A stretch of DNA of 64,000 bases, from contig OV277872.1 in assembly GCA_922989275.2 (NCBI GenBank), positions 29,967,619 through 30,031,618 of the forward strand. The letters are read 5' to 3'. This stretch comes from Gari tellinella (Eukaryota > Mollusca > Bivalvia > Cardiida > Psammobiidae). The notes under the pieces are model-generated. The model worked only from the letters and a program-made list of their open reading frames with translations. It searched no databases and was not told the DNA's origin. A program made the translations under genes and the position numbers. Shown here piece by piece: positions 1 through 64,000 of this stretch (positions are counted from its first letter, which is position 1; the number at the start of each line of letters is the position of its first letter).

Positions 1-38
1 TGGTGCGAGGAGCATCTTAGACTCAATCTTCGAGGGGA

Positions 39-291
39 TTAACCCTTTACCTGATAGCATTGTTTCTAGTATTGAAGATATGTGACTACTTAAAGCAGGT
101 TGAAAGTAAAGCAGAATGCGCCCTAAGGCGCATTCTGCTTTACTTTCAGCCTGCTTTAAGCTATTCACTGCTAGAATAAGGAAAGTATTAAATATGACAC
201 ATATTCATTACGGTATAATTTGGAACTATTTTCTTCAGCGGATGAATAAAATGAATGCGCTAAAAGCCGCTTCTATAAGGTAAAGGGTTAA
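39..291. mobile_element. MITE family A (TTAACCC termini), full copy
   Basis: The element begins TTAACCCTTTACC and ends with the inverted form GGTAAAGGGTTAA, so it has about 13-bp terminal inverted repeats with TTAA at each edge. Its centre (about 92-165) is a nearly perfect long hairpin, beginning CTTAAAGCAGG and ending CCTGCTTTAAG around a CCCTAAGGCG loop region. Two further full copies lie at 11558 and 21399, and fragments at about 530, 15227, 25650, 39600, 40670 and 63500. It encodes no protein. TTAA edges are typical of piggyBac- or Kolobok-type target duplications, but the family is not proven. Confidence 0.8.
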
Positions 292-529
292 TGGCGTCCA
301 CCAGGCTCTTCTTGAGAACGAGATCCGGTATACATTACGGTATACTACACGGAACATGCCAAGAGAAAGACCGCCGCCGCCTTGGATCCTCTTTGGATTC
401 GGAGGTTAACCTATTGCTCCAAAAATATGCACTTTAAAATGTATTCCTTGTCTGACAAAAATAAATCCACTCTATACAGTCATGGAGTTATGCATTCTAA
501 CAATATAATATGTTAATACCATTACATCT

Positions 530-625
530 TCTAGCATATAGAAGGCTGAAAGTAAATCAGAAAACGCCTTAATGTGCATTATCCTTTACTTTAACCTGCT
601 TAAAAGGTCATCTATCTTCAAAACA
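530..625. repeat. Decayed hairpin fragment of MITE family A
   Basis: The arms GGCTGAAAGTAAA and TTTACTTTAACCTGC still face each other, but the terminal repeats are not recognisable. It matches the central hairpin and the right spacer (GTCATCT...CTTCAAAAC) of family A. Confidence 0.6.
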
Positions 626-860
626 AAAAAACTGATATTATACAAGTGTCGAACGGCACGTCTTAAAGCCGCATTGTGTTTTTGAGAAACCTGCATAAAA
701 CGGTTGTTTGGGGTCCCATTTGAACTACGTAGGACGTGATTCTTTCACAAAAACCGGCTTTATCTAAGAAATTCGCTTTTTAAATTGTATTTATAATATT
801 TTTGTGCTGCACAAATTAAAAAGCCTCCCTTGTGAATGGAAAGAAGGACAACTCTGTAAA

Positions 861-1064
861 TACAGGGCTCCAGATAACGGAAGTATTTCGAAAAACTAAA
901 ATCTTTATTTCTGCTTTTAAACCCAATGGTGTCATACTCATTAAAATTGCCTCGAAGAGACGGTTTAATCAGTAGTAACACCATAGCATTCGGTGCTGAA
1001 ATGAGTGAGAAAATGTTAGATTAGTTCAGATTACTCCCGGTTACATGTGTATAGCTGGAGCACT
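861..1064. mobile_element. MITE family S (GGTTCCAGATAA termini), decayed copy
   Basis: The left end resembles TACAGGGCTCCAGATAACGG, and the interior (CTAAAATCTTTATTTCTGC, then a hairpin around GTCATACTCATTAAAAT) matches the better copy at 17308-17627. The right end is degraded. A further fragment of the same interior lies near 29272-29360. Confidence 0.55.
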
Positions 1065-1185
1065 GAGAATTACCCTGTTAACCTTTATTCTGCTGCACAG
1101 ACGTCTGCTTTGACATTGTCGTCTGCAAAATTTGTTCAGTTTAGATTTATGCATTGTTTTAATTAAACAAACCTTAAGACGAGTG

Positions 1186-1250
1186 TCAAACAGTTTGGAT
1201 CCAGATGAGACGCCGCGTTACGCGGCGTCTTTCTAGATTCAAACAGTTTG
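1186..1250. repeat. Central hairpin of P/Q-type MITE
   Basis: CAGTTTGGATCCAGATGAGACG is followed by CCGCGTTACGCGG and a roughly complementary right arm ending TTCAAACAGTTTG. This is the hairpin module seen in many MITEs of this window. The outer terminal repeats are not visible here. Confidence 0.65.
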
Positions 1251-1377
1251 TAAACTCCCGTAAAGTTACGACCAATTGGCACAGGGTTAAACACTACTTG
1301 ATCCAGTGACAACGTGTACATATTATTCACCATGGGTAAGCGATTGAAAACATTACGGAGGATCTATACCTTGACTG

Positions 1378-1850
1378 TTTCAGCCTTGTCCGCTCTCTAA
1401 CTCAAACTCTTCTTTTTTGATCTTCACCAATCTTGCTACAAATGTTTATTAGTATAGAATCTAGGTCAGGTTCAATAACTAGCAAAATCGCATAAGGCAT
1501 GTCTGAGTTATTGTCCTTGAATAATTAAAAAATCACTTTCAGCATTTTCTGCTCTCTAACACAAACACTTTTTATTGGAACATCACCAAACTTGCTGACA
1601 ACGTGTATTGGTATTAAATTTAGGTCAAGGAAAAAAAGTATTTGTGCCAGAGAGCAAAAAATGGTGAAACAGTCCTTTTTAATACATAAAGGGCAATAAC
1701 TAAGATAATCCTTATCGGATTTTAGTAATAATCACACTGGACCTAGATTTTATATAAATAAAGCATTTCAGCAAGTTTGGTGAAGATCCGATGAAAACTC
1801 ATTGTGTTAGAGAGCAAAAAAGGCTGAAACAGCCATTTTTTAATAATTAA
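1378..1850. repeat. Diverged direct and inverted repeat block
   Basis: The motif CTCTCTAACTCAAAC, then TTCACCAATCTTGC, then AGAATCTAGGTCA recurs at about 1395 and 1550, and again on the opposite strand at about 1735-1820 (GACCTAGATTT ... AGCAAGTTTGGTGAAGAT ... TGTTAGAGAG). It looks like the remains of a foldback or tandem element. No coding frame persists. Confidence 0.5.
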
Positions 1851-2599
1851 AGGGCTATTACTCCAACATGTCTCATGCGATTTTAGTAGGATTCAAAAAA
1901 GTGTGATAGTCTAACTGACTGATGGATGGACGGGCGAAGGTAGATAGCGTTTGCACACGGTGAAATTGAATCCGGCTGTATCACGTGATACTAAGCCGTG
2001 TGGTAATGTTTATATCAGACGTTCTATTTTCGGTTTGTTATGATTTTAAATCGCCCTTTTTGGTGATTTAGGTCCGTCATCATCATTTCATAGATCAGTT
2101 GGCCCATAAGAATGTTCAAACATTATTATTAGCCATTATTGTATTTCAAACATTAAGAAAAGGTCTGAAAACACAATGGGACTTTAACATTAAACAAAAT
2201 CATTGTAACGGATCACAGAAGTTGTTTACGTACATATACAGTGGCGAATACGTTATTTTTTTCCCGCTCAAACACAGACGATAAAATGAAGTAATGACAA
2301 GTTTTCGACAATTCTGAAAGTTGATTGTAACCATGCCGGTAACTACTTTGGAACTTGTTCAGACGACGGGTTATCTGATGTTTGATCTGACTCCATACTG
2401 TTTGCAATAGAAATCATAGTTTTAGCATAAATGGGTTTATTGGGAAAATAACGTTTTATCAACTGTATTGAATAGACCATATCTTAAATACACAGTAACA
2501 TAACCGAAATGTGCAACCTTATATTCGTATTCATAAATAATATAACGCCATTATATACCTCGTTCACCAGATATGCAACTTAATTGTTTCGTTCTTAGG

Positions 2600-3677
2600 G
2601 TCGCCGCGTACTTCATTCTCAGTGTTGTTATACTTTCTGGTCCTTTGGAATCATTGATTTCAGCGCATTTACAGTTGAAAGTTGAATTCCGCTTAAGCCG
2701 GTGCTAGGGGGCGTGAGCACTGTTGCATATTTCAGTATTGCTCATGAACAGACTCAATTAAACCGAGTCTGCAATTTTCAGTATTTGCTTTGTTTTCTGT
2801 GCTTTCAGAGGATCTCCCCTTATTTAGATTTATATAATTCACAACAGCAGATGTTAAGTGCTTGTGTGGCGGCTGTAAAAAGTCGCCCCGTACTTCATTC
2901 TCAGTGTTGTTATACTTTCTGGTCCTTTGGAATCATTGATTTCAGCGCATTTACAGTTGAAAGTTGAATTCCGCTTAAGCCGGTGCTAGGGGGTGTGAGC
3001 ATTGTTTCATATTTCAGTTTTGCTCATGAACAGACTCAATTAAACCGAGTCTGCAATTTTCAGTATTTGCTTTGTTTTCTGTGCTTTCAGAGGATCTCCC
3101 CTTATTTAGATTTATATAATTCACAACAGCCGATGTTAAGTGCTTGTGTGGCGGCTGTAAAAAGTCGCCCCGTACTTCATTCTCAGTGTTGTTATACTTT
3201 CTGGTCCTTTGGGATCATTGATTTCAGCGCATTTACAGTTGAAAGTTGAATTCCGCTTAAGCCGGTGCTAGGGGGCGTGAGCACTGTTGCATATTTCAGT
3301 ATTGCTCATGAACAGACTCAATTAAACCGAGTCTGCAATTTTCAGTATTTGCTTTGTTTTCTGTGCTTTCAGAGGATCTCCCCTTATTTAGATTTATATA
3401 ATTCACAACAGCAGATGTTAAGTGCTTGTGTGGCGGCTGTAAAAAGTCGCCCCGTACTTCATTCTCAGTGTTGTTATACTTTCTGGTCCTTTGGAATCAT
3501 TGATTTCAGCGCATTTACAGTTGAAGGTTGAATTCCGCTTAAGCCGGTGCTAGGGGGCGTGAGCACTGTTGCATATTTCAGTATTGCTCATGAACAGACT
3601 CAATTAAACCGAGTCTGCAATTTTCAGTATTTGCTTTGTTTTCTGTGCTTTCAGAGGATCTCCCCTTATTTAGATTT
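2600..3677. repeat. 282-bp tandem satellite, about 3.8 units
   Basis: Units repeat every 282 bp: the phrase CCGGTGCTAGGGGGCGTGAGC or its near-identical form recurs at 2699, 2981, 3263 and 3545. Units differ by only a few bases. Because 282 is divisible by three, each unit shows the same 88-codon open frame ending at a TGA, but this is a by-product of the repeat and not a gene. The last unit is cut off at about 3677. A partial, more diverged unit sits alone at 63219-63402, and a short echo (TTTCTGTGCTTTCAAAGGAT) lies near 51415, so the unit was probably part of a dispersed repeat before local amplification. Confidence 0.9.
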
Positions 3678-3844
3678 GTATACACGAATAGTATGTGCCC
3701 TTAAAGGACAATCCGTAAACGCATTCAACGTATTCTAGTTTAAATATAGTGTGTTTCCGAAAAATGATAAGTAATAACCAAAATAATACCAATGACTTGG
3801 CATAATCGTTCATCTTGCAATAATTAAAAAAAAGAAGTATTAAA

Positions 3845-3912
3845 CACTTTGTAAAACAGTCTGGATCATGATCAGACGCCGTGTGATACAGCGTCTGAAC
3901 AGGATTTAACTT
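3845..3912. repeat. Central hairpin of P/Q-type MITE
   Basis: AACAGTCTGGATCATGATCAG and ACGCCGTGTGATACAGCGTC form the diverged arm-loop-arm of the common hairpin module. The surrounding sequence is too decayed to set the ends. Confidence 0.5.
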
Positions 3913-3919
3913 GTTTGAC

Positions 3920-6120
3920 AATGCAAACGAAAGTCATCTAGGTATGGTGTACCAACAAGGTGCTCGGGCACGATTTAGAAAAAAGCTATTCAAATAAATA
4001 CACTACAAAAGTATTAGGAAATCCCCATAATAGTTTTTGTATTTAAATTAGATATGCACCTGTATTAGAACGAATGGCCGAAATAAATAGAGTTGCCTCT
4101 GTTTCGAACTACATATATTAGGAGTTGTCGCTCAAATCTAAAAAAAAAAAAGGTGTTATTAGTATGCAATGCAAATCCATGTACAGATGTATACCAGCTA
4201 TCCATGCCTTTTACATGTATCACACATAGCTAAATAGTTTAACTGCCAATCCAGAAGTCGTGAGTTTAACCTCCACCCTGTCGGAGCATGTCCTTCGAGC
4301 GAGACTTTAAACCAATCCCTATGTATCAGTGATATACACTCTGTGTGCAAAAGAAACATCTGTAGGATAAAACCTATGCAGAAAGCTTTTAAAGAAATGT
4401 TCTGCATTATTTATATACTGCATAAACTCTATTAACTACCCAGCACGAAAACAACTAACTTTGCAAATATATCGGACCCTAAAGTAACAAATATATTGAA
4501 CTGTTTGTTATTCTTGTATGTGTTTTATTTAATATTCGCTGATATCCTACACATGAACATGTAGCTACCTGCATCCTATATCCACTACATAGATAATGTT
4601 TGTAATGCCGTGCTTAGTGTACCTACTATTGAAGATACAGTGCCATTAAAAATTTAGATGCGACGAGGCGAAGCCGAGTTCACAAGGCATAACGAATTAG
4701 TTTTTCAGACTACCTTTGATTTGAAGCATTTCAAGTTTCATTTATACTTTATATAAACTATATGAATTACTCCACTTAAAGCTCTAAACAATATTCTTTT
4801 TTGTATTTTGCATACGTTTCATTCTATTCTTATTATTCTAAATCTATAAATATAAGTAATAGTCAAGGTTTGTATCCTATTGTTGTTAAAATAAAAATTA
4901 AAACATGGCATATGACGCAACTTCAGCACCTGGAAGGAAGGTATAAAAATAAACAATAAAAAAGCAAAAGTCTCGTAAAAAGTACAGCATCACTATATTC
5001 TCACGAGACGGCTTCTTTTAATATCAACAATTTACACGCATGATAGCATGATTTTGGGATAACGTAATTCTTTCTTAGAAACAACTACAACATGCTATAG
5101 AAAAATTGTCTCACATCATTTCTAAACAGTATTTCAAATATGTAATCTTCTACACGTATCATATTGTATACTTTTCTGTCATAGATCTATATATTAACCG
5201 TTTACACCGTATATATACTTTTTTAACTCGTTAAAGGTGTTCGAACAAAGGTCCGATTGTTCCAAAATTAGCACAAATTGTGATGAAACAAACTATATGA
5301 ATTACCTCCCTTTAAAAGAAAACAGAAACAATTCCTTTTTAGCGTTTACATCTTTTTTCTTTTGTGTTTTATCTTATTTAAGAATTTTAGGCCGATCAAG
5401 CATTAATTATCTGCATGCATTTTTATAAATGTTCTTCGTAAAACAAAAAATGGTTATCATGGGTTGAAAAAAATCCCTATGCTTCATGCAAAGAAATTAA
5501 CTCTTGTAAAAGACCTAATATGAATTTGGGGCAATTTTACCTACCAAATATGGTATTTGTTAGGTATTCTCGTGACATCGATTAACCAATGTGATGTCTA
5601 GAATTTAGTAGGAGGTAATATAACTCAAAATAAATCGGTCCTAGGCCAATTAACGATGATCATCGAGACGCCATTTTGGCGGGTATTTGATATTCTTCTT
5701 CCATTTGTCTGGTGCTCGTAGTATTTGCGATTGACTAATGACGTTCCATGCTGTGCGCAGGTACATGTACGTTCGTCTATCTTGACGGTGCGGCAGTGAC
5801 TATAGCACATGTTTAAAGTCACTACGATTAACCGATGGTTTCAGTTAGTTAAATTGATACTCGTTTTACGGTGCATATTGATGTTACAAGATGTATGTAT
5901 TACTTAAATGAAAGTAATATCATATTCAGTCGTCGCAGCGAAATTGTATGATACTCGTACAGCCATCAAAAAGTCGTTTCTTTGACCGTCGACCAATGAG
6001 AGCTTGGTACTAGATGCCCGATCTAGCTATTTTAAGACATCGTCGATCAAATAACGTACGACTTTATATAAGCACATGCTTACAGTAATGACACAGGTCA
6101 GACGTTAAATAGCAAGGCGG
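3920..6120. other. AT-rich stretch without a recognised gene
   Basis: I see only short open frames, poly-A runs and no convincing splice-flanked coding block, TIR pair or RNA gene here. Confidence 0.5.
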
Positions 6121-6125
6121 CAGAT

Positions 6126-6372
6126 CTGGTCCCGAGGTTATAAAACTTAAAACGAACTCTGTGCTCAAAACTCAGTTTCGATAACAGGCTTTAGTTTTTA
6201 CAAAACACGTTTTATTTGGGGGTTTTAACCTCATTTCGATACATTATTACAGTATAATTATGTATGAAAATACTAGAAATAAAATAAAATGCTTGCCGAT
6301 AAGTTATGTACTGAGAAAAATTCTGAGTTTTGAGCACAGAGTTCGTTTTAAGTTTTATAACCTTGGGGCCAG
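6126..6372. mobile_element. Foldback element with about 47-bp near-perfect TIRs
   Basis: The left arm (CTGGTCCCGAGGTTATAAAA onward) is the reverse complement of the right arm (ending TTTTATAACCTTGGGGCCAG) over about 47 bp with two mismatches, and the inner 41 bp are identical. About 150 bp of AT-rich spacer separates the arms. The identity of the arms implies a young element or selection for pairing. Its right end abuts MITE family G at 6365. Confidence 0.8.
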
Positions 6373-6618
6373 GGAAATGTTTCATAAAACTTCGGACGGC
6401 AACTGTTGTCGTACGTCAGATTATAAACGTTTTAATTAATTATTTATTTCTCCATCTAATCCTGTCTTGTGACATCTCTTTGGAATCGTCTTCAAAAGAC
6501 GATTCCAAAGAGATGGCACAAGAAAGGATTAGGTAAAGAAATCAGGAAATAATGGGGTTTTTTTTAAGTTTTGACTAACGACCGGTTTTTTTTGTATGAA
6601 GTTTTATGAAACGGGCCA
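6365..6618. mobile_element. MITE family G (GGGCCCGTTTCATAAAAC termini)
   Basis: The termini read inward TTTCATAAAACTTCG and, on the right, GAAGTTTTATGAAACGGGCC. A central palindrome carries CTTTGGAATCGTCTT and its complement. Related copies are at 20862 and 31672, with a half-terminus near 50662. The left end is diverged where it meets the foldback element. Confidence 0.7.
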
Positions 6619-6787
6619 CAGGAGAGAGCAATCTGTTTGCTTCTTATTCCGATATTTCATTAATTTCGATTTTTTAAACATTTCAACGCCTCCTTTTTCT
6701 CATTTGCAAATAGTTGCTTGTCTGCAACAATTCTCAAAGGTACTTTGAATACATTTTCGTTCAGAAACTATAATCAGAGTAGTAGTA

Positions 6788-7132
6788 CAGTGTTCCATCC
6801 CGACCACGGCCCTCCCAACAGCGATTCCCTCCCTTGTCGTAGGTTCCTAAACAGGACAATTATGTCTAACTATTTTACAGCTGTAATATCGTCTGCTTTA
6901 AGTTGTCGTTTGCTGTTTTTCTCAAAGTTACATATTGGATATTTTGACAGAAAAAAAACTTAATCAAGAGTGACAAACAGCTTGAATCCAAATCAGACGC
7001 GTTACGCGGCGTCTGATCTGGATTCAAGTTATTTGCAAATTTAAAATAATTCCCCTCTATATAACGACTCCCTCCAAACAACGTACACAGTTTGTGTCTC
7101 CCACTGGGTGTCGTTGTAGAGAGGGAGCGCTG
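6788..7132. mobile_element. MITE family P (CAGTGTTCCCTCC termini), TA flanked
   Basis: The termini are CAGTGTTCCATCCC and GAGGGAGCGCTG, each flanked by TA, as expected of Tc1/mariner-type transposition. The interior holds the hairpin around CAGACGCGTTACGCGGCGTC with arms GCTTGAATCCA / TGGATTCAAG. Copies: 27222, 28372, 30708 and 34500 (interrupted). Confidence 0.75.
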
Positions 7133-7469
7133 TATTAGGTAGTGTTTTCAAATAACCCCGCCACGTATATGATTTCAGCCACATTAATAACAGCGTTAAC
7201 TGGTTTCTCCCCTCGCAGAATGAACCCTCCAATCTCATGCTATGACATAATATTATCTAATATGTGTCTAACGTTCAATCAAAATAATTGCATAGCTTAA
7301 AACAGTTTCATTGACATTGAACATCATTGAAAATACAGTTTATTATTTATTCAGCTACCATTAATATTGCAGAAGAAACACTTTTATGCATTTTACCAGT
7401 TCTTTCAGGCCAGAGCTAACGCCAAAAGCTCCAGTTCGAGCCTTTTGTGATATTTCTGTCCTACTTAAA

Positions 7470-7663
7470 CAGTGGAGAATTCTTACCCAATAATCGCGTT
7501 TACGTTAAATCTAACCGGCGTCTGACCAGGCTCCAAACTGTTGCCAGTCAGATTTAGATAAATATTCAGAATTGTCAAGTTATCATTTTCGACATTTCAT
7601 TGCAATGTGTGTTTGCGTTTAGTTCGCGTTTAAACGGGAAAGAATTAAACGTTTGCTCCACTG
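7470..7663. mobile_element. MITE family Q (CAGTGGAGAA termini), internally deleted
   Basis: It starts CAGTGGAGAATTCTTACCC and ends GTTTGCTCCACTG. The subterminal AAACGCGTTTACG-type motif and TGCGTTTAAACGGGAAAGAA are present, but half of the central hairpin is missing. Confidence 0.65.
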
Positions 7664-7688
7664 TTGCAATAACATATGTTTTAGAATA

Positions 7689-7937
7689 CAGTGGAGAAAA
7701 ACGTTATGCTTTTTACCAATAGACGCGTTTACGTTAAAACTATTTTTCCATTGCAAACAGTTGGGAGCCAGATCAGACGCCGGGTTACCCGGCGTCTGAT
7801 CAGGCTCCAAACTGTTTATCACTCAGATTAAAATGAACAGTTAGAATTATCAAAATGTTGTCATTTTCTCCATTTTAGTGTGTTGCGTTTGCGTTGTGTT
7901 TGCGTTTAAACGGGAAAGAATAACGTCTTCTCCACTG
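7689..7937. mobile_element. MITE family Q, full copy
   Basis: The termini CAGTGGAGAAAAACGTTAT and GAATAACGTCTTCTCCACTG are inverted repeats. The centre is a perfect hairpin CAGACGCCGGG-TTA-CCCGGCGTCTG with outer arms TTGGGAGCCAGAT / AGGCTCCAAA. TA precedes the left end. This is one of at least eight copies in the window. Confidence 0.8.
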
Positions 7938-7940
7938 TTG

Positions 7941-8100
7941 CAATAACATATATGTTAGAGTACATCGAAGCATCATATTGCAATAACATATATTTTAGAG
8001 TACATCGAAGAATCATATCGCAATAACATATATTTTAGAGTGCATCGAAGCATCATATTGCAATAACATATATTTTAGAGTACACTGGAGCAAAATATTT
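7941..8100. repeat. 40-bp tandem array, four units
   Basis: CAATAACATATATTTTAGAG recurs at 7941, 7981, 8021 and 8061, exactly 40 bp apart, with the rest of the unit TACATCGAAGCATCATATTG. It starts at the right terminus of the family Q element. The same words occur once in the short gap between two Q elements (about 7664-7688), so the array probably grew from Q-flanking DNA by slippage. Confidence 0.85.
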
Positions 8101-8739
8101 AGTGGTCGATTATCATATGATTTACTGTATTAACACGTAACGTGCTAAGCGCGACCTGGCTAACATTTGCAAACAATTTGGATCCAAACTGTTTGTCACT
8201 CATATTAAACTATTCTTCAGTTTCTTTTTTCGCAGGGAAAATATTTGAAGCACACTACAATTTAGCATGATATAGGTTAAGTTACATTTCAAAGAAACAA
8301 TCTTTAAACCTATCGATCGTTTTCTCATTCGAAGTGCTGCACTATTGATAATGTCAGATATATTATGTGTATGTGTTGAATAGGTAGTGTAGTCCCAAAA
8401 TTATGTTTGCTTTGATGGAAATAGATACTAAACAATGACGTTCCTTCTCCTATTTTACTACTGCTCCATCGTTAGCAAACAACTATATTCTGAATTTGCT
8501 GTAATTGAATGCACATTGGCAAATATGCTTTCTGATCAGGTTCCAAACTGTTTGCCACTCAGATCATTAGATGGTTCTAGAAATTGGCATTTTCTTGTTT
8601 AACCATTTCCTCCCTGAAACCTAAAATAGACAATTCTAGTTTTCAATTTAGTCTAGTCCATTTTTTATCTTTTTATGGTTGATTTTTATAATAAATGTAA
8701 AGATGACAAGCATTGTAGACCCTGATCAGAGGGCTCCTA

Positions 8740-10587
8740 ACATCCCGGTTACACAGACGGTCGGGCTTTAATCGGTACTCAATCGGTCTAATTATTTGCC
8801 GTTTTGATCGGTTGTCATAAGTGATTTAATTTCAGGTTTTCTGTGTAACCGGGTATCGGTTGGCCACCGATTGGCGACTCATGAAATCCAATGGGCCACC
8901 GAATAAAAGCGCCCAACAACCGATCAATAATCGATAAATACCGATTAAACACCGATGAACTGCTGGCGGCAACAAATTGATCACCAATTGATCACCGATT
9001 GAACTGCCATTAACAACCGATGAAAACCCACGAGATCCCGCGTTTTAATTATCATCTTTTTTCATCGGTGGTAAGTATCAGTTCATCGTAGCTTTATCGG
9101 TGGTTTATCGGTGACTCGTCGGTGATATCGGTAGTAGACAGGTTGTCAATCGGTTATTTGTAAAATATTTTCACCGATCGAAAATGTTTAACACGTTTAC
9201 ACCCCGGTAACACCCCGGTTACACAGACGGTCGGACTTAAATCGGTACCCAATCGGTTAAATTATTTGCTGTTGTGATCGGTTGTCATAAGTGATTTAAT
9301 TTCAGGCTTTCTGTGTAACCGGGTATCGGTGATGAATATTTGTTCATCGGTCAAACGCCACCCCGCCCCCGATTGGCCACCGATTGGCGACTCATGAAAT
9401 CCAATGGGCCACCGATTAAGAGCGCTCAACAACCTATCAATAATCGATGAATACCGATAAAACACCGATGAAATGCTGGCGGCAACCGATTGATCACCGA
9501 TTGAACTGCCATTAACAACCGATGAAAACCAACGAGATCCCGCGTTTTATTTCTCATATTTTTTTCATCGTTGGTAAGCATCAATTCATCGGTGGTGTAT
9601 CGGTGGTTTATCGGTGACCCGTAGGTGATATCGGTAGTAGACAGGTTGTCAATCGGTTATTGTTAAAAACGACCGATCTATCACCGATGGCTCTGTGTAA
9701 CACCCCGGTTATGCCACGGTCACAGGTTGTCAATCGGTTATTTGTAAAATATTTTCACCGATCGAGAATTTTAAGCACGTTTAAAAATAGGTGGCCAATA
9801 GGTGATGTCGGTAGTAAATAGCTTGTCATTGGTCCCCTCCCTAATTTGGCGAAAAAAACAACCGATCTATCACCGATGGCTCTGTGTTACCGGGGTGTAA
9901 ATTACACAGAGCCATCGGTGATAGATCGGTTGTTAATTTCGCCAAACTAGGGAGGGGACCGATGAAAACCTTTTTACTACCGACATCACCTATTGACCAC
10001 CTGTTTTCCACCTATCAATAGCTATTAGGTAAAGATGAGTTTCGTCGGTGAAAATTCACCGATTGGACATTTTAAACGTGTTTAAAATTCTCGATTGGTG
10101 AAAATATTTTACAAATAACCGATTGACAACCTTTCTACTACCGATATCACCGACGAGTCACCGATAAACCACCGATACACCACCGATGAATTGATGCTTA
10201 CCAACGATGAAAAAAGATGAGAATAAAAACGCGGGATCTCGTCGGTTTTCATCGGTTGTTAATGGCAGTTAAATCGGTGATCAATTTGTGATCAATCGGT
10301 TGTCGCCAGCATTTCATCGGTGTTTTATCGGTATTAATCGATTATTGAACGGTTGTTGGGCGTTTTTAATCGGCGGCCCATTGGATTTCATGAGTCGCCA
10401 ATCGGTGGCCAATCGGTGGACAATTGGAGGCGGGGTGGCGTTTGACCGATTGAACAATTATTCATCACCGATACCCGGTTACACAGAAAGCCTGAAATTA
10501 AATCACGTATGACAACCGATCAAAACAGCAAAAAATTAGACCAATTGGGTACCGATTTAAGCCCGACCGTTTGTGTAACCGGGGTGT
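8740..10587. mobile_element. Cluster of CCGAT-rich TIR elements (family C), four nested copies
   Basis: The outer termini are ACATCCCGGTTACACAGA and, inverted, TGTGTAACCGGGGTGT, both flanked by TA. Internal boundaries are visible at 9210 (a new ACACCCCGGTTACACAGA start), 9700, and 9898/9903 where two copies meet head to head, the last lying on the opposite strand. The body has no coding capacity and consists of degenerate repeats of CACCGAT spaced about 11 bp; for example, around 10148-10190 four successive units begin CACCGA. The cluster interrupts an older hairpin repeat: GACCCTGATCAGAGGGCTCC lies just left of it and CCCCTCTGACCAGGGTCTAC just right. Confidence 0.75.
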
Positions 10588-10789
10588 TAAGAACCCCTCT
10601 GACCAGGGTCTACACTGTTTGCAAAGGACAAGTGTCCTCCTCAGAGGTACACTGTTTGCAAAGGACGCATATAAGAGTGACTAGGGTTCAAAGAGTTAAC
10701 CATATTTTAATACAAATAGCATGATAACTGATCGGTACACAAATTCTACAAAGTTTGAAGGTTTATTGCCGTGCGTTGCGTTTCGTTTG

Positions 10790-11555
10790 CGTTTAAACGG
10801 GGAAGAATAACGTATTCTACACTGTATGGTATAGCTGTAGGCTAAACGGCGGGCAGAACTAAAGGAAATTTAATATTGGTCTTACAAGTGAGTCTTTTGT
10901 TAATAATTTCTAATAAATGTGTATGAAAGCTGACTGTTTGGTACAGTCGAAGTTGTGTAAAATCTGTCAACCTAAAGACGTTACATGAGTATCTGCTAAA
11001 ACAGGTAATTGGTTAATGTAGGTCAATCAGAAACTTGGTATTTAATTTTGGTTGAATTTGGTATGTTTAAATAAGAACCTGGCTTTAAAGATAACAATGT
11101 TAATCAAGACATAGCGCTGAGTTCAGTTTAACTGTACCAGTTTAATAGCAAAATATCAATTCATTATGCTTTGGCGAGAGACATAATTGTAATTAAAAAA
11201 GTAAAATATAAACAGGCAATATAGTACACGGGTAATTATATCGAAACTTGTATAAGTCAGGCATTAATTGACTACCGTAACTTCACTCGCCTAGGACCGT
11301 TAAAACATAGTCTATTATATTACATCATTGTAATGGCATGCTGCAGCTTAAAACAAAATATAGGAGTCACCTGCCTTAAGCACTGACACGCTGTCCTCAT
11401 TTATTGTTGTAATAGAGAGGTTTGATTGTATATATTGGCAGCCATAGGGACACGTAACAGCTAATTACATGAAAAAAGTAATGTAACGAACTGTTAATCT
11501 CACTATCAATATGCCAGCTAGAGGTTTAAAAAATACTGCTGAATATGCGTCGTCT
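10790..11555. other. No gene or structured repeat recognised
   Basis: The stretch is AT-rich with short frames only. A family Q right-terminal scrap (GTTTAAACGGGGAAGAATAA) lies at about 10790-10825. Confidence 0.5.
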
Positions 11556-11557
11556 GA

Positions 11558-11810
11558 TGAACCCCTTCCCCCATAGAAGCGACTTTTAGCGTATTTAATT
11601 TATTCCTTCGCTGAGGAAAATAGTTCCAGTTTATACTCTCATGAACAATTACCATAACAAATATTATATATAGCCTTACAGATGGTAGTTTAAAGCAGGC
11701 TTAAAGTAAAGCAGAATGTGCCTTAAGGCACATTCTGCTTTACTTTCAACCTGCTTGAAGTGGTCACCTGTTTTTCAAAACTAGAAACAGGCTATGGGGT
11801 AAAGGGTTAA
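11558..11810. mobile_element. MITE family A, full copy (reverse orientation)
   Basis: It reads inward from a degraded ACCCCTTCCCCC left end to a good GGGTAAAGGGTTAA right end, with the perfect central hairpin CAGAATGTGCCTTAAGGCACATTCTG. It shows the same internal words as the copy at 39, on the other strand. Confidence 0.75.
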
Positions 11811-11819
11811 ACTTAACTT

Positions 11820-12835
11820 ACTTGAACACGTCGTGGTAAGGAGAGGAGTCCATACTATATATAATGCACGTGTACGTCTCTATTACGAACACTAATAAGA
11901 TCGTGAATTGACTGTTCACATTTTTTAAAAAAGCTGTCTATTTTACGTTCGCCTTGCTTTAAGCAACCACTTGCTTAAAAACCTGATAATTAACACAATT
12001 CAAGACAATTCCTGATCTACTTTCGGTGAAATCACCTATCCAGCCATTTCCCATGCAATACTCATGGGTATTGTACACATGCAAATAGCATAGAACCACT
12101 GAAGCGTCTTATGTGAGGCTCGACTTTTATATTTGTTAGTTTTGCTAGAGCTTACCATTGAAAAAGCTCTAGAGTATGCGTTTGTATTGGCCTCACTAGG
12201 TAAACTGAGATTGGTAAAGATTATCCTACTGCATGTTTTTACAGTTAACTGTTACTTTCACGTCTATCGAGAACATTTGGGGGAGTAGTCCATCAAAGGA
12301 CTGAGGAAATGTTTTAAATGGTAGTAATAGAGAACTTTTACTGTACACGTAATCGGAATCGAGCTTGTAGCTTGACCAATTTTGCTGTATGCACTATTGG
12401 TACTCTGCTAATTAAACCTTCGTGTCAAGACTTTTTCAAATTACACATAGTCACTCTATAACGTTTAAGCCAGCGTATTCCAACGTATGAAATATTTGCG
12501 TTGGCGTATTTTACATTTTACATTTTACGTAGGTTATGAGTCCGTTGTGTTTATATTAACAGCTCGTTGGCATAATTATGCTGGCGTACGGTGACATTCA
12601 TTGTAGTTTGGTGAGTACGTCGAAACTTTCGAAGTCGGACAGGAGACATTTAGAGGATGTTTCGAATATGCTTCCGAGCCGATGTATGCCTTCCTTAGCG
12701 GAAACCGTGATTATTGACCAATTTTCGTCTTTATTTATGATAGACTAGTCGGAAATCTCAGAAATATGCTCCTAAAAAGCGTGAGAGGCATTTTTGGGGA
12801 AATGTTGACAGGCCACATTTTTATCATAACTAAAG
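11820..12835. other. No gene recognised
   Basis: I find no convincing coding exon, RNA gene or element end in this interval. GTTTTGCTAGAGCTTACCATTG and nearby text give a minor inverted pair (GCTAGAGCTT / AAAGCTCTAG at about 12143-12174). Confidence 0.4.
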
Positions 12836-12837
12836 TG

Positions 12838-13420
12838 TGCTAAATCCCGTTACACATTTAGGGTGCCTGTCACCCTTTCCGATGCCTTAAAAGCCAAAAA
12901 ATGGTAAAAAACAAAATGGCCGCGAAAACGCTATTTTTCGCTATTATAACCGGTCTTTTTGGAATCAAATATACCTAATGCATCTGTTCCTCCTAACTTA
13001 TATGGTTTATCACAACAAATATTTACAGGAATGTTCCTGGAGTGATTCTCCTTAAAAAAATTGATAACATGAAGATGTCTGGTTGCCATGGCAACCAAGG
13101 TAAAAATAGATCAATCTTAAAAAAAAATCAAAAAGAAATTACATGACCTAAAGCTTAGATATTTTATTGATAATTGACAGACCCCCTTTTAAACCTACCT
13201 TAAGTAATTTGAATGCAATCTGTTGCCTCTCTTTAATGAAGTTTAAGGCCAAACATGGTTAAAAAATACCCAACACAAAATGGCAACCAAAAAGCTAAAT
13301 TTTCGTTATTCTATTCAGTCTTTCTGGGATCAAATACACAATGCATTTTCCTCTCTTAAACCACATGGCTTGTTACAACCAACTGTACACGATTATGTTT
13401 ATGAGACAAATTCCAAGAAA
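12838..13420. repeat. Two diverged direct repeats of about 360 bp
   Basis: The order of words CTTTAAAAGCC / AAAATGGTAAAAAACAAAATGGC / CTATTTTTCG / GTCTTTTTGGAATCAAATA in the first half recurs as AAGGCCAAACATGGTTAAAAA / CACAAAATGGCAACC / AAATTTTCGTTATTC / GTCTTTCTGGGATCAAATA in the second. It is old and non-coding. Confidence 0.45.
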
Positions 13421-14147
13421 ATTGAAATACCGTGTAAGCAGTATTTATGACAAAAATAATCAATATTTATCCTAGTTTATATTAAAACATATGTCATTTT
13501 GAAATTACATCAAATCGGCATTTTCAAGATATCAACTTGATGAATTTAATGTTTACAAGTTAGGGAACTTATTTTGTTGCGTTCGAATATATACAGCTTC
13601 AGTAATACGGTTATGACTGTTCCTTTCAGAGTACACATAATTCGTGATAGCAACCTCTTATATGGGGTAAACATATATACATACTAGTTAACTATTCTTT
13701 TAATACATGTATTAGAAATTACAGCAAAAAAAGGAAGAAAATATACGAAATGAACTGATTTTTCAACGGTTAAGTAAAATAAACAATAGAAATTGATCGG
13801 AAAATTATAGACCATGATTAGCAAGCGCGATTCATCGAGTTTAACGATCATTTTATGTCGTTTATTTCGAAACGCCGAAAACAATCCGTTCATTTCTTAA
13901 ATATCGTATGACAGAATTCTGGCGTGCATTCATGTTCCAGAAATGATACTTAAACTGTTGGCATTTACGCGGCAGATATAACACACTTTGAACCTGGGAA
14001 ACCTAGTCACATATATAGGTGTCTTTCGTTAACAGCATACCTATTAAATGTGTTCAATAAAGATATTGTAAAAAACTACATTTATAACTGTACAGTAGGT
14101 AGTGTACGCATAACGGTGATAGCTACGACGGGAATAACTACTGAGAG

Positions 14148-14181
14148 ATGAAGCTTCTGTTGATATTTGCTGCCCTTGTTG
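14148..14181 (+). CDS. Orphan first coding exon: signal peptide, six-cysteine peptide family
   Basis: The frame begins ATG and reads M-K-L-L-L-I-F-A-A-L-V, then G at a phase-1 boundary followed directly by the donor GTAATG. The same exon occurs at 32046 (complete gene) and 63869: same length, same hydrophobic core, same donor phase and position. Here I could not find a matching second exon downstream before the TIR element at 15136, so this copy may be truncated, or its second exon lost or too diverged. The open frame continuing to 14399 reads through the donor and is probably intronic. Confidence 0.55.
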
Positions 14182-15135
14182 GTAATGTATACACATTTAC
14201 ATTAGCGACGTTCGCCTACAATGAAACAAAATTTAATTCCTTTTTTATATATGCGTTTATATATGAGTTAAACGATAATCGACATCACAACTTTAATGGG
14301 TTGAAACTCATATGTGTACAAGAAAGTGCATCTTTTGGAAAAAATTTAGTAATTACCTTTACATTTAAAATAAGTGGCATAACCGTGCAACGTTCATAAG
14401 TATCCCCATAAAAAGTCGGCGAACCTTAGTTTTTTAGATATTTTTTTGACTGGGTAAACCCATTTTGCATTGTCTGTGCACGCACAAGCATAAACAAGAA
14501 ATAATAACGTTTTCCCCATTACTATGAAATAAAGTAGGTTTAATAGACGGTTGGTAAATAATTGGCTCGTTAATTCAATGCTTCAGGCGTTCCGTTCGCG
14601 CTTTCCGGGTTCGTATACAGCCCGACCTAATCGTCTTTGAAAACATGTTTTGATAGAATTGTTATTCTAAGCTTATATCTATGTGTCCATATAAAGCGTT
14701 TGACATACATTCACAAACTTTTTACGCTAAATTTGGTTGTAAGTCTCTTTAAACGAAACGAGACACAAACTTCATCCAAAAAAATGTAGAAAAAATGGAA
14801 TGGCATACAGTTCGGTGCCTGATTTAGCGTCGGATCACAACTGTTTGCAATTGTAATTGCAATTATTGTTTTAGCATGAGTGCAAGGTTTATTGGGAAAG
14901 CAACGTCTTCTTAAATGTAACTATAGCTATTATCTCATCGAAGTACATTTTGTAGTTTTGTGTAACAATAAGCATCATCACAAACTGACGTTTTGGATCT
15001 AAAAAATAGATCTAACGCAATTTTACTAAGACTCAGATATGATTTTAGGCCATTATACATGAATGTTTTGCACAATTATCCACAATCCAATGAAGTAGCC
15101 TATCACAAAATATGGTTTTATCGATATATGAAGTA

Positions 15136-16526
15136 CAATGAAACCCCTCTAAACCGGACATGTGTGGGGACAACATAAATTTCCGGTTTAGAGTGGTTTC
15201 CGGTTTAGTGGGGTTTTAACCTATAAATTGTTTCCAGTATTGAATATAGCTGATCACTTAAAGCAGGTTGAAAGTAAAGCTTTACTTCCAACCTGCTTTA
15301 AGCTGTCATCTGCTATATAATATATTAAATAGGGGTAAACATGAGTAAACGAGCATATTAAATGTTACGTACCAGCTGGTACGTGGTTGTAGTCTAACTG
15401 TTGCTTGCTAAATCTGGATCTAGATCGGTCCAGTTCACATAGGTCTCAATACAATTGGCTATTGAATACACACCAACAAATTCTCTGTTTTCTGACTTCT
15501 ATTGTAGATCTAGTTACTTCTATATCTAGTTTGTAGCGATCTTCGGTAAAACAGCCGCAACGCAACGCATATGTTATTAAATCTGGGTAACACGTAGATC
15601 GAAGAAAATTCCAAAAATGGCCGCAGCTTATGGTTTAAGGATAAACGTCAGTAGCCTGGCTTGTAATAAATTCAATTATGTAAATATATATAAGAACGTG
15701 TGGTAAAAGACTTCTATTCGCTACTGGTCCACTGATAATATAAACAACAATCTTTTACTAACTCGTAAGATGAGGCTTTGATAATATTTCTATGCCGTTA
15801 GCGTCTGGCCTGGTCTAATCTCTATGCTTTTTAGAATCTAACTACCTCTCGCTTCTTGGTAGCGAGTCCTTTTATACTCGAGGATATGAATGTTACCATT
15901 TTGTACCGCCTTTGGTCACAAAATGTGTTACTTGTTACCTACTTTTAAGTAACAATGGAGGTAACAAGTTACCTGTTTTGGTAACAAATCGAACAAAACG
16001 GTAAACTAACGGTTTTTATTCTAATCTGATCGTATATCTAACTTCCAATCTGTTAAAAAATGCTATAAGAACATGTAATAACTATTAAATATGTAGAATT
16101 ACCATTCAATGATGACTTTCTTTTTGGCATCATACATGACAAGGAAACTGCTTAGTAACGTTGTGTAAACAACCCACAATGCACTGCAAAAACATGGCTG
16201 ACGGGTTGCTTCAGCTTCCCGTCAGCCTAGACAACAGTAGCGAATTGAAGTATTTTCGGGAGATATGCGTTATTCTGCATGGCTGAAACTAATTACAATT
16301 ACCTGTGTACGTTTTCTGATGTTTAAATAAAATGGATGTTGCCATATAATGCCCAAATCAATCTCGCGAATGGCGATTGGTAAGGTCATTATATGTGCAA
16401 CTCGTGGGCACCACAATATGGTGTAATGGGTTAAAAGAAAGGAGGGTTGGAAACAGGGCCAACGTTTTTGTCCGGTTAAGATAGAGTTCCGGATTTGAGA
16501 GGTTCCGGTTTTGAGGGGATTCACTG
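15136..16526. mobile_element. 1.4-kb TIR element with CCGGTTTAG-type ends, TA flanked
   Basis: The left end is CAATGAAACCCCTCTAAACC and the right end, inverted, is CAGTGAATCCCCTCAAAACC. Both carry repeated CCGGA/CCGGTTTAG words in the first 90 bp and are flanked by TA. There is no transposase frame; the 84-codon minus frame near the right end is within the terminal repeats. Internally it holds a family A fragment (15227-15348). The flanking AT-rich body has no recognisable gene. Confidence 0.65.
15227..15348. mobile_element. Family A MITE nested in the 1.4-kb element
   Basis: CACTTAAAGCAGGTTGAAAG, then a short loop, then CTTCCAACCTGCTTTAAG. The hairpin is shortened (the central GCAGAATG arms are lost), and the left and right spacers match family A. 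Confidence 0.6.
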
Positions 16527-16539
16527 TATATTCAGATCT

Positions 16540-17245
16540 TTATATTCATTGCTGCTAAATGCATTTTAATTTTAAATATAGGACAATGACATAATTATCA
16601 TAGCTGTAGCTGAATATGTCCATACCATTGCAATGGTAAGTACCTATAAACATCAAACAAACACAACAGCATGATGTACTTGTGAATCAGTAAGATGCCT
16701 GTACAAAAACTTATACAAGAGGAAAGAAATATAATTTGTTTTACATATTTTACTGATATAATTTCCCCTAGTTAATCGTACAATCAGCATTAGAACCGAT
16801 ACATCGGAGTAGATGTTATAATTTTTCCCGTATTAAACGTTTAATACGGTAAAAAATAATGTCTACTTCGCTGTACGGTTCTAATGTTAATAGCAAACGC
16901 ATTCACAACAAACTTCTTATACATTTATGTAACGATTAATCCTTAATGTGAATATATCAAAAGCTATGTCTCATTTTCCCCTCGTATACATTGCTAACAT
17001 ACCTTTGCCTTTGACTATGTATTGCATGATGTGTATGCTTGTGTACTGTTGGGCCTCTGGTCATATGTATGAATAAAATATCTATATATGTTGTCAATTT
17101 CTAAATTATACGATTTTTCATTATAATCTAAATGACAAACTATATTGAACCAGATCGGACGCCGGGCTATCCAGTGTCTTATTTGTCTCCAAACTGATTG
17201 CAACGGACATTGTATTGTATTCTATTATAAACGCGTTCATTTGGG
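16540..17245. repeat. Diverged duplicate of 26635-27130
   Basis: The words TATAGGACAATGACATAATTATCATAGCTGTA, CCATTGCAATGGTA and AACAAACACAACA appear in the same order as AATATAGAACAATGGCATATCATAGCTGTA, CCGTTGCAATGGTA and CCACAAACACAACA at 26660-26760. Both end near decayed family Q sequence. It is an old dispersed repeat without coding content. Confidence 0.5.
16788..16886. repeat. Long hairpin (TAGAACCG arms)
   Basis: TAGAACCGATACATCGGAGT pairs with a right arm containing ACTTCGCTGTACGGTTCTA, and the centre ACCGTATTAAACGTTTAATACGGT-like segment is itself palindromic. A decayed relative is at about 26905-26995. Confidence 0.65.
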
Positions 17246-17307
17246 AAATTATAACGTCTTCTCCAGTGAGAAGCTCTACGCTGTATTTCATTAAAAAGCT
17301 TTTTTTT

Positions 17308-17627
17308 CGGGGTTCCAGATAAGGGGGGTATTTCAAAAACTAAAAATCTTTATTTCTGCTTTAAACCCTATGGTGTAACTTATCATTAGACTCGTCTCGA
17401 AGAAGACATCATAGGATTTGGTGTTGAAATAAATGAAAACATGTTGGATTTGTGCAGTTAACTCCCTAGTAACATCATAGGATTTGGTGAAACCCTATGG
17501 TATCACTACTCATTAGAATCGTCTTGAAGAGACCATTCTAATGAGTAGTAACATCATAGGATTTGGTATTGATATAAGTGAGAAACTGTTGGATTTGTGC
17601 AGTTTACTCCCTCTTATCTGGAACCCT
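17308..17627. mobile_element. MITE family S, inserted at the 5' end of the first H2B-like frame
   Basis: The left end GGGGTTCCAGATAAGGGGGG is inverted relative to the right end CCCTCTTATCTGGAACCCTG. Internal inverted words are CATTAGAATCGTCTTGAAGA and the AGACCATTCTAATGAG arm. The element supplies the ATG and first ~17 codons of the open frame that runs into the histone-like sequence, so that ATG is not a native histone start. Confidence 0.7.
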
Positions 17628-17632
17628 GTTTT

Positions 17633-18045
17633 TGTCGGTTAAAGGGGCTGGAATTGCAGTATCAGAGAAAGCCGACACGAAAGCAAAGGCCGTAGGTAAC
17701 ACCAAGGAGGAAGAGACTATCCCTCTAATTAGGCAGGTGCATCCTGATACTGGATTGTCGAGCAAGGCCGTGTCCGGCATGGACAGTTCCATCAACGCCA
17801 TTTTTAAGAGAATCACTGCCGAGGTATCCAGATTTTCTCACCAGGACTGGAAATCATCAATGCTCAGTAAAAAGATCAAGACCAACGAAGGCACCAAGGC
17901 AAATGACGCACGTAACACTGAATCACAGAGGAAAACGAAGAGGTCAAAATCATATTATATCTACAACTACAAGTATAAAGTCTTGAGGCAGGTGCATCCA
18001 GACACTGGCGTGTCAGGCAAGGTGTATCCATCAAAGACAGCTTAA
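17633..18045 (+). pseudogene. Histone H2B-like tandem partial copy 1
   Basis: The frame stays open to TAA at 18043-18045. Its order is: an H2B-like lysine/alanine-rich N-tail (around V-S-E-K-A-D-T-K-A-K); then, with the alpha-1 region missing, the loop-1 motif R-Q-V-H-P-D-T-G followed by alpha-2 and loop-2/alpha-3 ([15 protein letters not shown]); then a second N-tail (K-R-S-K) with an alpha-1 equivalent (S-Y-Y-I-Y-N-Y-K-Y-K-V-L) and a second R-Q-V-H-P-D-T-G, ending soon after. In canonical H2B, alpha-1 precedes the V-H-P-D-T-G loop once. This is therefore a tandem H2B fragment pair, or equivalently a permuted H2B, lacking most of the C-terminal helix. The upstream ATG at 17578 lies inside a MITE. 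It is likely a pseudogene, but the frame is intact. Confidence 0.7.
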
Positions 18046-18059
18046 CGATACTTTTCAGA

Positions 18060-18560
18060 CAACATTTGCCAACGCATTCACTCTAATATGTATTTGCAAA
18101 GTTTTGGCTCTATGTAATCTTGGAATCTACGCGTCAATAAAACTATATTCACCCACGTATTCACTGCATTTTTAATTCAAATTGTATAATACAGTAAACC
18201 CTTTTAAATTGAGGTTTTCTCTCTTTCACCACTTTATTGTCGACTGTTGTCTGTAATTTTGTTTCAAAGTTAGATTAAGCGAAGTATGGCTGATTTTATT
18301 TCAATACGAGCGTCAAACAATGTTGGAACTGATATGACACCGGTTAACATGATCTGGATCCAAACTGTTTGAAAATTCGACAATGTCGTAGACGGCGTTA
18401 AGCCTTTAACTCTCAATGACATCATACAGTGCATTTGTAAACAGTTTGCACCCTAAACAGACGCCTCTTGTTTTGACTCTTACTTCGGAACGATATTACA
18501 GACAACACTATTGAAGCAGACGACTATGAAACGGTAAAGGGGTAAAACTCTTACGATAAA
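18060..18560. repeat. 3' flank shared with H2B-like copy 2, then decayed hairpin repeat
   Basis: From about 18047 to 18250 the sequence (ACTTTTCAGACAACATTTGC ... CTCTTTCACCACTTTAT) matches 24000-24200 downstream of the second copy, so the histone-like block and its 3' flank were duplicated together. No canonical histone-mRNA stem-loop is evident. From about 18300 to 18540 there is a decayed hairpin-type repeat (GTCAAACAATG...GATCTGGATCC AAACTGTTTG). Confidence 0.5.
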
Positions 18561-18569
18561 TGTGATCAT

Positions 18570-19800
18570 AAAAGGATTAAAATGGTTAAAAACAGAAAGT
18601 TCTGTGTGTGGTGATTAAGCAGTACTTTGTTCTAAGGAAAATAAGAACAGAAACTAAAAACCTTTCATGATCAAATTTATCGTGCGATTTTTACCCATTC
18701 ACCGTGAAAGGTAATGTCTAAACATATTAACACTTTGTCAATCCTGATCGCATGCAGTGTGACATGAACCAAATAAGTATATACACTGAATCAGTATACT
18801 AATCGGTCATAAATTTATGACCGCAGTACATAGACTTGCTTCTACTTTGGACTATAGCTGTAAGGTGTAGTCACTTACATTTTAAACGTGACTTAATAAT
18901 TGATACATGTAGTTTTATGCAACGCACTTCCATATACAGTTATAATGTCTTAATTTGATAAATGTCATATGTATAGATTATTTCTAACTATGCCTGAAAT
19001 AATATTCACATGTTTCATTTTGGGGTTTAGGTTAATCCGTTTAGCAGGCTCTTTACAGTATTACTCAGTGTTACAAGTTTTCTTACATAAACGTTTCAAA
19101 TCCTACCATCAAACAGAATTAAAAAGCAATACAGTGTCATAATGTTCACTATTAATTTTCTGTTTTTCGTTTTATTTCATACGACTGTATTAAAGTTTGA
19201 AGCCACTATCATTCGTCAATACTGTCAACCAATATGGTTATATTTCTTAAGGTGGTTCGCGGGTCAGCTTATTCTGTGTCAGAATTCTTTGAAACCTTGA
19301 TTAAATTGAAATATACCATATGGAGAGTGAAAAATCGTTAAAATAAAAAAGTTACAGTGCCGTTTTTTCTGACAGGACCTTTTGTCGAGAAAAGCTCCTT
19401 TTTTAATAAACAGGAATATTTTCTTTATAGAATGATATAACTCAATCATTTCTGTACATTCAAGTAAACTGTACATAGACTATAAGGTATTGGGCAAACA
19501 AAAGTATTTCATGACATATGTTCTGGAAATATCAATATTTTAAAAAAGTCAAATTCTGAAAATCTCAAATTACCAAAAATCTAGCTGTTTAACATACACT
19601 AATTTTACTCTTATTAGATATATATAACATAATTCTACTAGTCACAAAAATTTAATGAAAATCTACGGTAGAATTTACATTTTATACATGATTTACTGAA
19701 ATGCTGACAAAATGTTAACACAAAACGAGTAACCTCCCTTGAGTTCAACTTTAAAATGCCGTCAGCTCTAAATAATACCATTAGTCAAACCTGTATAATA
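18570..19800. other. AT-rich stretch, no gene recognised
   Basis: Only short frames and simple AT-rich text are visible. I cannot support any gene, RNA or element end here. Confidence 0.4.
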
Positions 19801-19844
19801 AGGGACCATTGAATACGGTAGCCTGTAGATCTTTAAAGGCAAGT

Positions 19845-19932
19845 GACTGCTTAATGCATAACAAAAGTAATGCATAAAAGCTCCTTTAGGATCTATCTTT
19901 TAGCATTACTTTTGTCCTGTGTTAAGCTGCTG
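19845..19932. repeat. Hairpin repeat (TGCTTAATGCATAAC arms)
   Basis: GACTGCTTAATGCATAACAA with AAGTAATGCATAAAAGCTCC faces GGATCTATCTTTTAGCATTA and TTTTGTCCTGTGTTAAGC. This is the arm-loop-arm layout of family A with different arm sequence. Confidence 0.5.
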
Positions 19933-20092
19933 TTTGTTATATAGGCTATAAATCCTCACAAATTTAGCTGTCACTTGACTATACTTGCAAATGATATTAT
20001 TCATTATTACTTAACATAGCCTGTCCGTTGATCACTGCGTTATTAATTGACTAGTCACTAAAATCGGACAATTTGTTAAAAAAAGGTTTTGA

Positions 20093-20166
20093 AGCGAGTG
20101 GGAATCGAACCTAGAACCTTTGGATTGCAAGTCAATCACCGTACCAACTGAGCTAACAGAGAAGAC
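20093..20166 (-). tRNA. Degenerate tRNA-like sequence
   Basis: On the minus strand there is a D-arm/A-box-like TTAGCTCAGTTGG and a T-arm/B-box-like GGTTCGATTCC about 40 nt downstream. The anticodon arm pairs imperfectly (loop CTTGCAA would give TGC), and the acceptor ends do not pair, so this is a tRNA pseudogene or a SINE head, not a working tRNA. It is bracketed by inverted AAAAAAAGGTTT / AAACCTTTTTTT runs. Confidence 0.45.
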
Positions 20167-20861
20167 ACTGAAGCAGATCAAACCTTTTTTTTATCTAAAT
20201 TTACTACTATATGCACGTGCCGCAAAGATCAGGTGAAAGACATCAGCATTTCCGGAACTCGAGATGCGGGCCGCCCGCTGTCGAACCACCTTAAGTCAAA
20301 ATACATCAAATTCAATTATGAGAAAAAGGCAGATGAAAACTGTTGAAGGCTTGTGAGTCATGGAAAGCAAGGGGTTACATGTAGGACAAACACACATTGG
20401 ATTATATCACCCGTAGCGATGAGTTTACTGATGTTTCACAAGTGTTGCACCAATGAATAGTACGCATACTCTATAAAAACACTGTAGACCCTGATACATT
20501 GCACCTGCAGAACTCCTCTGCAGACGTAAGTATCCGCACTGTTTATCAGTGTGCTGTAAATTGTAAACCAAAATACCCATTTGTGACAATTGTACTAAAA
20601 TAAATCGAAAACTGGAATTACAGAAGAGAAATCTGAAGAAACTGAAAAAATTAGCACGGAACACAAGCTGATCTCACTGCTTCATTTACATTACTTGTTG
20701 TAAATTAATACTAGCTAATTATAAGGTGGAAAAAGACTTTATATAAATTGAAATAGGATATAACACCACATCGTAGGTTTATTAGAAATATTAATCAGAG
20801 AAATACACTATCACGGCATATAGACAACACTTTAGTTACAGTCGCATTTCTGTTAAGCTGG

Positions 20862-21098
20862 TGCCCGTTTCATAAAACTTCTTACGACAAATGTTGTCGT
20901 AAATCAAAACTTTAAAATACATTTAATCTCTGATTTCTTTATCTAATCCTGACTTGTGACATCTTTTTGGAATCGTCTTTTCAAGACAATTCCAAAAAGA
21001 TGTCACAAGACAGGATTAGATGGATTAATAATAATTGAGAGTTTCATAATCTTACTTACGACAACATTTGTAGTACGAAGTTTTATGAAACGGGCCCC
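20862..21098. mobile_element. MITE family G, full copy
   Basis: The ends are GCCCGTTTCATAAAACTTC and GAAGTTTTATGAAACGGGCC. The central near-perfect palindrome has arms ATCTAATCCTGACTTGTGAC and its complement, with the inner stem TTTTTGGAATCGTCTT / AAGACAATTCCAAAAA. CTG lies outside both ends, which could be a short target duplication. Confidence 0.8.
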
Positions 21099-21398
21099 TG
21101 TAACACAAACTATAAGTATAAAGCAGAAGTGATTGCTTAATGCAGGATTAAAGTAATTTAGGAGCTGCCTTAAGCATGTACATGTACCTTAAAATATGTG
21201 CACATTTTGTCAAGAGTCGAATATTAACCCATTCCAACCAAAGCGATCAGTATACACGTTTTAACAAACAGGGACTTTGTGTATGTGACACGTGCCATAC
21301 ACCAACACTAAACACCCTGATAAGATTGCTCCAACAGGAGTCCTATGCTAAGCACCGTGTAGAGCGGGGTTGTGATGTGGCGCACGGGGTGTATGTGT

Positions 21399-21650
21399 TT
21401 AACCCTTTACCTCATAGCCTGTTTCTAGTTTTGAAGACAAGTGACCACTTAAAGCAGGTTGAAAGTAAAGCAGAATGTGCCTTAAGGCACATTCTGCTTT
21501 ACTTTTAGCCTGCTTTAAGCTAAAATCTTCTAGGCTAAATAAAATAGTTGTTATAGTAATTGTTAATGAGGGTATAAACTGGAACTATTTTCTTCAGCGT
21601 AGGAATAAATGAAATACGCTAATAGTCGCTTCTATGGGGGAAAGGGTTAA
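21399..21650. mobile_element. MITE family A, full copy
   Basis: It runs TTAACCCTTTACCTCATAGC to GGGGGAAAGGGTTAA, with the perfect hairpin CAGAATGTGCCTTAAGGCACATTCTG in the centre. TTAA lies at both edges. A solitary arm of a related hairpin lies just upstream (about 21120-21175). Confidence 0.8.
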
Positions 21651-22800
21651 GAGGAATTAGGTAAATAAAAAAAAGAATATTTTGTCTTTTACAGAACTGC
21701 AAGTAAATACTATATCGTATGGAATTCAGCAATCAATAATCAATTGCCAGCTTATCAACTTGATAACTCAGAGTGTCCTTACTTTCAAACATTTGGCGAC
21801 CAGGGTATAGAGAATAATATGTAATTGCAGGATATAGGACTTGTTTATTCTGCGAGAGGAGAAATCATTGACCACGAGGCTTGCCTGCAATTACATATTA
21901 TTCGATTTATCCCGTCACTGAATGATTCTGGCCATTCAAATGTACAATAATACTTAATTTGAACATTTTTATGTAATTTCTGACATACAAAGAAATTATA
22001 ACCGCTCCCAGCCGAATTGCGATAAGTTATACTTACACAACAGAAAAAAATGACCACAACAAAACGCTTAGAGTGACAAACTGGCAACAAACTGGCAACA
22101 AACTGGAAAAGTGAGTCGATTCAAATTTGAAAAGTTACACATTTAAACTCAAATGAGCTATACTTTATGCTTCAACTCATTAGTTAAAATTGGCAAAAAT
22201 AACGACTGGAAATCGTCACCAGTTTTCGCGTTACTCGTCAGGTCGTTTATTGTTTTGGAACAGATTAGAATTTTTTTTACCGCTTAGATTCAAACTCTAT
22301 GTTGAAATTTGCTTCTAAAGCTGGCACTCTGGTTTGTTTATTAGCCTACCTAAAATATTGCTTTAGCCACAGGTATTTGACACATTGATCTAGATCTATT
22401 GAAAAACTAGACTTCTATTACCGTATATATAAAGACAATGTATACAACGGGGATCAAACAGGTAGTCTAAACTATCAACTTAATCTGATGCTACAATAGA
22501 CTAGATCACCGGTATTCTCTTGTGGTGCCCTCGGACAATGAGGTCAAGTACCTGTGGCTTTACTTTAGCAGAAGTAGGCTAAAAATAGAATCAAAGACGA
22601 TTGTAGAATGGTTCCTAATTTTTAAGCATAGGTCCATATGAGAATAGAAATAATGTATGGATATGTAGATTTATTTTGTGAACTTGATTTTAAAAAACCA
22701 ATGTTTATTCTGGTTAGTTTCTATCTAAATTATTTTTCTTTTTAAAAGAAACGCGTCAATATACAAACTTTATATAATTTATATTGACGTCACGTTGTAT

Positions 22801-22880
22801 GTGCTTCTGTGGCCCAGCGGTAAGCATCCACGTCTCCCATCACGGCGATCCGCGTTCAAAACTCACTTGATCCAAACTTT
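22801..22880 (+). tRNA. tRNA-like sequence, probably a SINE head
   Basis: A-box-like TGTGGCCCAGCGG and B-box-like GCGTTCAAAACTC are about 40 nt apart and are followed by a T-rich run (TTTTCTTTTTTTTT) resembling a Pol III stop. Acceptor pairing is not convincing. No target duplication was found. Confidence 0.4.
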
Positions 22881-23432
22881 TCTTTTTTTTTGTAAATATT
22901 TGTTTTCTCTATTTTTGTGGATGCTAAATCGTTATCAAACATATTAAGGGTGTTTTTGCGTCTAAAATCAACGTCTTCGCTATTTGCTTTGAGTAATGAA
23001 AATAAAAATAATTCCGGTGTATTCATACAGCTACTATACAGATAAACCTGCTACTGTACAGATAAAGCTAAGTTTATTATGCTACCCCTTTATTATATCA
23101 TCGGAGGCTGTAGTGACGGGATAAAATGTTTTGCATGGGGGATTCCTGTGGCGCATGGGACAACCGCTCTTGGTCATCAAATGGAAAAGTCGGCAATTGA
23201 TAGATGATTGCTGCATTCCGTGCTATATTGTATTGACTATTACATGTAGCAGTTTTGTTAAGGACAACTTATTATCAAAACGGCGTGAAATCGGCATTTC
23301 GCATCGACCAATCCGCTTCGATCTTACTGAGACTTTTCTTTAAAAATATGTTGACAGTGCATGGGAAAACAGGGTATATTTTCGTCGTTTAGACTCTGCC
23401 TAGGGTAAAAATTTCATTCTCTTATTTCATTT

Positions 23433-23768
23433 CATCCTGATACTGGATTGTCGAGCAAGGCTTTGTCCGTCATGAACAGCTTCGTCAACGACAATTATGA
23501 GAGAATCACTGCCGAGGTATCCAGATTTTCTCACCAGGACTGGAAATCATCAATGATCAGCAGAGAGATCAAGACCACCGACGGTCTGCTTCTGCCCGGA
23601 AACGAAGACACCAATGCAACTGACGCACGTAACACTGATTCAAAGAGGGAAACGAAGAGGTCAAAAGCATACTATATCTACAACTACGTGTACATGTATA
23701 AAGTTTTGAGACAGGTGCATCCAGACACTGGAGTGTCCAGCAAGGATTATCCATCAAGGACAGCTTGA
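23433..23768 (+). pseudogene. Histone H2B-like tandem partial copy 2
   Basis: The open frame begins at the loop-1 motif H-P-D-T-G, then alpha-2 ([16 protein letters not shown]) and loop-2/alpha-3 (S-R-E-I-K-T, L-L-L-P-G). It continues through an N-tail-like K-R-E-T-K-R-S-K into alpha-1 (Y-Y-I-Y-N-Y) and [11 protein letters not shown], with TGA at 23766-23768. It matches copy 1 closely, including the non-canonical [10 protein letters not shown], so the rearrangement predates their duplication. Copy 1 carries an in-frame 18-nt deletion relative to this one near L-L-L-P-G. No ATG with a histone tail precedes it. Confidence 0.7.
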
Positions 23769-23769
23769 C

Positions 23770-24004
23770 GATACCAGCAAAATTCCCCTGGTCAGTTTGG
23801 AGTGTTAGGACATCCAGTGTATATTATATAGCTGGTGATGAAGCAATTCTATTGAGTTGTTTAGCTACCTGTCTGTTGTTATGCAATGTGTGTCTTAACT
23901 AGGCGCTGCTGTCGAATCCGAGTGATTAGGGAATGGACTGTATAAGAGTGGTTTACTGCATACATATGAGTTATCTGATTACCTCCCTTTAATACACAAG
24001 ATAC
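23770..24004. mobile_element. About 230-bp insertion in the H2B-like 3' flank
   Basis: Copy 1 reads continuously GACGATACTTTTCAGACAAC across its stop region. In copy 2 the same text is split at GATAC, which occurs at 23770-23774 and again at 24000-24004, with about 225 bp between. The GATAC pair is consistent with a 5-bp target duplication. I do not recognise the inserted sequence; it has no clear TIRs or coding frame. Confidence 0.6.
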
Positions 24005-24259
24005 TTTTCAGACAACATCTGCCAACGCATTCACTGTAATATGTATCTCAAAAGTTTTGGGCCTATGTAACCTCTGAATCTACGAGTCATGAAAACTCAT
24101 GCTTAAAACTGGATATTCACTGCATTTTTAATTCAAATTGATACATAAGTATAATACAGCTTAAATTAAGTTTTATCTCTTTCACCACTTTATCGTCGAC
24201 TAAAGTAATTTAATATAGACTAGATCGCCGATTTTCTCTTGTGGTACCCTCGAGAAATG

Positions 24260-25290
24260 ATGACTTTTTATTAGCCAAAATAAGGGGAAATCTAGTCGGT
24301 TTGCACATTTAACGGCCTTTACGGCTGGATCTTTCCCCTAATTTCATTAGAGCAAATACGTTTTTGTCGAAACATGACCCCCTTCGTAATCAGCTATATA
24401 AAATACCGGTATACATGTAATTTGGCATGGAATTGACAAGTGAAAGACTCATTTTATTTTAAATGCCATTTTGAATACCGGAATGGATCGAATGAACGGA
24501 GCGATCTCATTGGCCTAAATTAAATAGGTAAAGTTTCTTTTAATTTTGCATTCTATGTAAATTATATAAAACTGAATATATTTCATTTAAAGATGATTTA
24601 TAACATTTGGAGAAAGTTCCAGTCGCATATGTCGTTTACTGTGAACATTTGTTTATTTCTATCGAAATGGTTAACTGTCTAAATTTTCTTTTTGTTTTCA
24701 AAAACAACATTTCTTATTTTGCTAATGACGAAAATCGACATGTTTTTCCTACGTAATGTTTTAGATCAGTATATCTACATTTAGATTGAAAAACATGAAA
24801 CGCTACTTCAATCGCTTCAATTATAGCCTGGTTCAATATATAAAATGAGTTTGTGATCTTTTATATAAAAGAAAATTAACTTGTTAATTATATTTTCAGT
24901 ATGTCTTTAGTATTAGCTGTACTTTTTATATATTATACAATATATAATCATAACATTTAAAACTGTCCAGTGTTTGCATAAGACTTAGTGTCTAAATTTA
25001 TATGAAAGAAAATTTCAGAAACCTTTTTCAAAATAATATGGCCGTAATAATGATTATAGTATCAAACTGTTCGAAACTATCTAAACAATACACAAAAACG
25101 ACCCAGTGTCCTCGAGAATGGGCCATTTAGGTTAATGTTGTGGCTGATCAAGTGATGCAATATAATAGTGCAATGTACCACCATATTGACAAATAATTGT
25201 TATTTAAAATGATATGTCACAAATGCATTTTGCACTTACTTTAATGAAGTTATTGATCCAGTATCAAAACTATTTTAACTACCCTTTTAT
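24260..25290. other. AT-rich stretch without a recognised gene
   Basis: A short word series at about 24215-24250 (AGACTAGATCGCC ... CTTGTGGTACCCTCGAG) repeats one at 22497-22540, so the second H2B-like copy sits between two related direct repeats. Nothing else is supported. Confidence 0.45.
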
Positions 25291-25344
25291 CACACGCACA
25301 CACTTACGACTCATACACTTCTTTCGATTCCCCTTCCAGTAGTT

Positions 25345-25578
25345 ATGGTGGAGGCACCAGTAGACGTCGGCACTGAGAAACACAGAAAAGACTTGCATAA
25401 CATCATCAAAGGAACGACAAAATCAGCTATCCGTAGTCTGGCCATTCGAGGTGAAGTGAGGAAAATCTCAAGTTCTTTCTTCACGGAGAACAGGGTCGTC
25501 CAGAAGGGTTTCCTTGCGAACATAATCCTGGATGCACTTACCTACACAGTGCTCACGTTTACGCCACCAATGTATTAG
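25345..25578 (+). pseudogene. Truncated histone H4-like frame
   Basis: Residues 10-58 align with the H4 fold: K-H-R-K-D-L, then I-K-G-T-T-K-S-A-I-R-S-L-A, R-G-E-V-R-K-I-S, F-L-A-N-I-I-L-D-A-L-T-Y-T. These match canonical H4 positions from about K16 to T73 at roughly half the sites. The glycine/lysine tail repeats of H4 are absent (the N-tail is V-E-A-P-V-D-V-G-T-E), and the frame ends ten codons after T-Y-T, so the last histone helix and C-terminal tail are missing. The frame is also open upstream of the ATG. It is a diverged, truncated copy, most likely a pseudogene. It lies about 1.6 kb from H2B-like copy 2 on the same strand, suggesting a remnant of a histone cluster. Confidence 0.7.
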
Positions 25579-25649
25579 ATCCACTTTATCCAGACATGCA
25601 TTCATGAATCATAACGATGCATGTATGTTAATATCCTACATGTATCAGA

Positions 25650-25757
25650 GAGTAGCAAAAATCAGGCTGAAAGTAAAGCGTCGTGCACTTTAATATGCAT
25701 TCTGCTTTACCTTCTATCTATCTTCAAAACAAGAAACATGCTATGGTTTAATGGATT
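25650..25757. repeat. Decayed family A fragment
   Basis: ATCAGGCTGAAAGTAAAGCG faces GCATTCTGCTTTACC. The right spacer CTATCTTCAAAACAAGAAACATGCTATGG matches other copies. Confidence 0.6.
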
Positions 25758-25859
25758 AAACGGGAAATCAAACACTACCTATTATAGGGTCAAGATGACC
25801 ACTACACAAACGTATTCAACGTTAATATACACTACATGTACAATGTAAGTACATTTGCA

Positions 25860-26630
25860 TAATCGATATAATAATTATTTTAAAATTTCATCGGTTTTCG
25901 GTTTACGGGAATTCCCGTAATTGCAAACACTATAATGACGAAACTTTTTCCAGTTAGATAAAACCAAACACAAATCTAATCAAAAAAACTGTAGAAAAAC
26001 TCATTTTTTAGATTTCTCTAACGACTCGTTTAAATACATTTCCTTACATTTATTTCGGGAATCGCAGCTAGTCAGGAAGAAAACATGCAAAACCAGCCGA
26101 ATATCTATGCAACAAATTAGTGAAGTTCCGTTTCTCATTTTCGATAATTTGGTTAAAGAAGTTTAGTCTTAGTATAATTATTATGACCTCTCTAGACAAG
26201 CTGAGATGGCTTTGTCATAACCTGCAGTTTGGTACAGTTACTTGAGAGCTGTGTTGGGTATTCATAAAAAGGACCGAGAGAACTGTCTGTAAATTTGAAT
26301 GGCAAACAGTTTGAAGCCTCTTCAAACGCCCGAACGAAACTGTTTGAAATGTACAAAATAACAACATGTTTATTGAGAAATAGCAATTCCCCCTTTAAAT
26401 GTAATAATTTAAAAGCATGTTATCGAAATTGTGTGTGTTATAACTAGTTTCATCGTGGTTAAATGTTTTGGCGTGAAAGTATAGAATTGACGTCAGTTTG
26501 ATACAATTTCAGTCACGAATGTCTTCAATAAATCATTTGAGCAATAAACTTCATTCCAAGAAAATATCATTGTAGATGGCGATGTAGTCGATGTTTTTTT
26601 ACCGCTATATGAATTTAAATAAGAGTTATA
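25860..26630. other. No gene recognised; MITE scraps
   Basis: A decayed hairpin arm pair lies at about 26280-26350 (GGCAAACAGTTTGAAGCC and its partner). The rest is AT-rich non-coding text. Confidence 0.4.
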
Positions 26631-27221
26631 TTGATCGTATATTCATTGATGCAAAATGCAGTTGAAATTTAATATAGAACAATGGCATATCATAGCTGTA
26701 ACTAAACTATACCGTTGCAATGGTAGGCCCATATATACAACCCACAAACACAACAAGTGTGTGCCTTTGTGATCCAGATACCGGTGGTCATCCATACAGC
26801 ACTACACTTACATCTTTCACACGTGGAAAAATAACAAGAGCCTAGTTGGTATAGTTCACTGATACAATTTCTCCAATTTAACTATAGTAAATCATGCAAT
26901 CAGTATAAGAGCCGGCAACATAGACGTTGATCTTTTTCCGATTAAACGTCATTAAAAAAAGCGCATTACTATAACATGTAGACGTTATAGATTTTTATAT
27001 TATTTTACAATTATTCATTATAATCTGAATGACAAACACATTGTAGCTACCCGACGTCTGGTATGGGGCAAAACTGTTTACAGTAAACATTATATTTGTT
27101 TTACCAGAAACGTGTTAATTTGGAAAAGTCTTCTCTGCTGTATAAATGGCCGCTGTTTTCAATACTGTCCCCATATGTGCAATATTCACTTACAGCGACT
27201 ATGAACGAATCGTCTGATATA

Positions 27222-27571
27222 CAGTGTTCCCTCCCTAGAACGGCTCTACCAACAACAACTCCCTCCTTACAAAGACCCTTGCCGCAATTCCATAAACGGG
27301 AAAATTATGTCTAACACTTTTGCTGCTGCAATATCGTCTACTGTTTTCTTTCACAGTTACATATTAGTGGACATTTTGATAGAATACATATACTGATGAA
27401 AGACAAAACAATTTGAATCTAAATCAGACTCCGCGTTACTCCGCGTCTGATCTGGATTCAAGCTGTTGCAAATGTTAGCCTTTTTCCCTTCCTAAAACGT
27501 GTCTCTCCGAGCAATTCACACAATCTTTGTCTCCCATTGGGTATCGTTGTAGAGAGAGAGAGAGCAATGCA
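27222..27571. mobile_element. MITE family P, full copy
   Basis: The left end is CAGTGTTCCCTCCCTAGAAC, preceded by TA. The right subterminal segment is CTCCCATTGGGTATCGTTGT, then AGAGAGAGAGAG. The hairpin centre ACTCCGCGTTACTCCGCGT and its arms AATCTAAATCAGA / TCTGATCTGGATT are present. The right terminus is slightly decayed. Confidence 0.7.
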
Positions 27572-27659
27572 TCTTTTTATTGCTCAAAATATGTTATCTG
27601 ACAACTTGAAATAGTTATGATAATCAGACTAGGCTGTCAGAAGAGGAATACTATTATTA

Positions 27660-27905
27660 CAGTGGAGAAAACGTTATTTTTTCCCGTTTAAACGCAAACG
27701 TACGCAAACGCTTTACACTAAAACGTAGAAAAAGACAACCTATTGCCGATCCTGACCATTTATTTTAATCTGAGTGGCAAACAGTTTGGAGCCTGATCAG
27801 ACGCCGGGTTACCCGGCGTCTGATCTGGCTCCAAACTGTTTGTAATGGAAATAATAGTTTTAGCGTAAACGCGTTTATTGGGAAAGAATAACGTTTTCTC
27901 CACTG
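27660..27905. mobile_element. MITE family Q, best-preserved copy
   Basis: The termini CAGTGGAGAAAACGTTATT and AATAACGTTTTCTCCACTG are a perfect 19-bp inverted repeat flanked on both sides by TA. The centre is a perfect hairpin with arms TTTGGAGCCTGATCAGACGC and its near complement around GGGTTACCC. This copy defines the family: Tc1/mariner-type ends, subterminal AAACGCGTTTA words, central hairpin. Confidence 0.85.
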
Positions 27906-28371
27906 TAAGTTTTCGGATATTTTAATCTGTTGTGATAAGAGGCATACATAATTTATCTGAATGTTGCAGAAAGCCTTGCTTAATCTTCATATGTTGTAAT
28001 CGGACATTTGTGCTGGCACGTGCATTCTGGTAAATGATTTACTTAATGCATACGTTATAAACTTCTCACCGAATGAATAATTATCCCCCCAAAACAGGTC
28101 AAATTCCAAATAAGGGGAGCATAAAAGATTTAATACAAGACCTTCTTTGCGAAATTAATTGCGACGTTTTTACTCCTTCAACACTATATTGTCGTCTGCG
28201 ACAATATTTTTCTCTGCAACGTCGTTTCATGTAAGATTTAAGGCAATGTGACTGACGAAATTTCGATACGTGTGTCAAATAGTTTGGATAGTTATCTGAC
28301 GTCATGTGAAGTAGCGTCTGATCTGAATCCAAACAGGCGGAGATCTATGTGGGATGTTAAATAAACAACGC

Positions 28372-28713
28372 AATTGCTCCCTCTCCACAACGGCCATTTA
28401 GATAGCTACTCTTTCCTTACAACAAAACTTGTATTTGTTCCCAAAACAAGAAAAGTATGTCAACCGTTTTGGCTGTTGCAAGATCGTCTGCTTGAAATTG
28501 TCGTCTGCTGCATTTCCCAAAGTCATAATTTGACAGAAAAAAACATAGTGACGAGTGATAAACAGCTTGCACTCAGATCAGACATCGCATCACGCGGCGT
28601 CTGATCTGGATTCAAGCTGTTTGCAAATGTCAGTCAATTTCAATTTTCTTTCCCTATAACAACACACATAATATTTGGCTCCCATTTGGTGTTGTTTTCG
28701 TGAGGGAACACTG
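28372..28713. mobile_element. MITE family P copy
   Basis: The left end is decayed (GCTCCCTCTCCACAACGGCC) and the right end is GTGAGGGAACACTG, followed by TA. The internal hairpin is CAGACATCGCATCACGCGGCGT with GATTCAAGCTGTTTGCAAAT downstream. Confidence 0.65.
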
Positions 28714-29689
28714 TACTTTGATCTAACCGAATATGGGGTGTTACGTATGTTTGAAATGAGGTCAACTTATCAGTAATGCCAAATATAATCACCTATTTTA
28801 ATATGTTTCACTGCAATACTTTCACCTACTTTACTAGATCCAATGAAGTTCGTAGTTCTTGTTTTAAATGTATATGAAAGGTCAACTGTCTGAACCAATT
28901 TTGATCCTTATCTGACGACGCGTCTGATTAGGATTCAAGCTGTTCGATAAGGTAGCATGTAGTCGACTTAATAACATTACTTGACCTAGCTTGGGTGGCA
29001 ATTAGACCATAGTTGACAGAAACGTTTTTAAATCAAAAGAAAGAAGACAAACAAAATTACTTTGCACAGACGTTTGCAAACGCCTCCTGCTATATCAGAC
29101 GATATTAACACTTTAGAAACGATGTGTGTAGACATTAGGTTGATTTCGCCATTACAGTAGAGAACGCGTTATTGTTTCCACATTAATGCAAAGACAATTA
29201 TTTCCATCGAAAATACTTTGAAAGAAAACTTAAATTACAACAGACGCCGGGAAACCCGGACATATTAATGCAGAGCTCCACATAAGAGGAGTAATACTAT
29301 TTCAAAAACTAAAATCTTATCTCTGGATTAAACCATATGGTGTCACTACACATTTTACTAAAACATTGATTGATAATAAATTCAAACAGTTTGCATCTTA
29401 ATCAGACGTGCTCAGGATTTAAGTCGTTTGCAAATGTTAGTAGACGTGTTCAACATATAGTGTGTTCCATCGCAGACGGGTCTGCTTTCTCTTTATACCT
29501 TGTTTATCTAAAATAAATTAGTGTCCGATTTTTCTGACCTGTCAGAGTTATTTTTAGAACAGAATAGTTCATAATGGTAAATAGATTACAGGGTAACATC
29601 GGATCTATATAGTCGTACACTTTCCAACTTGAGATAAGCATGATCCTCGTACAGCACGATACTACGCTAATTTTACAGATATGTTATTC

Positions 29690-29894
29690 AGTCTGAATAA
29701 ACGTGTTTATGCTAAAAACTATTACATGTATGTCCATTGCAAACAGTTTGGGGCCAGATCAAACGCCGGGTAACCCGGCGTCTGGTCAGTCTCCCACCTG
29801 TTTGCCACTCAGATTAAAAAGATAACATTAATTTCTTACAGTTTAGTGCATTGTGTTTGCGTTTATGCGGGAAATAAAACTGTCTTCTCTACTG
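29690..29894. mobile_element. MITE family Q copy, left end decayed
   Basis: AAACGTGTTTATGC, then the hairpin AAACGCCGGG-TAA-CCCGGCGTCTG, then TTGTGTTTGCGTTTATGCGG, and the right end CTTCTCTACTG followed by TA. Confidence 0.65.
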
Positions 29895-29899
29895 TACAT

Positions 29900-30590
29900 T
29901 ACGCACAATAAAAACAGCTTTCCGTATCCCTGTCTGACTGTACGGAAATCAAAGAGTACGGTGATCATCCCGTTAGATTGTTCCGATCTAACAATAACTC
30001 CGACAGGTCAGAAGAAAACACTAATAACGTATCAGAAATGATCGGAAATCATGGTCAATGTCCTTTACTTGAAACACAACACTCACATAGGCCAATAAGC
30101 CGAAATGGCCTAGGCTGATAGTCTGGTTTCTTTCACATTTATCTTACACTTGCCATTTAATGAGATAAAGTCTAAATTTTTGCTCTTACTAAATGTCTTA
30201 ATTTAGCATGGTAACTTTTTTAATTAAACGTGTGGGAAAAGTATGTTTATAAATTGAAATGATTTTATACATTGAATACTGTTCTCCAAACAATTTAACC
30301 TGCGACAGAAATTCTTGTTTACTTTATTTATTAATTTACTCTTCTTCAGAAGATATAAGTAACGTTACAATGCATTAAAGTTAGACCGGCTGTCTCGGAT
30401 CGGGGTTATCTCAAATACGAAAACGAAAAAATACATATCCGATGTCACATCCATTGCCTATTAACCATTATAAACTGTTCTGTTTGAATTCTGCCATGTC
30501 AGAAAAGTTGGACAATAGACACGTATGACCTTTACACCTTTTTATATGATGAATCGTTCATATAGACTATTCCACTTATGAGAATGAACA
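29900..30590. other. No gene recognised
   Basis: AT-rich with short frames only. A small imperfect palindrome TAGATTGTTCCGATCTAACA lies at about 29973. Confidence 0.4.
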
Positions 30591-30707
30591 GTTTATGATT
30601 GCTGTAATTGTTGTTTTGGGCAACAGTTCAGAAACAATCATGAAGATGAGCCGAATTAGTACAGACCATTACCGGTGGGCTTGTTTAGGAAACATACATA
30701 TACATAT

Positions 30708-30977
30708 AAAGTGTTCCCTGACTACAACGACACTCAATGGGAGACAAAGATTATGTGTATTGTTGGGAGGCATTCGTTATAGGGAGGGAACTTTACTTAC
30801 ATGGGCAAACAGCTTGAATCCTGATCAGACGCAGCGTAACGCGGCGTCTGATCTGGGTACGAGCTGTATGTCACTCGTCAGTATGTCTTTTTTCTGTCTA
30901 AACGTCCATTATGTCAGAAAAACAGCGGACATCAATTTTAAGGTGACAATATTGCATCAGTGTAAGCGTTGGACTAA
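30708..30977. mobile_element. MITE family P copy, truncated on the right
   Basis: It begins AAGTGTTCCCTGACTACAAC and contains CACTCAATGGGAGACAAAGA (the subterminal words in inverted order), the hairpin CAGACGCAGCGTAACGCGGC, and the family interior on the opposite strand from the copy at 6788. Its far end stops where family R begins. A 148-codon frame across it is a repeat by-product. Confidence 0.65.
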
Positions 30978-30978
30978 C

Positions 30979-31182
30979 AGTAAAACCTCGCTATTACGAC
31001 CACTAAAACGAAGGTTTGTTGATTGTATAATAGAGAGGTGACAGCTTTAAGCAAGGTGACAGTGAAACAGAAAGCTCCTAAAGGAGCTTTCTGTTTCATT
31101 GTCACCTTGCTTTAAGCGGTCACCTACCGTATACACCCTAATAATTAACATCATTTAGTGGTCGTAATAGCGAGGTTTTACT
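30979..31182. mobile_element. MITE family R (AGTAAAACCTCGC termini)
   Basis: The left AGTAAAACCTCGCTATTACG and the right inverted CGTAATAGCGAGGTTTTACT extend to about 29 bp of perfect terminal repeat. The centre is a perfect hairpin with arms GCTTTAAGCAAGGTGACAGT and complement around AAGCTCCTAAAGGAGCTT. The high identity of both arm pairs indicates a young element. Confidence 0.85.
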
Positions 31183-31402
31183 TTACTTCCTTTATTGAAG
31201 TTCGATATGTATATAATTTAGGATAATATCTCAACAGAATTATTCGTCGTGTCATCTGGTTTCCCAATGTTAGCAACAGTAATCAAAAATTGGATGGACC
31301 ACAGTGCGCTCGTAGTTAAATACGAATCATGTTAAGGAGTGACCGAAGTCTATTTTCCCATAACCTTTGTAGAACCTTTTTAGAACTCGTCCATTCCAAG
31401 TA

Positions 31403-31660
31403 CAGTGGAGAAGATGTTAAAACGTTTTAAATAAACGAGTTAATGATACGATGTAAAAGACCTATTTCTAATACAAAACTGTTTGGAGCCTTGGTAAACC
31501 GACGTCTGATTAGGCTCCAAACTGTTTGCCACTAAGATAGAAATGAATCGCCAAGAATATCAAAACTAAATAAATTTTAATTATTAACTGCTACATTTTA
31601 TTATACTGCGTTTGCATTTCGCTTGCGTATAAACGGTCCAGAATAACGTCTTCTCCTAAG
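31403..31660. mobile_element. MITE family Q copy, shortened hairpin
   Basis: CAGTGGAGAAGATGTTAAAA at the left; AACTGTTTGGAGCC / GGCTCCAAACTGTTTG arms with part of the loop missing; AGAATAACGTCTTCTCCTAAG at the right. Confidence 0.65.
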
Positions 31661-31671
31661 TATAGATTACT

Positions 31672-31887
31672 GGGGCCCGTTTCATAAAACTTCGTACGAC
31701 AAAAACGATCGTAAGTCTAAACTTTAAAATACATTTAATTTCTGATTTCTCAATCTTATCCTGTCTTGTGACATCCTTTTGGAATCGTCACAAGACAGGA
31801 AAAGATTGAGAAATAAATAATAATTGAGACTTTTATAATCTGACTTACGACAACATTTGTCGTACGAAGTTTTATGAAACGGGCCCC
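31672..31887. mobile_element. MITE family G, full copy
   Basis: GGGCCCGTTTCATAAAACTT and the inverted right end are present. CTGG lies immediately outside on each side and is a candidate target duplication. The inner hairpin lacks part of one arm. It lies about 100 bp upstream of the TATA-like motif of the cysteine-rich peptide gene. Confidence 0.8.
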
Positions 31888-31974
31888 TGGTATAGTTGTA
31901 GTGACCCTGCTACATGTACTAGTTTCAGCACAAGCGAAGCCCTGACGTGAGAATGTTTATGATAAGCCTATGGT

Positions 31975-31982
31975 TTATAAAT
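31975..31982 (+). promoter_or_regulatory. TATA-like motif of the six-cysteine peptide gene
   Basis: TTATAAAT lies about 70 bp before the ATG at 32046. This suits a transcript start near 32005-32010 and a short 5' UTR. The flanking block (AGCGAAGCCCTG ... TATGATAAGCC ... CTACC ... ACTGAACGA) is shared in order with the region before the exon at 63869, though the TATA motif itself is less clear there. Confidence 0.45.
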
Positions 31983-32045
31983 CTACCCAAGACTGTACAC
32001 GTTACATTTCTCTTGACTTCGGCTGAAGATAACCACTGAACGAAG

Positions 32046-33625
32046 ATGAATCTCCTGTTGATATTTGCCGCGGTTGTTGGTAAAGTAGAATTTATTCCGA
32101 ATGTTAATCGATTATCTATAAACTGAGATCACTTTAGTTTACCCAATATGCCATAAGCATTGATTTAGTCCCCCCACTGTAGAGAATAGTTCAAGTTTAT
32201 ACAGTGGTGGGGCGTCGGTAGTACGAATAATGACTCATTAGCTACTATTTGGTTGCTTAGAATATAAACCATGTCGGAACCATTGTTTCTCGGTTCACTG
32301 CCCAACGGGACAAAAGCTCTTAAACTTACAAAAACAGTTTTGATGTGGAAACATCATATTTCGATAAATAGCAAAACGAATTCCCCGAAGCATGACATTC
32401 GTACTTATTTGGGGGGTTAAAATCAGTTTAAGAGTGGAAATAGGTAAACACCACTCACCGTTCTCCATTTATTTTTAATGTTTACGTACATACGCTACTT
32501 ATCGGACGTTCATGGTTGCTACTCTTTTCGGAGAAGAAGTAACACCCCGGTCACACAGAGCCATCGGTGATAGATCGGTTGTTTTTTTTCGCCAAACTAG
32601 GGAGGGGACCGATGACAAGCTATTTACTACCGACATCACCTATTGGCCACCTGTTTTCCACCTATCAATCGCTATTGGGGAAAGATGAGTTTCGTCGGCG
32701 AAAAATCACCGATTGGGATTTTTAAACGTGCTTAAAATTCTCGATCGGTGAAAATATTTTACAAATAACCGATTGACAACCTGTCTACTACCGATATCAC
32801 CGACGAGTCACCGATAAACCACCGATAAACCACCGATGAACTGATACTTACCACCGATGAAAAAAGATGAGAATTAAAACGCAGGATCTCGTCGGTTTGC
32901 ATCGGTTGTTAATGGCAGTTCAATCGGTGATCAGTTGGTGATCAATCGGTTGCCGCCAGCATTTCATCGGTGTTTTATCGGTATTCGTCGATTATTGATA
33001 GGTTGTTGGGCGCTTTTAATCGGTGGCCCATAGGAGTTTATGAGTTGCCAATCGGTGGCCAATCGGAGGCGGGATGGCGTTTCATCCAGTTCAGATCCAA
33101 GTAGATCTAATGGGTTAACATTTAAAAAATTCACGACGTCTTTAATTTTGCAATGAATGTGCCATCTCTTATTTGTTTTTTATAACTTTGGTATCAATTC
33201 TCAATACACACAATAGTCCTCTGTTAAACTTTAACTGTGAAGGTAATATTCTGGTTCCTGTCTCCTGAACGTCTTCCGTGATAAAATGACAAGTTTAAAC
33301 AAAACGGTGCGGAATTTTTTGTTTTATAAGTAGTCTACATCTGATCAGGGTCTACATTGCTTGTCACATTGAAATATATTGTTAAAATCAACCCTAAATA
33401 GTATATAATGTACTATTTTTATTTTGAAATTGGAAATGTCCATTAAATGTTTTTAGGGTACCGCACAGTATAGTTACTACAAAAATGACTGACTTAATTA
33501 TTATGTTTTCTTCAGGTAACACCTGTTCTTCTGAAGCACAGTGCCCAGACAGTGCCTGCAGCCACCATGCGTTTGCCCATAATAACCTTTGCTGGCGTGG
33601 CCATTGTCACTGCTGGCATAGTTAG
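32046..33625 (+). CDS. Two-exon gene for a small secreted six-cysteine peptide
   Basis: Exon 1 is 32046-32079 and ends after the first base of a Gly codon at the donor GTAAAG (32080). Exon 2 is 33516-33625, after the acceptor TTTTCTTCAG, and ends at TAG. The product is 47 residues. Residues 1-12 form a short, very hydrophobic signal-like segment (M-N-L-L-L-I-F-A-A-V-V-G). The remaining 35 carry six cysteines spaced C-x5-C-x4-C-x10-C-x4-C-x1-C, with several His and Trp late in the chain. Such spacing resembles EB-like modules and small secreted disulfide peptides. It is not the exact C-x3-C signature of classical CS-alpha-beta defensins, and I do not assign a family or activity. The 1436-bp intron holds a family C element. 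AATAAA at 33820-33825 could be the polyadenylation signal. The twelve-residue signal is short, so an extra in-frame upstream start or cleavage beyond exon 1 is possible. Confidence 0.6.
32542..33085. mobile_element. Family C (CCGAT-rich) element inside the intron
   Basis: It starts ACACCCCGGTCACACAGAGC after TA and carries the same series of CACCGAT/CATCGGT words as the cluster at 8740. The far terminus is missing; the copy stops after CGGAGGCGGGATGGCG. It lies wholly between the two exons of the six-cysteine peptide gene. Confidence 0.75.
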
Positions 33626-33639
33626 ATATTTATCTATTA

Positions 33640-34490
33640 TACCAGATTTATATAGCGCTCTTTTCAGACAAGAGTTGTGTGTTCAATAGCGCTTCACATG
33701 AAATTATAAAACTGCACCTACAAAGCGAGAAAAGACAAAAAAAATACATTCACAACAAACATGATACAGTATGAAGTTACATGGAAACATGGACATAATA
33801 GAAATAGCTATTGTATATTAATAAATGTGTTTTGTTTTCTGAAATCCTACACAAAAGCATGCATCTACATGTAACTCATATCCAATCAGGAACGACTACG
33901 CGTGCAATTGATGACAATTCTGATACCGATCAAATAATTAAATGGCACAGAGCAAACTGCATGATATGTTTTTGTATAATTCGTTGTTTCATAATTCTTA
34001 AAAATGTCAACGCCCTGTAAATACTGTGTGTAACAACTCTCAATGGTTATTTAAAGTCATTTCTATCAGACAGTATAACCAAAGTGTCAAACAGATATGA
34101 CCCAGACAACCTCATTATTTGACTCATTAATTGACGTCCAATCAGGATCGAGACTGTTTGAAACAATGTCAGAAATTCTCCTGCTTCGCAAAAATTAACT
34201 TTTTCTTTCTCAACGACGTCATAAAGCGCATCTGCAAACAGTTTTGATCCAAAGTTAGATTTTTCGCGACGTCTTATCAAGATACAAATTGCTTGCAAAT
34301 GCGCTTTATGGCGGCATTTATAGCAAAAGGGTTAAAGAGTGTTTGATAAGCTCTGTAATTAGTGGCATGTTTAGTAATGCAACACACGCTTACAAAATTG
34401 TGAGAAATCAGCAGCCTTTTACCGTGAAAATTGACTTATCAAAAGTCTAAGTTCAAAACACAAACTGCAAAAAGTATATAACAATGCCAC
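33640..34490. other. 3' region of the peptide gene, then decayed hairpin repeats
   Basis: After the candidate polyadenylation site, decayed repeat text appears at about 34075-34320 (CAAAGTGTCAAACAGATATG ... AATCAGGATCGAGACTGTTTG ... AAACAGTTTTGATCC). No further exon is recognised. Confidence 0.4.
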
Positions 34491-34499
34491 GGCTAGGTG

Positions 34500-34657
34500 A
34501 ACATTTTGACTGAAGCAATATAATGACGCGGCGTCTGATCTGGATTCAAGCTGTTTGCAATGTAAGCCAAGTCTTATTTTCCCCATCCCTATAACAACTC
34601 CCTCCCAACAGCATACAAACTCGTTGTCTTCCCTTAGTTGTCGCTGTAGAGAGGGGT
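34500..34657. repeat. Right half of a family P MITE, interrupted by a SINE
   Basis: ACGCGGCGTCTGATCTGGAT, then AGCTGTTTGCAATG, then CCCTATAACAACTCCCTCCC and TGTCGCTGTAGAGAGGGGTC match the right half of family P. The terminal CACTGTA is where the SINE entered. Confidence 0.7.
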
Positions 34658-34669
34658 CACTGTATTGGA
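34658..34669. repeat. Target-site duplication of the SINE, left copy
   Basis: CACTGTATTGGA, identical to 34948-34959. Confidence 0.9.
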
Positions 34670-34947
34670 TTGGTTTGATTTGTTTTGATTTTACGTCGCT
34701 TTCAACAGTATTTCAGTCATATCGCGACGTCCAGCTAATGACAGGTGGAGGAAGACCCCAGAAGTCCTGTATGCACTGTTTCAGGCACAAATTGGCAACT
34801 GGGTAGAACCACCGACCTTCCGCCAGCCAGCTGGAAGGCTCCCCCACATGAAAAATCCGAACGACCCTACTGGGATTCGAACTCACAGCGGTGAGGAGCT
34901 TAGTGATGTAAGTCAAAGTGACTATACCACTAGGCCACGGAGGACCC
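34670..34947 (-). mobile_element. tRNA-derived SINE, complete
   Basis: The element reads on the minus strand. It starts near 34947 with a tRNA-like head (A box TGGCCTAGTGG, B box GAGTTCGAATCCC), passes through about 110 bp of unrelated body, then a core containing GCGATATGACTGAAATACTG and TTGAAAGCGACG, and ends in an A-rich AAAATCAAAACAAATCAAACC tail. A perfect 12-bp direct repeat (CACTGTATTGGA) flanks it, the hallmark of LINE-mediated retroposition. The core resembles the conserved central domain reported for mollusc and other invertebrate SINEs (MetaSINE-like), from memory and not searched. It was inserted into the end of a family P MITE. Confidence 0.85.
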
Positions 34948-34959
34948 CACTGTATTGGA
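34948..34959. repeat. Target-site duplication of the SINE, right copy
   Basis: CACTGTATTGGA, identical to 34658-34669. Confidence 0.9.
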
Positions 34960-35009
34960 AATCAATAACATATAGACTACCTTGTACATATACCAGCACA
35001 CTGACTTTA

Positions 35010-35220
35010 ACTCACTGAGCCCTAGTGACGCATAAATGCGTCCGTTAACAAATGTGTACTATGTAGTCCCTGATCAGAGGGCTCCTGTAGGAGCCATCTG
35101 ATAAGGGACTTCACTGTTGGACATTTTACAATTTACTACTTAAAAGAACAAGCATTAACAGTCTAGAATAGACCAGCCTTTATTGAAAACTGGAATTTTC
35201 CATTTGAAGTTTCAGGGGAT
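35010..35220. repeat. Hairpin repeat (AGTCCCTGATCAGAGGGCTCC)
   Basis: The arms AGTCCCTGATCAGAGGGCTC and GAGCCATCTGATAAGGGACT flank a short CTGTAG loop. The flank TTCCATTTGAAGTTTCAGG is shared with 38470-38500. The family C cluster at 8740-10587 sits inside another copy of this hairpin. Confidence 0.7.
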
Positions 35221-35229
35221 CATGAGTTA

Positions 35230-35865
35230 AAAGATAACAGCAGCCGAGATTACATGTTCTGTGTTAAGACATATTATATCCTTGATTCTCATACACCGTA
35301 CCCTGCCAATATTTCCAGAAGCCTCAACAAAACGCTTTATACATGTATAGCGCGTGCGATCTGCTGACGTCATCGAATAAACCGGTTCCGGTATGGTATT
35401 AGATGTGGGCATTAACATAGCGGAAAATACGGGGAATCATAGTGAAACTTTAAAGAAAATCATTTTTTCAAAAAACGACAAACAAAATTGATCACGTACC
35501 TTGTTTTTGTAATGACCCTTTGTAAAAGGATTTCGAATAACACATTTCCCAATATAACTCAAAATGTTTATTACGTGTAGCGAGTGTCTGGATATTGACC
35601 TTTCTCATGTAGTATAAATTTGACCCGATTGTGTACAAGCGCCTTTGTTACCCGGATGATGAAGTCACACTTCCGGTTATAGGAATTCGCGGCGCTGCAT
35701 TTACAGCCAAATGTTAGTTTAAATAACTGGTATTTGTTTACACAATGAAGTTGTTTGATTACTAAAAGTGTTATATTCAGGTAAAAAACTGTTTTGTTCT
35801 CCATATTTCTTCAATGTATCTCCCAGTTTTATTTTGATTATCTTTATAATCGCTTTTCGCTAAGT
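35230..35865. other. No gene recognised
   Basis: Only short minus-strand frames without recognisable domains are present. I see no RNA gene or element boundaries. Confidence 0.4.
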
Positions 35866-35871
35866 GTTCAG

Positions 35872-36113
35872 TGGCCCGTTTTACTAAACTAGTTACGCAA
35901 AAGTTTTGCGTAAGTCAAAATTTTAAATCTTAATTTATAATATTTATTATCACTTGCTACAAACAGCAAATAGCCAGATCAGAGGACGCGCTTTTAGCGC
36001 TTCCTCTGATCTGGCTATTTGCTGTATGCAAACGTTTATGATCGAAAAATAAGAGTTCAACGATTTTGACTTACGCAAAAATTTTGTGTAAGTTGTTTAG
36101 TAAAACGGGCCCC
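35872..36113. mobile_element. MITE family G2 (GGCCCGTTTTACTAAAC termini)
   Basis: Left GGCCCGTTTTACTAAACTAG and right inverted TTGTTTAGTAAAACGGGCCC; an inner pair ACGCAAAAGTTTTGCG; and a long perfect central hairpin with arms CAAATAGCCAGATCAGAGGA and complement around a GCGCTTTTAGCGC loop. The second copy is at 62031. The outer ends are similar to, but distinct from, family G. Confidence 0.85.
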
Positions 36114-36739
36114 CGGTGACGAGGATACAGTGTTAAAAAACTTCTTAAAAGAACAAACCACTGCTTATCAAAAGACAAATCACTGCTTGTCACAGTAAAA
36201 CAGTAATGAAGAAACCTCTAAGGAATAGTAAGCAATTCTGTTTAATGTAATGTGCTCTCTACTTGATTTCGTTTTGCTGTATGTTCTAATGAACCTTTAA
36301 ACTAGTAACAATGGGCTACTTTATGAATTTTTTCAATGCGGTTGCTAATACTATCTTCTTAACAGGTAAATGTCAAATCAGTAGTATTGAACCGATCAGA
36401 TATGTATGCATACAAAAAAATATTAAATTGTCAATATTTGCAGACGTTTATTTGAAACAGACGATTACATTGTAGTTTTGACATGTTTCAAGATAACTTT
36501 GCGCAATAGTTTTAACAGTACTGATAAGTAAAACGGACGACATTAACCCATTTTTGCATAGCGTCCTACATGTCTTTACTGTTTGCTGATACGAATATCA
36601 ATTTAAAACTAAACGAAAATGAAAATTTATACAGTGGGCACACATTTTGTCCAGTTTAACGCTTTCACTCTCAATGACGCTTAAAAGCGCGTTTTCAAAC
36701 AATTTTGATCCTGATCAGACGTTACGCAACGTCTGTGTC

Positions 36740-36960
36740 AGAAATATAGGCCGTGAGCCGGAGGGGTTGGTTGGTACCACTGGGGGTGAATAAGGTTCAC
36801 TATGATTTTCAAAAAAGATCAATGTGTGACTAGTTAAGAAAAGTATGATAGCAGTAAAATCATGGCAGCTTTGTTGGCTTTTGAGCCATTTTTGTTACCT
36901 CACCCACCAATTTTAACATTGTAAATTGACCATCATTGTCACAATAATATTTTTGTTAAC
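36740..36960. repeat. Dispersed repeat, inverted relative to 47535-47757
   Basis: GGCCGTGAGCC, AATAAGGTTCACTATGATTTTC, AAGTATGATAGCAGTAAA, TTGGCTTTTGAGCCATTTTT and CACCCACCAA appear here in order and in exact reverse-complement order at 47757 down to 47590. It contains no protein frame. Confidence 0.75.
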
Positions 36961-37004
36961 GCATGCACTTTTATTGAAGCATTGTATTTAAAAAGTATTG
37001 TAAC

Positions 37005-37450
37005 ATGCCATTATACATTGCCTCGGACCATAACCAGTCAATCAATATCACTCAACCTCAATTTGACCTTGACCTTGACCGAATTTTGACAAAAAATATG
37101 AATTTTGGGGCTATTGTTTGGTTAACTTGATTTTACCGTTTCGTCGAGCATCAACACTGCTTATTAGAATGCTTTGATACTTGCACAGTTGTTGCTTTGG
37201 GCCGTTCTTAATCCACCCATACCATCCAACCTGAATTTGACCTTGACCTTGACCAAATTTGGACATACAATTTGTTATATTAGGGGCTATTTCTTGGTTA
37301 ACTAGATATTAATTGATATCACCGTTTCGTCTAGCAAAACCACTGCTTACTAGAGTGCTTTGATACTTACAGAACTAGTGTTGCCTTGGACCATTCCTAA
37401 TCCACCATTATCACAAAAGCTCAGTTTGACCTTGACATTGACCTTACTTG
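37005..37450. repeat. About 180-bp diverged tandem repeat with TGACCTTGACC motifs
   Basis: Three partial units share TTTGACCTTGACCTTGACC (37063, 37237 and 37426 in diverged form), GGGGCTATT, TTGGTTAACT, ACCGTTTCGTC, CACTGCTTA and GCTTTGATACTT. The complement, AGGTCAAGGTCA, matches extended nuclear-receptor half-sites (TCAAGGTCA), so each unit brings two or three such sites. Confidence 0.7.
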
Positions 37451-37795
37451 GACCTAGGAAATATTCAGAATATATTGTCATGGATGTCAACGGGGTTTAG
37501 TGAACGCAGTCTTGTTCTAAGATGACGTTACTAACTTCTGTGTTAAGGGTAAAATTGGACGACTCCTTGACTACAATTCTCAAATACACATGTAAGTTTA
37601 TGACAAAATCAAACATGTACTTCAGGTTAAACATTAAAGTTTAAAGGTAAACTTTTGACGTAAGATACCGATCCATTGACATTAGCGTTATGAAAATTTC
37701 TAACGACCAAGACAGTTTTTACAAATAATCAGTGCGTACTACCACAGACGTGTCAGTTGTAATTCTTAATTGATAAGACCATATTCGGTTTTTAT

Positions 37796-38002
37796 TCATT
37801 CATCTTCTTCACTTTCAATGTCTTCAGCCTCCTCCAGTGGATGTTCTTCATCATCTGACTCTGTACTTGCTGCCTGGTTCTCACAGCTAGGAAGTTTGCA
37901 CATGTCTGTACACTTCAACCCGTTAGAAAGGCATACACAGTTAGGCATAACACATTTTCTAAAAACAGTTGCAGGCTAGAAGGTCAAGTACTGATGTCGG
38001 GG
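37796..38002 (-). pseudogene. C-terminal CXC tail of the FEN1-like gene, cut off by an insertion
   Basis: Reading minus from 38002, P-T-S-V-L-D-L-L-A-C-N-C-F is followed by a stop. If one T of the run at 37961-37965 is ignored, the frame continues R-K-C and so on to TGA at 37796-37798. The cysteines are spaced C-x1-C-x3-C-x4-C-x1-C-x6-C-x3-C-x4-C with E-N-Q after the last, close to the CXC (tesmin/TSO1-like) zinc-binding pattern, and about 28 mostly acidic residues close the protein. AATAAA overlaps the stop codon. The matching reading direction, the missing end of the upstream frame and the exact CCGG joint leave little doubt that it belongs to the same gene. Confidence 0.8.
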
Positions 38003-38729
38003 CCGGTGTAACGAAGTATTTTGACCCCCATCGAAAAATGACCCCCCGGTCAAAATTCGACGACGTAGAATGACCCCCGGTCATTTTTCGATATCGTACA
38101 ATGACCCCCCGGTCATAATTCGACGTCGAAATTTGACCCCCCCGGTCATAGTACTATGACTCCCCTCATGAAGTGTTTTGACCCCTCCTGAAATATATCG
38201 ACCCCCATCGAAAAATGACCCCACCCCTCTTAAGCAATTAAGCGACACAGTTTAACCCATTGGACCCTTGCGACGAGTATATAAGTCATTTACAAACAGT
38301 CTTCCTAGCAATAGTACACTTGTCCTTTGTAAATCGTGTAGACCCAGATCAGACTAATCCCGAAGGAGCCCTCAGATATGTTTGCAATATATGTCAGTTT
38401 TGAAATATATTGTATAAAACAACTCTAGCTAGTCAAAAGTTGACTTGACATAACTAGAAAAAATTGCATTGTCCACTTGAAGTTTCAGGTGTGAATAAGT
38501 TAAAAGATATATAAAATTTAGATGATTAACAAGTCAAAATTCAGACTTATGATAAGCGCGCCATGGAAACGTGCAGTATACTAAATGCTGTTCCCGATGG
38601 GTTCCGTTAACCTTGTGCCTATCTGTTGGATACTGATGGTAGGGAAACAACGTGGCTGCGGTTCTGTGGTATAATTCGTGGACAGCTTATTTATAAATAA
38701 GTTAATGTAGTAATTCATTTATGGAGTAT

Positions 38730-38945
38730 GCAGGCCGGTGGACGGGAACAGGCACGGTGTGAATTATTTGAGAAAGTTATACATTACATTACAAGTGTCA
38801 CCAATTACATTGCTAAAGAGTGTATTATATTACAATGATTATTACGTTTACATTTGTACTGTATTAAATTACAAGTACGTTGGCAAAGTAATGCATTACA
38901 TCACACATTACATTTTGATAACAGTTAAAAACATTACTGAAAAAT
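38730..38945. repeat. Degenerate (C)ATTACA-rich stretch inside element T
   Basis: ATTACATTACAAG, AATTACATTGC, ATTACAATGATTATTACG, TAATGCATTACATCACACATTACATTTT: an irregular run of ATTACA words. No protein is supported. Confidence 0.5.
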
Positions 38946-40053
38946 AACTAATAAGCATATCTTATATAACTGATGGGTTATCATTTACAAGTTCTTTATC
39001 AACTGAATAATCAAAGATTCAAAACTTAAGAATACATGTATGCAAGTTTACAGTTTGAAAAGTCAAAGCCTTTTTAAAGTGCCCACTGGGTTATGAAGTA
39101 TACTTTTGTAAGCAAGTGAGCCCGTAACCCTTTCCTCCACAGTAGCGCCTCAGGCCGCCTGTACCTACATATGCAAATAAGATTAAGATACACTAATAAA
39201 ATCCAATAATAGTTTTAATTGCAGGCGTCAGCTAACAACAAAATGAGTGTAAAGCAGAAAGCATACATGAGCTTTCTGCATAACACTTATATTGCTGTAT
39301 GCATTGTCCTGCCTTAAACCCAGTTAAACATAGCTAATTTACACGCCTGCCTATGGAGCAATTTAAAGGGTCAATACAGACCAAAAGTATTGCACAAAGC
39401 TCTTTGAAGTGCTTTCTACATATTAAACCTGTTACATGAAATGGCATGTCTTTTTTGCCTGTATACTTCTTAATTGAATTACTGCTATAGAGGGGTTCAA
39501 CTGTACCAAGACAAAATGTATAAATGTCACTGTTGCACATAACATCATTAAAGTTTCAAATACATTGTCTGTTAGATGCATTATGTCAGACCTGATTACT
39601 TAACCCTTTACTCCATAGCCTGTTTCTATTCTTGAAGATATGTGACAATTTATTGAAACGTAGTTTACAGTCTATCAGTGGTACTCCATACCAATAAACG
39701 TTACGTGAACGAGTGCAAATATGTATCCCCCTTTTACAGAACATGTATATGTAATATTTACATCGGTTCCAATGACATTCGTCATCTAACAATGTGTCGC
39801 AACAGAAACATTGCGGCACGTGACTATGAAAATTGATTAGATTATTGACAGTATATTGTACAACATAGAAGCATCCAATGATTTAGGTAATTAGCAATCT
39901 GATATGAATTTACCCTCAGGGAGCTGATCGCAACCATGGCGGGGTTATTCTACGACATTGAAAAATGACAAGGGGTCTTTGTTTGACATCAAATACGGTA
40001 ATTACAATATCGGGACAGGTGTGGCATTCTATGAAATAGAATGATATCAGGGG

Positions 40054-40300
40054 GTCATTCTACGACATCGAATAATGACCGGGGAGTCATTCTACGACAT
40101 CGAATAATGACCGGGGAGTCATTCTACGACATCGAATAATGACCGGGGGTCATTCTACGATATCGAATAATGACCGGAGGTCATTCTACGACATCGAATA
40201 ATGACCGGCGAGTCAAACTATGATATCGAATAATGACCGGGGTGTCAAAATACGACCTAGAATAATGACCGGAGTCTTTCTACAACACTGAATGGTGTGG
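40054..40300. repeat. 32-bp tandem array inside element T, eight units
   Basis: GTCATTCTACGACATCGAAT, then AATGACCGGGGA, repeats at 40054, 40086, 40118, 40149, 40180, 40212, 40244 and 40274, with spacings of 30-32 bp. The same words make up the terminal repeats and subterminal regions (38025-38224, 41150-41260), so they are probably binding sites for the mobilising protein. Confidence 0.85.
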
Positions 40301-41279
40301 TGTTCAATGAGGCAACATAACACAGCTTCCAATTTTTATCGCTTTTTGTTTGCTTGTTTGTTTAGTAAATGCAATTAACTTTACACTTAACATGGTAAAC
40401 TATAAGTCACAACATAGCAAGTGTTGACAAAAGACAACAAAGCCCACTCAAAACAACCGACCTGCATTCTTCTTATTTCTTGACAAAAGGGATAAGTTCC
40501 GACAAATCAAACCATATTCTATGAAAATATGTTAAGACATTACCTAATGAATACGATTGTTACGCCTTTGATCTATTATCTCCAGTAGAGGAATAAAAAG
40601 ATCAAATTTATACAGTCATAGATATATACCATAAAAAATATTTTCTATATCATAGCAAAGTGTACCTTAAAGCAGGCTGAAGTAAAGCAGAATGCGCAAT
40701 CTGCTTTAATTTTAACCTGCTCTAAGTGGTCATCTGTCTTTAAAGCTAGAAAAAGGCGGTAAAAAGGCTGTGGGGCAGTTGGTTAAACCAAAGAAACCGC
40801 GGCAAGATAGGAAGATTTCTTGGAATGAATGTCAATACGAGCGTATTGTACATTCTGACCATACGCTTTCTCGGAGACGTGGTGCATGTGTGATTAGGGA
40901 GATTAGGATTTACTCAGCCTGCTACGTCGAAATTAAAGCAATAATCGAACAAGAGTCATTGGTAGATCGTAAAGGTAAACTTGTTAAAGGGTAAACGGTT
41001 CTGGGTTCGATACCTATAAGGTTGTCCATTGATAGGCGGGTACACTTACAATTCAATCAATATAATTTATTCACTCAAAACTTAGTTAGGTTTAAAACAA
41101 CTTTAGCATATGCAAAACTGACTTTAAACAAAATATCAAGGATTTTTAAAGGGGGTCATATTTCGACAGAGGGGGTCATAATTCGACGATGGGGGGTCAT
41201 AATTCGACGATGGTAGGTCATTCTACGACGTCGAATTTTGACCGGGGGGTCACTTTTCGATGGGGGTCAAAATACTTCG

Positions 41280-44200
41280 TTACACCGGCTGTCCATCCAT
41301 CCAGTCTACTACTAACTGATAAATCCCATCGGTTTTCTCAATTTTCCATCCTCTTCCTACAGGACTTGGACTATCAGTTTGCTGCTCTAGACACCGTCTC
41401 CAAATAGCAGCCTGGTAATTAGCTCTTTGTGTGTGCTTGACTAAACAGTCTAGGCATGGAGGAAGCTGGTGACTCTCTATTTCACCCTTTTTGGCACAGA
41501 ATAGGTCATACCGCAGATCGTTCACCTTTGCTGATGACGCTTTGGGGGCATAGAGCTGACATGTAAAGTTTTCAAGTTTTTGCATTAAAGCAGGAGGGAT
41601 ATCCCATTCCTGGCCTAATTCTGAGAACATCTCTTGGGTTTCATCGCTACTAGTCACCAATTTTAGTGCGCGTGCCTTACCCTTACCAGCAAATGCACTG
41701 ACTGTGTCACAACCCGTGAAAGCATGCATCCCAATCAGTGACTTGCAAACATTATTGCCAACAGCGTCTGCAATTTTCACAATATCCAGCAGCCTAGTAC
41801 GCGTCTTTGTTCCGCACTTCTGAAAAAGTTGACATTCGATCTTTTGGTGGAATGCCAGCGCCATAATGAAAACATCTGTATCCTCTGAGCAAATCACGAC
41901 GGAACTGTACCCCTCTGTTGCAGCATGGGCAGCATGCAGAAGGAGGCGTCCATCTGCTTCTTCGTGACTGCATTGAAGTCCCAGTACCTCTTCGCTTCCG
42001 TTGCATGTGATTTTGAAGCATTTCTCTTCAACATTAGCACACAATATTTTCCTCTGTAGCATTGCTCTGTTTTCGGCTTTCATCCACTCATGCACCAGGA
42101 ATGCAACAAGACTATTCTTGTTGGCCACACTGCTAAGGAAACGTCTCCACTGTCTAACAATGTGCTTACTTGCTATTTGCTGAAGCTGATGACTGCTTTC
42201 ACCACCACGTAATGTCAGTTCACTGTTCTTAATTGAGACGTCCTTGTACGTGTCAAATACTATATCTATTTTATCACTGTCTCTACCCTCTCGAAGTGCC
42301 ATCGTGAAAATAGTGCTTGCCACATCCCCAAAGGTGCATTGGTCTCCTCCGACTCTCTGCACGAGGTTCATTCCGTCAATCACGGAGGCAGACGTTTGCG
42401 GCACACTTTCAACTAAGCCAACCATTTTCTGTAAGGTTGAGGCTAATGCAGCTTCGTTGGTTTTTCTGAGCAAACCATCTGGTGTTGAAAGGGACCATGG
42501 CAAAGGACCAAGAGGGTGTGAAAAAATTACTTCCATCTGGAGGTTACGCACCTGGGCCATAACTATGATGCGGCCGAACAAGGACCTGTCTGATTTAAGC
42601 ACTGTCAGTCTTCCATTGGATTTCACTTCTTTCTTTTGATTCATGTTGGTGAATGTCTTTAATATGTTGCATTTCATAGGATCATGGAACTTTTTTGTAG
42701 GTGGATCGTTCTGAAGTCGTTCTTCTTTGAATTTTGCATATGATCCTTCGCCAATCGCATGCGCATTTAGGAGGTCTTTCGCAATATCCCTAGGTACTGA
42801 CTTTGCGGTGGATATACTTATAAGTTCTAGGTTTTCAGCAAATGGGTTAACCCAGTCTCTTATCAAATCTGTTACTGCAGTTACATTTTCCTCATCTGTC
42901 TGCGTCCGTGACCTTTGTAGCTCTGTGTGAGAGTTCTTGTGTTTTTCACCTTCAACCATGTCTCTGATTTGACCAAGAAATGCACTGCGATACTCAGCTG
43001 TTGTATAATATCGCTTGATAGCACAAGCGTTCAAGCTGAAGTGTGTAGTTCCACCAGGAGTTTGTGTGTCCTTATTGACAGTGACCTCAGTTGTCTGATC
43101 AACTGGGATGCGACCAAACGTGTTATAGTCGGACATTTCAACGGAGAAGTGTCCAGATTGGAAAGATTCAAACACGCTGGGATATTTCTGTGGCAGGTTT
43201 GTCAGCTCTGCGTAGTAGGGGGAAAGGTACCTAGCATAGTTCAACTTGTCGTATGCAAAGCACCATGGTATCATTTCTCGTATAGCATGTAGATGGAGGT
43301 TCCAGTTGCCTTCACGAGATGCGCGCAGCAACCCAAGCAGTATACCCTCGACAAAGTCTATGTAAGACATCCAGAACTCTGACAACTCACCGTTTCGATG
43401 CCGTAGGTGCTCCATGAAGTTTTCCCAATGAACTAAAAGTTCATTGAAGTGTCTGCTTTGCAGAATGCTGTTTAGCGACGGGCTATTCAAATCTGCAGCC
43501 AAGTCTTTCACTTGGCTCAAAACTTCACAGAACTGACTATTTGAGCCAGGGTGATTTTCCGCAAGCCATGTCTGAAACTCTTCCCATGCAAGTCTCATTA
43601 AGGCCTCGTATATGTACTTATGTACTCTGACTGCCCTGTTATAATGCCTTCCATCTAGGACCCCATTTATGGGTCCTTCAGCTACAATACCAGCTTCAAT
43701 ACAAATTTCCTTTAATCCAGCATCTCTAAATCGCTTTCCTACAATAGCAAGGGCGTTACAAACTGTGTGAAATGCCCCTAGTCTTAGCAAAATGTTTGAA
43801 AAATGTTCTTTTTGCTTCCAAGTTATCTCAGCAGCCTTCGCATACAGTGCCTGGTCCATAACGACCACAACTGTTTCTAGACAAAGCTGATGCCTGATTT
43901 CTTCAGACTGTTTCAGGATTTCGAAAACAGTGTTCATCTCTGTAGCCGGGGCGTTGATTGTTGGCAAATACCCACAATTGTCCTTTGATACTAAAATGTC
44001 ACTTCTTATGCTAATGTTGAAGCCTGTCCAGCTAGGTACGGTTTGATTATCTGAATGCGCTTGTCTTGTAACTACCCACACTAAGCTTATGTTGTGTGAC
44101 ATACGGGCATCGTCTTTTGTTTCATAGTGATAGTTTTCTTGGGTAAGTAGCGGTTGAGGACCTTCGCGTGCACCTGCTACATATACCTCGAGTTCTTGGT

Positions 44201-44720
44201 GATCTACAACCACCGAGCGCTTTTTTTGTTTATCTACTCTAGGGAGCCCATCGCTTGGCAGGTCAGGTCCAAACACGTTTGCCTGCACAGCTATTCCATT
44301 GACTCGATGCGACGTTCCCTTTCCAGACATAGTTTCATCGAGCCTATCTATATTATCCCACGCAAGATTCGTGAAGACGTTGGGTTTAATTGAAGCTGGA
44401 AGTACGATTTTCCTATCGTTAGCAGCTGCTAACTTTTGTAGGCATAGAGTTGTATCATTCTCTTCAAGCTGGCTATATGAAATCCCATGCCCAAGTTTGT
44501 TTAATATCTGAATGAGCTCAACATTTCCCGTCAACGTTTTCACTGCATTTGGCAAGAGTAGGTGCTTTGGTGGTTTCTTCTGACCAAACGTTACCGCATA
44601 AATCAGATCCTGTGCAAATGACTGCACAAGCGTGTTCACTCTTGATGTAGTCTTTACTGAGTTTGGGTCTCCTGTAAGTATACCAACCAGTAAGCGCTCC
44701 AATGAATGTGGCAAGTCCAT
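41280..44720 (-). CDS. Main segment: FEN1/XPG-like (PIN-like) nuclease region
   Basis: There are 1146 codons from the first Met at 44720, although the frame is open back to 44777. The last 230 residues hold the recognisable core: E920-E-A-D923 before L-L-L-H-A, S-E-D947-T-D949, and the block T-G-C-D1005 followed by F-A-G-K-G-K-A-R-A-L-K-L (1010-1020). The last block resembles the G-C-D-Y ... G-I-G ... R-A metal-ligand and H3TH (DNA-binding) motif of FEN1/XPG nucleases. Together with the upstream acidic residues it predicts a metal-dependent 5'-nuclease-like or PIN-like fold. The first 900 residues are unassigned. The frame ends Q-P-V-stop only because it runs into the inverted repeat of the inserted element at 41284; the natural continuation is at 38002. 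Long uninterrupted frame and ordinary codon use indicate recent constraint. Confidence 0.75.
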   Translation of the reverse strand: MDLPHSLERLLVGILTGDPNSVKTTSRVNTLVQSFAQDLIYAVTFGQKKPPKHLLLPNAVKTLTGNVELIQILNKLGHGISYSQLEENDTTLCLQKLAAANDRKIVLPASIKPNVFTNLAWDNIDRLDETMSGKGTSHRVNGIAVQANVFGPDLPSDGLPRVDKQKKRSVVVDHQELEVYVAGAREGPQPLLTQENYHYETKDDARMSHNISLVWVVTRQAHSDNQTVPSWTGFNISIRSDILVSKDNCGYLPTINAPATEMNTVFEILKQSEEIRHQLCLETVVVVMDQALYAKAAEITWKQKEHFSNILLRLGAFHTVCNALAIVGKRFRDAGLKEICIEAGIVAEGPINGVLDGRHYNRAVRVHKYIYEALMRLAWEEFQTWLAENHPGSNSQFCEVLSQVKDLAADLNSPSLNSILQSRHFNELLVHWENFMEHLRHRNGELSEFWMSYIDFVEGILLGLLRASREGNWNLHLHAIREMIPWCFAYDKLNYARYLSPYYAELTNLPQKYPSVFESFQSGHFSVEMSDYNTFGRIPVDQTTEVTVNKDTQTPGGTTHFSLNACAIKRYYTTAEYRSAFLGQIRDMVEGEKHKNSHTELQRSRTQTDEENVTAVTDLIRDWVNPFAENLELISISTAKSVPRDIAKDLLNAHAIGEGSYAKFKEERLQNDPPTKKFHDPMKCNILKTFTNMNQKKEVKSNGRLTVLKSDRSLFGRIIVMAQVRNLQMEVIFSHPLGPLPWSLSTPDGLLRKTNEAALASTLQKMVGLVESVPQTSASVIDGMNLVQRVGGDQCTFGDVASTIFTMALREGRDSDKIDIVFDTYKDVSIKNSELTLRGGESSHQLQQIASKHIVRQWRRFLSSVANKNSLVAFLVHEWMKAENRAMLQRKILCANVEEKCFKITCNGSEEVLGLQCSHEEADGRLLLHAAHAATEGYSSVVICSEDTDVFIMALAFHQKIECQLFQKCGTKTRTRLLDIVKIADAVGNNVCKSLIGMHAFTGCDTVSAFAGKGKARALKLVTSSDETQEMFSELGQEWDIPPALMQKLENFTCQLYAPKASSAKVNDLRYDLFCAKKGEIESHQLPPCLDCLVKHTQRANYQAAIWRRCLEQQTDSPSPVGRGWKIEKTDGIYQLVVDWMDGQPV

Positions 44721-44777
44721 GTGTGCATTTGCATTGATATCTGATGGATGAAATGGCCATGGTGGGGACGGGACATC

Positions 44778-45791
44778 TTACTTAATAGTTGCGCGAATAT
44801 GTGACGAAGACTGGTCTATAATCTTATCAATGTCAGTAGATTTTGCTTTCCACAATCTAAGATCTGCTTTGAGAATTTGATTCTCTGTCACAACATCTCT
44901 CAATGTAACATTGTCAGGGACAAGCAACAGTTGTCCCTTACTGTCGGGAAATATATTAACTGACGTTCCGAGTTCTTTCTCGAGTTTCCTACGAATGTGT
45001 TTTCTTGTAGAATGAGACATGTTTTCAACTCCACGGGAAATTATAAAGGATTCTAGTTTCGTAGTTAGTAAAGAGACTGGCGTTATTTCCTTGTTTGGTA
45101 TAATATATTCTCTGATATGTGCGAAAAGATCCCCATACGCAGCACTTTCAACACTTTGATATAAACTGTCCCCGGTTTCATCGTTTTCTTGTTTATGTTT
45201 GGCTTCAGTGTTTATTCCCTTTTGTTTGGTATATAATTTATAGCATGATGCATGATAGTGTGCCTCTGCTGCAACTATGTCTCTACCTGTCATTGCAATA
45301 ATGTGCTCATCTCCCTTTGCAATAGCACATTCTCTCAATGTGTGGTCTGCCCTTAGTTGCAAAGCTTGTGTCAATTTTTCACGCTTATTGCTTCGTTTTT
45401 CGTATTTACTTTTCTTGCAGAAAATACAAACATGGCCATATACCCTTCTGTCTGCAGATTCCCTTTTCGTTCTTTTCGTCTCACTACTGCTACCGCTTGC
45501 TTCATATGTGGAATCGTCTTTTGACTGCCTTTTCAATGTCTCTAAATCCCTTTTCATTGTGAAGACGCTTCGACATTGCCTGTGATAGTAAATGTTTGGA
45601 AGTTCATTGGGGGCAATTTGTGCTGCAACTTCCAGTATAGGTTTGTGGTCTCTTACTTTTGCCGCCTCAAGTAACGTCAGCCAAGACTCTAAGGAGTTGG
45701 GACTGACATGATTGTCCTCTTCGGCAGAGCATACATTTGTTTGTAAAATACATCGTGGTTTTGCAACAGATATACTTTTCTGGATTTCCAT
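44778..45791 (-). CDS. N-terminal segment: two Cys/His zinc-binding-like modules
   Basis: There are 337 codons from ATG at 45791 to TAA at 44778. Two similar modules can be seen: C14-x6-C21 ... H70-x2-C73 (ending Y-Y-H-R-Q-C-R-S-V-F) and C122-x2-C125 ... H180-x2-C183 (ending H-Y-H-A-S-C-Y-K-L-Y). Both have a pair of cysteines, about 50-55 residues, then Y-H-x2-C followed by an aromatic residue and Thr, so they look like duplicates of one metal-binding fold. Between them lies a Ser/Thr/Lys-rich linker. The last 100 residues are charged and probably helical. The family is not recognised by name. The TAA is immediately followed in frame by D-V-P-S-P-P-W-P-F-H-P and on into the next segment, so it is a nonsense break or a recoding site rather than a true end. 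Confidence 0.75.
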   Translation of the reverse strand: MEIQKSISVAKPRCILQTNVCSAEEDNHVSPNSLESWLTLLEAAKVRDHKPILEVAAQIAPNELPNIYYHRQCRSVFTMKRDLETLKRQSKDDSTYEASGSSSETKRTKRESADRRVYGHVCIFCKKSKYEKRSNKREKLTQALQLRADHTLRECAIAKGDEHIIAMTGRDIVAAEAHYHASCYKLYTKQKGINTEAKHKQENDETGDSLYQSVESAAYGDLFAHIREYIIPNKEITPVSLLTTKLESFIISRGVENMSHSTRKHIRRKLEKELGTSVNIFPDSKGQLLLVPDNVTLRDVVTENQILKADLRLWKAKSTDIDKIIDQSSSHIRATIK

Positions 45792-45946
45792 TATTTGATT
45801 ATATTCAGAATAACGGGTACAGTATGTCTTATTTATTACAATTTCAATATATCATCATTGGAAACAAATGTTAATCAGCTAAAAACTATCAGATTAGGGA
45901 AGAAATAATGACTGAGTTTTCAAAGGTGGTGATGATGATGATGATA

Positions 45947-46400
45947 GGTTGAGTTTTACTGCCTTGCGACACAAAATAGGTCACATAGCACCGATGATTG
46001 ATGAGGGTTGATTAGATTTAGATGATGATGATTTCGGCAAATCCCATTCGTTGCTAGGCGGCGAATAGATCAAACCCACCAAACTGCTTTCCTCTTAGTT
46101 CTTGGCAGAGGGGATACTTTCGGTCTGATAAACAAAAACAATTCCCTCTGACAATTAATTTCTTAGCGGCTCCCTTGTCCAATAATTATAAAAAGCTTAA
46201 AACTAAACACCTAAGATTAACGTGCTAATACAAACTAATTTGGACTTCCGACTATCTGTCTAATAAATGATTATGAACAATTAACTAAAAGAACACAAAC
46301 AGAATCACAGAAACCTTTTTGTGATCAAATGAGACTACTACCTGTCCATGCCAGGGACACGAACGACTTGGCAATAGTCACAGACCACTAGCGGGCGAAA
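45947..46400 (-). mobile_element. Possible tRNA-derived SINE upstream of the FEN1-like gene
   Basis: On the minus strand a weak A-box-like CTAGTGGTCTGTG and B-box-like CGTTCGTGTCCC lie near 46395-46345. At the other end (45948-45985) a core-like GCTATGTGACCTATTTTGTG / CGCAAGGCAGTAAAACTCAAC segment recalls SINE tails. No target duplication was found and the middle is unassigned. A short GATGAT run is at about 45933-45945. Confidence 0.3.
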
Positions 46401-47390
46401 TACTTGTAGGCTGTCTTTTTTAAGCTGGCTAAGCGTTTGACTAATACATTTCCATCATATACTGGGATATACGGACAACTTAGTACAAAGCTATTGTCTT
46501 TAGCCAATGGCTCTCTCCAGTTTGCTTGAAGATGTTACCTGGTCACAGACAAGGGACAGAGTGACGAACTTTTGAAAAATCTGCGCCTTTTTTACTGCTC
46601 TCCTCTGCTATATCTTATAAGCGTCTCTTGTGATCAAGACTCAAACGTCTAGATCTTCAACTAATAAATACTAATTAGTTCAGCCTAAAATGATTTCTTT
46701 ATCATATTAACGCATGATTTATTATTGAAACAACAACACTGCGTCACTTTAAAACTTGATTCAATTAAATGCAACAAAATAAGACTATATTTTAAATAAA
46801 CAGAACAAAATATCTACTTCCTGATATGACGTAGGTATATATAGTTTAGGTCTCACACCGATATAAAACAATAGGTTATTTTTAGGTCGTTTGAAATTTC
46901 TAATAGCCTCTTCGTCACAGATTTGAAAATATAATGTCAGTGAACTTATGAATAAGATACTACTTGAGCAATATAAATTAAATGTCTCTGTTCTATTAAA
47001 CGCTTTGAAAGTAAACATTCTATTCATTAAGTGTACATTTTAAAACATGTATCGGTTTTACGTACTTAAATAATATCGCTTTCGGTCAAATAGGGACGCG
47101 TTATTTTTTGGAGACAAAAGCCGTAAGTTGCCCAACTGAAATAGATATAAAATGTATCTTATTGTAGCAGGCGCAGGGGGTAAGTTAACATATGAAATGC
47201 TTCGTTGTCTTTCATTTTAAGATAACTATATTTATCATTAAAATATTGATAATGACCCCTATTACATAAACAACCATTTCACTTGTCTATTAATCCCTTT
47301 AGAGCATGCTGAATTGTTGTCTGCTTCAAATATATCGTCTGAGAAAAAATAAAAAAAATAAACTGTATATTTTTGAATAAAATTATTACT
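46400..47390. other. No gene recognised
   Basis: AT-rich sequence without coding or element signals that I can support. Confidence 0.4.
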
Positions 47391-47397
47391 ATGAGTT

Positions 47398-47466
47398 GGA
47401 AACAGTTTGGATCCAGATCAGACGCATCGTAACTCGGCGTCTGATTTGGATCCAATCTGTTAGAAA
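47398..47466. repeat. Central hairpin of P/Q-type MITE
   Basis: ACAGTTTGGATCCAGATCAG and CGTCTGATTTGGATCCAATC arms around ACGCATCGTAACTCGGCGT. Outer ends not identified. Confidence 0.6.
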
Positions 47467-47534
47467 GTATTAGCCAAGTTGCGCATAGCACTTATGTTAA
47501 CATTTTGTCATGAATAAACTATGAAAAAAGTGTT

Positions 47535-47757
47535 TATATTGCCCATAGTGTGGGTCACAGTCGATATTACACTTCATAGGAAATTTGGTGGGTGGGGTAA
47601 CAAAAATGGCTCAAAAGCCAACAAAGCTGCCATGGATTTACTGCTATCATACATTTCCTTAAAGTGCAGGGTTTGGGCTTTCCGAAAATCATAGTGAACC
47701 TTATTCACCCGATCGGTACCCGTACCTCAAATTTCAGGTGCCTGGCTCACGGCCTAA
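47535..47757. repeat. Dispersed repeat, inverted relative to 36740-36960
   Basis: GGTGGGTGGGGTAACAAAAA, TGGCTCAAAAGCCAACAAAG, CATGGATTTACTGCTATCAT, AAAATCATAGTGAACCTTAT and CTGGCTCACGGCC mirror the earlier copy on the opposite strand. Confidence 0.75.
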
Positions 47758-48289
47758 TAATCTTTGTGTAGTTATTAAGCCTCTTGAACAAATGTGTATA
47801 TTGCCAGTTGATTTATATAGAGACAGTGCGAATATAACGCACATCGTACGTTTTTGTTCTTTGCCTTATATACTTATCTACGCTTTTGTGCTGACTGTAT
47901 ACCAAAATCTGAATTTTGTGTATTATCTCTTAAATAAGCTTTAAAGTCATTATTTTTATGTACTGGACATTTTATACATTACCAAAGATTATAACTTGCT
48001 GGTGTAAAAGTAAAAAATTTCAATTCTTAATTATTAGGAATAATCAACTATTTAGACTAAATTTATGTATATTGAAAGAACTGTTCGATGTTAGACGGTT
48101 GGTGAATATAACCTGTAGAGAAATCAAACACAAGGAGATTGCTAATTCGTTCACACGACAACTCTCTCCACAAGCTATTGCGATTTGTTGGGACTGAAAA
48201 CAGTTAGTATTAAAGAGAGAATGTTTGCTACAGATCGACGATACGTCATAGAGGTTCCATGACAAGCTAGAACTGTAGTGGTATCAAGG

Positions 48290-48540
48290 TTTGGTAGTTC
48301 AGCGGAGACAACGCTGAACAATTTGTTCGAGACTAGATCTCATCATATGGTTCATCAACGCCGAGCAGTCATCTTGAGAATAGCGCTGGTGATACAGTTC
48401 ATCATTAGCCTACCCAAAGCTGAGCATTAGTGCTCGTCAAACAGCTCAACATCAGTTTTCATCATAGTGTGGCTCAGCACAAGTAACGCTGAGCCTACAT
48501 CGGTTAACAGTCCAGCCTGCACAGTGCTCAAACAGTTTGA
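48290..48540. repeat. Degenerate GCTGAGC/CATCA word repeats
   Basis: GCTGAAC, GCCGAGCAG, GCTGAGCATTAGTGC, GCTCAACATCAG, GGCTCAGCAC and GCTGAGCCTACATC recur every 20-40 bp. No frame or TIR is visible. Confidence 0.4.
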
Positions 48541-49364
48541 GAGTACGAGACTATTGATTGATTATAGTTACATGTATTAGTTTTGTGGGAAAAGTATCGC
48601 ATCCACTTTAAGTTAGTTTCATACATTTTATATAGTTTTTATGTAGTTTCATGCTCAATCATCAGGCAAGATAGCCCAAGGAAAATTCATATATATTTCA
48701 TATAGTCTGTATATTTTGTTGATGCCTTAGTTAGTGTCCGGCTAAAGACACTGTCGCCTCATAGAACGCCCGATTTAAACACAGTTCAAGCTTAGGGCTC
48801 TAGCATTAGGGTTCAGGATCCAAACTGTTTGTCACTCGTATCGATATGTTTTAAGGCATACTAAATCAAATTTTACTTTGAAACGATCTTGCAAACAACA
48901 AAATTGAAGCAGGCGACAATGAAACGGTTAAGGGGTAAACACGTCGCGGACAATTTGGCAGTGAACGGGTTAAAAGCAAAGGAAACGTAAGTGCAATGTA
49001 ATAAAAAGGGAGCAATGACATTTCTAAAACAAATCTTACAATTAATATTATTCTAATCGGCTAACAGTTATAGCCTAACCAAACGCCGTGATACTGTTCG
49101 CAATGGTCATAAAAGTTTAAGCGGAAACGCGTTTGTTTGCCAACGGTTTCTTATTTGTATATTTTTGGTTTAAGTTGTTAGTGACATATAAGCACGTAAG
49201 GCACGACAGTTATACTTCTTTATGCGGAATAGGATATATCGACTTTTTGGTTTGTTTGGACCATATTTCAGAAGCAAACATGAAAATGAACAATAATAAA
49301 CCTTTGTGATATCTGATATGGGTATTCACTGTTTCTAACATAATACTTATACATAAATAACAAC

Positions 49365-49997
49365 ATATCGTCGGCCTAATATCAAAACCTCGTATTGTCA
49401 GTTTTTAAAATTTAACAGAAGAGACGTGTTTTTTTTATGTCTAGCTATTTAAAACATTGACAAAATCTCTATAAATTTGAAATATACTATTACATGTAAG
49501 ATATCATACTATAATATGTCACTAACTGAATTTCGTCTAAGTACAAAGAATAATTGAGTAATAGTTTAATTATTGTTGTATACGACTCTTTGACATCACC
49601 TTAACACAAATTTATGAATATATCAAATCAAAATATCGTATAGTCAGTTTTTAAAATTTTAAATATCGTATATAGCTCAAATTGCTTCCCATGAATGTGC
49701 ATAGGTAAAAGCCTCGTATTTCAAAAAACATAACAGAAACTAGCAGTTAAAGGTTATGCAACTAGACAAATGCATAGTAAAAACCTTCACTCAAATAAAA
49801 GCTATAATTCTATTGCTTCATATCGTTTCAAAGACTGAGAGATACAGACACATCACAAAACTACATTTTTTTTCCGACCAAGTACGATGTTTTGAAATCA
49901 TGACTTTTGTACCAATCAGTTTACGACATTTCATCAGGTGACTGTTGACAGCTTTTCTCATTGGGATAGAAGTACGGCGTATTGTCAGAATCTGCGT
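49365..49997. mobile_element. Element X, copy 1 (truncated on the right by unit 1)
   Basis: It starts ATATCGTCGGCCTAATATCA and matches the complete copy at 61164-61839 for about 630 bp (same order of TATTTAAAACATTGAC, GATATCATACTATAATATGT, ATTGGGATAGAAGTACGGCG). It breaks off at TCAGAATCTGCGT, where the large TIR unit begins. Non-coding. Confidence 0.75.
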
Positions 49998-51939
49998 AGG
50001 TGCGTTCAAATTGCCGATCTGACACCCCGATCGAACTCGATCACGCGGTCGTACTTGGTCTGCTTTGGGGTCCTGGTCGGTCTGCTAAGGGGTCCTGGTC
50101 GATCGAGAGCGGTCTACATCGATCGAGTTCGGTCGGCCTAACTACTCGGAAATTTGGAACATGCTCCAAATATCCGTGTAGCGATCGAGAAGACTGATGG
50201 TCTGGGAGTAGTCTGGAATCGGTCTAGTAGCGCTCGGGTCAGCTCGAGTACGCAATCGAGTTGATAGAGAATTCTTGTTACATTATTGTGGCGACCTCTA
50301 CTCGATCTGTACCCGATTAACTCGACTCCACAGGATCTGAATCCGACCGTGTTCGATTTCATTGGCTCCATCACCGCAAGGAATAGTCGACCACACTCGT
50401 TATGTTCTCGATTGCACTCGATGTGGTCTTGATTTCTACACGACTGTTATCGACCTCTACACGACCTCTCTCGACCTCAACTCGAGGTTACTATTCCTCT
50501 TTAGCGAAGCACATTTTTTTGTTTTTCACAAGTGGGATGGAAAAGTCGTCGGTTGTTCACTACTTGCTTACATTTAAAATATTCAGCTGCCTATAGGAGG
50601 AGAAACTGCTCTGGCATTGTAACCCTCTTTTATAAGTTCGTCTTTAGAAGGGGCGTATATGGGACCCGTTTCATAAAACTTCGTATATTTTGTCTTTTGC
50701 CACCGTTTTTTGTTGTACGTTTTGTTTGGTTTGTGCGCTAAAATTTGCGTAAAAACAACGTCTCAAACGCGTTTTCTTGCCTTTATTTAGTACAAATAAA
50801 TACATTTTCCTTGTTTACTATAATTGGCAATAATAATGGAGAGGACAATCCCCCCCCCCCTTGTTCCTACGGCTTGCGTATTATGCAATGGCGCTGTTCA
50901 TCCGTCTTTCCGTCCGTGGACTTGTTTTGCTTGTCCGTTCTGTAACGTAAGTATATTTATTCCAATGCGTTTGAAACTTGGTCATTATGTATATAACCAA
51001 ACTGTCTTGCATAAGTTCGATGGCACTAAGATTACCCCAGACACTCAAGAAATATGACCCTTTTATCGACAAAAATGAGCATTTGTGTAGAAAGGCAAAC
51101 ATTAATTTTATCTATCTGTTCAACCCCTTTCAGATTTGATATGGTTGTACAACCTGTGAAGGGATTGGATATATATTACGGGTTTTCCATGTGACTTTTT
51201 TCAGAATTATGCCCCTTTTTTCAGTTTCTTAACCTGTTCTTGCTATTGCTCTATTACCTTTCTCTACTGACCGATGTTAATAACCCCTACAAATGTACCT
51301 CGATTATACCATACCACAACAGCTCAAACAAGACAGTGTTTGGAAATATTTGTATTAAATTTTAGCAAAGTTGTGCCCCTTTTATTGCCAAAATAGGCAT
51401 TTTCTTTGATTTCTGTGCTTTCAAAGGATGTCCCCTTATTCAGAACTTATTGTGTAGAAAAGGCAAGAACTGTATAATAATCAGATTTGATACAAAAAAT
51501 TACGGGAGTTGACATAACATAATTGGTTTCCATGTGACGCATATGTTTTCCCAGTTTTCCTCTTTGCCATAGTGGGTTATTTTTAACACGGGCTTGAATG
51601 TTTAATTATTTCCCGTGTTACTAATAATCCTGTCAGAGAATTTTGTTAGATGTTTTACATGTATTTACTTACTGTGCTGGCGGTCTTTTTGATTGTAAGG
51701 TTGTGGAACAGGGTTTATATTTTATGTACACTGTTCGTTTTTATAGGTGAATATAGGAGATAAGTGTGAGGTTGGGCGCCCCTAAACCCAGGTTTAACCC
51801 CCCAGTGGTTGTTAATGGTTAATTAATTTATAATTGATTATTGATTGCTACTGACCGTACCAAGGCGGGCTCCTATGTTCACTTAGCTTTATGTTTGTCT
51901 TGCGTGTTGTTTTCTATTTAGTGTGTAGATGCAGGAATG

Positions 51940-52005
51940 GTATTGCGTGTGTGTGTGTGTGTGTGTGTGTGGTTGTGTGTGTTTGTTATGGTATGGCTGT
52001 GTGTG
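51940..52005. repeat. GT microsatellite
   Basis: About 13 GT pairs from 51947, followed by GGTTGTGTGTGTTTG and a second short GT run. Confidence 0.95.
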
Positions 52006-52741
52006 TGTTCTGCTTTAGAGATGGGTGTATTGTTTGTGTTGCGTTTCCTGCTTGAGTCTTCTTTCGTATTTATTTGACGCCGACTTGCTGTGCTCTTGTT
52101 GAGAATGCGAAAACACCGGAATTTATGAAGCACAAGATCAGGTTGCTGTCACCCCTACCCGAAACACTCTCCCCTTAAAGTAAGTTCTGCTGCTGATAGT
52201 ATTATGTTAAAGTCTTTCCTGTCAAACCTTGAAGAGTTTCTCTTTCAATTGTGATATATTGTACAATATTTCAATGTATATTTTTTTAAAAAGAGCAGAG
52301 CTGTTGTTTAACAGATCCTGATACATGTAGTAATCAAAATCACCCCGTTAATATCGAAAGGTTATCAAAAACCGTTAATGACATGTTTAGCTCACTTTAA
52401 CAAAGCTCAGGGCAGCTATGTACAATGATCGCCTTTTTCCGACGCTCGCTCGTCCGTGGGTACGTACTTACGCCCGCAAGTTCTTGTGAAGACATATGAG
52501 GCCACAGTTATGAGTGAATCTTCACCAAACTTCATCAAAACGTTGTTCTATATTGAATCTAGGTCACGTTGGAATAATGGTCATGCCGGATCAAAAAAAT
52601 TATCAATAGGTAAATCTTTAGAAAAGCCTGTGAAATTATTTCGAGGTCAACTTAAATATACTCAGGTGAGCGAATTCAGAGCCACCATGGCCCTCTTGAT
52701 GTTTATGTTTGCTAACATAATGTAACTTGGTGACACAGTTG

Positions 52742-52814
52742 TGACTCAACTGGGACTCGAACCCAGGACCTCTAGCTTACCATGCCAATAGTCTAACCAC
52801 TGAGCTACAGAGTC
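52742..52814 (-). tRNA. tRNA-like gene in the 3' LTR of the TRIM (degraded)
   Basis: It has the same 73-nt layout as the 5' LTR copy. A box TAGCTCAGTGG and B box GGTTCGAGTCC are intact, and the T arm (CTGGG/CCCAG) pairs fully. The anticodon arm and D-stem have mismatches (GACT in place of GAGC). Confidence 0.55.
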
Positions 52815-52957
52815 ACACAGAAAAGCCTTTCAACCATTTTACCCGGTTACATACACCCCTCTACACAAGAATTCGTCCCGAATTCTAACTCAAAGAACAC
52901 TCCACGAGTTTCTTATCTTTACCTATATTTCATTCAAACTACCTGAAGAGTTATTTA

Positions 52958-52970
52958 CGTTCGGCGCCAA
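52958..52970 (-). promoter_or_regulatory. Primer-binding site of the TRIM
   Basis: TTGGCGCCGAACG on the minus strand, directly inside the 5' LTR. It would pair with a tRNA 3' end in CGTTCGGCGCCA form; the primer tRNA is not identified. Confidence 0.7.
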
Positions 52971-52992
52971 ATGTAACTTGGTGAAAAAGTTG

Positions 52993-53065
52993 TGACTCAA
53001 CTAGGACTCGAACCCAGGACCTCTGGATTACCATGCCAACGCTCTAACCACTGAGCTACCGAGTC
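52993..53065 (-). tRNA. tRNA-like gene in the 5' LTR of the TRIM, Thr-like (GGT)
   Basis: A 73-nt cloverleaf can be drawn: acceptor GACTCGG/TTGAGTC (7 pairs with two G-T), D arm GCTC/GAGC, anticodon arm TTGGC-ATGGTAA-TCCAG (one mismatch and one G-T; anticodon GGT, threonine), variable AGGTC, T arm CTGGG-TTCGAGT-CCTAG (one G-T), discriminator A. A and B boxes are intact. Whether it is charged is unknown. Its place is inside the LTR rather than in the primer site. Confidence 0.7.
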
Positions 53066-54288
53066 ACCCAGAAAAGCCTTTCAACCATTTCACCGTATTC
53101 TCTAACCGGTTACAATAATGCCCCCTGAACACCAGCATTTAGATACTGCCACCATCCCCAACCATCAAATGACAAGATTAAACGGGTACCATGAACTCAA
53201 TTATCCCACTCGTGTTCCTCATCTTATCCTTCTACCGTCTCCAATATCCAGAAAGCCATTTACCCTGGAATACCTAGCTGATGTACATTGTACTGTAGTA
53301 GATATTCTCCATATTTTTCTTATATATAACTGAGGTCAAGGACAACGTAACAGTAGCTTTCAAATGGTTCACATCACACCAAAACCTCAAGATGTACTCA
53401 CATAAAAATATGGAAATATGTTGTTTAGACAAGTAAGACATGAACACATTTATGATTGAGTTCAAAGGTCAAGGTAAACGCGAGCTGATAATGGTTCGCC
53501 AAACTCCACTATACACAGATGTACTCACAACCAAAGTTTGGTTAATCTGAAGTGTAATAGTACATGTAGATATACCCTTGATAAGCATTTTGTCTATAAT
53601 TGCTGTCAAACTCGATGGTCAAATGCACAGCGACCTCAACAGAACTCTGTTTTCCGATGATGTACGTACACTGTTAGGGGCACAACTAGCTTCGGAAGCA
53701 TAAAAGTAGTATTTTGAAGTTATAGAACAACGAGCAATTAGGGTATTACATGCGTACATGCTTGTAATTAATAGCTCCACAAAATGAGGAAATCACCAAT
53801 TTACTTTGGACGTTTTAGCAATATGTTCCATTTGCATAGATATGGTTGTCAGATGAAGTACTGCCTCAAGCCAACGTCTAGTCGAAGTGTACTAATCATG
53901 GTCCTTGATGAATTGGACAGTGTACACAAAACACACCAATTTCTGTCATTATCCACTTAAATCCGGTACAATCGAGTTGCGATCGTGTACTGATTGAATA
54001 GGGATCGGCTTGATATCGGGTAGAGATCAAGATGATCGTGTTCATCGCTTAAACATCGGGAACCAGTTAGGTGGTCGTGAAGAGGTCGGGTAATGGTCGA
54101 GTAGAGGTCAAATAGTGGTCGACAAAGGTCTTGTGATGGTCTGGTGTAGATCGTATATGATCGAGTAAAGATCGAAATGCCGTCGGGTAGGACCCACGAC
54201 TAACATTATGCTCGAATTCGGTCGGGAAAATACGCCAGTCGGGGCGATCGAGGTCTAGTACTCAGATCGGCAATGTGAACGCACCTTA

Positions 54289-57200
54289 AAGGTGCGTTCA
54301 CATTGCCGATCTGACACCTCGATCAAACTCGATCACGCGGTCGTACTTGGTCTGCTTAGGGGTCCTGGGCGGTCTGCTAGGGAGTCCTGGTCGATCGAGA
54401 GCGGTCTCCATTGATCGAGTTCGGTCGGCCTTACTACTCGGAAATTTGGAACATGTTCCAAATATCCGTGTAGCGATCGAGAAGGCTGACGGTCTGGACA
54501 TGGTCTGAAATTGGTCTAGTAGCGCTCGGGTTAACTCGTGTTCGCAATCGAGTTGACCGAGAACAAATCTTGTCACATTTCTGTGTCGACCTCTACACGA
54601 TATCTACCCGATCAACTCGACTCAACACGATCTAAATCCGACCGTGCTCGATTTCATTTGCTCCATCACCGCATGGAATAGACGACCACACGCGATAATG
54701 TTCTCGATTGCACTCGATGTGGTCTCGATTTCTACACGAGTGTTGTCGACCTCTACACGAGCTCTCTCGACCTCAACTCGAGGTTACTATTCCTATTTAC
54801 GCAAACACAATTTGTTTGTTGTTCACACGTGGGGCGGAATAGTCGTCGGTTTCTAACATTTAAAACAATCAACAAACTATAGAAGGAGAAACTGCTCTGA
54901 CACTGTAAACCTTTTTATACCACCGTATTATTTAATGGCATTGTCCGCCCGTCCGTCTGTCCGTCCGTGACATTGTTTTGCTTGTCCGTCCTGTAACTCA
55001 AGAAAATGTATTCTAATCATTTTGAAACTTGGTCAGCATGTATAGAACCATAGTGTCTTGCTCAAGTTCGATAACCAGCAAGATTACCATAGGCACTCAA
55101 GAGCTATGCCCTTTTTTAGTCAAATATGGGCATTTGTGTAGAAAGACAAACATTCTTTATCTACCTGTTTAACTCATTTCAGATTTGATATGATTGTACA
55201 ATCTGTAAAAGGATAGGATATATATTGTGGGTTTCCATGTGACTTTTCTCCAGAATTATGTCCCTTTTATCGTTTCTTAACCTGTTCTTGCTATTGCTTT
55301 ATTACCTTTATTTATTGACCGATTTTAATAACCCCTGCTACAATTATACCATACAACAAAAGCTCAAACAAAATAGTATTTGGAATTTTTTTGTTTTAAA
55401 TGTTTGGCAGAGTTATACCCCTTTTATTGACAAAATAGGCATTGCGTAGAAAAGGCAAGTTTATTTCCATTCAGATTCGATATGGTGATACAAGAAAGTA
55501 CGGCAGTTGACATAATATGATGGATTTTGAATGTGACGCATCTTTTCCCAGTTATGCCCCTTTTCTCTTTTTGTTCACTTGAACTTGAAAATGTTTTACT
55601 ATGCCTTGATTTTAAAATTGATTGGACGCCGGCTTGCTGTACTCTTGTTGAGAATGCGCAAACACCTGAAATTACGAAGCACAAGAGCAGGTCGCTGACA
55701 CCCTACCCGAAACACTCCTACCTTAAAGTAAGTGCTGCTGCTGATGGTATTATGTTGAAGACTTTCCTGTCAAACTTTAAGGAGTTTCTCTTTCAATTGT
55801 GATGCATTTCACAATATACCAGTGTATATCAACATCCATTAATAATCCCTTTAGCTCACCTGAACAAAGCTAAGGGCAGCTACTATGATCGCATTTTCCC
55901 GACGCTCGCTCGTCCGTGGGTACGTACTTACGTCCACAATTTCTTGTGAACACATTGCAGGTCACAATTATAAGTGAATCTTCTTAAAACTTCATGAAGA
56001 TGAAGATAGGTCATGTCAGATAAAAAAAATAGTCATTTGGTCAGGTTTTAGAAAAGCTTGTGAATTCTCTCGAGGCCACATTTGCGGGTCAATGTTGTAA
56101 TCGACAAAATATTTTCAAAGTTAGAAAATACATGTAGATCATGTAGTATCAAAAAGTAGACCTCTAGGTTAAATCCTTGATACTTTATTACCAACATGAA
56201 AAACGATCGACTTAAATATACTCAGGTGAGCGAATTCAGGGCCACCATGGCCCTCTTGATGATTCTATTGCTAACATTAAAACAAGCATTTAGATACTGC
56301 CATAATCTCCAACCAGCAAATATCCAGAAAAAACGGGTACCATGAACTCTATTCTCGTACTCGGGATTCTCATCTGATCATTCTACCGTCTCAAATATGC
56401 GGAAAGCAATGTTCACTGGAATACCTAGCTGATGTACTTTAGTAGATATTCTCCATATTTTATTTTATATAACTGAGGTCAAGGACAACGTTACAGTAGC
56501 TTACAAATGTTTCACAATCCATCAACATCTAAAAATGTACTGGCATAAAAATATGGAAATATGTCGTTTCGAAAACATTTATCTAATGATTGAGTTCAAA
56601 GGTCAAGGTAAACGTGAGCTGAAAATGGTTCGCGAAACTCCACTATCTACAGATGTACTCGTACCCAAAGTTAGATTAATCTGAAGTGTAATACCGGTAG
56701 TAGATTTGCTCTTGAAAAGTTTTTTTCTATAATTGATGTCAAAATTGAAGGTCAAAGGCACATAGTGCACAGTAATCTGTTATCCGATGATGTACACATA
56801 CACGAACACTTGTATGCCTAGTTCATAAAAGTGAGGTCAAAGATAGAGGTCACCTTGTTCTCAAACTTGTATGATAGCATCCATAACTTATGTTGTATAG
56901 AACATATACCCTGAAGAAACAGGGTACGGAGTCAGAGTCACATCTAGCTTCGGGAGCATAAAAGTAGCATTTTTATAGTGATAGAACAACAATTACGTTG
57001 GGTGTTACATGCGTACATGTACATGCTTGTAATTAATAGCTCCACAAAAATGAGGAAATCACCAATTTACTTAGCAATATGTTCCATTTGCTTATATTCG
57101 GCTATAATGGTAGTCAGCAGAATTGCTTTCTCAAGCCAACGTCCAGTCGAGTGTCGTAATGATGGCCCTTGATGAATTGGGTAGTGTACACAAAACGTTA

Positions 57201-60200
57201 TTATTTCTGTCATTATCCACTTATATCGGTACATCGAGTCGCGATCGTGTACTGATTGAATAGGGGTCGGCTTGAGATCGGGTAGAGATCAAGATGATCG
57301 TGTTCATCGCGTAAAGATCGGGAATCAGTCAAGGTGATCGAGAAGAGGTCGGAAAGTGGTCGTGTAGAGGTCGAACAGTGATCGACGAGGGTCTTGTGAT
57401 GGTCTGGTATAGATCGTTTATGACCGAGTAACGATCGAAATGCCGTCGAGTAGGACCCGCGACCAGCATTAAAGGTGCGTTCACATTGCCGATCTGAGTA
57501 CCTCGATCGCCCCGACTCGCGAATTTCCCGACCGAGTTCGAGCATAATGTTGGTCGTGGGTCCTACTCGACGGCATTTCGATCGTTACTCGATCATATAC
57601 GATCTATACCAGACCATCACAAGACCCTTGCCGACCACTATTCGACCTCTACTCGACCACTTCCCGACCTATTCTCGATCACCTAGACTGATTTCCGATG
57701 TTTACGCGATGAACACGATCATCTTGATCTCTACTCGATCTCAAGCCGATCCCTAATCAACCAGTACACGATCGCGAGCAGATGGTACCGATATAAGTGT
57801 ATAATGACAGAAATTAGTACGTTTTGTGTACACTGTCAAATTCATTAAGGGCCATCATTAGGACACTTCGACTGGACGTTGGCTTGAGATAGCAAGTCTC
57901 CTGACCACCAATTAAAGCCGAATATAAGCAAATGGAACATATTGCTAAATAGTTCAAAGTAAATTGGTGATTTCTTCATTTTTGCGGTGCTATTAATTAC
58001 AAGCATGTACGTATGTAACAACCAATGTAATCGTTGTTCTATCACTACAAGATGCTACTTTTACGCTCTTGAAGCTAGTTGTGTCTCTCACTCCGTGTCC
58101 CGTTTCTTCAGGGTATATATTTTCTATACAACATAAGTTATGGATGCCAATTTTAATAAGTGAGTACATTGTTGGATTGCAAAGTGTCACTTTCACGTCA
58201 CTGTGACCTTGATCTTTAATCTAGTTTATAGAAAGCATCTTGCATGGGTGATATATTCTATACAACATCATCTAAAATTGTCAAATCTGATGTGTGAGTA
58301 CATCTTGGAATATCATAAAATTTTGAGAACAAGGTGACCTCTACCTTTGACCTCACTTTTATGAACAAGGGATACCAGTGTTAGTGGATGTGTACATCAT
58401 CGGATAACAAAGTACTGTGCACTATGTGCCTTTGATCTTCAATTTTGACACCAATTATAGAAAAGTGTATTTCAAGAGCATATCTACTACCGGTATAACC
58501 AAATATTAACCAAACTTAGGGTGTGAGTACATCTGTAGATAGTGGAGTTTCGCGAACCATTTTCAGCTCGCGTTTACCTTGACATTTGAACTCAATCATT
58601 AAATAAATGTTTTCGGATCTTACTTTTCTAAACGACTTATTTCCATATTTTTATGCGAGTACATCTTTAGGTTTTGATGTGTTGTGAACCATTTAAACGC
58701 TACTGTAACGTTGTCTTTGACCTCATTATATAAAACAAAATATGGAGAATATCTACTTTAGTACATCAGCTAGGTAATCCAGTGTACGTGGCTTTCCGGA
58801 TATTGGAGACGGTAGAAGAACCAAATGAGAATTCCAAGTATGAGAATAGAGTTCATGGTACCTGTTTTATCAGGACATTTGCTGGTTGGAGATTATGGCA
58901 GTATCTAAATGCTTGTTTTCTGGGGCATAATGTTAGCAATAGAATCAGGGCCATGGTGGCCCTGAATTCGCTCACCTGAGTATATTTAAGTCGATCGTTT
59001 TTCTTGTGGGTGGTATAGTTTCAAGGATTTGACATAGAGGTCTATTTCTTATACGACATGATATATTTTCTAACTTTGCAAATATTTTGTCAATAACAAC
59101 ATTGACCCACAAATGTGGCCTCGAGAGAATTCATAAGCTTTTTTCTAAAACCTGACCTAATGACCAATTTTTTTTTAATCCGACATGACATATCTTCAAA
59201 CGTGACCTAGAATTTATGAAGAACAACAGTTTGATGAAGTTTGAAGAAGATTCGCTTATAACTGTGGCCTCTAATATGCCTACAAGAAAACGTAAGTACG
59301 TACCCACGGACGAGTGAGCGTTGGGAAAAGGCGATCATAGTAACTGCCCTTAGCTTTGTTCATATGAGCTAAAGAGATTATTAATTGAATTTGATAAAAT
59401 TTCAATTTAAATGGGGTGGTTTTTATTACTATCAGGATCTGTTAAATGAGAACTGTGCTCTTTTTTTAAGTATACACTGGTATATTTTGAAATGCATCAC
59501 AATTGAAAGAGAAACTCTTTAAGGTTTGACAGGAAAGTCTATAACATAATACTATCGGCAGCACTTACTTTTAGGTGAGAATGTTTCGGGTAGGTGTGCC
59601 AGCGACCTGCTCTTGTGCTTCGTAACTTCCGGTGTTTGCGCATTCTCAACAAGAGCACAGCAAGCCGGCGTCCAATCAATTTTAAAATCAAGGCATAGTA
59701 AAACATTTTCAAGTTCAAGTGACCAAAACGTGAAAAAGGGCATAACTGGGAAAATATGCGTTACATTCAAAATCCATTATATTATGTCAACTGCCGTACT
59801 TTCTTGTATCACCATATCAAATCTGAATGGAATAAACTTGCATTTTCTACGCAATTACTATTTTGTAAATAAAAGGGGTATAACTCTGCTAAAAATTTAA
59901 AACAAAAATTCTAAACACTATTTTGTTTGAGCTTTTGTTGTATGATATAATTGTAGCAGGGGTTATTAAAATCGGTCAATATATAAAGGTAATAGAGCAA
60001 TAGCAAGAACAGGATAAGAAACGATGAAAGGGGCATACTTCTGGGGAAAGGTCACATGGAACCCCGTAATATATATCCAATCCTTTTACAGATTGTACAA
60101 CCATATCAAATCTGAAATAAGTTGAACAGATAGATAAAAAATTGTTTGTCTTTCTACACAAATGCCAAAATTTGACGATAAAATGGGCATAGCTCTTGAG

Positions 60201-61093
60201 TGTCTGGGGTAATTGTGCTGGTTATCGAACTTGAGCAAAACATTCTGGTTCTATACATGCTGACAAAGTTTCAAAATGATTGGAATACATTTTCTTGAGT
60301 TACAGGACGGACAAGCAAAGCAATGTCACGGACGGACAGACGGACGTACAACGCCATTAAATAATACGCCCCGTCTGAAGACGGTGGTATAAAAAGGGTT
60401 ACAGTGTCAGAGCAGTTTCTGTAGCTATAGTCTGGTGATTGTTTTAAATGTTAGAAACCGACGACTTTTCCGCCCCACTTGTGAACAACAAACAAATTGT
60501 GCTTGCGTAAGTAGGAATAGTAACCTCGAGTTGAGGTCGAGAGAGCTCGTGTAGAGGTCGACAACACTCGTGTAGAAATCGAGACCACATCGAGTGCGAT
60601 CGAGAACATATCGCGTGTGGTCGTCTATTCCATGCGGTGATGGAGCCAATGAAATCGAGCACGGTCGGATTTAGATCGTGTTGAGTCGATTTAATAGGGT
60701 ACAGATCGTGTAGAGGTCGGCACAGAAATGTAACAAGATTTGTTCTCGATCAACTCGATTGCGTACACGAGTTAACCCGAGCGCTACTAGACCGATTTCA
60801 GACCATGTCCAGACCGTCAGTCCTCTCGATCGCTACACGGATATTTAGAACATGTTCCAAATTTCCGAGTAGTAAGGCCGACCGAACTCGATCAATGCCG
60901 ACCGCTTTCGATCGACCAGGACTCCCTAGCAGACCGACCAGGACCCCTAAACAGACCAAGTACGACCGCGTGATCGAGTTTGATCGAGGTGTCAGATCGG
61001 CAGTGTGAACGCACCTTTATGCTCCAACTCGGTCGGGAAAATTCGCAGGTCGGGGCGATCGAGGTACTCAGATCGTCAATGTGAACGCACCTT
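54289..61093. mobile_element. Large TIR unit 2 (family U), interrupted by unit 3
   Basis: It begins AAGGTGCGTTCACATTGCCG directly after unit 1, with only one or two bases between, and its right end GATCGTCAATGTGAACGCAC is at 61093. It is about 3.26 kb when the inserted unit 3 (57472-61017) is removed. It lacks the TRIM at the corresponding site (about 56270). It shares the body words of unit 1 (TTTCATTTGCTCC, GGTGAGCGAATTCAGGGCCA, ACATGCTTGTAATTAATAGC). Non-coding. Confidence 0.8.
57472..61017. mobile_element. Large TIR unit 3 (family U, 3.5 kb), inverted and nested in unit 2
   Basis: It runs AAGGTGCGTTCACATTGCCG to CAGTGTGAACGCACCTT with TA on both sides (57470-57471, 61018-61019). Unit 1 shows the uninterrupted text ACATTATGCTCG, and in unit 2 this is split as GCATTA / TATGCTCC around unit 3. 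The body is unit 1 in reverse order and complement. The site corresponding to the TRIM insertion is empty here (58922-58937). Confidence 0.85.
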
Positions 61094-61163
61094 AAAGCAT
61101 ACAAAGGGTCATTCATCGCGCTGCATTATATGTCCGAGCTCCAGATATATCAACTGCATGTAC

Positions 61164-61839
61164 ATATCGTCGGTCTAATATCATAACCTCGTAAAGTCAG
61201 TTTTTAAAGTTTTACAGGAGAGACATTTTTGTGTCTAGCTATTTAAAACATTGACAAAATCTCTATAAGTTTGAAATATATAATAAAGATATCATACTAT
61301 AAAATGTCACTAACTGATTTCCGACTAAGTACAAAGGATAATTGAGTAATAACTTAATCATTGTTGTATACGACTCTTTGACATCACTTTAACACAAATT
61401 TATGAATACATGTATAACCAATCAAAATATCGTATATAGCTCAAATTGCTTCCCTTGAATGTACAGAGGATAAAACCTCGTATTTCAAAAACATAACTGA
61501 AAATGGCATTTAAAGGCTATGTAACTATACAAATGAATAGTAAAAACCTGCACTAAAACAATACCTATAATGTATTGTTTCATGTCGCTCCAAAGACTGA
61601 TAGATACAGATACATCACAAAATTACATTTATTTCTGACCAAGTACGATGTTTTGAAATTAAGACTTTTGCACCAATCGGTATACGACATTTCATCATCA
61701 GGTGACTGTTTACAGCCTTTCTCATTGGGATAGAAGTACGGCGTTTGTCAGAATCTGCGTAAAGGCGCAATCTTTCCTAAGATGTAAAAAAGTGATTTTC
61801 TGAAAACTGTACGAGGTTTTGATATTAGGCCGACGATAT
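61164..61839. mobile_element. Element X, copy 2 (complete, 676 bp)
   Basis: The ends ATATCGTCGGTCTAATATCA and, inverted, ATATCGTCGGCCTAATATCA continue for about 30 bp as TIRs. It is flanked on each side by a ~70-bp copy of AAAGCATACAAAGG ... TATATGTCCGAGCTCCAGAT, too long for a target duplication and better read as a tandem duplication of an X-plus-flank unit. Non-coding. Confidence 0.75.
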
Positions 61840-62030
61840 ACCAGTTTAAAGCATACAAAGGTCATCCATCGCGCTGCAGTATATGTCCGAGCTCCAGATA
61901 TATCAACTACATGTACATATGCTTCCTCTACTGAAGTTGATATATATGATTCGCGATGATATCATCACAGTGTCAAACACTTTGTATTCAGGTGAGATGT
62001 AGAATTTATCGGCGTCTCATCTAGACCAGA

Positions 62031-62256
62031 GGCCCGTTTTACTAAACAACTTACGCAAAATTTTGCGTAAGTCAAAATCGTTTAACTCTTATTTTTCGAT
62101 CATAAACGTTTGCATACAGCAAATAGCAAGACCAGAGGACGCGCTGAAAGCGCGTCCTCTGATCTGACTATTTGCTGTTTGTAGCAAGTGATAATAAAAA
62201 ATATAAATAAAATTTTAAAAATTTAACTTACGTAAGTAGTTTAGTAAAACGGGCCC
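62031..62256. mobile_element. MITE family G2, second copy
   Basis: GGCCCGTTTTACTAAACAAC and inverted TAGTTTAGTAAAACGGGCC; inner ACGCAAAATTTTGCGT; central hairpin arms CAGAGGACGCGCTGAAAGCGCGTCCTCTG (given by its outer words CAGAGGACGCGC and GCGCGTCCTCTG). Compared with 35872 its interior lies in the opposite orientation. Confidence 0.85.
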
Positions 62257-62304
62257 AATAATGCTTGCTGCAGGTATCACCAATGTGGCCATAATGCGCT
62301 CGGA

Positions 62305-62528
62305 CAGTGGGGAAGACGTAACTTTTTTCCAATAAACGCGTTTACGCTAAAACTGTTATATCTTTTGCCAACAGTTTGGAGCAAGATCAGACGCCGAGTA
62401 ACCAGAAATCTAATCAGGCTCCAAACTGTTTGCCACTCATATCCGAAATGTTGTCGTTTTCGACGTTTTATTGCGGTTCCTTTGCGCATCGTTTGCGTTT
62501 AAACGCGAAAGAATAACGTATTTTCTTT
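62305..62528. mobile_element. MITE family Q copy
   Basis: CAGTGGGGAAGACGTAACTT left; AATAAACGCGTTTACGC; decayed hairpin CAGACGCCGAGTAACC; CGTTTGCGTTTAAACGCGAA; right end AATAACGTATTTTC decayed. Confidence 0.65.
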
Positions 62529-62558
62529 TATGGACGAATCGTGTTAAATGGTGACCTA

Positions 62559-62809
62559 CAGAGGAGAAAACGTAATTTATCCCAAATAAACGCGTATATG
62601 CTAAAACTATTATTTCCTTTGCAACCAGTTTGAAGCCAGATCAGAAGCCGGATAATCCAGCGTCTGATCAGGCTCCAAACTTTTTGCCACTTAGATAAAA
62701 ATGAATCGTTAGAAAGTTCAAATATATGTTATTTTTTTTATTTGAGGGTATTGCGTTTGCGTTGCGTATGCAACCGCTTAAACGGAAAAGAAAAACCTGT
62801 TCTCTACTG
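62559..62809. mobile_element. MITE family Q copy, TA flanked
   Basis: CAGAGGAGAAAACGTAATTT left and CCTGTTCTCTACTG right, each next to TA. The hairpin is CAGAAGCCGGATAATCCAGCGTCTG. Several substitutions relative to 27660. Confidence 0.7.
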
Positions 62810-62867
62810 TAACTTTATCTTTCCTAAACAGTTGCTGAACAGTTTTAGAGCATCTCAATCCAAAATA

Positions 62868-63093
62868 CAGTGGAGAAAAAGTTATTCGTTTTCAAAAAAC
62901 ACGAAAAAACACCTATTTTGTTTGTTAATTTACCGAGCCTGATCAGATGCCGGGTTACTAGGCATCTGACTGGGTTCTGAACTATTTGCCATTCAGAAAC
63001 AAACATCATCAGAAATCTCAAAAACAATTAATTTGCCACATTTTATGTAATTGCGTTTCGATTAAACGGGAAACAATAATGTCTTCGTCATTG
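62868..63093. mobile_element. MITE family Q copy, TA flanked
   Basis: CAGTGGAGAAAAAGTTATTC left, GTCTTCGTCATTG right, TA on both sides. The hairpin is CAGATGCCGGGTTACTAGGCATCTG, with a compensated pair of changes (GATGCC/GGCATC) relative to other copies. Confidence 0.7.
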
Positions 63094-63218
63094 TATATTG
63101 ATAGTGGCATTGCTGCTCGTTTTGAGCAAAAGTGAAGCCCTAGACTGGTGCCAGTCCCTATTATAGGTCTCATTATTTCACTTTTATTCATACTGTGTAG
63201 TCTTTACCTAACCAGGAT

Positions 63219-63402
63219 TCATTGATTTCAGCGCATTTACAGTTGAAAGTTGAATTCCGCTTAAGCTGGTGCTAGGGGGCGTGATCACTGTTGCATATTT
63301 CAGTATTGCTCATGAACAGACTCAATTAAACCGAGTCTTCAATTTTTAGGATTTGCTTTGTTTTCTGTGCTTTCAAAGGATCTCCTCTTATTCAGATTTT
63401 TA
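63219..63402. repeat. Solitary partial unit of the 282-bp repeat
   Basis: TTGAATTCCGCTTAAGC, GGTGCTAGGGGGCGTGA, CAATTAAACCGAGTCT and TTTGTTTTCTGTGCTTTC follow the order of the satellite at 2600. It ends shortly after TCTCCTCTTATTCAG. Confidence 0.85.
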
Positions 63403-63494
63403 TGATAAATCAGTGCTGGATTCTGTAGCAGGAATACAGGGCTGCCATAAGTTGATCAAATTTTCTATTTTTCAACCGCAATTTTACTAATCGT

Positions 63495-63630
63495 ACCTTC
63501 ACCCCATGGTCTGTTTCTTCTTTTGAAGACACTTGACTGCTTTAAACAGGTTTAAAGTAAAGCATAATGCGCCTTAAGGCGCATTCTGCTTTACTTTCAA
63601 CCTGTTTTAAGCTACGATCTGCTAGGATAA
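63495..63630. repeat. Family A MITE fragment
   Basis: The left spacer (GTCTGTTTCTTCTTTTGAAG) and the perfect hairpin AATGCGCCTTAAGGCGCATT with outer arms AAACAGGTTTAAAGTAAAGC are present. The terminal repeats are lost. Confidence 0.7.
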
Positions 63631-63868
63631 AAAACCGAATACTTAGGAAAAATCCGGAGAAATGGCAGCCCTTGGAATATAGCACCCGTGACATACCATT
63701 GAAAAACAAAACTTTATCAAAAATAATGTATCAGACAAGTAGCTAGTCTAGTAAAGCCCTGGTGTGATAGTGGTATATGATAAGCCTTATTGCTAAATAA
63801 GTCTACCTCAGGCGTGGAGGTCACAGTGTTCTCTTTTTACTACGACTGAATCAATCTACTGAACGACA

Positions 63869-63902
63869 ATGAATCTTCTGTTGATACTCGCTGCGGTTGT
63901 TG
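63869..63902 (+). CDS. First coding exon (signal peptide) of another six-cysteine peptide gene
   Basis: It reads M-N-L-L-L-I-L-A-A-V-V, then G in phase 1 at the donor GTAAAG, differing from the exon at 32046 by one residue. The upstream 110 bp share ordered words with the upstream region of that gene (AAAGCCCTGGTGTGA, TATGATAAGCC, CTACTGAACGACA). The second exon would lie beyond the window. Confidence 0.6.
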
Positions 63903-64000
63903 GTAAAGTTTTTAAATATATTGTTTGCAATATTCCAGTTAGGGAATAATAAACTGCTCTTTTCTAATATTTCAACCTCTAAGGGCCTTTTTCAAAGAAA

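Follow-up and report, generated by a model that had tools for sequence, protein, structure and literature searches.

A miniature LTR retrotransposon with tRNA-like sequences in both terminal repeats in the bivalve Gari tellinella

What are two tRNA-like sequences, each enclosed in one of a pair of direct repeats, doing within a few hundred base pairs of bivalve DNA? The locus lies in 64,000 nucleotides from Gari tellinella (the whole stretch that was analysed, from here on the window). It could belong to a host tRNA gene or to a mobile element, and in the latter case the tRNA-like sequences could be in use or simply carried along. We found a complete miniature LTR retrotransposon at 52721..53114 (minus strand), with the following parts:

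52721..53114, minus strand: whole element, a TRIM with tRNA-like LTRs, 394 bp
52972..53114, minus strand: 5' LTR, 143 bp, with TGTAAC...GTTACA ends, delimited by aligning repeat against repeat
52852..52971, minus strand: internal region, non-coding, 120 bp
52721..52851, minus strand: 3' LTR, 131 bp

The length, the direct repeats of 131 and 143 bp and the TGTAAC...GTTACA ends that the initial annotation had reported are all present. Over the whole element there are between 4 and 12 stop codons in each of the six frames, the longest stop-free run being 63 codons, and the element and both tRNA-like sequences are in sense on the minus strand. The two LTRs are identical at 120 of 131 aligned bases (11 substitutions, plus one 12-bp indel), which corresponds to a K2P divergence of 0.089; because of this divergence we take the copy to be old, and it is probably dead. 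No further copies were detected within the 64-kb window at E ≤ 1e-3. Exact-pattern scans of collections of viral contigs (four) and of bacterial and archaeal genomes (one) gave 0 matches to the element, a result of little weight, as records of the window's own genome are possibly absent from such collections.

At the inner edges of the two LTRs we located the short signals from which reverse transcription of such elements would be primed:

52957..52969, minus strand: primer-binding site (PBS), TGGCGCCGAACGT, 2 bp inside the 5' LTR
52856..52862, minus strand: polypurine tract (PPT), AGAGGGG, 4 bp before the 3' LTR

These are the sequence inside one LTR and the purine run inside the other to which attention had been drawn beforehand. 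The PBS agrees with the 3' end of tRNA-Lys(CTT) at 12 of 13 positions, or 12 of 18 when 18 bases are compared (ungapped, and against a human tRNA, not that of the host). On the same ungapped basis, with human tRNA 3' ends, Lys(TTT) and His both reach 8 of 18. The motif TGGCGCC/GGCGCCA occurs a single time in the 64 kb, at the PBS on the minus strand. We also considered the tRNA-like part of the LTR as the element's own primer and found no support for it, its 3' end plus CCA matching the PBS at 8 of 18 positions for the 5' copy and 7 of 18 for the 3' copy, of which three are the CCA itself and the remainder are scattered.

The surroundings of the element are built of diverged units, some inverted and some direct, and this made it possible to look at the insertion site with and without the element:

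52717..52720: target-site duplication (TSD) ATAA, left copy
53115..53118: TSD ATAA, right copy
58922..58938, minus strand: empty site in sister unit A (unit 59400-58600, minus strand), with small gaps (1-3 bases) lying within ca. 20 bp
56270..56284, plus strand: empty site in sister unit B (unit 55700-56700), next to two gaps, of 8 and 2 bases

When the two flanks are joined with one ATAA removed, they align across the site with unit A (GCTAACATTATG in unit A versus GCTAACATAATG in the joined flanks). The claim that ATAA stands on both sides and that the site is empty in two sister units was thus borne out, in units A and B. The element entered one unit by insertion, duplicating 4 bp; arrival by insertion follows from the 4-bp duplication together with the empty site in the paralogous units. 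The cluster of sister units extends over 49363-61761 of the window and consists of diverged direct and inverted units of ca. 0.5-1.6 kb, as exemplified by the pair 54287-55828 and 61019-59471 (inverted, 92%).

The same data bear on a much simpler view of the locus, namely two tandem-duplicated tRNA genes whose resemblance to LTRs is due to chance. Two tRNA-like calls in the same orientation, 251 bp apart, are indeed what a tandem duplication would leave behind. However, the repeats run past the tRNA part as far as the TG...CA ends, a PBS and a PPT sit at the two inner edges, and the ATAA duplication and the two empty sister sites already contradict it. The initial annotation had itself named an ordinary tandem tRNA duplication as the counter-reading; the LTR ends, PBS, PPT, TSD and empty sites together rule it out, and we give it a very small probability.

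Having established that the locus is an inserted element, we can turn to the tRNA-like sequences themselves:

52993..53065, minus strand: tRNA-like sequence of the 5' LTR, Thr(GGT)-like (ARAGORN; Rfam RF00005, 56.3 bits)
52742..52814, minus strand: tRNA-like sequence of the 3' LTR (ARAGORN; Rfam RF00005, 47.8 bits)

Both scores are above the Rfam tRNA cutoff of 29 bits. The E-values of 1.8e-9 and 3.9e-7, and the fact that 1000 first-order shuffles of the element yielded no ARAGORN tRNA call, indicate that these calls are not due to chance. ARAGORN called the anticodon as Thr(GGT) in both LTRs, in the element's sense, and box A (TAGCTCAGTGG) and box B (GGTTCGAGTCC) are intact and identical in the two. 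In the ARAGORN fit the 5' copy has an intact D stem and one anticodon-stem mismatch, and the 3' copy a damaged D stem and one acceptor mismatch. ARAGORN and Rfam therefore support the earlier statement that each LTR contains a sense-oriented tRNA-like gene. The more specific statement, that the 5' copy folds into a Thr(GGT)-like cloverleaf with intact boxes, holds as far as the ARAGORN and Rfam fit and the A and B boxes are concerned. It does not hold for the RNAfold minimum-energy structure, in which only the acceptor and D arms of the 5' copy are kept and which is not a cloverleaf; the minimum-energy fold of the 3' copy is cloverleaf-looking. The changes between the LTRs affect 7 of the 73 tRNA-like positions and 4 of the 58 others, and nothing in these numbers suggests that the tRNA-like part has been under constraint since the element inserted.

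Could the element nevertheless have been spreading a functional host tRNA-Thr gene? To our knowledge the threonine anticodons of animals are AGT, TGT and CGT, not GGT. In addition, there are stem faults in both copies, and the minimum-energy fold of the 5' copy departs from the cloverleaf. These points count against a host gene, whereas a cloverleaf was fitted to both copies by ARAGORN and Rfam, and seven families of related bivalve elements could encode tRNA-Thr (Kojima, PMC10886601). All in all we regard a working tRNA-Thr gene as very improbable. Since a Thr(GGT) tRNA is not expected in an animal, the tRNA-like part is better seen as the probable remnant of a promoter than as a tRNA gene.

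TRIMs with tRNA-like LTRs have been given the name Helenus (Kojima, 2024; PMC10886601). They range over fungi, one plant species and six animal phyla including bivalve molluscs, with 51 families in pteriomorph bivalves (PMC10886601). They are 311-1263 bp long, their TSDs in animals are of 4 bp, and the primers of the bivalve families include Lys (PMC10886601). Similarity of the PBS ties the animal members to Gypsy (Kojima, PMC10886601). Our element is non-coding and its 394 bp (143/120/131) are within that range of lengths; each LTR contains a tRNA-derived sequence in which box A (TRGCY...YGG) and also box B (GGTTC) are present; AGAGGGG precedes the 3' LTR as PPT; and the TSD is of 4 bp (ATAA), with unit A fitting the join from which one copy is removed. 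A candidate PBS, TGGCGCCGAACGT, lies where one would be expected next to the 5' LTR and agrees with Lys(CTT) at 12/13 (12/18), scored on human tRNAs and not on the host's. On layout and description we place the element in Helenus as one more member. The initial annotation had presented it as an animal analogue of the plant Cassandra elements. What stands of this is a TRIM with tRNA-like LTRs, with its ends, PBS, PPT, TSD and empty sites; the novelty does not stand, as such elements were already published as Helenus, within a group for which Kojima proposed the name TRIMp3 (PMC10886601). In other words, the structural interpretation is right, and the kind of element had already been described in 2024.

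Three other types of short element deserve comparison. Cassandra, a plant TRIM, is alike in having a Pol III-type promoter sequence inside the LTR. However, that sequence is 5S rRNA, in plants, where ours is tRNA-like, and the PBS is of the methionine type according to the accessible parts of two reports (PMC10853983, PMC7215508), where ours is Lys-like. No match to 5S rRNA was found in the element at the Rfam gathering score, nor at E up to 5, and membership in Cassandra was rejected, there being no 5S rRNA in the LTR. The biv-TRIM of bivalves likewise occurs in animals, has a short interior and includes a PPT, which is mostly GGGGAGA, as against AGAGGGG in our element (PMC6934838, accessible part). 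Its repeats of 202-218 bp and interior of 77-80 bp differ from the 143/131 and 120 bp found here, and on these lengths, as given in the accessible part of the report, we rejected membership (PMC6934838). The same part of the text gives no unambiguous PBS for biv-TRIM and describes short tRNA similarities for the interior, none for the terminal repeats (PMC6934838). Finally, tRNA-derived SINEs (SINE2) share a tRNA-derived internal Pol III promoter, putative in our element, and a short non-coding body, but SINEs are without LTRs, PBS and PPT. They are moved by non-LTR retrotransposons.

The remaining question is how the element would be transcribed. With intact A and B boxes in each LTR, use of the tRNA-like part as a Pol III promoter is plausible. 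Runs of four or more T on the sense strand lie as follows:

53072..53075, minus strand: T4 run, 6 bp before the start of the tRNA-like sequence of the 5' LTR
52984..52988, minus strand: T5 run in the 5' LTR, 4 bp beyond its tRNA-like part (TGTGT in the 3' LTR)
52821..52824, minus strand: T4 run, 6 bp before the start of the tRNA-like sequence of the 3' LTR and the first run of T4 or more after the interior

The 120-bp interior contains no T4, and the run at 52821..52824 is a possible Pol III stop for a transcript started in the 5' LTR. Runs of T4 or longer number 2 in the 5' LTR (shuffle mean 0.99), 0 in the interior (0.81) and 1 in the 3' LTR (0.37). These counts are not unusual, and for that reason we build no strong claim on them. 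In this copy, Pol III should be stopped ahead of the PBS by the T5 that follows the tRNA-like part of the 5' LTR. A transcript ending at the T4 of the 3' LTR would, barring read-through, have almost no R repeat for strand transfer; for Cassandra an R repeat of 18 bp has been reported (PMC10886601). The T5 run, the LTR divergence of 0.089 and the non-cloverleaf minimum-energy fold of the 5' copy all count against this copy as a working Pol III unit. Kojima notes that Helenus still awaits experimental proof of a functional Pol III promoter (PMC10886601).

There is an alternative in which the tRNA-like part has no role in transcription at all. The element would be an ordinary TRIM transcribed by Pol II, and the tRNA-like part a passenger left by an old SINE or tRNA insertion into an ancestor of the LTR. 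Pol II-driven TRIMs are the usual kind, and three observations are in keeping with a passenger: T5 follows the tRNA-like part in the 5' LTR, the D stem of the 3' copy is damaged, and the changes since insertion show no sign of constraint (7/73 vs 4/58). On the other hand, the A and B boxes are identical between LTRs that differ at 11 of 131 columns, and neither TATAWA nor AATAAA nor ATTAAA turned up when the sense strand was scanned for these patterns. The LTRs of Helenus, moreover, are conserved around both boxes (Kojima, PMC10886601). Weighing these points, we find the passenger explanation unlikely, if still deserving attention.

The explanation that we prefer as a whole, and in which we have high confidence, is an inserted TRIM with tRNA-like LTRs that was presumably copied in trans by an unrelated autonomous element. 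It rests on a single examined copy and is supported by the LTRs, their ends, the PBS and PPT, the TSD and empty sites, the tRNA-like calls with their intact boxes and the lack of a long open frame. Following the established biology of LTR retrotransposons, an RNA reaching from the 5' LTR into the 3' LTR would be packaged. Copying would then fall to the reverse transcriptase and integrase of the unrelated autonomous element, probably of the Ty3/Gypsy type, the first strand being primed at the PBS by a host tRNA, probably Lys, and the second by the purine tract. Judging from sequence, the tRNA-like part most likely provides that RNA with an internal Pol III promoter, not with a working tRNA, and this we would put forward with moderate confidence. 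A more elaborate version would have one Pol III promoter giving two products, a short tRNA-like RNA ending at the T-run that follows the tRNA part and a read-through genomic RNA ending at the T4 of the 3' LTR, with an R of a few bases; we consider it a long shot.

With regard to coding sequences elsewhere in the window, no reverse transcriptase domain was found with Pfam in nine of its ORFs (of 88 stop-to-stop ORFs of at least 75 aa), and a helper element may yet lie among the others. Two adjacent minus-strand ORFs, 41280-44720 (1146 aa, the longest in the window) and 44778-45791 (337 aa), have no Pfam match; they may be fragments of a single gene, which could belong to a mobile element. At E ≤ 0.001, at least 280 of 8000 scored candidates are relatives of the 1146-aa ORF. 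The best 120 of these 280 are 759-1593 aa long, many of them near 1550 aa, and include one with PF00078, which we take to be the reverse transcriptase domain, and two with PF20231. Those among the 120 that are named by organism all come from animals (Nucella, three Branchiostoma, Nymphon, Oculina, Actinostola, Porites and Eleginops), in keeping with an animal host. A protein search with 30610-31035 gave nothing at E ≤ 0.01 among 4 candidates. The ORFs 17578-18042 and 23409-23765 contain pieces resembling core histones that fall short of the Pfam cutoff (E 0.00023 and 0.0015), by eye H2B-like and in scrambled order, presumably rearranged pseudogenes.

Among repeats, there is a tandem array at 2600-3682 (282-bp unit, 3.8 copies, 98% matches). 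The segment 8707-10621 has internal inverted repeats of ca. 81-82% identity, with more copies near 32.5-33.1 kb (32542-33082) at 81-93%, and both are probably foldback elements. A hairpin at 9830-9961 has microRNA matches below the Rfam cutoffs.

Helenus-like sequences are also a warning for annotators, as counts of tRNA genes can include transposon LTRs, which is what was described for rust fungi (Kojima, PMC10886601). If the two-product reading were true and kept across copies, it would mean an LTR life cycle gated by a terminator and with a near-zero R, possibly in an animal group for which Helenus had not been reported. Raw sequence has given here an independent TRIM with tRNA-like LTRs together with its insertion record, that is, the duplication and the empty paralogous sites. 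Whether the genomic RNA of such elements is a Pol III product could be studied on this one, since its T-runs predict where transcripts would stop.
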